Assembly (NCBI GenBank): GCA_009746045.1
Contig: RPFO01000002.1
Coordinates: 1,044,240-1,108,239, forward strand
DNA from: Mesostigma viride
Lineage: Eukaryota; Streptophyta; Mesostigmatophyceae; Mesostigmatales; Mesostigmataceae
Direction of reading: 5' to 3'
DNA: 64,000 nt
The notes below the pieces were generated by a model, which worked only from the letters and a program-made list of their open reading frames with translations, was not told the DNA's origin and ran no database searches. How positions within the stretch are numbered: position 1 is the stretch's first letter; each line of letters begins with the position of its first letter. The position numbers were made by a program, and so were the translations under genes. Shown here piece by piece: positions 1 through 64,000 of the stretch.

Positions 1-619
1 CATATGAGATTGATATCGCAATGCATGCAAGTTTCCTTGTTCAAATGTCATTTATCCTCCCGGAATGGCGCTTAAGCCAATTCCTCCCCAAACTTGGCTG
101 AGTGCACCGACTACTACCACTATTACTCTTGCTGTACTTGCAAGCAGTCGAACATCTTTTTGCATCTGTCCCAATCATGTAAACCGTTTTTTCCATGCAA
201 GCCAAAATGGCATACATGCATAACAATCTTCAGGACCACACCACCCAAAATCATAAAACGCGGCTGAGCACCGCTGGTGTGTTCTTACAAGGGAGTAAGT
301 GTGGGAAGATGCCACATGGTACCTTTCGGTACTTTTCCGTGCGGATGCCACACCCGCACAAGGCAAATTGCACGAATCACTAGCCAAGATCTCGAGTTCA
401 ATAATCATATCTGTGTCATAGAGGGAAGTGGCAGGCCTCATCAGAGACTGCAATGGAACTAGTCTCGCATGATTGAATGATATTTTTCAGTTTGACGGGC
501 GTGCTGGGCATGAGCTCCGTGTTGTCTCACTCCTCGTCTCATACAATGACGAGATTGATCAATCTGCAAACCAGCGAACTAATGAGTCACCAATGTGCTC
601 ACGCATGGGACCACATGCT
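1..619. other. No gene recognised
   Basis: Only short overlapping ORFs occur on both strands, and none has a recognisable motif, compositional bias or splice structure. I see no repeat in this stretch that recurs elsewhere in the window. Confidence 0.5.
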
Positions 620-814
620 AGGTCATCAAGTCGCTCTCAGCGTTAGCCACCCTTGATTTCAAAAAACAAGGGTACACACTTCCATCTCCATTCATATTGT
701 ACCTTTGATATTCATCATCATGAACGACTCGAAAACGCGGATAAGATAACGGCAGGCTCGAGCAACCACGGTCAGGATTCTCCAGATTTCTGGCCTGCGG
801 TGGTTGTCTCATTG
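620..814 (+). mobile_element. SINE-like repeat copy, diverged
   Basis: This is a diverged copy of the dispersed repeat that ends in GGTTGTCTCCTTG in the orientation used here. It shares the blocks GAACGACTCGAAAACGCGG, GATAACGGCAGGCTCGAG and TTTCTGGCCTGCG with copies at 40.4, 46.4, 46.9 and 52 kb. The flanks ACATGCT on the left and ATATGCT on the right look like an aged target duplication. The copy is near the longest form seen, about 195 bp. The family is not named; a retroposon is inferred from its constant 3' end and variable 5' end. Confidence 0.7.
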
Positions 815-1175
815 ATATGCTCTCCAGCGACTCCTTGCATGGTTGAAGGCAGCTGCAAGGAAAAGGTCGGGCTAGCTGACACCATGGTACCCCTGCCGTA
901 AATGATGGCATGGGAACTATGGCTGCGTCCACTTTTCACAGTTGCATTTGACTGCAGAAGTAGTACTGTGACCACTTGGAGAGATACTGCCGCATGCTGA
1001 TCTGGGCGTGACTGACTGTCCCACTTATCATCAGCAGCATGCATATGCCTCATCTTCAACAGGAAGGCATGTCTTGAGCAGGGCCCCGTCATCTTGTCAT
1101 GTCGCGTTGCAGGCGACCACAACTGACCAATCCTATTATCCTAAAGGAAGCTCCCCAAGTGCGCGCAGCAGATAA

Positions 1176-1362
1176 GGCATCCCTCATGTCAGGAATACCA
1201 ACTATCAGGGTCACCCAAGCAACGCACTGAAGGCATCCCTTAAACAGGGATAGCCAGGCATCCCTTATACGAGGAATGCCAAGGCAGCTCTTATACGAGG
1301 AATACCAAGGCAGCCCTTATATGAGGAATACAAGGCATCCCTTATATGAGAAATATCAAGGT
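1176..1362. repeat. Tandem repeat, about 26-bp unit, ~6 degenerate copies
   Basis: Units of the form AAGGCATCCCTTATACGAGG followed by AATACC repeat with substitutions and small indels. The array abuts the 3' end of the putative membrane-protein ORF on the minus strand, so it would lie in that ORF's 3' untranslated region. Confidence 0.8.
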
Positions 1363-1968
1363 GAGGATGATCGCCGCAGCCACAGCGATGTATTGCAGAA
1401 AGAGAAGGACAAGCCCCAGGGCGCCCCAGAGCACGCGCAGCAGGAACTGGCCCGCGACAAGCGCGACGACGCCCGCGACACTGAGCGCAAACACTTTCTC
1501 AACGTCGGACATATTCCTCGAGAACTCCCCTTCTTCGTCCCCTTCCTCGACCTCGGCATTCTTCTCAGTATTGCGACGGCCGATGAAGACGCCGTCGAAG
1601 AAAGAATTCTTCTCAGCGGGGGCCGACCGGTCGCTGCTCGGTTCCTTGGTCTGCTTCCACGGCCAGGAGCTCAACAACGCGCGAGCAGCGACGCGCGAAC
1701 CGCGGGCTGACTGCGGGATCGCGGGTAGCCGAGGGCCGGATTGCCACCATAGGAACGGTCGTGCATTTAACGCATGTCCGGCGACTAACGTCGGCTCGGC
1801 TGACCGCACCTTAGCCTCAGCTGTGGAGAAATGAGCGTGTCCAACTGTGCAGAGGGCACCAGCTGGCGCCATGTGCCGGGTGCCCGAGGTCCAACATTGT
1901 CGCGCTTGAAACAAGTTTCTATCCCCGCACTGCCGGGTGTGGCTCGCAACGCTAGATACAGCAATCAT
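1342..1968 (-). CDS. Putative small organelle-targeted membrane protein
   Basis: This is an uninterrupted 208-codon ORF of unrecognised family. The first ~120 residues are rich in Ala, Arg, Ser and His and poor in acidic residues, as an organellar transit peptide might be. A short acidic stretch follows (EVEEGDEEGEF). The protein ends in about 50 hydrophobic residues that read as two membrane helices split near LLRVLWGALG, stopping right after LTLIFLI. GC-rich codon choice resembles the confirmed exons. There is no homology to lean on, internal Met residues could also be starts, and an overlapping ORF on the other strand is similar in length. The membrane tail is seen in the sequence; targeting is inferred. 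Confidence 0.35.
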   Translation of the reverse strand: MIAVSSVASHTRQCGDRNLFQARQCWTSGTRHMAPAGALCTVGHAHFSTAEAKVRSAEPTLVAGHALNARPFLWWQSGPRLPAIPQSARGSRVAARALLSSWPWKQTKEPSSDRSAPAEKNSFFDGVFIGRRNTEKNAEVEEGDEEGEFSRNMSDVEKVFALSVAGVVALVAGQFLLRVLWGALGLVLLFLQYIAVAAAIILTLIFLI

Positions 1969-3780
1969 TGTGAAGTTTGCTGAAACAACAAAAATACAGG
2001 TGGCCTAGTGCTACAAGTTGTGTGGTAGCTGGCACAACATCGTCAGAATGGCCGTCGCACTGAAGGAAGTGCGCCGTGTTGGTCAGCGGCGTTGCTTCTA
2101 ATTACCCAGGTGCCGACAGGGTTCATTCATGTTGAAATAAAGGCAGTCGTAATTCGTAAATGCGCTCCGCCCGGTTATGAACAACCATATTCGACACCTC
2201 AGTTGCTATAAGCCAATTTCGAAGCCAACCACATCGCTAGTTTGGCAAACTTCGTTTCTACAATGCGGTGGTGCGAGCATCAAAAAAGAAGCCATATCCT
2301 GGCCATATCTACTAGGTAATTGCTCTTCATCTTTTGCCTCTGGATTGCTGCTGGCGCTCGAATTCCGATATTCCTAGGTCTTCCGGTACTAAGGTTATGA
2401 CAACAGTAGGAATAGTTATTATGTGAAAGCCCGATTTACTAGCTACCAGCTGGATGATAGTCATGATACTGATTGATCAATGCACTCTCCAAAAGACTCC
2501 AAGCAGTCTCCCTTCGAAACTTATTCCGCAGGTGTCACTAGCAGTTGGAAGCTTGATGAGTTGTTACAAGAAGTTAGAGAACTTATAGAGCTTGACCAAG
2601 GCTTGACCGGTCTGGGAAAGACATCGGAAAACACCGCGTCACGCGAGGTACAATGGCAGTAAAACCCTGGGTAAGGCAGGCCTAATTTACACCATTGCAT
2701 GAAGGTTCAAGTCGAAGCTCCCACGTAAAATAGGTCGAGAGAAGTTTTACACCGAAATCTCAAATCAGTACCATAGTTGAGGAAAATTTACTGTCGTGCT
2801 CACTGACTCGCGGAGATAGCGGTTGCGTCACGCATGCCAAAAAACTCCGGGCATCGGCGGGTGTAGAGGAAGAGGTTGTGTTATCTATGCGACAATCATT
2901 GCAGGCCTGAAATCTGGATAATCCAGACCATGTTACTCTTGCCGGTGTATTATCCGCATTTGTCGAGTCGTTCGGGACGACGGAGATGAATGGAGTGTAA
3001 AATGTGTATCCTTGTTCGGTAAAGTTATGGCTGGCTAACGTTTTGTTGTGTGTGACATGCAACGTCGCCCTCATTGAATAATGAACGATTATGTAAGCTC
3101 GGTACACATACGTTGGGATTCCATTTGTCCATTATAATTCCTGCTCTCTGCCTAGCCGAATGCCCCTATGCCGAATGATGAACATAGTCGAATGCCCTTT
3201 CTTGTGCTCTTCTTGTTGTTGGTAAGTGGACGTCGTTGCGGGCGGGAGCTCTTAGTAAACCAGTTTTTTATACCACGTTGTGAACTTCTCTCTATCCGTT
3301 GCGCAGTGATGGTGGCAAGCTTCACAAACCTTCTCAAAACCTGTTGAGCAGTTTTTAGGTGGCTTCCTGAGCATTAAGCCATGGAAGATTTCAAGCGAGT
3401 ACCGCCATTCGTAACCACATGGGTGACTACAATTTCATTGTGGCCAAAGAGGCTTACCGAGGTGTTTGCTCGTCTGGCAGGATTCGTGGCCCGGTGCGCT
3501 GTGTGCTCAAGGACCGCATATCCTGGAGGCAATGTGCATATCGTCACACACCTTGAAATGCGAGCCAAGAATAATCGAGCTGAATCAATTAGCTGTATAA
3601 ATGAAGTGAGACATCTGTTCCTGGAAGCATGTGGCTATATACACTGCTATGACTGCGTCATTATGCTCCGTCAATTCCGTTGTTTTTTGCAGCGCCGCCC
3701 ACAACTGTTCGGTGCTTATCAACAGGTCGTAGTCCCGGCCGGGTCTTGCAGTATCTAGAGTTATACTTCGACAATTGGAA
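1969..3780. other. No gene recognised
   Basis: The longest ORF, 3381 to 3758 on the plus strand (125 codons), has no recognisable motif and overlaps a comparable ORF on the minus strand. No tandem array or copy of the dispersed repeats was seen here. Confidence 0.45.
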
Positions 3781-4385
3781 GCATTAAAAAAAGTTATAAA
3801 TGACAGCATGCCTCCGTTGGGGGGTCATCTAGCACACATTCCATGGACTGATGGGGGTGGGTGGTGACTGAGCCGCGGGAATCTAATCTATGCTCTAGGC
3901 TAATTTAATTAAAATAAATCATATCATGACTCCGTTGGGAGATCATGTAGCACGTATTCCATTGCTAATGGGTGGGGGTGAGCGGAGCCGCAAAAACTAA
4001 GCTAATCTACAATAATCCTAGCTACTCTACTCAGCAAAGCGCCCCTTCCTCCTGGGGGGGCCGGGGGGGGAGGCCCACAGGGGCTGGTGTGTGGTCCTGG
4101 ACAATGGTATGCCTCCTCTTCTTGTCCTGCATAGCAGTCCAAGCAATTAAGAGAGAGGGGGGAAATGCGGTTTCAAAGTGGGCTGGGACCACTAGGTCGG
4201 CCAGCATCTGATCTGGATAGTTCATGGCAGGTCGATCTATATACCAACCCCTCTGAGTTTGTCCTTGGGGCCCGGCCAGGTCAGGATGTGCCGCCCTGGG
4301 TGGCCAAGCCGCTGGGTGGCGGCCAGGCCAAGGGCGGTGTCTACCTGGCTGGTACGTTGGAGCAAGATGTCCTACAAATGCTATC
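3781..4385 (-). pseudogene. LINE 3' end: C-terminal coding fragment plus 3' UTR and tail
   Basis: Read on the minus strand, 4385 to 4225 encodes QVDTALGLAA...GHPGRHILTWPGP, and 4225 to 4031 encodes DLVVPAHF...LLIAWTAMQDKKRR..IVQDHTPAPVG. These are C-terminal segments of a LINE reverse transcriptase, also found at 38.6-38.9 kb and 49.9-50.1 kb. Toward lower coordinates lie two tandem copies of the 3' UTR end (CATG..CCTCCGTTGGG..GATCATG..GCAC hairpin with an A/T-rich tail), near 3790-3850 and 3925-3990. This is a relic with no intact ORF. Confidence 0.7.
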
Positions 4386-4810
4386 CTAGATACATTCTAA
4401 TCTCATCCCAAATACGGGGCATGCCCTTACACAAAGACTCTAGCGACCTATGAGTGGAAACCCCTACCTTCAGGACCTGTCGGAGCATCCTAGTATACTG
4501 TGCCGTTCAGCCGGGTGACCAGCTTGTCCGTGAGCATCCCGCATGCCACGGACATGGGGGGCCTAGGCCTCTCCGTGATTTGGAAGAAGATGATGGACAA
4601 GGCCAAGCGGGCCCAGGTCATAGAGGACAACGAGCCCCCCCCTGTGGGGAAGCGCCCGCGTGTGCGCAAGCCCGTGGGAGGCACGCCAGTGCTGTACATA
4701 GATAGATGTTGTAGTTAGTAATGCTGTTGGATAGATGTCGCCGACATCTATCTAACAGCATGTACACAGCACAGTAGGTAGCTGATGTAGATAGCTTACT
4801 TGTCCGGGTC
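4386..4810 (+). pseudogene. LINE C-terminal fragment of another subfamily
   Basis: Positions 4541-4690 on the plus strand encode MGGLGLSVIWKKMMDKAKRA followed by QVIEDNEPPPVGKRPRVRKP. The same segment recurs at 7975-8075 (plus) and, inverted and decayed, at 50.3-50.46 kb and 52.6-52.68 kb. It aligns in pattern with the C-terminus of the LINE that follows (LGLSVLRARMIDKEKWAAIC). The remaining ~120 bp before 4811 contain a short inverted repeat around CGACATCTATCTAACAGCA. Confidence 0.6.
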
Positions 4811-7182
4811 ATGCTCTACAAGGGCAAGGGGTCCGCCGCGGATACCGGCAACTACCGCGGCGTATGCCTCCAAAGCTGCGTGCTGAAAGTCTTCATGCGT
4901 CTCCTGCTGAACCGCATGCGCGCCAGCCTCGATCCCCACCTAGGTGAGTCCCAGATGGGCTTCCGTGTTGGTCGCAATTGTGTTATGGTCACTATTACCG
5001 CGCGCCGCCTGATCGAGGAAGTGGGCCGCCTGGCCCCCGGCCTCTTGCCATTGCTATTGATCTTCGTGGATTACACCAAGGCATTCGATACGGTTATATG
5101 GGACGCCCTGTGGGTGGTCCTTCACCTGTTCCGTGTCCCATCGTACATCGTTGAGATCATCCGCCAGTTCTATGAAGGGTCCCAAGCCCAGGTCCGTACC
5201 GCCGACGGCGTCACTCCGGCGTTCCCCCTGCACTGTCACCGGGGTGTGGCAGGGCTGTGTGCTCTCCCCATATCTATTCATCATTATGCATGACCAGTGG
5301 AGGAGCCCAAGGTGTACTGGAGGGGCGGGGACCTGATGATCAACCACAAGATGTGGACGCCCCCAGCGGGCTAGAATAGCAATAGCCCTAGCTTGTAACC
5401 ATTGGAGTCACTGCCGCTAAGGCAGCCATGCCTAGAATGTTTGCCTAGCTGTGCCAACACTGACACCTAGTCACGTGCCGCCAACGCACGGTACACAACC
5501 AGCCATAGCCTTAGCCTAGTCCTAGTACAGCCATGCTACGCCCTGGCTATGTTCAGATTACTTGCCCACGCTATACTTGTTATGCTACGCTTACATGGGT
5601 CTTATTGCACCCACAGTTTGCCGGATCGTTAGCGTGTCCGTTTAGCTAACGCGCCCGATTGCGGCTGTGGCATGCCTTTGGCATGAAGGACACTGGGGGT
5701 CTCTGCCCTTTCTCCTGTAGTGCACACACAGGGATTAAAAGCACTTCGGTGCTCCGTGACTCCCCAACGGGGGCACGAGTTTAATTAATTAATTATGGTG
5801 GACTATATTATGCGGCGTGCCCAAGCCCGCTTCGCCCGGGTGGAGGGGCGCCCGCCGGGGATCGAGGTCACGGAGTACGCCAGCTACGGCGGGGTTGACC
5901 CACCCTACCGCCGGCCTGAGCGATCTGATCTACGCTGATGACACGACACTCGTGGAAACCCCGGAGTCAGCCCAACTGTGGCTAGACAGCTTTTCACTGG
6001 AAGCGCGGGCGGAGGGGCTTATGATCAGCAAGAAAACGGAGGTCATGGCCATTGGCTTCCCTGCTGGGATAGCCCCACCCACCCTCCTCTTGCTGGACGG
6101 CAGCCCCGTCCCCCCGGCGACTCGCTTCAAGCTCCTTGGCAGCTGGCTTCCCTCCACGGCCGACCGGACATCAACACCCGCATTGGCCAGGCCTGGGCGG
6201 CCCTCCGCCGCCTCGACAGGTTCTGGACCTGTCGCTACCTGAGTGAGCGACGCAAGCGCATTCTGTTCAAGGCCCTTGTAGTCCTCAGCATCCTCCTTTA
6301 TGGCTGCGAGGCGTGGACCCTGGACCAGGCGCTGAGCCAGCAGCTTGACGGCACCGTCACTCGAATGCTCCGTCATATCCTCGGCGTCCGCTACCAAGAA
6401 CGCCGGCCGCACCCGGGCCGAGCTCTACTGCGAGCTCCCTCTTGTCACCCATACCATCCGACACCGCCGCCTCCTCTTTGCCGGCCATCTTGCCCGCACA
6501 GACCAGGTGGATACCGATATGGGCCCTGCCGGGGGGCTTAAGACGGGCCAACCAGGTAGACACCTCCTCCTATGGCAGGGTCCCCTTAAGGTCCCATCGC
6601 AACCCACTGGCAAACTTGCGCGCGCCGGGCACCGGCGCGGCGCGACCCGGACCTATGTGACACAACTGCTTGAAGATGCAGGGCTTCTGGGACTATCCGT
6701 ACTCCGCGCCCGCATGATTGACAAGGAGAAATGGGCTGCCATCTGCGATAAGCACCTTCCCGAGGGGTATGCTCCTGTTTTCTCCCCACGGGCCCGGCCG
6801 CAGCCCGTTGCTAGCCAGGGTAGAAGTCCGCAGGTGGAGGTTATTGGTCCTGAGGATAGCCGCTGCACTACCGCCTCGTCTGCCATTACAGTAGAGGACA
6901 GCTCGGATGAGGATTACATCCCCATCTAGAGTGCTTAACGGTTGGGGGATGATGCAGACGATATTTGTAAACTTTTGTGTAATTATTTTTCAATGAGATT
7001 AGCATAGTACTCCGTGGCATGCCTTTGCGCATGACACGCAAGTACTTACCTACAAGTACTTACTTACTTAGATAGCTTAGACCGGTACTAAGGACTGTTT
7101 GCACCCACCCATCCCTCCATCGGGGTTAATGCTCCGTGACAGTCTCCCCAACGGGAGCACGAGTCTAATTAATTAATTAATT
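4811..7182 (+). pseudogene. LINE reverse transcriptase, frameshifted and interrupted
   Basis: This non-LTR retrotransposon relic carries most of the reverse-transcriptase order. GNYRGVCLQSCVLKVFMRLL and QMGFRVGRNC lie in 4811-5030. FVDYTKAFDTV (motif A) is near 5065. GVWQGCVLSPYLFIIM is at about 5240-5288 in another frame. The catalytic LIYADDTTLVE is near 5920-5955, followed by the thumb (RIGQAWAALRRLDRFW...LLYGCEAWTLD) in a third frame. The C-terminus H.IRHRRLLFAGHLARTDQVD ends at a stop at 6929. At least three frame changes and a 503-bp insertion (5289-5791) inactivate it. The 3' UTR (6930-7182) has two TGTAA motifs, then the shared end CATCGGGGTTAATGCTCCGTG, a hairpin and (TTAA)n. The clade is not assigned. 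Confidence 0.85.
5289..5791 (+). mobile_element. Non-autonomous retroelement inserted in the LINE, with 6-bp target duplication
   Basis: The insert is flanked by ATTATG at 5283-5288 and 5792-5797. Removing it restores the reading LFIIM then VDYIMRRAQARF in the host reverse transcriptase. It begins with a coding tail, EEPKVYWRGGDLMINHKMW then TPPAG and a stop, which resembles the end of the ORF1-like relic at 48 kb. About 400 bp of 3' UTR follow, ending in the hairpin GTGCTCCGTGACTCCCCAAC..GGGCACGAG and a (TTAA)n tail. Related copies lie at 36.93-37.43 kb and 51.29-51.73 kb (minus), with partial copies at 38.2 and 39.3-39.55 kb. Confidence 0.85.
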
Positions 7183-7955
7183 GATCCCGCATGCCTCGGC
7201 GCCGTATGTGAGGACCGCATGAGGACCAGCAAGGACCTTGAAGAGCACGCTTGCGGTCCTCGCCAAGGTCCTTCAAGTGCACCATGCAGTAGGTGTACGT
7301 TGAGGGAGCGTTGACGGGCCCATGCAGGCCAGGCCGATGCCCGTGTCCACATGCATCGTCGGCGGTGCAGGATGTCAGGGAGCATGCTGCCCAGCTATTG
7401 AAGCGATCTCGGAACGGGACCGGCTCAGTCCCATCTAGCAGCCGCGGCAGCGGCGGGCGACTGGTAGCCCCAATCACCATCGCCTCAGTTTTTACGCTAA
7501 TCTCCAACCCCACCGCCCGCGCCTCCGAGCCCAGACAGTCCAGCCAGGGTTGAATGTGCTTGGGGCGCTTGATCAGTGAGGGTGGTATCATCCGCATATA
7601 AATCAGGTCAGACAGGCGACCGGTAAACAGGGCCACCACCGCCCTTGCCGCGATCGTTAATTTAAGGATGTCCATGCAAGCCAGGCTCGAACCCCTCAGT
7701 ATATAATAAGAGCGGTAAAGCGTGCACGTGCCTGGCGCATGACGTGATCCACGACAATAATGCAAACAGGTATGGGGAGACACAACCTAGCTAGCCACAC
7801 CGCCCCGTTGTGAAGGGTGAATGGTGGGGTGGTGCCTTCCGCAGTCTGCACTAGACTACTATATACCTGTGAACCCTCATATAGGCCGGCGAATGGCAGC
7901 AATAGAAGCGCAGTGGTGGCACGCGATCCAGAGCTAGGATGGCCCAAAGAGCCTC

Positions 7956-8660
7956 GAAGAGCAGCTCGTAGAGGACATGGGGGGCCTAGGCCTCTCCGTG
8001 ATTTGGAAAAAGATGATGGACAAGGCCAAGTGGGCCCAGGTCATAGAGGACAACAACCCCCATGCAGTGGGGACTGCCGCGCGATTGCACACGTGGGCGG
8101 CATGCTAGACAAGACCCCTACCTAGGGTCGCGGGCACCATAGATAGTTATAGGACTGTTTTATAGATAGCTTGTAGATAGCTTAGACCGGTAGGATTGCG
8201 AGTACCCATCCAACCTTCCATCCATCCATCCATCCATCCATCCATCCATCCATCCATCCATCCATCCATCCATCCATCCATCCATCCATCCATCCATCCA
8301 TCCATCCATCCATCCATCCATCCATCCATCCATCCATCCATCCATCCATCCATCCATCCATCCATCCATCCATCCATCCATCCATCCATCCATCCATCCA
8401 TCCATCCATCCATCCATCCATCCATCCATCCATCCATCCATCCATCCATCCATCCATCCATCCATCCATCCATCCATCCATCCATCCATCCATCCATCCA
8501 TCCATCCATCCATCCATCCATCCATCGGGGTAAATGCTCTGTGACTCCCCAACGGGACGGCACGAGTTTAATTAGTTAATTAATTAATTAATCCATCGGG
8601 GTTAATGCTCCGTGACTAGCGCTCCCCAACAGGAGCACGAGTTTAATTAATGAATTAATT
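7956..8660 (+). mobile_element. LINE 3' fragment with expanded internal (CATC)n, 10-bp target duplication
   Basis: AAAGAGCCTC flanks the insert perfectly at 7946-7955 and 8661-8670. The insert opens with the LINE C-terminal coding fragment (MGGLGLSVIWKKMMDKAKWA), continues through a 3' UTR (GATAGCTTAGACCGGTAGGA), then about 310 bp of (CATC)n. It closes with the terminal module GGGGTAAATGCTCTGTGACTC, a hairpin and (TTAA)n. That terminal module occurs twice in tandem, at about 8526-8592 and 8593-8660. The internal array is only 2-4 units long in sibling copies at 7.1 kb and 52.5 kb. Confidence 0.9.
8217..8526. repeat. (CATC)n microsatellite, ~77 units
   Basis: A nearly pure tetranucleotide array lies inside the retroelement insert described for 7956-8660. 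It creates long false ORFs of SIHP or WMDG repeats in every frame. Confidence 0.98.
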
Positions 8661-9169
8661 AAAGAGCCTCCCAGAGGACCGGCCGTGTCAAGAACGCCTT
8701 GCAACAAAAATGAATGACCAGCGGAAAACCATCAGGGCTGGAATTATGCGACGCACCTCCTCCAGGCCCGGCGCGCGAAAAACACAGCCATGACAGTGTT
8801 ACGGCCACGACGGAAGCCCATCTGAGACGGCTCACCCAGGCGTCCATGGGTCCAGCGCAGCGCGGCGCCTGTGCAGCATCATGCGCACGAAAACCTTCAG
8901 CGAGGCGCTCGGAGCATGGCTCGGATGGACCATGGCTCCAGGCAGACGCCCCGATAGTTACCGGGGTCAGCAGCAGAACCCTTCTTGTACAGCATGCATG
9001 ACTCGGATGGCCGTCAGTGCCACTCAGCAGGCGGCACGGCTCATCAGAGAGCAGAACACGGTTCACAGAACGCCAGCAGAACGGAAGCTCCCGCACCGCC
9101 AGGTCAAGGGGCTTGAGCAGCTCCCGAGGCCGAAAGCAGCTAGGCTCATCTTAGCAGTATAGCGATCCT

Positions 9170-10040
9170 AGCTATCTCTCTAACGCTGCCTCCAATCCGC
9201 TTCCACTTGGGGGGGGCGGGCCGGGTGGCTTGCCCACAGGTTCAGACTCATGGGCCTGAACAATGGTTTGCCATGTCCGCTTGTCATGCATAGCGGGTCC
9301 AAGCGAGGGTGCGATGCTCAAACTGGGCTGGGACTGTAAGGTCTCCCAGCACTGAGCTGGTGCGTGTAGGTTAAGGCCGGGCTATACCCGGCTTCCTGGG
9401 GATGTCCGTCTAGGTCCAGGCCATATATGTTGAGAGATGCTCGCCCGGGCAGGCCTACCCGCGCAAGGGGCCAGCCAAGCCAGGAGCGGTATCCACCTGG
9501 CTTGTTCTAGCAAGATGACAGTCCTACGAATGCTACATTCTACGATATCTAAGTTCATCAGAAATACGAGGCATACCCTTGTACATGGACTCGAGTGGCG
9601 GATGGGTGAAAGATTCTACATTCAAAGCCTGCAGCGACATCCTAGTGACGTACCGAGCCGTCCAGTAGCGAGCGCATGGGCGGCGATTAAAAAGTTAAAT
9701 TGGAACATGTATCCGTTGGGAGTACATGTAGCACATCAATCCCTGAGAAGGGACATATGGCTTTTTTATACATTCTGGGCTACTTCCTGCACAGGTAGGG
9801 TGTAGACTACAGCTGCTCGGGGCGCCGGTGAGCTAGCGTCCACAACTCTGTGCACACCATACGTTAAGAACCGTGAGCACCAGGACCTTGAAGAGCACGC
9901 GGTATGCATGGCATGGCCGAGCATTAGTGTCAAAACTGAGGCGATGGTGATTGGGGCTACCAGCTCCCCGCCGAGGCCCCGGCTGCTAGACGGGACGGAG
10001 GTCCCGTTCCGTGATCGCCACTATGGCATCAATCCAAAAA
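9170..10040. pseudogene. LINE debris: C-terminal/3' UTR fragment and a reverse-transcriptase fragment
   Basis: Positions 9190-9500 resemble the minus-strand C-terminal LINE segment seen at 38.6 kb (TTGGGGGG, CTTGTCATGCATAGCGG, AAACTGGGCTGGGAC, GCCAGCCAAG). Positions 9685-9750 contain a 3' tail motif (GTTAAATTGGAACATG, then a hairpin and CATGTAGCAC). Positions 9925-10020 on the plus strand encode SVKTEAMVIGATSSPPRPRL followed by LDGTEVPFRDR, the segment after the YADD motif in the other LINE relics. All are truncated. Confidence 0.55.
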
Positions 10041-10049
10041 CGCGTTTTG

Positions 10050-10950
10050 GTTCCCTGGTAATTATTTCAAGATAGGCTAATAGTCAGTTTGGCCTCAAAT
10101 TTGGCACCAAGGTACCTAATCAGATATCTTATGATGCCATGTGGTCAAAAAATTTTTTGGGAGTCGGCACCATGGTAACATGGTGACATTTGCTAGCATA
10201 AAATACCGCACTTTTAGCACTTTCTGGCATGCATGCCTATATGAATGACACTAAAATGAACTCAGTTGGGGCTATAACTTTGCACATGTTATAAACACAT
10301 CCCATGCAGCATGCCCACAAAGTTTCAGGCTGGTTGGATCACAAAATGGTGACAGATGCTAGCATAAATACCCCCAAAATGCAGTTTTTCAGGGTTTTCC
10401 AAGGGTTTCATCACACATATGCATATATAATGACACCAAATGAACTCAGTTGGGGTGGAACTTTGCATATGTTCTAAACACATCCCATGCAGCATGCCCA
10501 CAAAGTTTCAGGCTGGTTGGATGACAAATTGGTGACAGATGCTAGCATAAATACCCCCAAAATGCAGTTTTTCAGGGTTTTCCAAGGGTTTCATCACACA
10601 TTTGCATATATAATGACATCAAATGAACTCAGTTGGACCTGGGACTTGGCACATGTTCGAAACACATCCCATGCAGCCTGCCACAAAGCTTCAGGCTGGT
10701 TGGATGACAAACTGGTGACAAATGCTAGCATAAATACCACAAAAATGCAGTTTTTCATGGTTTTTCAAGGGTTTCATCACACATGTGCATATATAATGAC
10801 ATCAAATGAACTCAGTTGGACCTGGAACTTGGCACATGTTCGAAACACATCCCATGCAGCCTGCCCACAAAGCTTCAGGCTGGTTGGATGACAAATTGGT
10901 GACAGATGCTAGCATAAATACCACAGAAAAAGCAGCTTTCTATTGTTCTT
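10050..10950. repeat. Satellite-like tandem array, 183-bp unit, ~5 copies
   Basis: The marker CAAAGTTTCAGGCTGGTTGG occurs at 10318, 10501, 10684 (AAAGCTTC variant) and 10868, a spacing of 183, 183 and 184 bp. A diverged first unit starts near 10120. Each unit also holds GATGCTAGCATAAATACC and ACACATCCCATGCAGC. The open frame across 10487-11099 follows from the repeat length being divisible by three and is not evidence of a gene. Confidence 0.9.
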
Positions 10951-11109
10951 ACAACAAGGGTTTCATGGCAATCATTCCACCTTGGTGTACAGAAGGTTCC
11001 AAACAACACATCATTACATTATGCATCATATTTACAATGCAGGAAGGCATACTTGGGGGCACATGCCTATCGTACAATGCATTAATAACACAGCTCTAGC
11101 CAGCTAGCT

Positions 11110-11395
11110 AGCTATATAGTGGCTAATGCCACACCCGGGGGCACGTTCTCACGGCCCTGCTGCATCCTTTTCCTTTTCTTCTTCTCTGCATCTGACAGGG
11201 GCCTGCCCCCCATCTTCTCATCCACCAGCCTGGTGAGCACCCTGACGTTGGTGACTTGCGTCCGCTACCCTACCCCCATGGCACGCTTGGCCTTACGCTT
11301 GGTGAAGGTGGAGGGGTGGGTGCGACAGTTGGTCTGGGTTTTCATCACCCCCTTCCTCCAGTGCATGCGTGTGCTCCAACGCCTAAGCAGAGAAG
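11110..11395 (-). other. Possible coding fragment, basic C-terminus
   Basis: On the minus strand one frame reads VTNVRVLTRLVDEKMGGRPL followed by SDAEKKKRKRMQQGRENVPP, then a stop. The lysine/arginine-rich end looks protein-like, but there is an in-frame stop upstream, no start is visible and the adjacent DNA is microsatellite. It may be a retroelement ORF1 remnant or an exon edge. Confidence 0.25.
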
Positions 11396-11497
11396 CACAC
11401 ACACACACACATACACACACACACACACACGTCGATCCCTTACCCACCCACCCACACACACATACACATGTATCCACCCACCCATGCATACACGTAG

Positions 11498-11580
<83 letters not shown>

Positions 11581-11584
11581 CAGC
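11396..11584. repeat. Compound microsatellite (CA)n, (CCCA)n and (ACGC)n
   Basis: CA-rich repeats at 11396-11475 are followed by about 22 units of ACGC from about 11495 to 11580. The same (ACGC)n motif appears in OLA1 intron 1 at 31.86-32.03 kb. Confidence 0.95.
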
Positions 11585-11607
11585 ACGGCAACGCATTCAT
11601 ACATACC

Positions 11608-13463
11608 CCTCCCTCCCTCCTCCCTCCCTCCTCCCTTCCCTCCCTCCCTCCCTCCCTCCCTCCCTCCCTCCCTCCCTCCCTCCCTCCCTCCTCCCTCCCT
11701 CCCTCCCTCCTCCTCCCTCCCTCCTCCCTCCCTCCCTCCCTCCCTCTCCCTCCTCCTCTCCTCCCTCCCTCCCTCCCTCCCCTCCCTCCTCCTCCCTCCC
11801 TCCCTCCCTCCCTCCCTCCCTCCCTCCCTCCCTCCTCCCTCCCTCCCTCCCCCCCTCCCCCTCCCTCCTCCCCTCCTCCCTCCTCTCCTCCTCCCTCCCT
11901 CCCCTCCCTCTCCCTCCCTCCCTCCCTCCCTCCCCTCCCTCCCTCCTCCCTCCTCCCTCCCTCCCTCCCCCCTCCTTCCCTCCCTCCCTCCTCCTCCCTC
12001 CCTCCTCCTCCTCCCTCCTCCCTCCCTCCTCCCTCCTCCCTCCTCCCTCCCTCCCTCCTCCCTCCCTCTCCTCCCTCCCTCCCTCCCTCCCTCCCTCCCT
12101 CCCTCCCTCCCTCCCTCCTCCCTCCCTCCTCCCTCCCTCCTCCCTCCCTCCCTCCCTCCCCCTCCCTCCTCCTCCCTCCCTCCTCCCTCCCTCCCTCCCT
12201 CCTCCCTCCCTCCCTCCTCCCTCCCTCCCTTCCTCCCTCCCTCCTCCCTCCCTCCCTCCCCCCTCCCTCCTCCCTCCCTCTCCTCCCTCCCTCCTCCCTC
12301 CCTCCCTCCCTCCCTCCCTCCTCCCTCCCCCCTCCCTCCCTCCCTCCCTCCCTCCCTCTCCTCCTCCCTCCCTCCTCCCTCCCTCCTCCTCCCTCCCTCC
12401 CTCCCTCCTCCCTCCCTCCCTCCTCCTCCCTCCCTCCCTCCCTCCCTCCCTCCCTCCCTCCTCCCTCCCTCCCTCCTCCCTCCCTCCCTCCCTCCCTCCT
12501 CCCCCCTCCCTCCCTCCCTCCTCCTCCCTCCCTCCCTCCCTCCCTCCCTCCCTCCCTCCCTCCCCTCCCTCCCTCCCTCCCTCCCTCCCTCCCTCCCTCC
12601 CTCCCTCCTCCCTCCCCCCCCTCCCTCCTCCTCTCCCTCCTCCCTCCTCTCCTCCTCCCTCCCTCCCTCCTCCCTCTCCCTCCCCTCCCTCCCTCCCTCC
12701 CTCCTCCCTCCCTCCTCCCCCCTCCCTCCCTCCTCCTCCCTCCCCCCCCTCCCTCCCTCCCTCCTCCCTCCCTCCCCCCTCCCTCCCCCTCCTCCCTCCT
12801 CCCTCCCTCCCTCCCTCCTCCCTCCCTCCCCTCCTCCCTCCCTCCCTCCCTCCCTCCCTCCTCCTCCCTCCCTCCCTCCCTCCCTCCCTCCCTCCCTCCC
12901 TCCTCTCTCCTCCTCCCTCCCTCCCTCCCTCCTCCTCCCTCCTCCTCCCTCTCCTCCCTCCCTCCCTCCCTCCCTCCCTCCCTCCTCCCTCCTCCTCCCT
13001 CCCTCCCTCCCTCCCTCCCTCCCTCCTCCCTCCCTCCCTCCCTCCCTCCTCCCTCCCTCCTCCCTCCCTCCTCCCTCCTCCCTCCCTCCTCCCTCCCTCC
13101 CCCCTCCTCCCTCCTCCCTCCCCTCCCTCCTCCTCCCCTCCTCCCTCCCTCCTCCCTCCTCCCTCCCTCTCCTCCCTCTCCTCCCTCCCTCCCTCCCTCC
13201 CTCCCCCCTCCCTCCCTCCCTCCCTTCCCTCCTCCCTCCCTACCTCCCTCCCCCTCCCTCCCTCCTCCTCCCTCCCTCCCTCCCTCCCTCCTCCCTCCCT
13301 CCCTCCCTCTCCCTCCCTCCCTCCCTCCCTCCTCCTCCCTCCCTCCTCCCTCCCTCCTCCCTCCCTCCCTCCCTCCTCCCTCCCTCCCTCCCTCCCTCCC
13401 TCCTCCTCCCTCCCTCCTCCCTCCCTCCCTCCCTCCCTCCCTCCCTCCCTCCCCCCCTCCCTC
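11608..13463. repeat. 1.85-kb polypyrimidine tract of (CCCT)n / (CCT)n
   Basis: The plus strand is almost purely C and T for about 1.85 kb, in interleaved CCCT and CCT units, with no runs of A or G. ORFs of more than 600 codons cross it on both strands, coding only PSLPPS or GGREGG repeats; these are artefacts. Confidence 0.97.
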
Positions 13464-16400
13464 ATTCATACACCCGTTCATTCATGCATGCAGCCGCTCA
13501 TCATTAACACGCCTCCGTTGGGAAACTCACGGGGTATGAACTATGAAACGGGCGGTAAGAAAGGAAGAAGGAGCCGCCTCCCCAACATGCCGCCCGGCAA
13601 AGGCAGCGATGGGCCGTCCAGGAGGGAAACACTGCGCTTTGCCTTGTACGCCGGGGTGCGCAGGCGACGTGCGGACACTGTCGCGTGTAAATTCGCCTGC
13701 CCGCCCCAGTCCTTCTCGGAACGCCTCCCCAGAGCATGCCGTCATGGTAAGAGCTCTGGTCGCCGGAAGCTTAAACCACAAGAATACGCCGGTTAATGAC
13801 CAGAAAATGGGGGGTTGTTGACGTTATAAACCAGTAGCTGTGGTTTTTCCCGCACCCCGAGCACACTCCAGACGGGGCCAGCAAGCCCCGCCCGCAGGAT
13901 AAACACCGGGCGATGTTGCTGCGCCCAAGCGAAGTCATATAGCTGCAAGAAAAGACGTAAAAGCGATTAAAAGCACGACATGCAGTGTTGCCCCTGTCAG
14001 CGCTCCTATAATTCTCACTTTTTCGCGGAAGGGGCGTAAAAATCGGAAACGCAAAATTAAGGGAAATCCTACGCTGGGTTTCTTTGAAATGATGTAAGGA
14101 ACTGGTAGAACGTGTTCGCTTCCACCGTCAAGTAGTTTGGGCAACGAGACCTTACCTTAAAGATGCACGGGGCTGGTCGGACGGCGAGCAAAAACTGCGC
14201 CAACTGCGTGCTTGTCCTCGTTCACACCCAATACAGCAGCGTTTCGCGAGTTTTTTTGTGAATATTATTTTTCCCTATGACAATGCCGTCCGAACAAGCG
14301 AATCCGGTACACAATGGCTTCGTATTCCGTGAGCAATAAATTTTCAGCTACCATAGCCGTGCACACCGAATTTCAGTCAACATTGCACGCGCGCACCGAA
14401 TTTCGTCAACTTTCGCGCGGGAATTACCGGGGAACCTACCGGCGCTGCGCCGGATTGATGTGGCTTCAAACTGCTGTGGGGCATGCTCCCCGACACCGCC
14501 GACGATGTGGATGATCCGCATCGGCCTGGCCTGGGCTAGGCTTCGCAGTTCGCTCACAACCTACTGGCACTCGAAGGACCTGGGCGAGCACCGCAAGCGA
14601 ATGCTCTTCAAGGTCCTCGTACACTATAAACACTAATTCAACCCCATTCATCTCTATCGCCTGGAACGCATTGGATATGACAAATGCGTGTACCCGATCC
14701 GTCACAGGCTTGAGCTTTCCTGGTCCACATCTCCAGGCCTGCACTAGCTGGTGAGACATAGTACAGTCGCTAGCTTGATCAGGCAACAGACCTGTGATTT
14801 ATTGAATGATGGAAGGGCACAGGGCAACCACACCTGGACACCGATGAACTCGAACGCAGAAAGTTCTTCTCAATAACAACATCCGTACATGTGATCGGAG
14901 AGCTCTAGACATCTGTGTCTCACTCGGATTATCAGAGGCGCTGAATCCCTAGCATTGCAGAAAACGTATGTATTATACACACACTGGGTCCCACTACTGT
15001 ACCAGAGATTCACATACGCAAGCCTTTTCAAGCACTGTGGTGCCAAAGTGCCAGAACTTTCAAACTTGAGCAAAGCCCCATCGATGCAGTTGAGCTCACT
15101 CACGCCTGGGCAATGCAGCTATTCCGCAAAAAGGTTACACTAGCTAGCAGGCTGCCAAAACGAGCATGCAACTATTCATGGATGAGCATACTTGACTATT
15201 CTTGGATGCCTGGATGCCTAGACGCTTGGCGTGCCAACGTCGTGCAAGGACGGCACACAGCAGCCACCGCATCCCTGGCTCTTCCTGTGCCAACCTATCA
15301 GCAGCTTGACATCCAGGGACCCTGGGGGGCTCCCCCAATCCCACAGCCACCTCTACATCCAAGGCCAGCCCTAACCCAAGATCTTGGCACCTGGCTTCTC
15401 CCACCCTCCCAGCAGGCAGCAGGTCGGAGCTCCCGCAACGATGCTAGCAGGGCTTCGCAGGATTCCAAAGTTGTAGTGGCTGGCAGGAGGGAAGCTTCCT
15501 AGGGCGTGCAATTGACCGGCAAGGCTGCAGCCATCCCATCTGCCCCTGATGACGCGCATGAGAGTAAGCACTCCCTGGCAGGAAACGCACGCACGGTGCA
15601 GGAAGCGCACCCCTTGTGTAGACATGCACGCACCGGGCATGACGCAGCCCGCCTACCAGCGATGACCCATCCGACCGGCCGTCAGGCTCGGCAAAGGTGA
15701 CCCCTCGCCAGCCAGAAATCGGCCCTCGCCAGCCAGAAATCAGCCCTCGCCGGCCACAAACCAGCCAGTCTGACACGCAGCCAGACAGCCAGACAGCCAG
15801 TCGGGCGGCCGGCATGACTCGCGGTCGAGAGACCTCGAGGTCCCACAGAGCTGAGCCCCACTCCTGTGCACGATGGCATGGCATGTTTGTGCCTTGCCAT
15901 GCGATGACATGACATGTGATGTGTGACACGATGGCAGCGGGAAGGGAGGCGTGCCGAGAACGGATGCCAGTAACGAGTGCCATGGATGCCCATTGATTAA
16001 TGCCGGCATTCCGGTACTATCAAGGAGACATTGTACTATGCTCGATGTGGCCCACGTGGTGCGAGCGGATGCACACAGATGCAGAGGGGTCTCAGCTGGC
16101 ACCCGCATGGAGTTACGCCCAAGCAAGCTGACCCCATGGGAACGTAGATGCCAGCACGTGCGCGTGCGCGGGTACGCCCATCCCACCGCATCCCTGTGGG
16201 CAGATTCCCCCCCATGTGCCGGTGACCGTACCCCTATCCCACAATGATCCCTGTCAAGAGATTAGCACTGTCAATCACAGCAAAGCAATACGGCTAGCCC
16301 GCTGCCCTTTCGCTCCAGGGGGCGCGTCGCTGTGGCGGGGCGGGGCAAGCCAACGGCACTCCAGCGTCAGAACCCTGGGATGAAAGTTGGCTGCAGGAGC

Positions 16401-17305
16401 AGCCCATGGGTGAATGCATGGCAGCCGATGGGCCAATATGTGCCCCCTGGAGGCGGCGGCGCCGCCAATGTCTGCCATATGCTGTCCGTTCTTGGAGTCG
16501 CGTCAGGACAACAGCCTTTGGGGGAACAGACCCGGAAAAAGGTGGAGCAGAAAAAAGAAGCAGGAGCCATGCAGGACTTCGTGCAGGGACCCATGCCACG
16601 TCGCGGTGACATCTGAGTCATCCCCTCAGCACCTGCCGCCAGTTGGTCTAAGGCCTCCTGTCCCTGCAGGCTATTTATATCACAGGAGGCCTCTCCAAGC
16701 CGCCAGGCTTTTTGTGTCCGTGCGGCTTGGGTGGCGAGCTCGCCGCAGAGGGCCCCACGACAGGCCTGCATAGTCGGCATATGCGACAAGACACCATGCC
16801 TGGATGAGCGAATCACAAGCACAGGAGTGGATCAGGCCAGGGTACGAGACTGGGCGTGCGTGAAGAAGAACCGGGGAAGCCCACGGGCGGTGAAGCGCAG
16901 GCCCTGTCACCGCCATTGCGGCCTGTAACAGGCACGCCATAGGCCTGTACTAGGCATGCCATGGACCGCATCACCAATATCGTGCCCATATGTAAAAGGA
17001 GGGCAGCGGCTTGCTCATTATGGAAAAAGGTGTCCTGTCCGCGCCACGGCGCCTGGGGAAGGGCATTCGATGATGGGCTAGAGGACGGCGTGTGGCCTGG
17101 AGAGGATCGTTGATGGCGGGTTGTCTTTTTCACCATCGTACGTCACCATCGTACCTTACCACTACTCCACTAGGGCCAACCGTACGGGTCGTGACCAACG
17201 GTAAGGTTGCTCCCGCTCCTCCCCATCCCACGCCCATGAAACCAGCCACCATCAGCCGGAATGCCGCTTACAACCGCGCATGGAAGTGACCCTCCCACAC
17301 TCTCC

Positions 17306-17336
<31 letters not shown>

Positions 17337-18639
17337 ATCCAACACACTCGGCTTGCCACCACCCTTTGCCCCCATCCCTCATGGGTGCTTGCCGGCATGG
17401 CAACGCCACCATGTGGTGCGGCCGCGGAAGGTGCGCGTGGCACCTCGCCGCAAACGCATCCGCGGAATGCTTCAGCACTTGGATGTGCAAACTGTGGGGG
17501 TGACCCCCGCGTCTGTCATCCACTGGCCCCTGCGTCTGTCATCCACTGGCCCCTGCCCCCCACCCCAACCCTTTCATCCACCCCCACTCAACCCTTCATG
17601 GCTCTGGTCCATTGGATTCCACGCACGGGGTCCATGATACAAGAAAAACCGCCGTGGCCAACCCTGCTCCCCTGCCCCTGTTGAAAGGGGCCGTGCTACC
17701 CCTCAACGGAGAGGAGAGACGGCGGTGGCCGATGCTATACCCTACCGGGGTCCGCTGATACCCTGGGACCAGGACCCAGGGGGGACCACGGGACACGCCA
17801 GGCACTCAAGCCTCCCATCGGTTAGGGTACCAAACACCGGCCAACGACATATATCTTATACTGGCAAATTGCTTAAGGACTGGATGATCTGATCGTGCCT
17901 TCTTCGCCTCCCTTGCGAGGTTACCAAAGAGCCATCGCACAACCAAGAGGTAACCAAAGAGTCATCGCACGGGAAATGGTGGGCGGAATGAAGGGGCTAA
18001 GAGGGACAACCCCCCTTGTGGCCATGGCCCAAAAATTGATTCCAACGCACGCACCCACTCCCGATTCAACGCCGAGATGCAATGGGCAGTGGCTACTGAC
18101 ACCGCCACCGGCCCAGCGGGGGGCTGATTAACAGGTGGCTGATGAACTAGATGGTTAAAGAAAGACGCTGATGTCGGTCCAGTGCATTTACCATAGCCCT
18201 TTGCAAGGTGCGAGCGTTCCAGGGGGGACCCCCGGCCCAAGGTACCCTCAATCCCCCAAAATACATAACCAGAACACGGATGACCGCCCAGGCCTCTCTC
18301 AAGGGGAGGCCACAAACTGCTCTCTCCCCCACGCAAAAGGCGGATCGCATCCCCCTCTCGCCGCGCGCTGGTCTCCACCCCGCCACCACAAGCCCAGCAG
18401 GTTGGTGGGCCGGCTATGACAGCATCCACGATCCCAGTGCCGATGTCAGCACCCCCGGGCCCATTGGGTTGGGCTGACAGGGACCCCGCCATGCCCCGCC
18501 TAAACCTCAGCCCCACCCCTGCCAGCCCGGGTGGAAAATTAACCCCCATCGCTCCGAGCTGATTGTCAGCCCACCCGCCGAACTAATAGTCAGCCCACCT
18601 GCCAGGATGCATACTCGTCCCTACCGGCCCGGGCTGACC
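13464..18639. other. Intergenic, no convincing gene
   Basis: Small ORFs on both strands (for example 13527-13781 minus, 13935-14144 minus with a hydrophobic C-terminus, 15113-15502 plus, 16294-16599 minus) overlap each other and show no known motif. Recognisable pieces are a LINE fragment at 14556-14622 plus (KDLGEHRKRMLFKVLV), a short tandem repeat at 15705-15770 (CTCGCCAGCCAGAAATC), a pair of 26-bp repeats at 17510-17560, and a C homopolymer at about 17306-17336. The 3' untranslated region of the gene ending at 18640 must lie at the right edge. Confidence 0.5.
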
Positions 18640-21600
18640 TCAGCCCCGCCCCGCCGGCCGGGCCGGCCGCCGTGTCGTGGACCTGGCTGCCGCGTTGCTG
18701 TGGCGCGTGCGTGGCCGCTGCGCCGGCGCGGGCGAGGGCTTCTGCGCGACGCCCAGCTTGGGCAAGGCCAGGTTGCTCGCCAGCTCGTCGTCGGGCAGGA
18801 CGGGCCCATTCGTGGCCTTGGGGTTGTTGGGGTACGTCCACGTGATGTAGTGGTAGTTGCGCCCGTTGGGGTATCTGGGGGGGGGGGGGGGGGGGGGGGG
18901 GGGGTGCAGAGGGGGTTGGAGAGGGGAAAGAGGACAGACATGTCAATCATTATCACTCACCTCATCGTGACCATGTCGATCGAGTTGGAAAAGTGTCAGC
19001 GGTCAGAAGCAAAATGAAGAAGCCTTGAGGCAGCCTACAGCACCAACATCAAGATTAGTACTATTTACAGCCATGCATGCGGAAAAACTCACTGCCTCGC
19101 CACCGTGTTGGCCCAGGGGGGGACTTAATGCATTAAGAAACAAACAAAAACCGCAAGGTCACCAACCTGAAACACCCACTAGTTCATCAACACTACATTG
19201 CTTATCAATATCTTTCATCAGCACTATTTAACAACCATCCCATTTTCATTATCAATATCTTTCATCAACACTATTTGACAACCATCCGACATGCCTATCA
19301 ACATCTTTCATCAACACAAATCGACAACCATCCCACATGCTTATCAATACCGTTCATCAACACTAATTTATAACTAACAACAATGCCACCATCACTCACT
19401 GAATCGCCACCGTGTCGATCCAGTTGGGGATGTTAGCATTAATGAAGCTCGCGCGGCTCGGCCCCCCCCGCTTGCCAACCTCCACCCCGTTGCTCAGGTG
19501 GCTGATGCTGTTCCAGTCGTCATCCACCTCGTACAGGTACCCATTCATCTCCATCGACAAGCGGAACCGTGTCTTCCCAGTGCGCTTGATGCCCAGCTTA
19601 AGCGTGCGCCACTGCCCGAGCGGCGACGCAAAGCAGCCGTTACCGTCGCGGTTGACGCGAGAAGGGTCGTACAGCTTGCCAGAGGCCTTGCGGTAGAAGC
19701 CGCACGGGATGTGGTTGCCGCTCTTGGGATCCTGCGGGGGGAAGGGGGGGGGGGGGAGGGGGGGGGGGCATTGTATTATGTAGTGTGAGATATTTGGACG
19801 GGATGTGGTTGCCACTCTTGGGGTCCTGGGGTGGGGTGGGTAGACCGGCATGGTGGGGGTGGGGGTGGGGCATTGTGTTATGAAAGTAAGATATTTGGGC
19901 GTTCCGGTTCACAGTGTTTGATCCGAACAGATAAAAAAATGACACCATTGCATACCAAACGTTTCCTTTCAAAGCGATTAAAAACAACGCGCTGTTAAAT
20001 ACTACCACTACCATCTAATACCTAATGTCTGGAACTATCTAATACATAATACATGATCTAATAAGTTAACGTTGGTGAAACCCACGTATTATGGGCCAGG
20101 ACAAAACCCAGGCCAGACGAATAGGAATGACCTAATATAAGTTACCGGTAAAAACCAAAAGGGGGAGGGATGGGGAGGGGGCGAAAACTTGCGTTATGTG
20201 TTGCATGAACTTTCAACTAAAATGCTAACCTAAACATTGCAATATCCAAATTGCAACCTATGAACTACAAGACAGCTGTCCCACAAAACCATATATTTCC
20301 ACAGGTCCCCACACAGCAAGTATTATTCCCCAAAAGGAGCTGCCTCACATCTCCCTGGCTCCCCTCCACCGCATACAATCCATTTCAATCCCCTCCCCCC
20401 CCTTTCCCTCCCCCCCTGCCACTCTTCCCCCTGTGTTTCTCCCCCACCCCCCCACCCCCCAAAAAACGACCCACCGGCCCACCCACCCTGCCCTCTCACC
20501 CATCTACCCCCCATGAAGCCACCGAATTCGTACTATGAAGACCTACTCTTACTACACCGCCCACCTGGTACGTGCGCAGCTGGATGCCACTCCGCCCCCC
20601 CCCCACCCATCCACCCACTCCCTAGCCTAACATATATATACCCGCAATATTCAACACCCTATCTAATGACCCCCCACGAACCTGGTACGCGCGCAGCTGG
20701 ATGCCCAGGTGCGGGTATACTCGGAAGTGGTACCCCCGGTACGAGCGGAACGGCTCGTCCGCCAGAATACGCTCCATCGACCGGTAGTCCGTCGTCTGCG
20801 CAAACCCATCCCCGCTGATGGGCGCAACCTTGTTGCTCGTCGTGTCAAAGAGGCCGATCCGGAAATCCCCCGTGCCGGCCATGCAGCTCACGCTCGAGTG
20901 CGCGCAGGGGAACGCGCCCATGCAAAACTTGCCGGGGCCAGAGTACAACTCCGCGGGGCACGAGTTGCCGCCCGAGCTCTTCCACCGAAACCCGAGCGTG
21001 ACCGAGTCGCCCACCACCGAGAGCCTCTCCGGCGCAAAGTGAGTCAGCACCATGTCAGGGTGCGTCGGGTCGTACCAGGTCATCGAGTCGTCCACGTGGT
21101 CGTGCCGCAGATTCACGCCCGACCGAGACTTGTACCAGGTCGACATGAAGGGAGGCTGGCGCAGCAATCCCCCCGCCGGGACAGCGCTGGCACCCGACCC
21201 AGACCCAGCCCTACTCGGGCCTGCCGGTGTCCATGCTGCCGCCGCCCCCCCGCCAGGTGTCGCCGCGGCAGCGCCCGGGGCCGGCTTGCGCACGACGGCG
21301 ACGACGTTCGCGCTCTCGCCGGGCACCCCACTGACCGGCTTACCCCACGTAGGGGTACTGCGGGCCGGTGCCGTCTTCAGCAGGGGACCATAGGGGCTCA
21401 CGGTGGGGGGGAAGGCGACATCGTCCACACGTTCGCTGCCACCAGCCCCACCAAACACCACCTCCGTCTCCATCGAAGCCCTCCGGTCCGACGCTGGCGT
21501 GGCCGCACCACTGCTGGCGGCTGTCGAGGGCGCATCCCTCACTTGCGGCACTTTGCGAGGCTCTTGCCCCCCCTGGCCTTGTGACCTCTCTTCCTCCGTC

Positions 21601-23096
21601 TGCTCCCTCTCCCTCCGCGGTTGCTCTCGCTCCTTCGCGTCCGCCTCCCGCTGCTGCACTACCTGCTTTGCAGCGAACTCACTCTTGACCTGCTGCCGCC
21701 CGAGCATGACCTGCCGCGCGCGTTCCGCCTGCGCCAGCACCGCCGCGTCCCGTGCCGCCGCCATCCGCTGCTCCCTCTCCACCTCCTCCCTGTCGGGCCC
21801 CTGGCGCCGCGCCGCCAGCACGGCGGCCGCGGCCGCCGCCGCCTCGGCCTCCCCCCCCCATTGCGATGTGGGCCCCCTTCCTTGAGACTCGGCCTTGCGC
21901 GCGTTGGCCAGCTCCTTCCAGCGCTGCAGCATATGGCCCACCCCAGGCAAACCCGTGGACGGAGACGTCCCATAGTTCTGCGGACCGCCAAGTGTCGGAA
22001 CGGCGGACGCCGACGCGACCGCGAGGGGGTGGGGGGCGACGACGACCGCCGGGCGGGGGGTGGCGCCACCCCCTGACTGGGTGGCCGAGGAACTACTGCT
22101 CGTTGCCGCGCCGCTCTTGATCAGCTCCATGGCTTTCTTTAGCTTGTCCAGCTGGGTCCTCATCGCCACGGCGTCGCTCGCGGAGAGCGCCTGCCGTACC
22201 GGGGCCGGGTCGGGCTTCCTGGCCCCGGGCCCCGCGTAGGATAGAGTGACCGACTCGTACCCGCGCTCCTCGGGGTACAGTATCGCGACCGTGCTGATGT
22301 ACTGGGGCGTGTGCAGCTCGACCAGGGCCTCGCGCTCTGACTTTAGGAGCGTGCGGCTGAACGCCTTGATCTCCTGCGCGAGCGCGGCCCCGTCCACGTC
22401 CAGCCAGTCGTCCCTGTACTCGTAGCTCGTCTCGCCGAGGGACATGCGGAGCGAAAATAGCGCGTCGCCCAGGCGCTCGATCGTGAGCTCCATGGGGGCA
22501 GGCGCGCCCAGGGGGAGCCCGAAGCAGCCGTTGGCGCGCGTCGCGAGCCGGTAGTCGTCGAAGAGCGTGTCCGAGATCTTGCGGTAGAAGCCGCCGCGGA
22601 GGGCCTGGGTGCCTTCGTCCACGTGGGGGAAGATGCGGAAGTGGTACCCGCGCCACGTGGACAGAGGAGGGCGGCCCATGCTCTCGGTCATGGCGCCCAT
22701 GTCCTCGGCAGGGGCGAAGCCGTTTTCCAACTTGGAAGCTTGCTTCGAGTCGGTCACGGTGTCGAATAAGCCGATACGGAAGTCCCCCGCGCCGGTCATT
22801 TCCTCGCAGGACGGGGCCCCGGTGCTAGACCATGTAAGTTTTAGTGTTACACGGTCGTGGACTTCTGACAACCTCTGCGGGGCAATGTGCGTGACGATCA
22901 TCCCAGGGGCTTTTGTCTTCCAGACCATCGCATCCTCCGACGGCGAGTACTTCAAGTCGGCCTCGCGCCCACTCCAGCTATGAACCCACTTCGTTGAGAA
23001 TGGTGGCTGGGAAACCGCGGGACTGATATGAGCATGGAACAGGACACAGAGCAATGCAACCGCTAACCGAGCTAACTGGGAACGCGCCGTCGACAT
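18640..23096 (-). CDS. Secreted two-domain protein of unrecognised family, 3 exons
   Basis: Exons are 23096-20682, 19731-19400 and 18874-18640, giving 993 residues. Splice junctions read AYQ/DPKSGN (phase 0, CAG/GTTCGT) and VAIQ/YPNGRN (phase 2, donor GTGAGT). The start at 23096 is preferred over an in-frame Met 27 codons upstream because it opens directly into a signal peptide (LAVALLCVLFHAHISPAVS). Two homologous domains span residues ~32-289 and ~648-935. Both contain FSTKW/FMSTW, MIVTHIAPQRLS/MVLTHFAPERLS, AGDFRIGLFDT/TGDFRIGLFDT, YHFRIFPH/YHFRVYPH, GFYRK, NGCF..PLG, and VAILYPEERGY/VAIQYPNGRNY. Domain 2 adds a cysteine-rich insert. The linker (~330-640) is Ala/Gln/Glu/Arg-rich with coiled-coil character. 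A beta-sandwich binding role is only a guess. Confidence 0.85.
18946..18990 (-). repeat. Echo of the exon 2 donor edge in intron 2, copy 1
   Basis: The plus strand reads ATCACTCACCTCATCGTGAC then CATGTCGATCGAGTTGG. The true exon 2 end at 19391-19430 reads ATCACTCACTGAATCGCCAC then CGTGTCGATCCAGTTGG. The GTGAGT donor is preserved in the copy. Confidence 0.75.
19081..19116 (-). repeat. Echo of the exon 2 donor edge in intron 2, copy 2
   Basis: AAACTCACTGCCTCGCCACC followed by GTGTTGGCCC matches the exon 2 end and its GTGAGT donor, about 310 bp downstream of the real junction. Confidence 0.65.
19200..19385. repeat. Intronic degenerate repeat, ~60-bp unit
   Basis: Units built on TATCAATATCTTTCATCA, ACACTATTTGACAACCATCC and CATGCTTATCAA repeat about three times in intron 2, just downstream of exon 2. 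Confidence 0.75.
19798..19833 (-). repeat. Echo of the exon 2 acceptor edge in intron 1
   Basis: GGGATGTGGTTGCCACTCTT followed by GGGGTCCTGGGG copies the true acceptor region at 19708-19740 (GGGATGTGGTTGCCGCTCTT then GGGATCCTGCGGG). The copy includes the first codons DPKSGNHIP and an AG position. Flanking intron sequence (AGATATTTGG, G-rich runs) is duplicated too, with a period of about 90-100 bp. Confidence 0.85.
20559..20592 (-). repeat. Echo of the exon 1 donor edge in intron 1
   Basis: CACCTGGTACGTGCGCAGCT followed by GGATGCC copies the true exon 1 end at 20681-20707 (AACCTGGTACGCGCGCAGCT then GGATGCC). It keeps the codons GIQLRAYQ and the CAG/GT donor, 120 bp further into the intron. 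Confidence 0.85.
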
Positions 23097-23420
23097 TGGC
23101 GTTGTTCTACGGGGTTCACCGCCTGTTAAATCCCGCACATTCCCGGCACGATCATAGACTGCATACACCAAGCTCACGTCACAAAGCCCCTTTGATCATC
23201 CTATTTCCACCTCCCGCTTCGTTCGGTGCTGACTGTCGGTTAAATTTACTACGTAGCCGATGGCGCGGTCAAATATTGCCCACGCAGGGTCGCCATAGCC
23301 GACTGAGTGAGCAAATTTCTCGAGCCCTTCTCGTGGCCAGCAGAGGGCCGGCCTATGTGGCAGGTGGCTGCCTTCCAGCACAGCCATCACCGCAGTGCCA
23401 ACTGACTTCTGGCATACAAG

Positions 23421-23960
23421 CCAAGGGGCGGTAAGCTGGCGCCTGAGATTCGGAGTGTCGTAGATTCTGATCTGGCGGAGCCAATTTTCGGAAGAACCGT
23501 TAGGTTCGCCAGAATTGGCGAAGCTTATCAGGCGGAGCCAATTTTCGGAAGAACCGTCAGGTTCGCCAGAATTGGCGAAGCTTATAAGGCCGTACACGTG
23601 AGAAAACATAGGAATAGGGGATGAAAATCCGTCAATCCATCCATACATACATACATCCATACATACATCCACCGAATTTGTCCCGAATTTGCAAGCATAA
23701 GGGTGAGGTTCTTCCGAAAATTGGCTCCGCCGTAGAGTTTCAACGGGCAAGTTGCAAAACGCACGTTACTTGATAAGGCCGTACACGTGAGAAAACATAG
23801 GAATAGGGGATGAAAATCCGTCAATCCATCCATCCATACATACATACATCCACCGAATTTGTCCCGAATTTGCAAGCATAAGGGTGAGGTTCTTCCGAAA
23901 ATTGGCTCCGCCGTAGAGTTTCAACGGGCAAGTTGCAAACACGCACGTTACTTGATATGC
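23421..23960. repeat. Tandem repeats upstream of the secreted-protein gene
   Basis: A ~57-bp unit containing GGCGGAGCCAATTTTCGGAA and GTTCGCCAGAATTGGCGAAG occurs twice at about 23472-23585. A ~190-bp unit containing GGCCGTACACGTGAGAAAAC, a CATACATC-type microsatellite and TTCTTCCGAAAATTGGCTCC occurs twice at about 23586-23955. The array ends where the Mutator-like element begins. No promoter motif can be assigned with confidence. Confidence 0.85.
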
Positions 23961-23969
23961 TTCGAAATA
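23961..23969. other. 9-bp target-site duplication, left
   Basis: TTCGAAATA directly abuts the left inverted terminus and is repeated exactly at 29411-29419 directly outside the right terminus. Confidence 0.95.
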
Positions 23970-24184
23970 GGGTTTTTGGAAATCGCATCCGGTGCTGGCC
24001 GCACCCGATGACAGATGACAATGACAAAAGGCTACGGTACGCGTCGATAAATACGGGTAACGCTTGCGAAAGGAACGGTGCGGGCCGATAAATACGGGTA
24101 ACGCTTGCAGACGCGGCGGCATGAGCCGGAAACATTGTGATCAGGGACGAAACGAACGGAAAGAGCAGCCTACTGGCTCATACT
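23970..24184 (+). repeat. Left terminal inverted repeat (215 bp)
   Basis: The arm matches the reverse complement of 29196-29410. It contains an internal direct duplication, CGATAAATACGGGTAACGCT TGC, at about 24045 and again at about 24087, as does the right arm. Confidence 0.95.
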
Positions 24185-25374
24185 ACGGAGGGCGCCGACG
24201 CACATGCCTGTGCGAACTGCTAAGTCTACTGTATCGATCGCACGCGCCCCGGCGCGTAAACTTATGGTGCGTAAGTACAAATGACAGAAGAAAATGCTGG
24301 CGCGTCAACTGCCAAGCGGAGCCTCGCCACAGGATGGAAGGCAGAAAACTTCTAAGTCCATCACCAATTTCACCATGGCCAGGGCGCGAGCCGCGGGGGG
24401 ACTTTGGCCTAGTAGAATAAATTCAACTCCACACCAAAAGAATTGACGGACCGAAAGAATTTAGCGGCATCTGTTCCAGTCAAGTAGGCTGGGGAAATGT
24501 CGATCAACGGCCGAATTAGTATTGCGTTGCGGTGCTAGCTGGTAGGACAAACTCAGAGTCAAGAAAACAGGGCTGTTAGATTGGTTCCTTCGGCTGTGCT
24601 GTGGAGGGAATCCGGCGGGTTGTGCGCAACAGTTTTCATGCCTCCGATTGATTATATTCGCATGTTAATAAGTAATTTAAACCTCCATGGACGTGCGGGC
24701 ACAAGACGACGATATTTAGGCAAATATTTTATTGCAGGACGCAGGTCCCATGGTGGCATGGTCGGTGTTATGTGTCGTAAGGGCGGGGTTGCCACTTCAG
24801 GATCAGCTGCTCCGCAGATAAAGGCATGCTTGGGATGTTGTGGTTTGGGGCAGGTAAAGGCCACTAGGTGTCCTTGGCGCTTGTGACCACTGACCACATG
24901 CCGTTCACATCATGAGTTTCTACACGGCATTGGCGCCCTTCTCGGCTGCAGGCCAATTCTAGGAAGCAGGTTTTTGCTGTGCAGTGGGGTAGGGTGAGGG
25001 GTGCCGGGTGACAACCGCAGTGGCCCGGTGTCGGCAAGATGACGACCGGGAGCGCCAGAACTGTCTGCGTTGTAGCACACAAAGCTCTATGATTCATGCG
25101 TATGTGTTGTAAATTGTAATTGGATAAGGAGCAATTGAAAAATCATGCAAATTGAGGACTTGGTATAAATTATCTGGCCTGCGCTGGTTGTTGCATTGTC
25201 TCCTTGATAAATGGTTGCTTCTTGCCTCGACGACATATATAAGCCCTCAATGGGGCACGTGAACAGGTACTCCCGGCCACTAGTTGGTCATTATCAAGTG
25301 AAACTACGTGCATTCACACATATTAATTATTAAGTGAGACAATGATGTGAGACAACTAGAGCATATCTACTAGT

Positions 25375-25581
25375 GAGTATATATCTAGGCAAGACTCCTA
25401 GGGTCTGGCACACTCTAGCTAGATAAGATAGACTAATAGGATTGTTTGTTACTAGATAGAATAGACGGGTTGGATTGTGTGCACCCATCCATCCATCCAT
25501 CCATCCCAACATCCATCCATCCATCCATCCATCCATCCATCCATCCATCCATCCATCCATCCATCCATCCATCCACCCACC

Positions 25582-25666
<85 letters not shown>

Positions 25667-25860
25667 ATCCATCCATCCATCCATCCATCCATCCATCCAT
25701 CCATCCATCCATCCATCCATCCATCCATCCATCCATCCATCCATCCATCCATCCATCCATCCATCCATCCATCCATCCATCCGTCGCGATTAATGCTCCA
25801 TGACTAGCTCCCAAACGGGAGCTAGCACGATTTTAATTAGTAAATTAATTAATCCATCTC
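25375..25860 (+). mobile_element. Retroelement 3' tail with expanded (CATC)n and (CA)n inside the MULE
   Basis: The order is a 3' UTR-like segment (AGATAGACTAATAGGATTGT), then (CATC)n, (CCCA)n, (CA)n and (CATC)n over 25483-25783. Next comes the terminal module GATTAATGCTCCATGACTAG with hairpin arms GCTCC and GGAGC, and a TTAATTAGTAAATTAATTAA tail. It is the same family as the insert at 7956-8660, here with an embedded CA array. Confidence 0.75.
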
Positions 25861-26002
25861 AGGCATGCATAGTTGTCTCACTTAATCTAGTCAATCGAAT
25901 CCATCGGGGTTGACGAATTAAACTCGTGCACACAATCATACCGCGGCTTAAGAAACAATTGATCACACCACATTGGACCGCAATGCGTTGATCAAGAAAT
26001 AT

Positions 26003-26037
26003 CAAGGAGACAACCAGCGCAGGCCAGAAATCGAGAG
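26003..26037 (-). mobile_element. 35-bp SINE-end insertion with 20-bp target duplication
   Basis: ATGCGTTGATCAAGAAATAT is present exactly at 25983-26002 and 26038-26057. Between the copies lie only 35 bp, beginning CAAGGAGACAACCAGCGCAG, the reverse complement of the constant 3' end of the SINE-like family. This looks like an extremely 5'-truncated retroposition event. Confidence 0.85.
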
Positions 26038-26639
26038 ATGCGTTGATCAAGAAATATAATTGCCTCCTTGATAATTGTGTCTAGTTATCTCAGTAAGTTA
26101 GACAAGTAATATCCTTGACTACTTCTGTGGAACTGAAAGTGGTCAACGAGCAAGAGGCTTTGAGGATGGATGAATTATGCGAACCTTATTATACCATGTT
26201 AGATTAGATCACAACAAACGTTCCAGCCGAATCTTGATAAGCATTGGAGTCCTAAAATATCTAGGCAAGACTTGGCAGAACCGACCAACTAATAACCCCA
26301 CGTGGATCAGGCCACGACCAATGAGGGTCTAAACAAGTCAGTTGACAAAGTCCAGGTCTCAAAATATCTCTGCACGTGGGAAACCTCATAACTAGCTCAA
26401 TACTCATCCAAAAGGCCTCAAATAAAATCCCAAACTATTACAAAACTCAGGATGTAACAACAAGTCAGATTTGGTTGTTACATATTGACATGTCAAGCAA
26501 ATGTGGGTCAGCAAGTATTGACTGTCCTCCCTAATGGTGGCGGTTGCTAGGGAACATCCAGTAATGTTATCCTGAGGGGGGGCACTCAGGGTTTAAGGGA
26601 ACTCCCGCAGCAACCTTGGGTTGGTACCACAATGCATGG

Positions 26640-26835
26640 CACTACCCAACGCCAGCGGTGGCGGCGGCCCGGCTAAGGCGGTGGCGGCCCAAAGGAGGCG
26701 GCGGCGGCAGCGGCGGCCCGGAGGAGGGGGCAGCGGCGGCCCGAAGGAGGAGGCAGCGGCGGCGGCCCGGAGGCGGCGGCAGCAGCGGCGGCCCGGAGGC
26801 GGGAGCGGCCCGGAGGAGGCGGCGGCGGCCATTGA
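26640..26835. repeat. GGC-rich trinucleotide repeat region
   Basis: GGCGGCGGC, GGAGGCGGC and GGCCCGGAGGAGG units repeat irregularly for about 190 bp, giving false ORFs rich in Gly/Arg/Ala. It lies within the MULE. Confidence 0.85.
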
Positions 26836-27723
26836 AACCACCACTCAGTTGGACAGCCTACACGAGCTTTCACCAACAAAGCCGGACATGTCAAACTACC
26901 AGTGAAGATTCGCTTTTTGCACCCGAGTGGGTTGAGAGCCTGCACTACTCGTCTAGCCACTAAATCGGCACATGCCAAACCAGCCACTTCAGGCTAGCTT
27001 CAACCATGGTTGAACCACCGTCAACATGAGCGGCTCAACACATGTAGTGAACGTTGGAACTGATGGGAAGCACAGATGTCCACCGGGGGAAGTGATGGCA
27101 CCACGGCTCCATCGCAAGCAAGGGCCACTAGACCTACTGTCCACACCATGATGGCTGATTGAGCTTCAAACGTTGCCAAGAATTATGATGATGGCACCAC
27201 TGATATGCCACATCCTTGATGATAAGTGTAGCAATAGTAGCCGGGCCGCAGCAGCAAGAAGATATGTCGCATGCAGCGCCACGTAGGTCCGTCCACCATG
27301 CGCCGCACCTGCAAGTGTGGAGACTAGGGCATGGTTGCATGTCTGGGGGTGGCCTTGTACATTTGGGAGGAGTTGGCGCCACATGTATAAGTAACGCAAA
27401 GAAACCAAGAACTCAAGTCCATCGTTGAAAGAAAATACACACATGAGATTCAAGGCCACATCTCACGATCATGGAGGCAGCCAACAAGCACTACAATGGA
27501 CACCACAACTCCAACATTCCATTATAGTGCTTAAAGCCAAACACCGCAAAATGTTCGGGAGCAAGACAATGGCCCGGCACATATGTTTGAGATACTCACA
27601 TTACACTACGGCAAGAAGATGTTCAATGTTGATACGAAGTTTTATGGCCGAGGAAACGCACCAACTTACAACAAACACAGATGAAATGTAGCCAGGATAC
27701 ACATGTTGTCCCGCTTAGGATTG

Positions 27724-28691
27724 TTAACGTGAAGATGGATGTGCCGCAAAGGATGTAGGCAGCCTGTGGTGCATAGAAGTTGCACCTTCCCTAATGCACA
27801 TAGCAAGCGCTGCCATGCTAGCAACATTGCCAGCAAATACCTCCAAATGATCCATGAGGGCATTGACCTCGTGAAGGTGCATTGAGGTTGCAGTTTCATA
27901 TTCGCTCATGGGAGTTGGGGTTGCGAAGAAGCACTGCCAACACTTGGAGCAGACGCGGCATTGCTAGGGCAGTTGCCGTGACCAAGAGAAGCAACGAACC
28001 CGCCCCGGCCCCGCCCGGGCCCGCTTCGGAGTACCCGTAGCCTCACCGACAACGCTTCCACCAAGAGTTGCAGAGACCTTGCGTTTTGACGTGGGTGGCT
28101 CGTTGGGATGGTGTGCTCTTTGTTTACGTGGTTGTTTTCCCCGACCACGGGGTGGAGGACCTAAAGGGTTTTCTACCAAGCGAGCAGCACTTCCATCCCC
28201 TCCGAGGGAGCGTGGACGACTAGACGGAGGTACCCAGAGCGTGAGGGGTGAATGAATTGGTAGATGGGTAAAGGGAGAGTTGGAAAGATGGACAGAGGGA
28301 TGTGGGCCCACGAAGGCTTGAGGGACCATATACCATCAGCCGATGCAGCTAGCGGCAACATGCCGACCAAGCCCGTGTACAAGGTTGCTACGTTGGAGGA
28401 ATTCTTCGTGTAGGCGGGCTGGGTGAACCGGATGTAAGGACCCTCGGGTGGGACGTCGGAGGCGCGCGCTTGCAAGTAGCAGATCGAGGACGACGGCAAA
28501 ATCGAGGACGCGGGGCCTGTGTTATGGCACAAGCCATGGGGGATATGAGTATGGACGGGCCAGTCGAGGGGGACATGCATGGGATGGGGTCTGAGCAGCC
28601 GAAGGTTGGTACCCAAAGGCGCACCGATGGCACTAACAGGATGCAGAAAAGAAAAAATGGTACCCAACATGCAAGTAAATCCAATAATCAA
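27724..28691 (-). pseudogene. Decayed coding region inside the MULE
   Basis: Minus-strand frames read GPPPRGRGKQPRKQRAHHPN then EPPTSKRKVSATLGGS (about 28160-28050). After a frame change in a GC-rich run come NAASAPSVGSASSQPQLP and MSEYETATSMHLHEVNALMD then HLEVFAGNVASMAALAM (27909-27790). The basic, proline-rich segment followed by a helical acidic one looks like a nuclear or transposon-encoded protein. I recognise no catalytic or DNA-binding domain. It may be cargo or an accessory ORF; the function is unknown. Confidence 0.35.
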
Positions 28692-29195
28692 AAGCGGCGG
28701 GTGGACAACGTGACATAGGATTTAAGTCAACACTGACGTACCATCATGGGAGCTAGACAGTGCCGAAACACAGCGACCGTGGTCGATAAGCATGCCCGCG
28801 ACAGGCGCCAACGAGAAGGCAGCAATGCAAAAGATCATCGCTACCATCGTGGCCTTTCCGCGCAGTCTGTAGTTGTCGTGGCCCGGCATCACACCCGGGC
28901 CCATCTCGACAAACTCACCAGCCAAAGGAAGTATGGCTGTTATTCAAAACGTTCGCCAAGGCTGACAAAAGTACGCGTACACCTTCTACCCTACTTCTTA
29001 GCTTTATGGACTGGGCCGTCTGGGCGGGATATCGTGTTTGAAGCCTCACCTTGGCCGTAGCGATTATTTTCCCGCCTTGTACAACGGCGTGGTGGCCAGG
29101 TTCTTTCTTACGCCACGTTCAAAATCACCGTTCATAAACACTTTACGCGGCCGCCTTGGCATGGTATGGCCCATAGGCCGCCATCTTGACCCACG

Positions 29196-29410
29196 AGTAT
29201 GAGCCAGTAGGCTGCGCTTTCCGTTCGTTTCGTCCCTGATCACAATGTTTCCGGCTCATGCCGCCGCGTCTGCAAGCGTTACCCGTATTTATCGGCCCAC
29301 ACCGTTCCTTTCGCAAGCGTTACCCGTATTTATCGACGCGTACCGTAGCCTTTTGTCATTGTCATCTGTCATCGGGTGCGGCCAGCACCGGATGCGATTT
29401 CCAAAAACCC
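29196..29410 (-). repeat. Right terminal inverted repeat (215 bp)
   Basis: Reverse complement of the left arm with only scattered mismatches, for example the G/T difference in ACGGTGCGGG versus ACGGTGTGGG. It is followed directly by the second TTCGAAATA. Confidence 0.95.
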
Positions 29411-29419
29411 TTCGAAATA

Positions 29420-30383
29420 CAAATAACTGTGTCAGTCAGTCAGCGGTCGGTATATTCCAACGCCGGGTGGCCGGCACAGCTCGGCAGAGATAATCATAAC
29501 TATTTACCGTACTACTTTTCCGTATTCCAAAGGACTTTTCCTCTTGGCCAGACTCGTGCAGCCGGCATACAATCTCTACTGTACAGCATACAATCTGTAT
29601 CAGGCCACAGTTATGTATGACCGGCGTGGTCATCCATACCATGAACTGACTGACGTGCTGCCGCCTGCCGGTCACGTCGCTGGACGCTGCCTACAACTGT
29701 AGTGCCTTGAGCTACCTGCAGTTGTGACTAATGACTAGTGACTAGTGACTAGTCCTGACTGTTTTTCCGGGGAAATGGGTATTCTTATTAACCAATGGGA
29801 ATATCGTTAGGTGAAGGGGTACCACGGATCGACCAGCTGGTTACCCAATGTGTGTAGTGTAATACGTGATAGTTTGGAACTTAGAATCGACCAGGGAAGC
29901 CGTACAGGGTGTAGGAGTTAGTTGTGACTCGTGACTTTTTCGGGGAAATGGGTATATTTTATTAGCCAATTATGGACCAAAGAGGTGAGAGGGGAAATGA
30001 GTATCAGCGAAACCTAATTAAGGTGGGCACACACACGTGTGGCGGTGACAAGTGAAAGGCTAATAGGGCGCGTTGTGACTCGTGACTCATGTGCGGCAGT
30101 GCAGCGTGGGACACAACAACAACAACAACAACAACTGACTGGACTTAACGTATCCTGTGCCAGCATACCTCCCGGAGGTCGAGAAAGGCGGCTGACTGAA
30201 AAGTGACGACGGTCCCCAGAAGCGACGAGTGACGACTGACGCGAGTGAGGTTTTATCGAAGTCGTCGACTATCGATTCCGTGGGCACGAGTCGGGCAGTC
30301 GGCAGGGTCAACCAGAAACGCATTGCCAGGAATTTAGGTGGGCTACTGAGACAAGAGTCTCGTATTCTAGTTTGAATTGAAAA
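29420..30383. other. Flank between the MULE and OLA1
   Basis: No gene is recognised. It includes a short (CAA)n at about 30115-30135 and repeated GTGACTAGTGACT. The segment next to 30384 must hold the OLA1 promoter and 5' untranslated region, but no TATA box or other element could be placed reliably. Confidence 0.5.
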
Positions 30384-36278
<5,895 letters not shown>

Positions 36279-36721
36279 GGCGATGGGGGTGATCCGTTTA
36301 CATGAATTAAGTTTATAATGATAAGAAGTTCATAAGAACAATGTTCATGATTGTGTAACTAGCACGGCTAGTCAGACAGGCTCATGAGTGTCCTAGATTA
36401 TGGAAGTGTCACTTGCTCGATCAGGGGGCATATGCCCCACGTGGTCCAGGTCACTGTAAACTTTGCAGCAGCAGCAGCAGCAGCAGCAGCAGTATAGGCA
36501 GTCTCCCCACATTTTTGATTGGGGTGTTCTGTGAAACATTTCGTTGGATGCTGCATACTTTCAAAAAGCAAGTTAGCACACACTATAGTTGATTAGTCGC
36601 GTGCCTGGACTGTTGGGTCACAGAGGACGTTCACGTGTCATTATCATTCATCACTTTAATATACCGGAAGTTAATTTACATGCCATCATTAATTAATTGA
36701 TTACCACGTAACAGCGTTAGG
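36279..36721. other. 3' flank of OLA1
   Basis: It contains the presumed OLA1 3' untranslated region and a short (CAG)n tract at about 36465-36492. No other gene is seen. Confidence 0.6.
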
Positions 36722-36931
36722 GATGGGATGGGATATGGGATATGGGATATGGGATATGGGATATGGGATATGGGATATGGGATATGGGATATGGGATATG
36801 GGATATGGGATATGGGATATGGGATATGGGATATGGGATATGGGATATGGGATATGGGATATGGGATATGGGATATGGGATATGGGATATGGGATATGGG
36901 ATATGGGATATGGGATATGGGATATGGGATA
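36722..36931. repeat. Heptanucleotide array (GGGATAT)n, ~30 units
   Basis: A nearly perfect array, interrupted by the retroelement at 36932 and resuming at about 37434 on its other side. Confidence 0.97.
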
Positions 36932-37433
36932 TTAATTAATTAATTAATTAAACTCGTGCTCCCGTTGGGGAGTCACGGAGCACCGAAGTGCTTTTAATCC
37001 CTGTGTGTGCACTACAGGAGAAAGGGCAGAGACCCCCAGTCTCCTTCATGCCAAAGGCATGCCACAGCTGCAATCGGGCGCGGCTAGCTAAAAGGACAGG
37101 CTAACGATCCGGCAAACTGTGGGTGCAATAAGACCCATGTGAGCATATCATAGCAAGGAGCGTGGGCAAGTAATCTGAACATAGCCAGGGCGTAGCATGG
37201 CTGTACTAGGACTAGGCTATGGCTGGTTGTGTACCGTGCGTTGGCGGCACGTGACTAGGTGTGTTGGCACAGCTAGGCAACATTCTAGGCATGGCTGCCT
37301 TAGCGGCAGTGACGCCAATGGTTACAAGCTAGGGCTATTGCTATTCTAGCCCGCTGGGGGCGTCCACATCTTGTGGTTGATCATCAGGTCCCCGCCCCTC
37401 CAGTACACCTTGGGCTTCTGGGGGTCCTGCATA
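36932..37433 (-). mobile_element. Retroelement copy inserted in a microsatellite array
   Basis: Minus orientation: the coding tail QKPKVYWRGGDLMINHKMW then TPPAG and a stop (about 37430-37355), ~400 bp of 3' UTR, the GTGCTCCCGTTGGGGAGTCA CGGAGCAC hairpin, and a TTAATTAATTAA tail at 36932. GGGATAT units flank it on both sides, so the target duplication cannot be measured. Confidence 0.85.
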
Positions 37434-38060
37434 TATGGGATATGGGATATGGGATATGGGATATGGGATATGGGATATGGGATATGGGATGGGATGGGAT
37501 GGGATGGGATGGGATGGGATGGGATGGGATGGGATGGGATGGGATGGGATGGGATGGGATGGGATGGGATGGGATGGGATGGGATGGGATGGGATGGGAT
37601 GGGATGGGTGGGATGGGATGGGATGGGATGGGATGGGATGGGATGGGATGGGATGGGATGGGATGGGATGGGATGGGATGGGATGGGATGGGATGGGATG
37701 GGATGGGATGGGATGGGATGGGATGGGATGGGATGGGATGGGATGGGATGGGATGGGATGGGATGGGATGGGATGGGATGGGATGGGATGGGATGGGATG
37801 GGATGGGATGGGATGGGATGGGATGGGATGGGATGGGATGGGATGGGATGGGATGGGATGGGATGGGATGGGATGGGATGGGATGGGATGGGATGGGATG
37901 GGATGGGATGGGATGGGATGGGATGGGATGGGATGGGATGGGATGGGATGGGATGGGATGGGATGGGATGGGATGGGATGGGATGGGATGGGATGGGATG
38001 GGATGGGATGGGATGGGATGGGATGGGATGGGATGCCAGGATGGGATGGGATGGGATGGA
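37434..38060. repeat. (GGGATAT)n passing into (GGGAT)n, ~110 pentamer units
   Basis: About seven heptamers at 37434-37490 give way to GGGAT pentamers up to about 38060, with rare interruptions (GGGTGGGAT near 37606, GGGATGCCAGGAT near 38035). Open frames coding WDGMG are artefacts. Confidence 0.97.
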
Positions 38061-38355
38061 GCTATAGCTATCTAAGACCTAGTTACAGGGTTGTGGGCAC
38101 CACGGCCTAAATCACTAGCTGTGGAGTGTGGATGCCAAAATCGGTCACACGCCGACTGCCCCCACTGGCTTGGGGGTGGTCTCCTTCATTACTACCCGTC
38201 TATCGTGTCGGATTGCAGCTGTGACATGCCTCTGGCACTGATTAAGGAGAAAGGAGGTAGACCTCTGCCCTTTCTTCCTGTTGTGCACACACAGGGATTA
38301 AAAGCACTTCGGTGCTCCGTGACTCCCCAACGGGAGCACGAATAATTAATTTTAC
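38061..38355 (+). mobile_element. Partial retroelement 3' end
   Basis: It shares GGAGAAAGGAGG..ACCTCTGCCCTTTCT, GTGCACACACAGGGATTAAA, AGCACTTCGGTGCTCCGTGA and the AATTAATTTT tail with the element at 5289-5791. Confidence 0.75.
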
Positions 38356-38439
38356 TTACCGCCACTTATCTTTGCGAACCATCTGCCTCCAGATTACAGA
38401 CATCAGGCCACTGGGGGGCTGCCCTGGCGTGAGCCCATT

Positions 38440-38900
38440 GCGACATTAAAAAATTAAATTAAATTATAACATGCCTCCGTGGGGAGGTCATGTAGCACAT
38501 ATTTCATGATGGATGGGGTGGAGGAAGCCGCATGATCGAACTATCCTAACTCTATCTAGAAAATCCTAACTGCACTACTCATCAAAACGCCTCCTCCGCT
38601 TGGGGGGAGGTGGCTTGCCCACAGGGTCGGGCGTGTGCGCCTTGACAATCTCCTTCCACCGCGTCTTGTCCTGCATGGCAGTCCAAAGACGGGAGAGAGA
38701 GTGGATGCGGTGCTCAAACTGGGCTGGGACCACTAGGTCGTCCAGCAACATCTGAACGTAGTTCGTGACAGGTTTCCCTACCCGTTTGGGAATGTCCTTG
38801 GGGCCAGGCCAGGTCAGAATGTGCCGCCCTGGCTGTCCAAGCCGCTGGGGGCCGGCCAGACCGAGGGTGGTGTCGACATGGGTAACACATATCCATGCCT
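38440..38900 (-). pseudogene. LINE C-terminus and 3' UTR, second tail type
   Basis: On the minus strand VDTTLGLAGPQRLGQPGRHI then LTWPGPKDIPKR, NYVQMLLDDLVVPAQFEHRI, HSLSRLWTAMQDKTRWKEIV and KAHTPDPVGKPPPPKRRRRF run to a stop near 38585. The 3' UTR ends in the hairpin CATGACCTCCCCACGGAGGC ATG and (AATTT)n at about 38450. This is the least damaged copy of this C-terminus in the window; paralogues lie at 4.0-4.4 kb and 49.7-50.1 kb. Confidence 0.75.
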
Positions 38901-38956
38901 TAGTAGCGGCCTATTATCCCGGAAATCCTAGCACAGCCATGCTACGCCCGTGCTAT

Positions 38957-39140
38957 TCTGATCAGACACTCCGCAAAGGTGAAAACCTTTGCGTTCAGTG
39001 CCGGGCCGCGGAAAACGCGGAAAACGCGATCTGCAAATGAATCCGACCGGAATCGAACTGGGGACCTCTCGCACCAATTTTGCTGACTATAGGACGGACG
39101 TCTCCGGTTACCATGGCATCGCCAACTTACACCTACAGTC
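38957..39140 (-). mobile_element. tRNA-related SINE-like repeat
   Basis: On the minus strand a box B-like GTTCGATTCC lies about 60 bp after a weaker box A-like TGGCGATGCC, with intervening sequence resembling a tRNA body (CCTATAGTCAGC). The body GATCGCGTTTTCCGCGTTTT CC then GCACTGAACGCAAAGG follows. A second copy, truncated just after the box B region, is at 49568-49685. No intact tRNA fold with a paired acceptor stem is evident, so it is not called a functional tRNA. Confidence 0.5.
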
Positions 39141-39294
39141 ATCCGCAAAAGTTCTCCTGTCCGGGGAGTGATGCAAGCCTTTCGGATTTGGTACTAGATA
39201 AATCACTCGAGATCTGTGTGTAGGAGTACTACACACGTGTCTGCACGCGAGACTTGTTCAGTCTCGCACCGTGAGACGGGCTGAACACCGTGCT

Positions 39295-39552
39295 ATGGTC
39301 AGATTACTTGCCCACGCTATACTTGTTATGCTACGCTTACATGGGTCTTATTGCACCCACAGTTTGCCGGTTAGCGTGTCCGTTTAGCTAACGCGCCCGA
39401 TTGCAGCTGTGGCATGCCTAGCTTTGGCATGAAGGAGACTGGGGGTCTCTGCCCTTTCTCCTGTAGTGCACACACAGGGATTAATTAAAAGCACTTCGGT
39501 GCTCCGTGACTCCCCAACGGGAGCACGAGTTTAATTAATTAATTAATTAATC
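39295..39552 (+). mobile_element. Partial retroelement 3' end with (TTAA)n tail
   Basis: The last ~250 bp of the family at 5289-5791 (CCCACGCTATACTTGTTATG, GCACTTCGGTGCTCCGTGAC, hairpin, TTAATTAATTAA). Confidence 0.8.
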
Positions 39553-39730
39553 CCGGAAAGTCCACGGGCGGCGCCCCGGCCGCGCTCATGGCCCGGGCCG
39601 GCACGCCATGTGAGAACAAAACGCCCAGGTTGGGCGGGCTCGGTGCCTGCTGAACGATCCATCGTGTCTACCTGATCTGTGCGTGCGAGGTGCCTGACGA
39701 GGCCCAGGGGCCTATGCCTAATAATAATAT
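39553..39730 (-). pseudogene. LINE C-terminal fragment
   Basis: On the minus strand LVRHLARTDQVDTMDRSAGT then EPAQPGRFVLTWRAG corresponds to the GHLARTDQVD..GQPGRH segment of the LINE at 4811-7182. A parallel fragment lies at 51070-51270 on the plus strand. Confidence 0.65.
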
Positions 39731-40099
39731 GGGAATTCAGTAATATGGGTGCAACTGATGTACAGAGTAAAGGAACCTTCAACCCTATATACCGACAACA
39801 AGGAGGGAGGGCGCCCTTAGCGCCCCTAGCTTCTCTCACTGCCGCAAGTGCATGGGCAGGCCACAGAGCGCTCTCTCCCCAGCATGGTGCCGGGGCGCAA
39901 CACTGTGGGTGCAATACAATTACAATTACCATGCAATACCATCGATCTAGGTAGGCTGACGCATAGCTTATGGCAGCTACAATCAAGTTTTTTTCCGGTG
40001 AAATGGGTGTTAGTTTATTTCCATATAACAGTTAAGGTGACCCAGGTATGCCAGAAATAGCCTGAAATGCCTAGTTGTGCCTAAATTGGGTTGCCCGCA

Positions 40100-42400
40100 T
40101 TAATAAGGCGCGCCCTGCGACCAAGGTAGCCATTGTACTGTAGATATATCGTCATCCGGCATACGTGTAAAGACCTGGTTCATGCCCATGAGTGCATGGA
40201 AGACTTCCAGCACTTGGGCTGGGGGTGTCATTGTTAGGGCCCGGGTCCCATACTTTGTGTTCTTCCGTCGCCAGGAGCCAGTAACGACGCATAGCCAGGT
40301 TCCAAGATGAGATAAACCGGCGGACCACGGCACCTCTCGTGTACGCGGCACGTAACGTGAATACGGTCTCGTTGCGAACTTGCCATATGGTGTGAAGCAT
40401 CGTCGTGCGGAGCCATATCCACCATTCATCTTCATCATCCTGAACGACTCGAAAACGCGGAAAAGATAACGGCAGGCTCGAGCTACCATGGTCATCCGGA
40501 TTCTCCCGATTTCTGGCCTGCGCTGGTTGTCTCTTTGATATCCATGCCATCTGGTTGGCTGTGAGGCTCGCGTCCCGTAATCCCGTGATGCCGAAAATAA
40601 CCGTAGATAGTGTGACGGTGGTGGGGGGAGCTGTAATAGCCATCCACTTGGCCCATACACCCAGCAGCCATTGCCAAACCCCTGCGAGTTGGCAGTCCAG
40701 AAATCTGTGCTCATTTGTTTCATCTGGAAAGTTGCATAAGCACGCCGCCGCGTGGGAGTACCGGTGGTGCAATTGGGAATTGACCCCGATGGCCCGATGC
40801 ATAAGCAGGTGCTGGACGTCGGTGGCCCGTTTGTCAACCAATGGGTGATCAACTGCCAAGGTAATGTTCTTGATCCAGGTGTAGCCCGGCCACTCGGGGT
40901 GCCAGCGCAGGCGACCCGGGTGCATCCTATGATTTTTATGTAGAAGTAGCCGGTATCCCCAGTCTGCCGTGTACTCGAAAGGCATTTCGTCATGGGGGTG
41001 CCGCCAGATGTGAGGACCCACCCAAATTCTAGCGGGTCTAGAGCAAGCGTGTCCAGTCGCCCCTTGCCAACATGTAGCCATGTGGTGTCGCGTATCACTG
41101 TGGTGGGGTCCAGGGGTAACATGCACGCCTGTGACAGTGACCACGGGACCACTCGAATGCGGTGACATTGAAATGCTGGAATGTAGGCGTACGATGTAAT
41201 CAATTTGCCGAGAAGTCCTTGACCGTTGGGTGTCTCCTGGAGCAATTGTATGGTAACGCCCGTCGACGCGACCGCAACGATGCAGCCCTTATGTATGGAC
41301 GTGTCGCGATCCGGGTAATAGCTCACCCATTCCCCGACTTGTAGGGGTTTGCGTGGGGTTGTCATGAGGGTATGCCATCCTGCGGGAATTGCTTGTAGAA
41401 GGTTGTCCCAAGCTGGTCGGCTGGGCATGTTTGCGATCCACGCACTGATTTCCGTGTATGTTAGGAGGCGATATCGGTCACCGTCAGCCGCGTATAAATC
41501 GATGATTCGCGTAACCGGCGGGTTGGCCGTCAAAAAGCCCTCATATGGGTTGCGGCCGCTTAAAACACCAAACACATTATGCTCACTATCGCGCAGCAAA
41601 TCATTGAAATATAATGGTTGGCGTGCCACCTCTTCCCGCGTGGTAGGGTGAGCAATTCTGTCCGGTTTTAGGTTCTTATAACCTTTCCACATACGTGCCC
41701 AGTACCATGATAAGCCTTTATACGAAGTGAGCGCACATGTAAGTATTGCTGCCCCCAAGTGCCATGATGTACCATTGTTGTGGGTATAGGTTGTGGCGAA
41801 AGCTTCTTGTGCCAACATACAACCAGGGTGTGCGTTTACGCCTATGAAAGCGGTTAGGATCTGTTTGGTGTACACTGACCATAAGCGCCACTCCATATTA
41901 TGTAAGCCCAAGCCTCCTTGAACCCATGGCATATAGGACATGTCCCGATCGATCCATCCCGGCACCGTGTGTGTTATGATACCCTGCTGTTTCCAAACAA
42001 AATTGCTGCCGATTCGTTGGATGATCTTGGTGGTGTACTCGTTAGGTGGGTGACCTTGGCAGTAGTAGAGCACTTTGGAGAATAACATTTGGTTGGTGAT
42101 GAGGACCCTGCCCCGTAGGCTGAGACGGGGAACCGCTGCCCATCTTGATGCCGCTTGGAGCATGCCTGTGAGTTTGCCACTGTGTGTTGTGTTGTCATAC
42201 AAAAAGGTGGGGTGTTCAGCAAGACGTCCATCCATAGTGCAGCCGATAGGGCAGTTGTGTAATAGGTGGTGACCGTCTGGCTGGACCCATGTCACAGGCA
42301 GATTAGGGAGTGATAAGCGGGGGGAGGATCCTCTCCCGATGTGCAGCCCCGTGGACTTTTGCACGTTACACCGCTGTTGAGAGGCCATAGCTACAATCAA
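40100..42400 (-). pseudogene. LINE C-terminal half with zf-RVT domain, frameshifted
   Basis: From 42400 the frame encodes a post-catalytic reverse-transcriptase region (SLRGRVLITNQMLFSKVLYY, IQRIGSNFVWKQ, GGLGLHNMEWRLWSVYTKQI). Near 41000, around a G run, the protein continues in another frame (HPHDEMPFEYTADWGYRLLL, LLMHRAIGVNSQLHHR, CLCNFPDETNEHRFLDCQ then LAGVWQWL). The last part is the zinc-binding zf-RVT pattern C-x-C..DE..H.F..C. The catalytic YxDD core is absent, so the copy is 5'-truncated. A SINE-like element interrupts it at 40422-40537. This LINE differs from the one at 4.8 kb. Confidence 0.8.
40422..40537 (+). mobile_element. SINE-like insertion in the LINE, 7-bp target duplication
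   Basis: ATATCCA flanks the insert at 40415-40421 and 40538-40544. The insert starts within the family (CCATTCATCTTCATCATCC), so it is 5'-truncated, and ends at the usual GGTTGTCTCTTTG. It is 116 bp and stays open in the host frame, so it appears as extra residues (KRQPAQARNRENP..) in the LINE translation. Confidence 0.85.
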
Positions 42401-44194
42401 GTTTCGTTTAACCCCTAAATGGTCTGAGATCCTGCCGATAAATCGGCTGGATCTTCACAATTTTGCAAACCAGATGCCATCCAACCTACCCATATCCAAT
42501 GGCTGTCCTTGGGGGCCAAGCATGTCCATGAGTTGCCCTTCGGGTTGGTATATCACAACCTCACATATATGCAGGGTAGGCCATATATAACTGCCGTCAA
42601 AGTCAGGGGGGTCAAGACGCGCGTTTTCATTTTTGGTAGAATGTGCATTTTGAATTATGTTATAAGACCTAGGCACCTACCACTTCAGGGATGATAAACA
42701 ATTAGTTGCTGAACAGTTTGAGCCATTGGGGTCATCATTTGGGTGGGTATACCAGCAGTTACACCCAGTACAGCCCATAGGGGTACCGTTGGTAAAAAGC
42801 AACCAAGGGGGTAAGGGTGGGCATACTACCTACTAATATGGCCACCAACCATGCCAAACAATACATTTCCCTTCCACAATGATGGGGAAACATAACTGCA
42901 TCATCACACTGCCCTTACATGGCACCTATGTGCAGGTGCTACCTTGTCCATGCACGTAGGTAACGTGGTACGGATACCCTACGCAAGGCATGCATTCTAG
43001 GAGGCAGCCACCAACAAACTAGTGATGTTGAGCCTATTTCAGCCTGCCCTAGCAAGGATAAACTAGGCCTAAGCTGCTATAGCTTGCCAGGTGATGGCCA
43101 GCACACCTGGTGGCACATGCTGTCAATGGGAAGCTTTTACTCACCAGTTACGTGCTTGATGATGCCACAGAGACCAGCCAACTGCCTCACACTCATGCAA
43201 TATGTGTATGGGAAATGTATAACAAACATATATGGAGGTATTCAAACCCATACAGCCTCTAAAACTTATCACCATCACCCTGTGGCAGGTCAACTGACTG
43301 AGGGAAGCATCTAAGAAGGGTGTTTTAGAAAGGGGCCAGGCCAGGGTCAAGAAAGAGCATGAATAATGCAAAAAGAATGTGCTACACAAGCTAGAACGTA
43401 TATACAAACGTCAAACATCGATAGGAAAACGATGCTTAAGCTTTACCAGGCATGGATGGCGTTACCTTGGCCCAGGCGGTGGCCGCAAAATGGCGCATTT
43501 CGGCACACCAAAGTTGTGCAGCATGGTCGCTGGATTCGGCGATTTCTGGCCACCCTTGCACGTTTACGACTAATATGTATCATAAAAAGTACAAAGAAAC
43601 CGATATATCCTTTAAAATACGCCGGAAAGGTATTGCTGTCAACGTTTCTATCGTCCGGCCTGATCGCAGTTTTTTTCCAGCAAGAACGCTGCCGACACCT
43701 ATCAAATGGCATTCCCGCGAACCAGAAATTGGCCTGTATGATCTTTAGGACGTATAAAATCAATATCCTAAGTTTGGTCAGAAAATTCGAACGAAAACGT
43801 AAATGCCATGCGTGGGCGCAAGCCGCCATGGCCAGGTCGTCGTTTTCCGGAATGCACGTTGTACGTGAAAAAGTACCCTGACCCCTTGTACTTTGACCGG
43901 CCAGAACACCTCTATAACTTTGTCAGAAGTATGCAAACCCATATACCAGGCTTTAGAGTATTTTATAAACTTTCGATCTTCTCAGCTAAACTTTTCCTAA
44001 TTCTCAATAGTTTTCGCGGCATTTGGTCGCCCGAGAAGGGGCCGATGCATCGGCTGGAACTCGATTTTTGGCGGAAAATCGGCCGCAAGACCATTTAGGC
44101 CAGCCGGAGCGGCTGCTTAGGTTTTAGCGGGCAAGTGTTCGAAGCGCGTCATTGGTGAATTACTGGGGAACTTGGGTTTCCCCGCGAAACTCCA
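42401..44194. other. No gene recognised
   Basis: The longest ORF is 43366-43881 plus (171 codons, basic, no motif), with a 128-codon ORF on the other strand of the same segment. The region is AT-richer than confirmed exons. No dispersed family member was recognised. Confidence 0.45.
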
Positions 44195-44455
44195 ACCGCA
44201 CGTTCAGATTTCCAAATCTCAAGTAAAGTTCGGCGCAACTTTCTGAACGGGGGCAGTTGACGAGCAGCATTCCTCCGGACGAATGAATTGCGTTCCATAC
44301 TTGCGCAAAATTTTGAAAGGTGGCTTGCGTGCAGCCCTACTAAAATTTGCGCGGACGTTCAGATTTCCAAATCTCAAGTAAATTTCAGCGGAACTTTCTG
44401 AACGGGGGTAGTTGGCGGGCAGCGTTCCTCCAGACGAATGAAATGCGTTCCATAC
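44195..44455. repeat. Tandem repeat, ~152-bp unit, ~1.7 copies
   Basis: CACGTTCAGATTTCCAAATC and GAACGGGGGCAGTTGACGAG recur 152 bp apart. The second copy breaks off at GCGTTCCATAC where the inverted-repeat element begins, and the missing continuation (CGCAAAATTTTGAAAGG) is found on the far side of that element at 47371. Confidence 0.85.
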
Positions 44456-44838
44456 TAAGGTAATCCACCCGGCTAAGGGCCACCTCTGGCATTCGCAGGA
44501 CTGGGCAGATTGTCATTCTGAGCACGGATTTGGAATCAGCGACATCGACTTCGCATGGTAAAATTCTTGTTGGGACCGTTTTGGCACGTTTTGGGGGGGG
44601 GGGGGGGGGGGGCGGGGAGGCAAAGTCGGGTTAAGGGCCACCCCTGTTTTTTAGCAGGAAAAAGCAGGGGAAAGCGGGGAAAGGCCTTGGTTACATGGCT
44701 AGCGGTTTATTAAATTATTCTGCTCAGCATGCAGCGCCTAACACATGGTGGGCTTCCAGTTTGCTAGCTGCTTCCATTGACGGCTGAGAACCCTGAACTG
44801 AAGACGCAGAATAGCTGAGTGACAGACTTCGCGAGGGG

Positions 44839-45174
44839 ATGGCAGAAGACACGTCCGGGCATCCAGCATTCTCCCAGAGGATGCTGGATGCTGGCTTAGT
44901 TGACTATAGGCACTTTAAAGCCCTCGTCATCGTCACAATGAAAGACGCCGAGGGCAACGCTCCCAAGGCAACCGACTGTAGAATTGTATCATCGGCGGGT
45001 TCCTTCTCGAGGTTGTTCCAGAGGAGAAATTGCGGGAATGCAGCTGGAACGACTATCAAAAACTGTTTAACCGAAAGAGCACGCTACCATCGATGCTTGG
45101 AAGCAGCTGCGACAGCTGGCCACCTGAATTGTGTTCAAGTTTTCAATAAAGTCTTTGCATGGTTGTGTGATTGA
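44839..45174 (+). CDS. Hypothetical 111-codon ORF inside the TIR element
   Basis: The ORF reads MAEDTSGHPAFSQRMLDAGL then VDYRHFKALVIVTMKDAEGN and ends LNCVQVFNKVFAWLCD. Composition looks protein-like, but the 3' third overlaps a 117-bp tandem repeat and no family is recognised. It could be a captured exon or chance. Confidence 0.2.
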   Translation: MAEDTSGHPAFSQRMLDAGLVDYRHFKALVIVTMKDAEGNAPKATDCRIVSSAGSFSRLFQRRNCGNAAGTTIKNCLTERARYHRCLEAAATAGHLNCVQVFNKVFAWLCD

Positions 45175-45355
45175 TGAGCCGTGATTTGCCATGAAGTAGT
45201 CTAACTTATTATGGCACATCAAGCGACCACATAGGGCCACCTGAATCGTATTCAAGTTTTCAATAAAGTCTTGGCATGGTTGTGTGATTGATGAGCCGTG
45301 ATTCGCCGTGAACTAGTCTAACTTATTATGGCACAACAAGCGACCACATAGGGCC
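45118..45355. repeat. Tandem duplication, 117-bp unit, 2 copies
   Basis: GGCCACCTGAATTGTGTTCA and GATTGATGAGCCGTGATTTG recur 116-117 bp apart with ~10 substitutions; a third copy begins at 45355 and stops. Confidence 0.9.
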
Positions 45356-45540
45356 ACCCTGAATTGTGCCAAGGTGTGTGGGTGTGTCAAAAGTGTTCGA
45401 TTGTTGTGTTACTTGCCATATCAAGCAACAACATGGAATCATAGATCCATTAAGACATATGAAGTGAGATCGACAACTATTCTATTGTAGTTGTGAGACA
45501 ACTAATTTAGTTAGACATTAGTTACTTCCATGCTCGTGGT

Positions 45541-45640
45541 CGTGTGCGGGTGCGGGTGCGGGTGCGGGTGCGGGTGCGGGTGCGGGTGCGGGTGCGGGTG
45601 CGGGTGCGGGTGCGTGTGCGTGTGCGTGTGCGTGTGAGCA
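45541..45640. repeat. (GGGTGC)n hexanucleotide array
   Basis: About 12 units of GGGTGC followed by four units of GTGTGC. Confidence 0.95.
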
Positions 45641-46364
45641 GGATTGAGTGTGGGCAAGGGCAAGGGCAAAGTATCTAGAACCTTGATGTCTAATCACTGC
45701 AAGAAAATGTCCTCAAATGAGGACATTTTAAAGATGGATACCATTTGTAATAACTCACACACGTCAACACATCCATGGGTACGGTATGGAACCATTAACT
45801 TTTATGATATGCTCAAGAGTTGAAATGCTTTACTTCCATGAAATATGCTCATTATATAATTGTTTACGATTTATGAATGTAGGGGGGTCGTTACACGAGT
45901 GACCAAAAAGCACTCTGACAAGTCATGTTCAATGTGCTAAGAAAGAAGGCATGGCCAGGTCATGGCTGGTCCTGAAAATGCACTGAGGGTGCCCACAACA
46001 TGTCTACGTTACACCCTCGCTATCCTAGACCCTGCAGCCTGCCAGGGGGGGGGGCACAAAATGTAACTGGCAGCCAGGGACGATGGTGCAGGCCAAATAG
46101 CAGGTGTAAAGCTAGCTCAGTCCAAAGAGTGAAACAAGAAGCAAATATTTGCGTAGGCCAAGGTGAGGTCCAAGATTGTCATTAGAGGCTTGGCTGCCAC
46201 CACGGTGCTAAACCATGATGCTGAAGCCTCGCATTACATATGAAACATATTCTGAAAAGAGGCACGTATTGTAACACAATAACAATGTAAACATGACGAG
46301 CTCAAGTTTCCAAGCCAGTCTTCATCACTTGGACAAGAGTTATAGCGTTCGAAACATATGGGCA

Positions 46365-46539
46365 TCTAGTCGCTCTTCACGTAAGCCAGCCATAATTTCA
46401 ATGCACAAGGATACACATTTCCATCACCATTCATCTTCATCATCCTGAACGACTCGAACACGCGGACAAGATAACGGCAGGCTCGAGCTACCATGGTCCG
46501 GATTCTCCCGATTTCCGGCCTGCGCTGGTTGTCTCCTTG
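46365..46539 (+). mobile_element. SINE-like copy, 9-bp target duplication
   Basis: ATATGGGCA flanks the copy exactly at 46356-46364 and 46540-46548. The 175-bp insert runs from TCTAGTCGCTCTTCACGTAA to GGTTGTCTCCTTG and is a good reference for the family. Confidence 0.92.
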
Positions 46540-46844
46540 ATATGGGCAACATCCCAGCAAGCCTTGAAAAGCTTCAGGCAGTATATGTGTTAAATCAAAC
46601 TACCACGTTGCAATTAAACACAGCGACTGCTACTTGCTGCTGTTTTGACATCGCAAGACCGTTTACCTTTTCAGTGACGCAACGGGAAAAGAAAGCACTG
46701 TCCAGCAAACTTCCGTAATTCCGCTTTGTCGCCGTTTACCGAAACAGCGATAACATTTTTGTCGCGAGGGTTTTCTAGCTCCAACTCGGACCAGCCAGCA
46801 GCAACCTCTATTGGCACCCGTGATCATTACTATCATAATACGCC

Positions 46845-46963
46845 GTCTAGGTCATCTAGTCGCTCTACACGCAAGCCACGAACACGCGGACAAGATAACG
46901 GCAGGCTCGAGCTACCATGGTCCGGATTCTCCCGATTTCTGACCTGCGCTGGTTGTCTCCTTG
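46845..46963 (+). mobile_element. SINE-like copy with internal deletion, 10-bp target duplication
   Basis: ATAATACGCC flanks the copy exactly at 46835-46844 and 46964-46973. The 119-bp insert starts GTCTAGGTCATCTAGTCGCT but lacks the CATTCATCTTCATCATCC segment, joining CACGCAAGCCA directly to CGAACACGCGG. Confidence 0.92.
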
Positions 46964-47370
46964 ATAATACGCCAACCCCTTCAGGGTGACATCCGTTGTC
47001 ACGACTCGACGGCTTATGGTCGTCATAGGGAATGAACGCCGGTTCATATGGAACAGTGAACAAGCTGCTTGTCGTCTGTCGAGCTCTATGCGGAGCACGT
47101 AACCTTGTGCAACGATCGTTGCTCAATCCATACGATGCAAGTACCGACTGGATACATACGAAGCAACGACCGACAACAAGCAGCTGGAATTACGGCATGG
47201 CCTGGAGGCAACCGCTGGCCCTTCCCTTGCAGCTACGCCGCCATGCACCTGTTGTTAAATATTCTGGTCATTTCAAACCAAATTGCGCAAAATGCTGGGG
47301 GGGGGGGGGGGGGGGGGGTCCAGGGGTGGCCCTTAGCGGGTGTGGCCCTTAGCCGGGTGGATTACCTTAC

Positions 47371-47640
47371 CGCAAAATTTTGAAAGGTAGCTTGCGTGCA
47401 GCCCTACTAAAATTTGCGCGAAGTGTGGGACTGAAACTTTTTGGTAGTTGCCGTCACTTCCTCTTGTGCAAACGTGTGGGAGTGAAAATTCGTAACGGAA
47501 ACTTTTTGGTAGTTGCCGTCACTTCATTTTGCGCGAGTGTTGGGCTGAAAATTCGTAACGGAAACTTTTTGGTAGTTGGCGTCACTTCCTTTGGTTCGAC
47601 TGAAAATTCGCTGAAATTCGCTGAATTCGTACCGTAGCCT
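47371..47640. repeat. Tandem repeat, ~66-bp unit, 3 copies
   Basis: GAAACTTTTTGGTAGTTGCC GTCACTTC recurs three times, separated by GAAAATTCGTAACG. The left edge continues the 152-bp repeat family interrupted by the TIR element. Confidence 0.9.
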
Positions 47641-47759
47641 AATTTTTAGTACCTCGAAGTGACGGGGCACCTAAAAATTTGCCCACAAGTACACTTGGCA
47701 GCGCGCTCACTGGGAAAAATTGTACAGCCGCTCCGGCGGGCCACTTGAACGAATTGTAA

Positions 47760-47795
47760 TAGTGAGTGAGTGAGTGAGTGAGTGAGTGAAAGGTG
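47760..47795. repeat. (AGTG)n microsatellite
   Basis: Seven units of GTGA/AGTG. Confidence 0.9.
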
Positions 47796-47945
47796 AGGTG
47801 GGCTCAAGACATCGGCGAAGGCACAAGCTGATGGGCACAAGGTGCCAGAGCTGATTGAAGGTACTATATAACGCTGTGCGCTGATATCATTTCAAGTGCT
47901 GTAATGCCTAAGTTATCCCATAATCGACTGCCCCCATCTAAACAA

Positions 47946-49015
47946 CTAGCGTGAGTGCTCTATCCCAAGGAATCGAGCCCGGGGGGGCTTACACAGTTTC
48001 TTGTTGACATTAAGGTCCCCGCCCCGCCAGTACAACTGGGGCTTCTCCAGGTTGGTCTTGTGGCGGATGTAGTCGGGCCACTGGTCGCGGCGTTGCTGCT
48101 TCTGGGCTGGCGTCAGGTCGTCGTCAAGCGACCAGGGGGTGTTTTCCAACTTCTTGCGCCGGTGAGACGGAGGAACCGAACTCGGGCTGCAATGTCGAGC
48201 TGAAGGTGAGGACCACTGGTGGGCCGGGGCCCAGCCTTGTCGATCCCGTGGATGGGGCAGGGGGTTACTATAGGCGCCCTGCAGTGTCGCATGCACCTGG
48301 CAGCTCCATGCGCGCCAAGAGCTGTTTCTTCAGCTAGCTTGTCTAGAACTAAAGTGTGGGGTCTCCCCCGGCTGCATGTTGAAGCGCCTGATGGAGGATA
48401 TTAAACCCGCGGCCGGCAGCGGCGACGGTCGGGGTCCGCGGCCTCGCAACGCGTGCATGTCTTCCAGCTCCTGGAGCTTGGTGGTGATGGCGGTGGTGGT
48501 AGAGCCTGCATGGTTGCCTCGATCGCTCTAGAGCAGGTCAGCCCAGGAGGTTCGAGTTGAGGGGTCATCGCTATAGCCCGGCCTACCGGCAGGTTGGGCG
48601 GCGATGGTGACCGTACGCCGGTTTGCGCGCTCGGCGATCTCGGGGACCTGCGTGGCCAGGGCGTCTACCTTGGTACGAACTGCCTCAAGTTTCACGGACC
48701 GTGCCTTAGCCGACTCCGCGGCCTTCCACCTGTGACCTGGTTAAGGAGGGCGGTCACAGTGGCTGTGGCCAGGCTCGGAAACCTTGGTGACAATGTGCTC
48801 TTGCGTAGCAGTAAACTGAGGCTGGATTGAGCTTATTATAGCACTTGCGACTCTGGCTTCGATGTTGTTGACCTTGCAATGATGGCTGCGAGAGTGTTGA
48901 GTGGGACGTCAGGCGCATTTGACAGCTAGGGCGGCGAGCTGCTCAGCCATCGGTGCCAGCAGCTCCGCCACTGCAGCTCGGATGGAGTTCGTGCTGGGGG
49001 AGGCGATATCCATAG
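47946..49015 (-). pseudogene. LINE ORF1-like relic
   Basis: Minus-strand fragments in several frames are consistent with a retroelement ORF1: MDIASPSTNSIRAAVAELLA (about 49010), KARSVKLEAVRTKVDALATQ then VPEIAERANRRTVTIA (about 48710-48590), ITTKLQELEDMHALRGRGPR (about 48500). A C-terminal block follows: TPWSLDDDLTPAQKQQRRDQ then WPDYIRHKTNLEKPQLYWRG and GDLNVNKK (48140-48000). The YWRGGDL ending matches the coding tail of the elements at 5289 and 37430. The middle looks coiled-coil. Multiple stops and frame changes show decay. Confidence 0.55.
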
Positions 49016-49079
49016 GAAGCATATGATAAATCAGCGTACAAATCCTCATGGCTAATGTATACATGCTAAATGGAATATT

Positions 49080-49260
49080 GAGCGCACTACGTACAGCTCA
49101 TCTTGGTGATCGCGCAGTCGAGTTGCTGCTCCAGCTCCTGCATGCATGCGTCCGGTCAGCGTCCACGTTCAACGGTTTTGGCTCCATAGGTCAGAATTGT
49201 CAGAATGACGACCTTGAAGAGGTCGTGTTTGCAATCATACACTTTATCTCACTATCTTGG
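49080..49260 (-). pseudogene. LINE reverse-transcriptase thumb fragment
   Basis: On the minus strand HDLFKVVILTILTYGAKTVE and MQELEQQLDCAITKMSCT parallel ILFKALVVLSILLYGCEAWT and ALSQQLDGTVTRML in the LINE at 4.8 kb. Confidence 0.6.
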
Positions 49261-49329
49261 ACGTTTGGAAACATGGAATGGCTACCGTATAATGACGTAC
49301 TGACTAGCTAGACCTTTTCAGTGGTTTTC

Positions 49330-49690
49330 CATTCGCGGGTATATCCTTGTAAATGGTGGGAGAGCGATCGCAGCAATGGTGCTTGAGCACCACTAGACAC
49401 TCCCGGCCAGAAGCTGTTTCCGGCCCGTCGAAACACAGTGACGCCCTGATCAAGCAGGAAGCTGTTTCCGGCCCCGCCGTCTAGTTCATCTAGTTGCTCT
49501 TCACGTAAGCCAGCGCCATAATTTCGATGAACAAGGCTACTACACATCTCCATGCATCTCCATTTATTCTGATTTGGCACGCCGCAAAGGTGAAATTAAA
49601 CCATTTGCGTTCAGTGCCGGTCCGCGGAAAACGTGGAAAACGCGATCTGCGAATGAATCCGACCGGAATCGAACTGGGGACGTACCTCCA
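49330..49690 (+). mobile_element. Composite SINE-like repeat (long 5' part joined to tRNA-related part)
   Basis: GCGATCGCAGCAATGGTGCT..CACTAGACACTCCCGGCCAG and GCTGTTTCCGGCCCCGCCGT lead into CTAGTTCATCTAGTTGCTCT TCACGTAAGCC, the 5' half of the SINE-like family. After CATTTATTCTGATTTGGCAC the sequence switches to the tRNA-related repeat also present at 38.96-39.14 kb. Either one element inserted in the other or the two share a recombinant history. Confidence 0.6.
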
Positions 49691-49737
49691 TTTATATCCA
49701 TCATGCAATTAAATTCATCACTAGCTTGAAAAAGTAA

Positions 49738-50100
49738 GAAAGTAAATTAAATTAAATTATAACATGCCTCCGTGGGGAGATCATGTAGCACATATTCCAT
49801 GATGGATGGGGTGGGGGAAGCCGCGTAATCGAACTATCCTAACGCTAAGCTATCTAGTCTAGAAAATCCTCACTACACTACTCATCAAAACGCCTCCTCC
49901 GCTTGGGGGGAGGGGGCTCGCCCACGGCAGGGTCGGGCGTGTGCGCCTTGACAATCTTCTTCCACCTCGTCTTGTCCTGCATATGGCAGTCCAAAGGCGG
50001 GAGAGAGAGTGGATGCGGTACTCAAACTGGGCTGGGACCACTAGGTCGTCCAGCAATTAACATCTGGGTGTAGTTCGTGACAGGTTTCCCTACCCTTTTC
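49738..50100 (-). pseudogene. LINE 3' end, second tail type
   Basis: The tail (AATTT)n and CATGCCTCCGTGGGGAGATC ATG hairpin lie at 49738-49785. The coding C-terminus MLDDLVVPAQFEYRIHSLSR LWTA, then a frameshift, lies at 50056-49900. It is a close paralogue of 38440-38900. Confidence 0.75.
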
Positions 50101-50124
50101 AATGGGAAGAAAGTAAATTGCGTG

Positions 50125-50470
50125 TCATTAATTAATTAAATTAAATTAACTCGTGAGCACTCCTGTTGGGGAGTCACGGAGCATTAACCCCCATGTCCAG
50201 ATGGATGGATGCATGGATGCATGGTGCACGCAATCCTACCGGTCTAAGCTATCTACTACATAAACAATCCTATTCTATATCTATGGTGTTCGCGACCCTA
50301 CTAGGGGTCTTGTCTAGCATGCCGCCCACATGTGCAGGCGCGCGGCTTCCCCACTGCAGAAGGTTTTGTCCTCTATGACGTGGGCCCACTTAATTGGCCT
50401 AATTGTCCAGCATCTTTTTCCAAATCACAGAGAGGCCTAGGCCCCCCATGTCCTCTACTAGCTGTGCTTT
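50125..50470 (-). pseudogene. LINE 3' end with TTAA tail
   Basis: The tail TTAATTAATTAAATTAAATT, hairpin and GGAGCATTAACCCCCATG lie at 50125-50195, a short GATG tract at 50205-50222, then UTR and the C-terminal coding fragment (GGLGLSVIWKKMLDN-like) to 50470, in inverted orientation. Confidence 0.65.
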
Positions 50471-50869
50471 GAAGGTGCGGGCCTTGCGGCGATGAATACT
50501 TGCGTGTCATGCGCATGGCCGGCATGCCACGGCTCTTACTATGCTAATCTCATGCATTACAAAAATAATTACACGAAAGTTACAAATAACGTCTGCATCA
50601 TGCCCCAACCATATAGTCACTAGAGGGGATCAGAATATAGTCACTAGAGGGGGATATAATCCTCATCCTAGCTTGAATGCGTGGGCTAGATATAAGTAAG
50701 TTAATTAATTAAGTACTTGTGCGTCATGCGCATGGGCATGCCACGGCCGGCCGGAGTACTATGCTAATCTCATTGAAAAATAATTACACGGAAGCTACAA
50801 ATATCAAGGAGACAACCAGCGCAGGCCAGAAATCGTCTGCATCATGCCCCAACCATATGTGCTCACCAC
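50471..50869. repeat. Two copies of a LINE 3' UTR segment, one with a 25-30 bp SINE-end insertion
   Basis: TACAAATAACGTCTGCATCA TGCCCCAACC (50581 on) and its homologue at 50797 differ by an inserted CAAGGAGACAACCAGCGCAG GCCAG at about 50805. The inverted homologue at 6950-6970 also lacks the insertion, giving two empty sites. Confidence 0.8.
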
Positions 50870-51040
50870 TAGACACTCCCGGCCAGTTACCTAGGCTCGA
50901 AACACACGCCCTAATCAAGCAAGCTGTTTCCGGCCCCACCGTCTAGGTCATCTAGTTGCTCTTCACGTAAGCCAGCCATACTTCCAATGATCAAGGCTAC
51001 ACATTTCCATCTCCATTCATATTCATCATCCTGAACGATG
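50870..51040 (+). mobile_element. SINE-like family, 5' part
   Basis: CACTAGACACTCCCGGCCAG, TAATCAAGCAAGCTGTTTCC and GTCTAGGTCATCTAGTTGCT through CCATTCATATTCATCATCC TGAACGA, then homology stops. It shows that the family extends about 80-100 bp further upstream than most copies. Confidence 0.7.
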
Positions 51041-51069
51041 AGGATTAATGAGAATTTATACGCTGATTT

Positions 51070-51279
51070 GCCCTATATGTTTCCCACATTCTTAGGGCGC
51101 ACAGGCGCCTGGGCCTAGCCGGGCACCTGGCCCGCACAGATCAGGTAGACACATCAGATAGACTAGCTTGCACCAAGCCCGCCCAGCCTGGACGTTATGT
51201 CCTCACCTGGCGTGCCCCAGGCCGCGCGCGGCATGCAGGGCCGCCACCCGTCGACTTTCCGTGATAGGCATGGACATGT
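51070..51279 (+). pseudogene. LINE C-terminal fragment
   Basis: Plus-strand frame GLAGHLARTDQVDTSDRLAC then TKPAQPGRYVLTWRAPGRAR, homologous to 39553-39730 and to 6480-6570. Confidence 0.7.
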
Positions 51280-51291
51280 GCTACCCTAGAT

Positions 51292-51728
51292 TAATTAATT
51301 AATTAATTAAACACGTGCTCCCGTTGGGGAGTCACGGAGCACTGAAGTGCTTTTAATCCCTGTGTGTGCACTACAGGAGAAAGGGCAGAGACCCCCAGTC
51401 TCCTTCATGCCAAAGGCATGCCACAGCTGCAATCGGGCGCGGCTAGCTAAAAGGACAGGCTCAAACGATCCGGCAAACTGTGGGTGCAATGAGACCCATG
51501 TAAGCGGGGCATAACAAGTATAGCGTGGGCAAGTAATCTGACCATAGCACGGGCGTAGCATGGCTGTGCTAGGACTAGGCTAAGGCTATGGCTGGTTGTG
51601 TACCGTGCGTTGGCGGCACGTGACTAGGTATGTTGGCACAGCTAGGCGAACATTCTAGGCATGGCTGCCTTAGCGGCAGTGACTCCAATGGTTACAATTG
51701 CTAGGGCTATTGCTATTCTAGCCCGCTG
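51292..51728 (-). mobile_element. Retroelement copy, 12-bp target duplication
   Basis: GCTACCCTAGAT is repeated exactly at 51280-51291 and 51729-51740. The 437-bp insert is in minus orientation: a (TTAA)n tail and GTGCTCCCGTTGGGGAGTCA CGGAGCAC hairpin at the left, and the 5'-truncated UTR end GCCCGCTG at the right. It is nearly identical over long stretches to 36932-37380 and 5345-5791. Confidence 0.93.
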
Positions 51729-51740
51729 GCTACCCTAGAT

Positions 51741-51982
51741 GAGACGGGCTCACACCCGGGCAGCCTCCTGGTTTGTCTGTAATAAGGCCGGAGGCAGATG
51801 GTTCGCAAGGATAGATCGATGGCAAGTACTGATGAAGGAGACCACCCGCAAGTCTGTGGGGGCTCCGCGTGTGACTGCATATGGCATCCATAGCGATTCG
51901 GGCCGTGATGCCCACCGTACCCATGTAACTCTAGGACCTAGATAGCTAGGATCATCCATTCCATCCCATGTTCCCCTCGGCC
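51741..51982. other. No feature recognised
   Basis: An unassigned stretch between two elements; a 68-codon plus ORF has no motif. Confidence 0.4.
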
Positions 51983-51992
51983 CACTGAGGAC

Positions 51993-52200
51993 TTATCAAG
52001 GAGACAACCAGCGCAGGCCAGAAATCGGGAGAATCCGGACCATGGTAGCTCGAGCCTGCCGTTATCTTTTCCGCGTTTTCGAGTTGTTCAGGATGATGAA
52101 GATGAATGGTGATGGAAATGTGTATCCTTGTGCATTGAAATTATGGCTGGCTTACGTGTAGAGCGACTAGATGACCTAGACGGTGGGGCCGGAAACAGCA
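51993..52200 (-). mobile_element. SINE-like copy, long form, inverted
   Basis: It begins at CAAGGAGACAACCAGCGCAG, the family's 3' end in reverse complement, and continues through CTTACGTGTAGAGCGACTAG ATGACC into GGCCGGAAACAGC. Sequence homologous to the upstream part (GGCCGGGAGTGTCTAGTGGT) continues to about 52280. Confidence 0.85.
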
Positions 52201-52362
52201 TGCTTGATCAGGGCGTGTGTTTCGAGCCTAACTGGCCGGGAGTGTCTAGTGGTGAGCACCATTGCTGCGATCGCTCTCCCACCACAGTGATTTACGAGGA
52301 AATTATTTACTTATGCTCACGTGGTCAACACAGTCACGTGTCTATTGATTAATCAAGTAATC

Positions 52363-52744
52363 CTGCATGAACAACTCGAAAACACGAAAAAGATAATTAG
52401 CGGCAGGCTCGAGCTGCCATTAATTAATTAATTGATTAGACTCGTGCTCCCGTTGGGGAGTCACGGAGCATTAACCCCGATGGATGGATGGATGGGTGCA
52501 AACAGTCCTACCGGTCTAATCTATCTACATCGGCTACATACTACATCTATCTAGCAGCATCCTAACTACAACATCTATCTAGACAGCCGCACGCTGCCCT
52601 AGGGGAGCTCTCTGGCGTGCCTCCCACGGGATTGCACACGCGGGCGCTTCCCCACTGGGGGGGGCTCGTTGTCCTCTATGACCGACCTAGCTGCCATGGT
52701 CTGGATTCTCCAGGTTTCAGGCCTGCGCTGGTTGTCTCCTTGAT
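52363..52744 (+). mobile_element. SINE-like copy split by a later insertion
   Basis: The left half (GAACAACTCGAAAACACG..GGCAGGCTCG) ends at 52420 and the right half (GGTCTGGATTCTCCAGGTTT..GGTTGTCTCCTTG) resumes at 52698, with a 9-bp duplication at the junction. Confidence 0.88.
52421..52688 (-). mobile_element. LINE 3' end inserted in a SINE, 9-bp target duplication
   Basis: AGCTGCCAT occurs exactly at 52412-52420 and 52689-52697. The 268-bp insert, in minus orientation, has a TTAATTAATTAATTGATTAG tail, hairpin, GGAGCATTAACCCCGATGGA with only a few GATG units, and a C-terminal coding remnant (GAGCCCCCCCCAGTGGGGAA on the minus strand). It lacks the array expansion seen at 8217. Confidence 0.92.
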
Positions 52745-53651
52745 ATAGTCACTTATAGAGGGGGGTATAATCCTCATCTGAGCTGTCCGCTACTGTAATG
52801 GCAGACGAGGCGGTATAGGTAGCGGCTAGATCCACAGAGCCCCAGGTGAGGATAGGCCCCCTAGGGGCAATAAACTCCACCTGCCGACTTCAACCAGCTG
52901 GCTAGCGATGGGCCGGGGGGGGGGGGCGGGGGGAGAAAATTCAGGAGCATGCCCCTCAGCTAGGCCGAACTAAGGTGCTAGAGATGAAGCAGGGCATAGT
53001 TCAAAGCATATGTAGCGATAGCTTCGTGCAGGTTAAGCAGATATCGATATATAGAACAAAAAAAAAAAACATCAAGATTCGTAACTGCTCCAGCCACATG
53101 TGCTATTCTGCACTGCCATGATTCATCCCTCGCCCACCACCGCCATAATCGGCCCGTCGTGTTTCAAACACAGAAAAGTGTGGCATGCACATAACTACTG
53201 CGGTCCGTAGTATGGTAAGTGCGTACTTGCAATTCACATCAATGAATTATTTAGTCTCGTGTCCCCGTTGGGGGACCACGGAGCACTGAATTCCCCACAC
53301 GTAACCCATATCGAAATACGCTGCATCCTGAGAATATGAGTACAACATTGAGTTGTCCATCTATATTTGTGTGCATGCCATGAAAAAACATGCACCAGAT
53401 CTGCAAGATGCAAAGCCTTGCATGTCGCTTCAGCAGTTTGCATCTGAATACGATAAACGCCACATCCGTCAACTGACAGAAGCTTGCAAGAGGTGTATGG
53501 CTTCATGCAAGTAGCATCATTTAAGGTTGAGTTTGGACATATGTACAATGGATGGTTTTGCACAATCTTGCAACTAGGAAGGCACTGAAAGCATACACAA
53601 CGTATCACCTGGGTTGCAACATTGCTAATCACCTAGCGCGACACGTGACGG
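52745..53651. other. No gene recognised; isolated retroelement tail at 53225-53290
   Basis: A hairpin of the family type (CTCGTGTCCCCGTTGGGGGA CCACGGAGCAC) lies at 53250-53285 in minus orientation. A G-run sits at 52915-52927 and an A-run at 53057-53071. The ORF 53234-53632 minus (132 codons) lacks motifs. The 3' untranslated region of the BPI/LBP gene lies at the right edge. Confidence 0.5.
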
Positions 53652-56600
53652 CTAGCCGCAAGTGTCATCGAAGACCTGGGTATCTTCCTCACGTGTGGCC
53701 GAGTCCATCCCAACTGCGCCAACATCCACCGAGGAGCGGTGCAGGGTACAGCCCCGCACTCGTTCCAGGATGAGAGAGCCCTGCTGCGCAGCAGCACTGG
53801 AACCTCCTGGATTTGTGACCCCCGCAGACGCAAGGGGCATACCCAGATAATCGCCCAAGTCCCCAGCACTGCCATCCTCACGCATGCTAGGTTGAACCTC
53901 CATGGGCTGATTCAGCCCGCCGCCCAGCAGGCACTCGGACACTGGCGCAAAGCCCCCGATGTATGCCACGTCGGCGCAGATGTATAGGAACCGGTCACTG
54001 TAGTGCATCTCGGGCGAGCGAATGTCCACGATCGGTGTCACCGGGAGGGGGAACCCTGCTACGTGCGATTTTCACCAGGCAGCCAGGGCGGGCATTATAA
54101 GATATATCCTTCACTCTGATGTAAGTATATATAATTTTAAAGTTTTATCCTATTATACATTTATTGCCTCACTTAATATCCTATAATACATTTTGAAAGT
54201 TCCCAACGAGAGCGCAAAAGTCTAATAACAAAACTCGAGAAAGGCCGACTACCAATACACTGTGCAACGGTGGTGGCCAAGCATGGCAACCAAGACTAAA
54301 AAAATACAGTCGCAATGCAGCAACAGCTAGTACCACAGCTCCTGCTAGAATCCTAAGTTATGAATAATACCATCCTAGACAACAGCAAACCGTATCACCG
54401 AATGCTGCTGCAGCTGTACGACAAAACATTATTGATCCTAGCTGCTGCCAGGGATGGACCATCCTGTATGACCTGGCATGACTTACCGCTCCCCACGACT
54501 CTCCCCTCAACCATTGTGAACCCCCCATGACCACCCCTTACGACCCTACGCCGCCTAAAAATAATATCAACCCCCACCAACAAGCACGACACAACCACCA
54601 GCCTGCATGGAATGCCAGAAACAATGACACAAAGCATCAACATGCCATCGATTCACCCAAAACGTACCATCAATGTTCAAGCCATGCACAAGCAAATGTT
54701 CAAGCCACGAATACAGCCATCCACAAGCCACAAATACAGCCATCCACAAGCCACAAATACAGCCATCCACAAGCCACGAATACAGCCATCCACAAGCCAC
54801 AAATACAGCCATCCACAAGCCAGGAATACAGCCATCCACAAGCCACAAATACAGCCATCCACAAGCCACAAATACAGGCATCCACAAGCCACGAATACAG
54901 CCATCCACAAGCCACAAATACAGCCATCCACAAGCCACAAATACAGCCATCCACAAGCCACAAATACAGCCATCCACAAGCCACGAATACAGCCATCCAC
55001 AAGCCACAAATACAGCCATCCACAAGCCACGAAGATCTGCTACAAATACAGCCATCCACAAGCCACAAATACAGCCATCCACAAGCCACGAATACATCCA
55101 TCCACAAGCCACAAATATCTGCCACGAATACAGCCATCCACAAGCCACAAATACAGCCATCCACAAGCCACGAATACAGCCATCCACAAGCCACGAATAT
55201 CTGCCACGAATACAGCCATCCACAAGCCACAAATACAGCCATCCACAAGCCACGGATACAGCCATCCACAAGCCGCAAATATCTGCCACGAATACAGCCA
55301 TCCACAAGCCGCAAATATCTACCACGGATATATGCCACGGTCGCAAAAAATGTGTCGTACGCAGTACGCACCATACGCCAGCCGCCCGTTGACAAGTGGC
55401 AACAGCACGTCGCGCAGCATGAGGGTCACGGGCCGCTGCACGAGCGCTACGTTGACAGGGCCCACGTTGGTCCATTTGAGCGAGAGGGCGAGCGAGACGA
55501 GACGCACACGCGCGGTCACGTTGTACTCCCGGATGCCAGCAGCGCCGTCGAGGGACACGTTGGCGGCGACGGCAAACGCGGAGACGGCCGTGCCGTTGTC
55601 CAGCAGCACCTGCGAGAGAAAGGAATAAAAAAGGAGATGATACACGAATGTATGAATTTTACCCCCCTTTTCAGCGTGTGCCGGCCGTGCCCTTGTCCAG
55701 CAGTGCCTGCGTGCACAGGAGAGAAAAAGAGAAATAAAAAAGAAGAAACGCTTCAGATAGTTCTTCTTAGCGTGCGCAGGTTGTACCCTTGTCCAGCAGC
55801 ACCTGCGTGCGCCAGGAAGAAAAAGAGAGTCCATGAAGTTAAGGGGGGACCAGAGAACGGACGGTTCAACTACTACTCCTTGCATGATCAGCAGCCATAG
55901 TGATGTCGTTGTCCAGAAGCACGCGCTACTAGGAGGAACGAAACACATAGCGGGAGAGCACCTGCTAATAGGAGGATGCAACACATAGCAGGAGAGCACG
56001 TGCTACTAGGACTGAAACGCATAGCAGAAGAGCATATGCTCATAGGACAAAACAACTCTGCGGTATCATTTCCTGCCCCATGTCCCATTGGTTAAAGACG
56101 ATCCGCTCGCAGCCGTGCGGTTGTTCAGGAGTACCCGTTTGCACAGCGCGTTCAGAGGCAAAGCACACGACATTAATTTTGATGATGAATTCTTGCACGT
56201 TTGAGGCGAGAAGAATCTGCCAATACATATAACCCATATATGTACAACCAATGTATAATACATACTACTACATGCCTTTGCCATTGCCGAGCAGCACCTG
56301 TGTGCACAGGGAGAGGAGACTTCCGCAGATCATCCACCGGCGCGTCGCCGCACGAGTGCCGTCGTGACAGTCCCTTCTAATCTTATTTAAACCGATGACT
56401 GTATCAGCCGTATGATTAACCACCCACCTGCACATCCAGCTGCACGAGCGCCGTCATCTCGGCCCCTTGTACGAGTATAGTGACCCCATAACAGCAGCAG
56501 CAACCACGATGAACCACCCACCTGCACATCCAGCTGCACGAGCGCCGTCATCTCGACCACTTGTACGAGTATAGTGACCCCATAACAGCAGCAGCAAACA

Positions 56601-59600
56601 TGAAGAACCGCCCACCTGCACATCCAGCTGCACGAGCGCCGTCATCTCGATGCCCACCGCCACCACCTGGATCACCGGAGGCTCCAGCGCCGCCACATCC
56701 ACCACCATCGGTGCGTCCGGGTACGCGGCCCACAGGCCAGGCACCACCCAGCGCCAGGACTTGGTGTTGAGCGTGAGGGGGACCTTGTCCGGGAGGCGGG
56801 TCACGCGCATGGCCAGGGACCCTGCCGCCTGGAACACGGCCGCAGCGCTGTGGAGGACAGCGTCGGTTACGGCCACCGTCACCTGGGGAAAGAACGGGAC
56901 GGAGAGGATTGGGGAAGGGAATTGGGGGGGAAAGCGGGGGGGAAGCAGGGGTGGACAGCAACAGGGTGACAAGCGGGGGTGGAAAGCAGCTGGGTGGGGG
57001 AAGGGGCAGGGACGGGACGGGGGGAAATTATAGGGAAGGGCATGGATGTTATGGTGGGCATGGGGGTGGGAGTGAAAGTGGGTGGCGGGTGGGAAGAGGG
57101 GGGGGGGGGGGGGGGGGCATGGGGGGGGGGGCATAAGAAAGAGGCGGGAGGCAGGGCTGGGTGGCTGGGTTGAGGGAGTACTGTAGTAGCCTACATAGCC
57201 AAGGCAGTCCACCGTCCGAATCGTTAGTATTAATGATTAATCTTAATTCTGGACGGTCACCACCTGAAAACGCTACATAAAACCAAAAAAATGCAAATAA
57301 TCAATTCCCGAGTGTGCTCTGCCGTCTGCTTTCTAGCGACCAAACAAACACAAAGTGTAATTAAATATTCTTTGGCTGACAAATGTGCTTTACTGGCAGT
57401 AACAACGCGGCTGCCAGCTGGTTTATACCACAAAAACAAAGAATTATTGAATCGCACAGGCAGCTCAACCGTTGTTCGGTAAGCAAACAAACAAACTAGA
57501 TATTAATAAATAGGGCGGGCCATGTAGTACTTCTTCCAACCAATACAGCGTAATTATCTAATCCCCCAGGGCCTATCGGCAAAATTCAAACTAACAATGT
57601 GGACGATGTATCCTAAGGCATACTTCACAAAAGCAGGTTTCCTTCGTGTTCTTGACCGACTTGACGGCGAGACAAATCAGCACACTAACAAGCGACACCT
57701 GTCATGGCCCCCATGGAACTGAGATGGAGGCTAAGCACCGGATGCGGGATCATAATCAACACTAAGATATACCCCACAAAGAATCACGTTGTACCACATA
57801 TATCAGAGTTCGGGACACCCCATTGATAAGGTTATCCTACTATCAGGTAGGAGGCCATGTTAGATCAAATAATAAGACTACCATGCTATCAAGGAGGCCA
57901 TGTTGGATCAAATAATAAGACTACCATGCTATCAAGAAGGAGGCCATGTTAGACCAATTAATAAGGTTACCCAACTATCAAGTAGGAGGCCATGTTAGAC
58001 CAATTAATAGGATTACCATGCTATCAAGTAGGAGGCCATGTTAGACCAATTAATAAGGTTACCCTACTATCAAGTAGGAGGCCATCTTAGACCAACCAAT
58101 AAGGTTACCCTACTATCAAGCAGGAGGCCATCTTAGACCAACCAATAAGGTTACCCTACTATCAAGCAGGAGGTCATCGTACACAGCAGATGCCACATTC
58201 ACCTTCTTCCCCAGACGATTGCTGTAGAAAAGATGCCACACACATAGTTCATTGCCAAGCCCAAGACCATCCCAGTGCGTGCAGGACTGGTCCGCTAGTG
58301 CAAAGACCATAACAGTGCGCGCAGGGCTCATCCACTAGTTTAAGTCCATGCCAGAGCGGGCAGAATATCACCCCCTGCTTCTACGGTATTCCTCCACAGC
58401 TGCATCCTAGACCTGAAGCGATGCCATCAACCGCCGTACCATCTTGCCCGCCCCCTGGCAGGGTGGTGCCGGCGGTATCTGCGGGGGGGGCGGCCCTGGG
58501 GGGTCCACGTCGTGCCCTTTTTGGAAGAACTCGCCGCGCGTGCCCACGGTGAGGGTGTCGCGGGCCAGGAGGGGGTCCCCGACAAGGTCCACCCGCAGGC
58601 CGATGTCGCCCTGAACGGGGATCACCGTGGACAGCTGGCGGAGCACGCCGTCCAGGGAGGCGACGGCTGATTGGACGCCGTCGGCGATGCCGCCGTTAAT
58701 GGCCTGGGGACGGGCGGGTGGGCGGCAGTGACAGGTGTAAGTAGGCAGGTGTACAATGCTAGTGGCTAAAGCCAAAACAGTGGACGGCTTCTTGTACATG
58801 GGCATGCCTACAAAGAAGATGCCATTAAACATGAATTATGAAACAACCCAATGAAATTATGAAAGGTAACGCATCTGTAGTTATGAAAAAGGGCATGATA
58901 TATACAGTCGGGGTGTGCTGCCACACATCCTACCGAGGTGATGCGGTCGGTGAACAGGTGGAGGAACATCGAGTAGAGCCAGGAGGCGCCCCCCGCCAGC
59001 TGGACGTCCTGTTGCGGCAATTCAAAGAGGAAGGACAGGGCGGTACGCAAAGGAGGGGACAAGTAGACAGGTAAATTAAGTAGATAAATACACATATAGA
59101 TACTACTTCAAATAAATAGATCATTAAAAAAAACAACAAGCCCCCTCCAGCTGGACAGCCCGCTGCAAGCTAGACGGGAAAACAGTATCCAAAAATACAA
59201 TTAGGGGAACAAAACTTCTAAATCGGCCACCAGCTGGGCATTGAGGCAAAGAGAGGTTAGCACCTTACAACACACACACACACAGACACAAAAAAAAAAG
59301 GCAGTGAAAAAGGAGAGCACCGTGGAAGGAGACAAACAAGAACAGGAACAAAAAGGACAGGAAGAACAAGGACAGGAACACTACGGACAGGGGCAATAAG
59401 GACAGGAACAATAACGACAGGAACATTAAGGACAGGAAAAATAAGGACAGCAACAACAAGGACAGGAGCAAAATGGACAGGAACACTAAGGACAGAAAGT
59501 AACGCATCACAGCCAGCAGGGCGTCCTGCGGCTACCGGCTGATGCGTACGCGGCATGACTACAGACGTGGCCAAATACTACTGAAACGGCATGCCAGCTG

Positions 59601-61180
59601 GGTGTCCATCTCTGATGCAAACTAAGGGTTGCTTTAGTAGAAGTGGATCACATGAAAATATTCAAACCCCTATGGTTGCTCTATTAGAAGTGGATCACAT
59701 GAACACATGAAAATACCCTATATGTATACTACTAGATTCATATACATCTATGGTTGCTCAAATAGAAGTGGATCACATGAACATAGTGGATGACCTGAGC
59801 ATCAGTCATGCCGTACATCTTAGAACACAGAGCATGTTGAATAGGAGATGGATTCGATAGGGGGTGTAGAAACTGAACGATAGTCAAATGATGAAACAAA
59901 AGGGATTGAGGATGGCTCGCTGCCATGACGTGCGTGGGGACATGCAACAAAATGGTGATCCAAGAATAGCAACAATCCACAACATCAACTAGAGCATAGA
60001 TAAACACTGAAGAATCGTGGAGGTGATTGCAGTGACAACAACATGATGACAACATCAGTGCATGCGTGACATACGGCACAGTAAGCAAACGGCTAATGCC
60101 CAAACTACGAATATCGGCAAGGCGTGCCTCACAACAGATCCATCAGGGCATGCCAGTAGGGAGGGAAATTGAAATCAACCGCCAATCTGTGTGTGCTGGG
60201 AAAGAGTTTCTAACAGGGCAGCTGCCAGTGAGGGGAAATGCTGCATAGCGCGTACCATTCAGGTCAGAAAGGCTGCACCCTAGCTTTATCATTATTTACA
60301 TGAAAACATGAGACAATCATTTACATTTAATTATTATCTACTCACAGACAGGCCATGGCAGGTAACTCTCCTTGTCTCTCATCCTGATAGCATTCAGACC
60401 TGAACATGGTACAAAAAACGCTGCATCTAATGTTGAAAACATTTCTGTCAAGACAATCCTTTGAACTGACGTGAATTATGCATAATACTTACCATCACGA
60501 TGGTAGCTCTAGGGGCTAGCAAAACTAAAGGCGAACATGGCCATCCCTGGCGGACACAGGTTTTCCAGACCCGGCGGGCAACGCGACGAAATCCTCACCA
60601 ATTCCCAGCCGTCCGTCTCAAAATTAGATACCGCCAACTGCAGGTGGCCGTCCATCTCGTGCAGCGCCACGTCGGCCCGCGCGTTCATGTGAAGAACCGT
60701 CGCAACAGCGGTCCCTTTGTCGCGGACGGGGATCCACATCCACGTGCCGTTATACTCCCAGTGCAACTGGACGGTGCAGATTTTGATGTGAGCCAGCACA
60801 GAGACGCCCGCGTCCGTGAGCGTCACGTTACTGTCGCTGACGGTAATCTCTGTGACAACTATCTGAGTCAAATTAAAATCAAACATTGCGCCATACTGCG
60901 CGAATGATCGCTGGATGTCGGGTACGCTGAGCGGGACGAGCATCTCATGCAGGAGACAAAGTGCCACCTCTTTTGCGTACTGAATACCGTCCACCGACAA
61001 GGTGACTTTTACACCTGGTTGATCCGCGTCCAATTCTGGAGTTTTGTTATCTATCAGAGGCGCCAAGTCCTGCAGTGGCACGACGGGAATTGACCGCGTC
61101 TCGTCCCATCCTCGTATGGCGTACGCGCACACCGCGAGTACACAAAAGATATAAATTCGCAGCATCTGTTTCCAGTCCAT
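53652..61180 (-). CDS. BPI/LBP-family secreted lipid-binding protein, 6 exons
   Basis: Exons are 61180-60599, 59008-58934, 58703-58413, 56882-56616, 55609-55372 and 54055-53652: 1,857 nt, 618 residues. The first four junctions are phase 0 and the last splits a Gly codon (LAYG/FPLP). A signal peptide (IYIFCVLAVCAYA) is followed by GVKVTLSVDGIQYAKEVALC and VPDIQRSF. The family landmark GGASWLY is in exon 2, then DGVQSAVASLDGVL and VDLVGDPLL (exon 3), VVPGLWAAYP (exon 4), and LLPLVNGRLAYGFPLP (exon 5/6). Several N-x-S/T sites fit secretion. BPI/LBP proteins bind lipopolysaccharide or other lipids in two apolar pockets. The C-terminus is about 100 residues longer than in plant relatives, and the second conserved cysteine before GGASWLY is not apparent. 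Paralogue assignment is uncertain. Confidence 0.93.
54703..55330. repeat. 23-bp minisatellite in BPI/LBP intron 5, ~25 units
   Basis: Unit AATACAGCCATCCACAAGCC plus ACA/ACG. Several units are replaced by a variant with ATCTGCCACGAATAC. All frames on both strands stay open for hundreds of codons (IHKPQIQPSTSHKYSHPQAT; CGLWMAVFVACGWLYLWLVD), which is an artefact of the unit. Confidence 0.95.
55683..56305 (-). repeat. Iterated echoes of the exon 5 acceptor edge in intron 4
   Basis: The real junction at 55594-55622 reads CCGTTGTCCAGCAGCACCTG CGAGAGAAAGG on the plus strand. Degenerate copies follow at about 55686 (CCTTGTCCAGCAGTGCCTGC GTG), 55787 (CCTTGTCCAGCAGCACCTGC GTG), 55905 (CGTTGTCCAGAAGCACGCGC), 56112 (GGTTGTTCAGGAGTACCCGT) and 56282 (CATTGCCGAGCAGCACCTGT). 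Shorter AGAGCACCTGCTAATAGGA motifs occur between 55940 and 56040. Spacing starts near 92-100 bp and then widens. Each copy retains an AG acceptor plus codons like VLLDNGTA. Confidence 0.85.
56423..56660 (-). repeat. 94-bp tandem triplication of the exon 4 donor edge
   Basis: CCCACCTGCACATCCAGCTG CACGAGCGCCGTCATCTCG occurs at 56423, 56517 and 56611, with 94-bp spacing. On the minus strand this is the end of exon 4 (EMTALVQLDVQ) plus its GTGGG donor. The 56611 copy is the real exon end; the other two lie in intron 4 and are identical over that segment. Confidence 0.95.
57090..57132. repeat. Poly-G runs in BPI/LBP intron 3
   Basis: Two G homopolymers of about 20 and 11 bases with a short spacer; on the gene's coding strand they are polypyrimidine, about 210 bp upstream of exon 4's acceptor. 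Confidence 0.9.
57815..58175. repeat. ~45-bp minisatellite in BPI/LBP intron 3, ~8 units
   Basis: Units contain CAAGTAGGAGGCCATGTTAG ACCAATTAATAAGGTTACCC TACTAT with graded variation along the array. A second, degenerate ~45-bp set (AAGACCATCCCAGTGCGTGC AGG) follows at 58255-58360, next to exon 3. Confidence 0.95.
59141..59166 (-). repeat. Echo of the exon 2 acceptor edge in BPI/LBP intron 1
   Basis: CCCCCTCCAGCTGGACAGCC CGCTGC copies the exon 2 start region at 58990-59016 (CCCCCGCCAGCTGGACGTCC TGTTGC). A weaker match, GCCAGCTGGGTGTCCATCTC TGATGC, lies at 59594. Confidence 0.65.
59330..59495. repeat. ~15-bp minisatellite in BPI/LBP intron 1
   Basis: AAGGACAGGAACAAT-type units, about ten copies with drift. 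Confidence 0.9.
59622..59785. repeat. Short repeat in BPI/LBP intron 1
   Basis: GTTGCT..AGTAGAAGTGGATC ACATGAA occurs three times at uneven spacing (about 59628, 59676, 59754). Confidence 0.8.
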
Positions 61181-63183
61181 GGCAGGCGACAACCAACAAT
61201 TAAAAAAGCGTGGTTCGTAATCTCACATTTGCCTGCTTAAGTCTTAGTCAATTTGCATGGCATGACCGGAAAGGAGTACTCCGGCCGTTCGCCCGGCATG
61301 TGCGCTTATGCATTCACCCACTGCCTCCTAATTGCGTAGAATCGCGTGTCTTCTCACGACTTTCCAGCCCCACGGGCATATGCGTTCGTGTTATTCCTCG
61401 AGTGGGCCGAGCCAATTAGGTAACCACAAGCCACTTGGTTCGCTGATAGCCGATAGGCGATCAGCGATATATTACTAGGTAGGGACGCCAAGACTTGATA
61501 CGTCCTTTCGTGCTGGAAAAAGTGGTGGATCGAATCATCGAAATGAAGTGACGGATCGCGAGTTGGCATGGCACTTGGCTTGGCACTTGGCAGTGCCTGG
61601 CACGCCTTCTCCGTCGCAACGGAATCAGGCACTGGTCGGGGAAGGGTGTGCTGTGGCACCCCATCAAGGTATTCTTCAAGTAATCACGTGTAATTAAAAC
61701 GCGCTCTGGCCATCGGAATGTTTCAAGATATGACACGTGTCGCCAGGAGTCCCGCTCCTGGCCAAGGCCACATTGATCACAGCTAACCGCTAACCTCATT
61801 GTAGGCAATGGCGTCCAGGCTTTCTGTCAAATCATGGCATTCTAGCGCTGATTTGCATCGACTTTAGCTGCTATTTACGCTTCCAGCACCCCCCCCCTTT
61901 TGCCGCGAACCGAATGAGAAGGGAAAGGGTGGTAGCGATGGCTGTGGCGCCACCAACAGAGCCGACCGAAACCCGGGAAAGAGGGTTGGACGCCTGGCGG
62001 AAAAACATTATAATCGGTTTCCTGCTTCGGAAGTTTGTTGACCCACTTATCCTGGCTATAAAGCGGTAAGATAATTACGTCGTCTAAATGTTGTGTTTGA
62101 TAGTGCAATGCTTTGGAGCACCTGAGAAGAGTGGAATTGGCAGGCCCCCGCATGTTTTGCTGAAGCTGTAAGGACTTTGCTGAATGCCGCTGAGGAATTT
62201 CCCTTAATTATCAATTTTTTTACCAGATTTTATGAGTGGGTTGGAATATAGGCACCTCCATGACGCGACGTACGCTGATGATCCTTCTGCTTACTCCACG
62301 GGTCATCCCATGGCATACCGGCGCGCGCGCCCACCGCAGTCCGTGTACCAAAGCGTTGCATCGGACATAAGGCCTTTGGCTATTCAGCCCAGAATGGTGT
62401 TCTAGATGCAGAGAGGAACGGCGCAATAATAACTCGCGATGCTTATCTTGGCACTCTCTACCGGCAATATGCCGCTGGTCGACAGGCTGGCTGATGCAAA
62501 TTTCTGAACTGGACTTTGGATCAGCCATACTATTTATGAGAACGGCTGCCCACCTCTCGAGCAGGTTTTCTGAATTGGACTTTAAGTTAGCCATACTATT
62601 TATGAGAACGGCTGCTCACCTCTCGAGCAGGTTCACAGCACATATTTGACAGTATATATATACATACATAGGCTAGCTGCAAGGAAGATTCTCAATACGA
62701 CAGTGCTTTCCAAATGCCCAAAATTTCTAGCTGCGGGCAACTACAGATGCTAGCTTGCTTCTCCAAGCCCTTATTTTATCAGGACATTGTCCACTGTGTC
62801 AGGGAGCCGAAGAGGGTGTGTGTGTTCTGGTGGTGGTAGTGGTGGACCGAGAAAAGAAAAAGGTTTAGGAACCGCTTCACAAAAAATATACTAGTATGGC
62901 CTTTATTGCATAACTCTATGAATTTCCACGATCGTAACGCACGATGTGAACTCGGGCACAAGGCCACATGCTAATTACTTTCCAGGGCCCCTTCGCCACA
63001 CCGCTTTGCTGCAAACCCTCCTGTCACCCCACTTTGTCCCCCGGTTTCCCACCACCCACCAACAGTCAAGCACCCAAGCAACATACCCTACCCAGACGAC
63101 CCAGAACCAAAAGTACCCACGTGGAGAAACTCTTGCTGACATCACGCACGCCTTTGCCTTCCACCCTGGTGTGTGGTTTCCAG
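61181..63183. other. Intergenic between the BPI/LBP gene and the right-end exon
   Basis: The BPI/LBP promoter must lie just right of 61180; no motif could be placed. A 64-bp tandem duplication is at about 62508-62640 (AGCCATACTATTTATGAGAA CGGCTGC, CACCTCTCGAGCAGGTT). ORFs such as 61461-61808 minus and 62946-63440 plus show no domain. Confidence 0.5.
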
Positions 63184-63254
63184 GGGATCTGGTGCGCAAC
63201 TGCTGGCGTTGTCTCTCGCCATTGGGTTTGGGGTCGGTCTATTCCCAATCATTG
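63184..63254 (+). CDS. Possible internal exon of a DUF2062-like membrane protein (partial)
   Basis: A 71-bp segment lies between a good acceptor (TGTGTGGTTTCCAG) and a consensus donor (GTAAGTGC). In the frame joined to two bases of a preceding codon it encodes GSGAQLLALSLAIGFGVGLF PIIG. The small-residue-rich helix ending GLFPIIG resembles the opening membrane segment of DUF2062 proteins (ALSLA.G...G.FPI.G). The remaining exons were not found, those downstream probably lying beyond the window. The splice sites are seen; the family is an inference from a short match. Confidence 0.35.
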
Positions 63255-63399
63255 GTAAGTGCTACCAAACCTCGAGCAGCAAACACCTGGCCTTTCAACC
63301 ACACCGTCATAGACCGTCACCCTTGTCGCAATGCATTTCTATGTTTCCATATTTCCATTATTGCCACTGCATGCCACCACGTGCACGGTCAGTGTTTGA

Positions 63400-63655
63400 G
63401 TAGTTTCCCCATGCCTTTCAATAATGCCTGCTCTCACTAATAATCTTAATCTTATTATGTTTGATTAATTACCCATGCCTCTAAATAATTCCTGTTCTCA
63501 CTTATAATCTTACTCTTATTTGTTTGATTAATTACCCATGCCTTTGGATAATTCATGTTCTCACTATTAATCCTACTCTTATTTTGTTTGAGTGGTTATC
63601 CCATGCCTTTGAATGATTCCTGTACTCGCTAATAATCTTACTCTTATATTCCGGG
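63400..63655. repeat. Tandem repeat, ~66-bp unit, 4 copies
   Basis: CCCATGCCTTTGAATAATTC CTGTTCTCACTAATAATCTT ACTCTTAT-type units, diverged. They begin about 145 bp after the exon at 63184-63254, within its presumed intron. Confidence 0.9.
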
Positions 63656-63869
63656 GGCAAGGCAGGGGCGCGTTAATGCGGATTTACCCCCCCACCCCCC
63701 CTCCCTCCTCCCCCTCTCTGCCCCCCCATCCCTCACTTTTCAAAGCTCTGGCAACATGCCTCTTTGCAAAGCCTGCCCAACATGCCCACGTCATCGCTCC
63801 ATATGGTACTAATCCTTGAAAGCTCCTAACCGTTCTGCCAGTCTTAATGTGGGGCACATCGGCCCTTCC

Positions 63870-64000
63870 CTTTGTCCTTAGCCCCTCCTTTAGCCCTTCC
63901 CTTAGCCCTTCCCTGAGCCCTTCCCTCAGCCCTTCCCTCAGCCCTTCCCTTAGCCCTTCCCTCAGCCCTTCCCTTAGACCTTCCCTCAGCCCTTCCCTTA
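63870..64000. repeat. Short minisatellite running off the window
   Basis: AGCCCTTCCCTT/CAGCCCTTCCCT units of 12-15 bp repeat to the last base. Confidence 0.95.

Follow-up and report, generated by a model that had tools for sequence, protein, structure and literature searches.

In the genome of Mesostigma viride, a decayed copy of the exon edge is present in the intron at roughly one edge in twelve, as a rule at a distance of about 100 bases. Stated most conservatively, low-copy echoes of this kind are in threefold excess at exon edges, an excess that depends on the masking of multi-copy arrays and about half of which is expected from retention. When all local duplications are counted, exon edges show no excess of their own, which refutes an edge-specific enrichment at that level. 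The echoes probably derive from small local duplications of a kind common throughout non-coding DNA, which survive at exon edges as the adjoining splice site stays in use.

The window, i.e., the whole stretch of DNA analysed, comprises 64,000 nucleotides of Mesostigma viride (RPFO01000002.1, positions 1,044,240-1,108,239, forward strand) from an assembly with 2243 contigs and a total length of 439.9 Mb. The window contains three spliced genes, whose models were rebuilt (Table 1). OLA1 was modelled from PDB and Pfam matches, with splice sites read off the sequence and the frame, and the BPI/LBP gene from two Pfam matches, one of them under the gathering score; in the analysis scripts, the splice coordinates of this gene were 1-2 bp off at acceptor 5 and at donors 3 and 5. 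The model of the secreted-protein gene relies on its open frame and splice sites, and a Pfam search of this gene gave no match. Judged by eye, its translation (20622-23195, minus strand) seems to hold two copies of one domain, the first in exon 1 and the second spread over exons 1-3. OLA1 found no relative among viral contigs, and among plasmids it matched bacterial YchF-like proteins alone (best identity 43%). Pfam searches of 20 further frames in the window gave one clear match, a reverse-transcriptase fragment at 4778-5293 (RVT_1, E 2e-13). Between the secreted-protein gene and OLA1, terminal inverted repeats of 216 bp with 99.1% identity (23969-24184 and 29196-29411) bound a stretch of ~5.4 kb that is probably a DNA transposon or a non-autonomous derivative. 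Long simple or short-period arrays are unusually numerous (8206-8526, 11607-13463, 25485-25782, 31857-32245, 32847-33234, 36728-36932, 37433-38059, and 54701-55317), including ATGGG repeated 115 times and TGACGCA repeated 55 times, and several long reading frames are spurious products of a CCCT-like pyrimidine tract of 1.9 kb.

Table 1 Exons of the three rebuilt genes and local copies of their edges, in window coordinates.
Feature	Position	Strand	Evidence or remark
Secreted-protein gene, exon 1	20682..23096	-	open frame from ATG, donor CAG/GTTCGT
Secreted-protein gene, exon 2	19400..19731	-	last base 19400, donor CA/GTGAGT
Secreted-protein gene, exon 3	18640..18874	-	frame joins with CA/A
OLA1, exon 1	30384..30456	+	the three joined exons translate as OLA1
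OLA1, exon 2	32501..32594	+	donor CC/GTACGT
OLA1, exon 3	35231..36278	+	PDB OLA1/YchF matches, E down to 9e-102; Pfam YchF-GTPase_C
BPI/LBP gene, exon 1	60599..61180	-	Pfam LBP_BPI_CETP, E 2e-4, under gathering score
BPI/LBP gene, exon 2	58934..59008	-	splice sites and frame
BPI/LBP gene, exon 3	58413..58703	-	splice sites and frame
BPI/LBP gene, exon 4	56616..56882	-	Pfam LBP_BPI_CETP_C, E 6e-7, frame 56457-57236
BPI/LBP gene, exon 5	55372..55609	-	splice sites and frame
Echo of secreted-protein gene exon 1 donor	20563..20588	-	25/26 identical over 24 exon and 2 intron bases, spacing 117
Echo of secreted-protein gene exon 2 acceptor	19798..19882	-	85 alignment columns
Echo of secreted-protein gene exon 2 donor, first copy	19087..19139	-	score 45, 0/500 shuffles
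Echo of secreted-protein gene exon 2 donor, second copy	18952..18988	-	retains GTGAGTGAT
Echo of OLA1 exon 2 donor	32718..32768	+	26 exon and 17 intron bases, 8-bp gap, score 35, 0/500 shuffles
Tandem array (94 bp x2.5) with BPI/LBP exon 4 donor and copies	56414..56650	-	TRF and alignment
Echoes of BPI/LBP exon 5 acceptor	55682..55828	-	55682-55746 (65 columns)
Marginal echo, BPI/LBP exon 2 acceptor region	59141..59156	-	15/16 bases; score 27 vs maximum 25 in 500 shuffles

A local copy in the adjacent intron was found at a score of at least 35 for six of the 17 exon edges in the window, spread over the three genes, and none of 500 dinucleotide-shuffled introns reached any of the six scores; with a slightly different alignment statistic, five edges have a copy at a score of at least 36. 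All six alignments take in GT or AG, and the copies are spaced 94-310 bp from their originals in introns of 525-2636 bp. The earlier note, which had described echoes in all three spliced genes as lying inside the adjacent intron and usually retaining the splice dinucleotide, is borne out on these points. The individual echoes it had placed in the secreted-protein gene were recovered as well: that of the exon 1 donor (placed at 20559; E 5e-4 in the whole-window self-comparison), that of the exon 2 acceptor (19798), which is a piece of a tandem duplication of 19704-19800 with 19798-19901 that includes intron sequence, and the two of the exon 2 donor (18946 and 19081), where the second copy of Table 1 scores 39 against a maximum of 25 among 500 mononucleotide shuffles. 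The echo of the OLA1 exon 2 donor, noted earlier at 32718, spans 32718-32768. For the BPI/LBP gene, three echoed edges had been claimed, and those of donor 4 and acceptor 5 hold; the third can only be acceptor 2, where the match is marginal. The best copy of donor 4 (56463-56555, 93 bp) lies inside the 94-bp array, which also holds intron sequence, and the acceptor 5 echo belongs to a wider duplication of 55585-55732 with 55682-55828. At the remaining 10 of the 17 edges nothing rises above the shuffles. The window frequency is higher than a genome-wide 28/311 (one-sided binomial p=0.003), in a comparison of statistics that are not identical and with a window selected for its echoes.

Exons elsewhere in the genome were located by protein-family matches (kinesin, chaperonin, dynein, and OLA1-like) and thus independently of repeats. 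Profile matches across the genome included 129 to kinesin exons, 44 to dynein exons, and 33 to light-harvesting protein genes (PF00504), as would suit a photosynthetic alga with flagella. A total of 124 exon-level matches were entered and 120 were placed, and of 240 possible edges, the 198 that were domain-internal and had a candidate splice site were retained, on 56 stretches covering 224,901 bp. Left out were loci that are intronless or bacterial-like (L002, L006-L009, and L036), the window itself (L001), L005, L085, L038 as a near-copy of L037, and L020, L028, and L032 as mostly covered by later stretches. Contig C2011 (1.49 Mb; 772-776 kb region of L002, and L036), on which an unbroken GroEL-like frame accompanies a YchF-like gene that matches over nearly its full length with one stop inside, looks bacterial, either from an endosymbiont or a contaminant. 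Within each of the contig groups C2/C622, C1641/C887, and C805/C1104/C1926, matches agree exactly in score and in profile range, which suggests haplotypes left uncollapsed by the assembly or recent duplicates. A recently amplified family is represented by five light-harvesting genes on two contigs (C1457:2339969-2879318 and C1459:79653), whose match scores are all the same.

With simple repeats masked and arrays retained, a copy that extended 10 bp or more to both sides of the junction was found at 18 of the 198 edges, at 414 of 4564 non-coding points, at 4 of 1524 exon-interior points, and in none of 990 shuffles. Echoes thus recur genome-wide, as the earlier note had expected, and all 18 edge copies lie on the intron side, yet the edge and non-coding rates are the same (9.1% vs 9.1%; ratio 1.00, stretch bootstrap CI 0.55-1.68). 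The comparison that the note had proposed as decisive, between edges and random 60-mers, gave the same answer and went against a border-specific process: for 60-mers placed on match ends at 58 loci, copies within 700 bp at a score of at least 40 occurred at 11/116 edges, 10/577 exon-interior positions, and 327/3237 non-coding positions. At a score of at least 28, the same loci gave 26 edge copies, every one of them on the intron side. The exon-base statistic, which uses the 45 exon bases beside the junction and takes its background from the same geometry at non-coding pseudo-junctions, likewise gave edge-to-background ratios of 0.8-1.0 without masking. Local direct duplication is general in non-coding DNA, where without the array mask 9-11% of points are matched by a local copy.

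Non-coding matches are dominated by multi-copy arrays. Arrays of at least three copies were masked, a step adopted after the equal rates had been seen, so that the threefold excess it reveals is post hoc. Junction-spanning copies were then found at 14/198 edges vs 97/4136 background points (ratio 3.0, CI 1.5-5.5), and the exon-base statistic gave 24/307 vs 344/14188 (ratio 3.2, CI 2.1-4.7). It is in this narrower form, as low-copy echoes with arrays masked, that the border preference proposed earlier stands. By side, donors reached 16/150 (ratio 4.4, 2.4-6.8) and acceptors 8/157 (2.1, 0.8-3.5), a difference that is not significant (Fisher p=0.089). Predicted exons outside the first set gave 6/59 donors and 4/56 acceptors; these exons came from a codon-usage script trained on known exons, 14 of 83 scoring under 25 being dropped, and some are false, as the predictor made 45 predictions on reversed sequence vs 223. 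The ratio stays similar with the background restricted to within-gene (3.2) or GC-rich (3.1) sequence, and it moves with the mask: 0.8 with none, 2.0 with arrays of at least five copies masked, 3.2 with at least three, and 3.8 with at least 2.2. Spacing has a median of 102 at edges and 114 in the background, with interquartile ranges of 94-125 vs 76-215.

The masked data also locate the signal along the exon. A junction-centred 30-mer has an intronward copy at 15/175 junctions vs a background of 1.2% (196/16523; ratio 7.2, CI 3.6-12.7), and none of 3420 comparisons with introns of other genes attains its score. The profile of such 30-mers has its maximum at the junction and a mirror maximum 75-105 bp into the intron; for 30-mers that begin 60 exon bases from the junction, the frequency of intronward copies is down to 1% (2/197), vs 8.6% at the junction itself.

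In masked stretches, 94 non-redundant local pairs were found, of which 48 lie outside known or predicted exons, 46 have one copy touching an exon, and none has both. The three classes into which the pairs were divided are alike in median length (42, 37, and 41 bp) and median spacing (95, 106, and 109 bp). By eye, several of the 48 non-exon pairs resemble further edge echoes, e.g., near dynein exons on C1945, C1679, and C1; as these are likely unlisted edge echoes, any error in the background would be an overestimate. Exact tandem units occur among the echoes, one being a 70-bp unit repeated without mismatch at a spacing of 70 bp (C2189:671601). At edges, 9 of 24 copies are contiguous with their original (gap of at most 10 bp), compared with 95 of 149 sampled non-coding cases, although erosion of the intron part could open such gaps. 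In an exon-anchored test, 20 echoes among 175 donors (window included) and 10 among 178 acceptors were compared with their originals. For the donor echoes, identity falls from 83% across the 25 exon bases to 78% at +1-2 (65% at +2), and on to 62% at +3-6, 42% at +7-15, and 34% at +31-60; the acceptor echoes have a similar profile. Mismatches in the exon part fall 19/19/29 over the codon positions and 44 of 67 are non-synonymous; the intronic copy is therefore not under coding constraint. Inside the aligned pairs, conservation of the exon part does not exceed that of the intron part (50/457 vs 115/1065 and 64/566 vs 29/309 mismatches). In the C1579/C2189 paralogue pair the introns no longer align, leaving the echo undatable.

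According to the explanation we favour, the genome would continually make short local direct duplications in non-coding DNA, with matches of ~40 bp mostly 70-200 bp apart, possibly through fill-in repair of staggered breaks or slippage. Where such a duplication falls over an exon edge, the spliceosome would keep using the splice site beside the exon body, so that the extra copy becomes intronic and the protein is unchanged, and we infer that selection purges duplications within exons. Uniform local duplication combined with this tolerance of splicing would give intron-side copies, retained splice dinucleotides, and no copies within exons. The intronic copy would then decay neutrally, and the pair would remain recognisable longer than two free copies since the original is fixed in its exon bases and its core splice motif. 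A visible echo would accordingly comprise some tens of coding bases and lose its similarity about ten bases into the intron, as is observed. In simulations of this retention, an excess of 1.6-fold (10% indels) to 1.7-fold (20%) was obtained with synonymous changes allowed, and of 1.8-1.9-fold with the exon fully frozen. On this model, about half of the 3.2-fold excess is expected from one copy being held constant by selection, and retention would suffice for acceptors and fall short for donors, the lower bound for the latter being 2.4. The similar length and spacing across pair classes, the intron-side position of 18/18 copies, and the exact tandem units among the pairs all count in favour of local duplication with retention. 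Against it stand the donor ratio, which exceeds the simulated values, and the excess, for which retention predicts a rise with age that is not clearly seen (2.8, 3.1, and 3.7 in falling identity classes, the freshest class holding 6/307). The lack of better conservation in the exon part also counts against it, as does the contiguity of 9/24 edge echoes, many being not visibly tandem. Finally, the copied exon stretches are short, and randomly placed 100-bp units would include more exon.

These points leave some room for duplication targeted to the border itself, a possible but rather unlikely alternative in which breaks or template switches favour 5' splice sites, e.g., through transcription pausing or R-loops, and the intron receives copies of the donor region more often than of other DNA. 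The junction peak of the 30-mer profile with its reciprocal at +75 to +105, the donor ratio on exon bases alone, and the predicted donors outside the first set would all fit such targeting, as would an enrichment already present in the freshest class and the narrow spacing at edges. However, the excess vanishes with arrays counted, donors and acceptors do not differ significantly, and part of the excess is retention; moreover, with arrays retained, high-scoring copies of exon bases are rarer at edges than in non-coding DNA (score of at least 60: 2/198 vs 355/6684). The stronger proposal that 5' splice sites are hotspots of local duplication, at which breaks or template switches coupled to transcription or splicing place a copy of the junction ~100 bp into the intron, so that introns lengthen at their 5' ends and a fossil copy now exists for about one in nine donors, appears doubtful. 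A border-specific process is possible rather than demonstrated.

It could also be speculated that the copies are selected decoys, retained since a second donor or acceptor tunes splicing. Alignments crossing the junction do retain GT in 32/32 and AG in 11/12 cases, but this count is biased by the ends of local alignments. When anchored in the exon, GT conservation in the copies does not exceed that of the exon part and declines further at +3-6. A function of the intronic copies is unlikely from their sequence, as they show neither coding constraint nor extra conservation of the echo splice site, and selection for decoys is accordingly an improbable account. More improbable still is that the echoes are scars of intron origin, left when an intron was gained by tandem duplication of an exon segment. 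Mutations of the same kind are described in other eukaryotes (PMC3443670 and PMC2891723). Yet that model sets copies at both intron ends, with a spacing equal to the intron length, whereas here donor and acceptor echoes are separate and a copy lies ~100 bp from its own junction in window introns of 230-2636 bp; at the six echoed window edges, too, spacing falls short of intron length. Chance similarity or a shared splice consensus may explain the weak matches of 15-20 bases at the 10 window edges without an echo, which are at shuffled level, but is hardly credible otherwise and is refuted for the listed echoes by the controls (0/500, 0/990, and 0/3420).

Under local duplication with retention, the ordinary reading, exon edges would be preserved witnesses, recording local duplications whose other non-coding traces have decayed; they can preserve this record because one copy is held constant. 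If donors are truly duplicated more often, splicing or transcription would leave a mutational mark on genomes, and growth of introns at their 5' ends could be tested in any genome with long introns. The shortness of the copied exon stretches may indicate at what length the exon context of a second donor begins to impair splicing.

A literature search found no paper on exon-edge copies within introns as a genome-wide feature, which is not proof of their absence from the literature, and we know of no other report of junction copies inside their own introns. Small tandem duplications have reportedly been traced to fill-in repair of staggered breaks by Vaughn and Bennetzen in 2014. The earlier suggestion that this is not a described phenomenon was too strong, as small tandem duplications and their role in intron evolution are covered in PMC2891723, PMC3443670, and PMC8355091. 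The passages considered from these papers mention no genome-wide occurrence of existing junctions copied within their own introns.

Several known systems resemble the echoes in part. In PMC8355091, small tandem duplications arise via fill-in repair of staggered breaks (CST/Pol alpha-primase) and form short head-to-tail direct repeats of tens of bp in ordinary DNA. Echo copies are likewise in direct orientation and a short distance apart, as seen in direct-strand alignments, and some are exact units, but many are non-contiguous with the original. Minisatellite arrays dominate the local repeats of this genome, and BPI/LBP donor 4 lies in one; most edge echoes differ from them in being two-copy and degenerate. 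The gain of new introns from tandem genomic duplication, as reviewed in PMC3443670 and reportedly also treated in PMC4974935, is similar in that a duplicated splice-like stretch alters the exon-intron layout and the protein stays the same, whereas in Mesostigma viride the duplicated junction already exists, its copy lies in the intron that it bounds, and no new intron results. Tandem duplication has also been applied, together with intron sliding, to intron positions in Drosophila in PMC2891723. There, as here, coding sequence is duplicated beside a splice site and one copy turns intronic; the intron positions described are novel and the duplication footprints mostly decayed, unlike the unchanged positions at which the echoes of Mesostigma viride are found.
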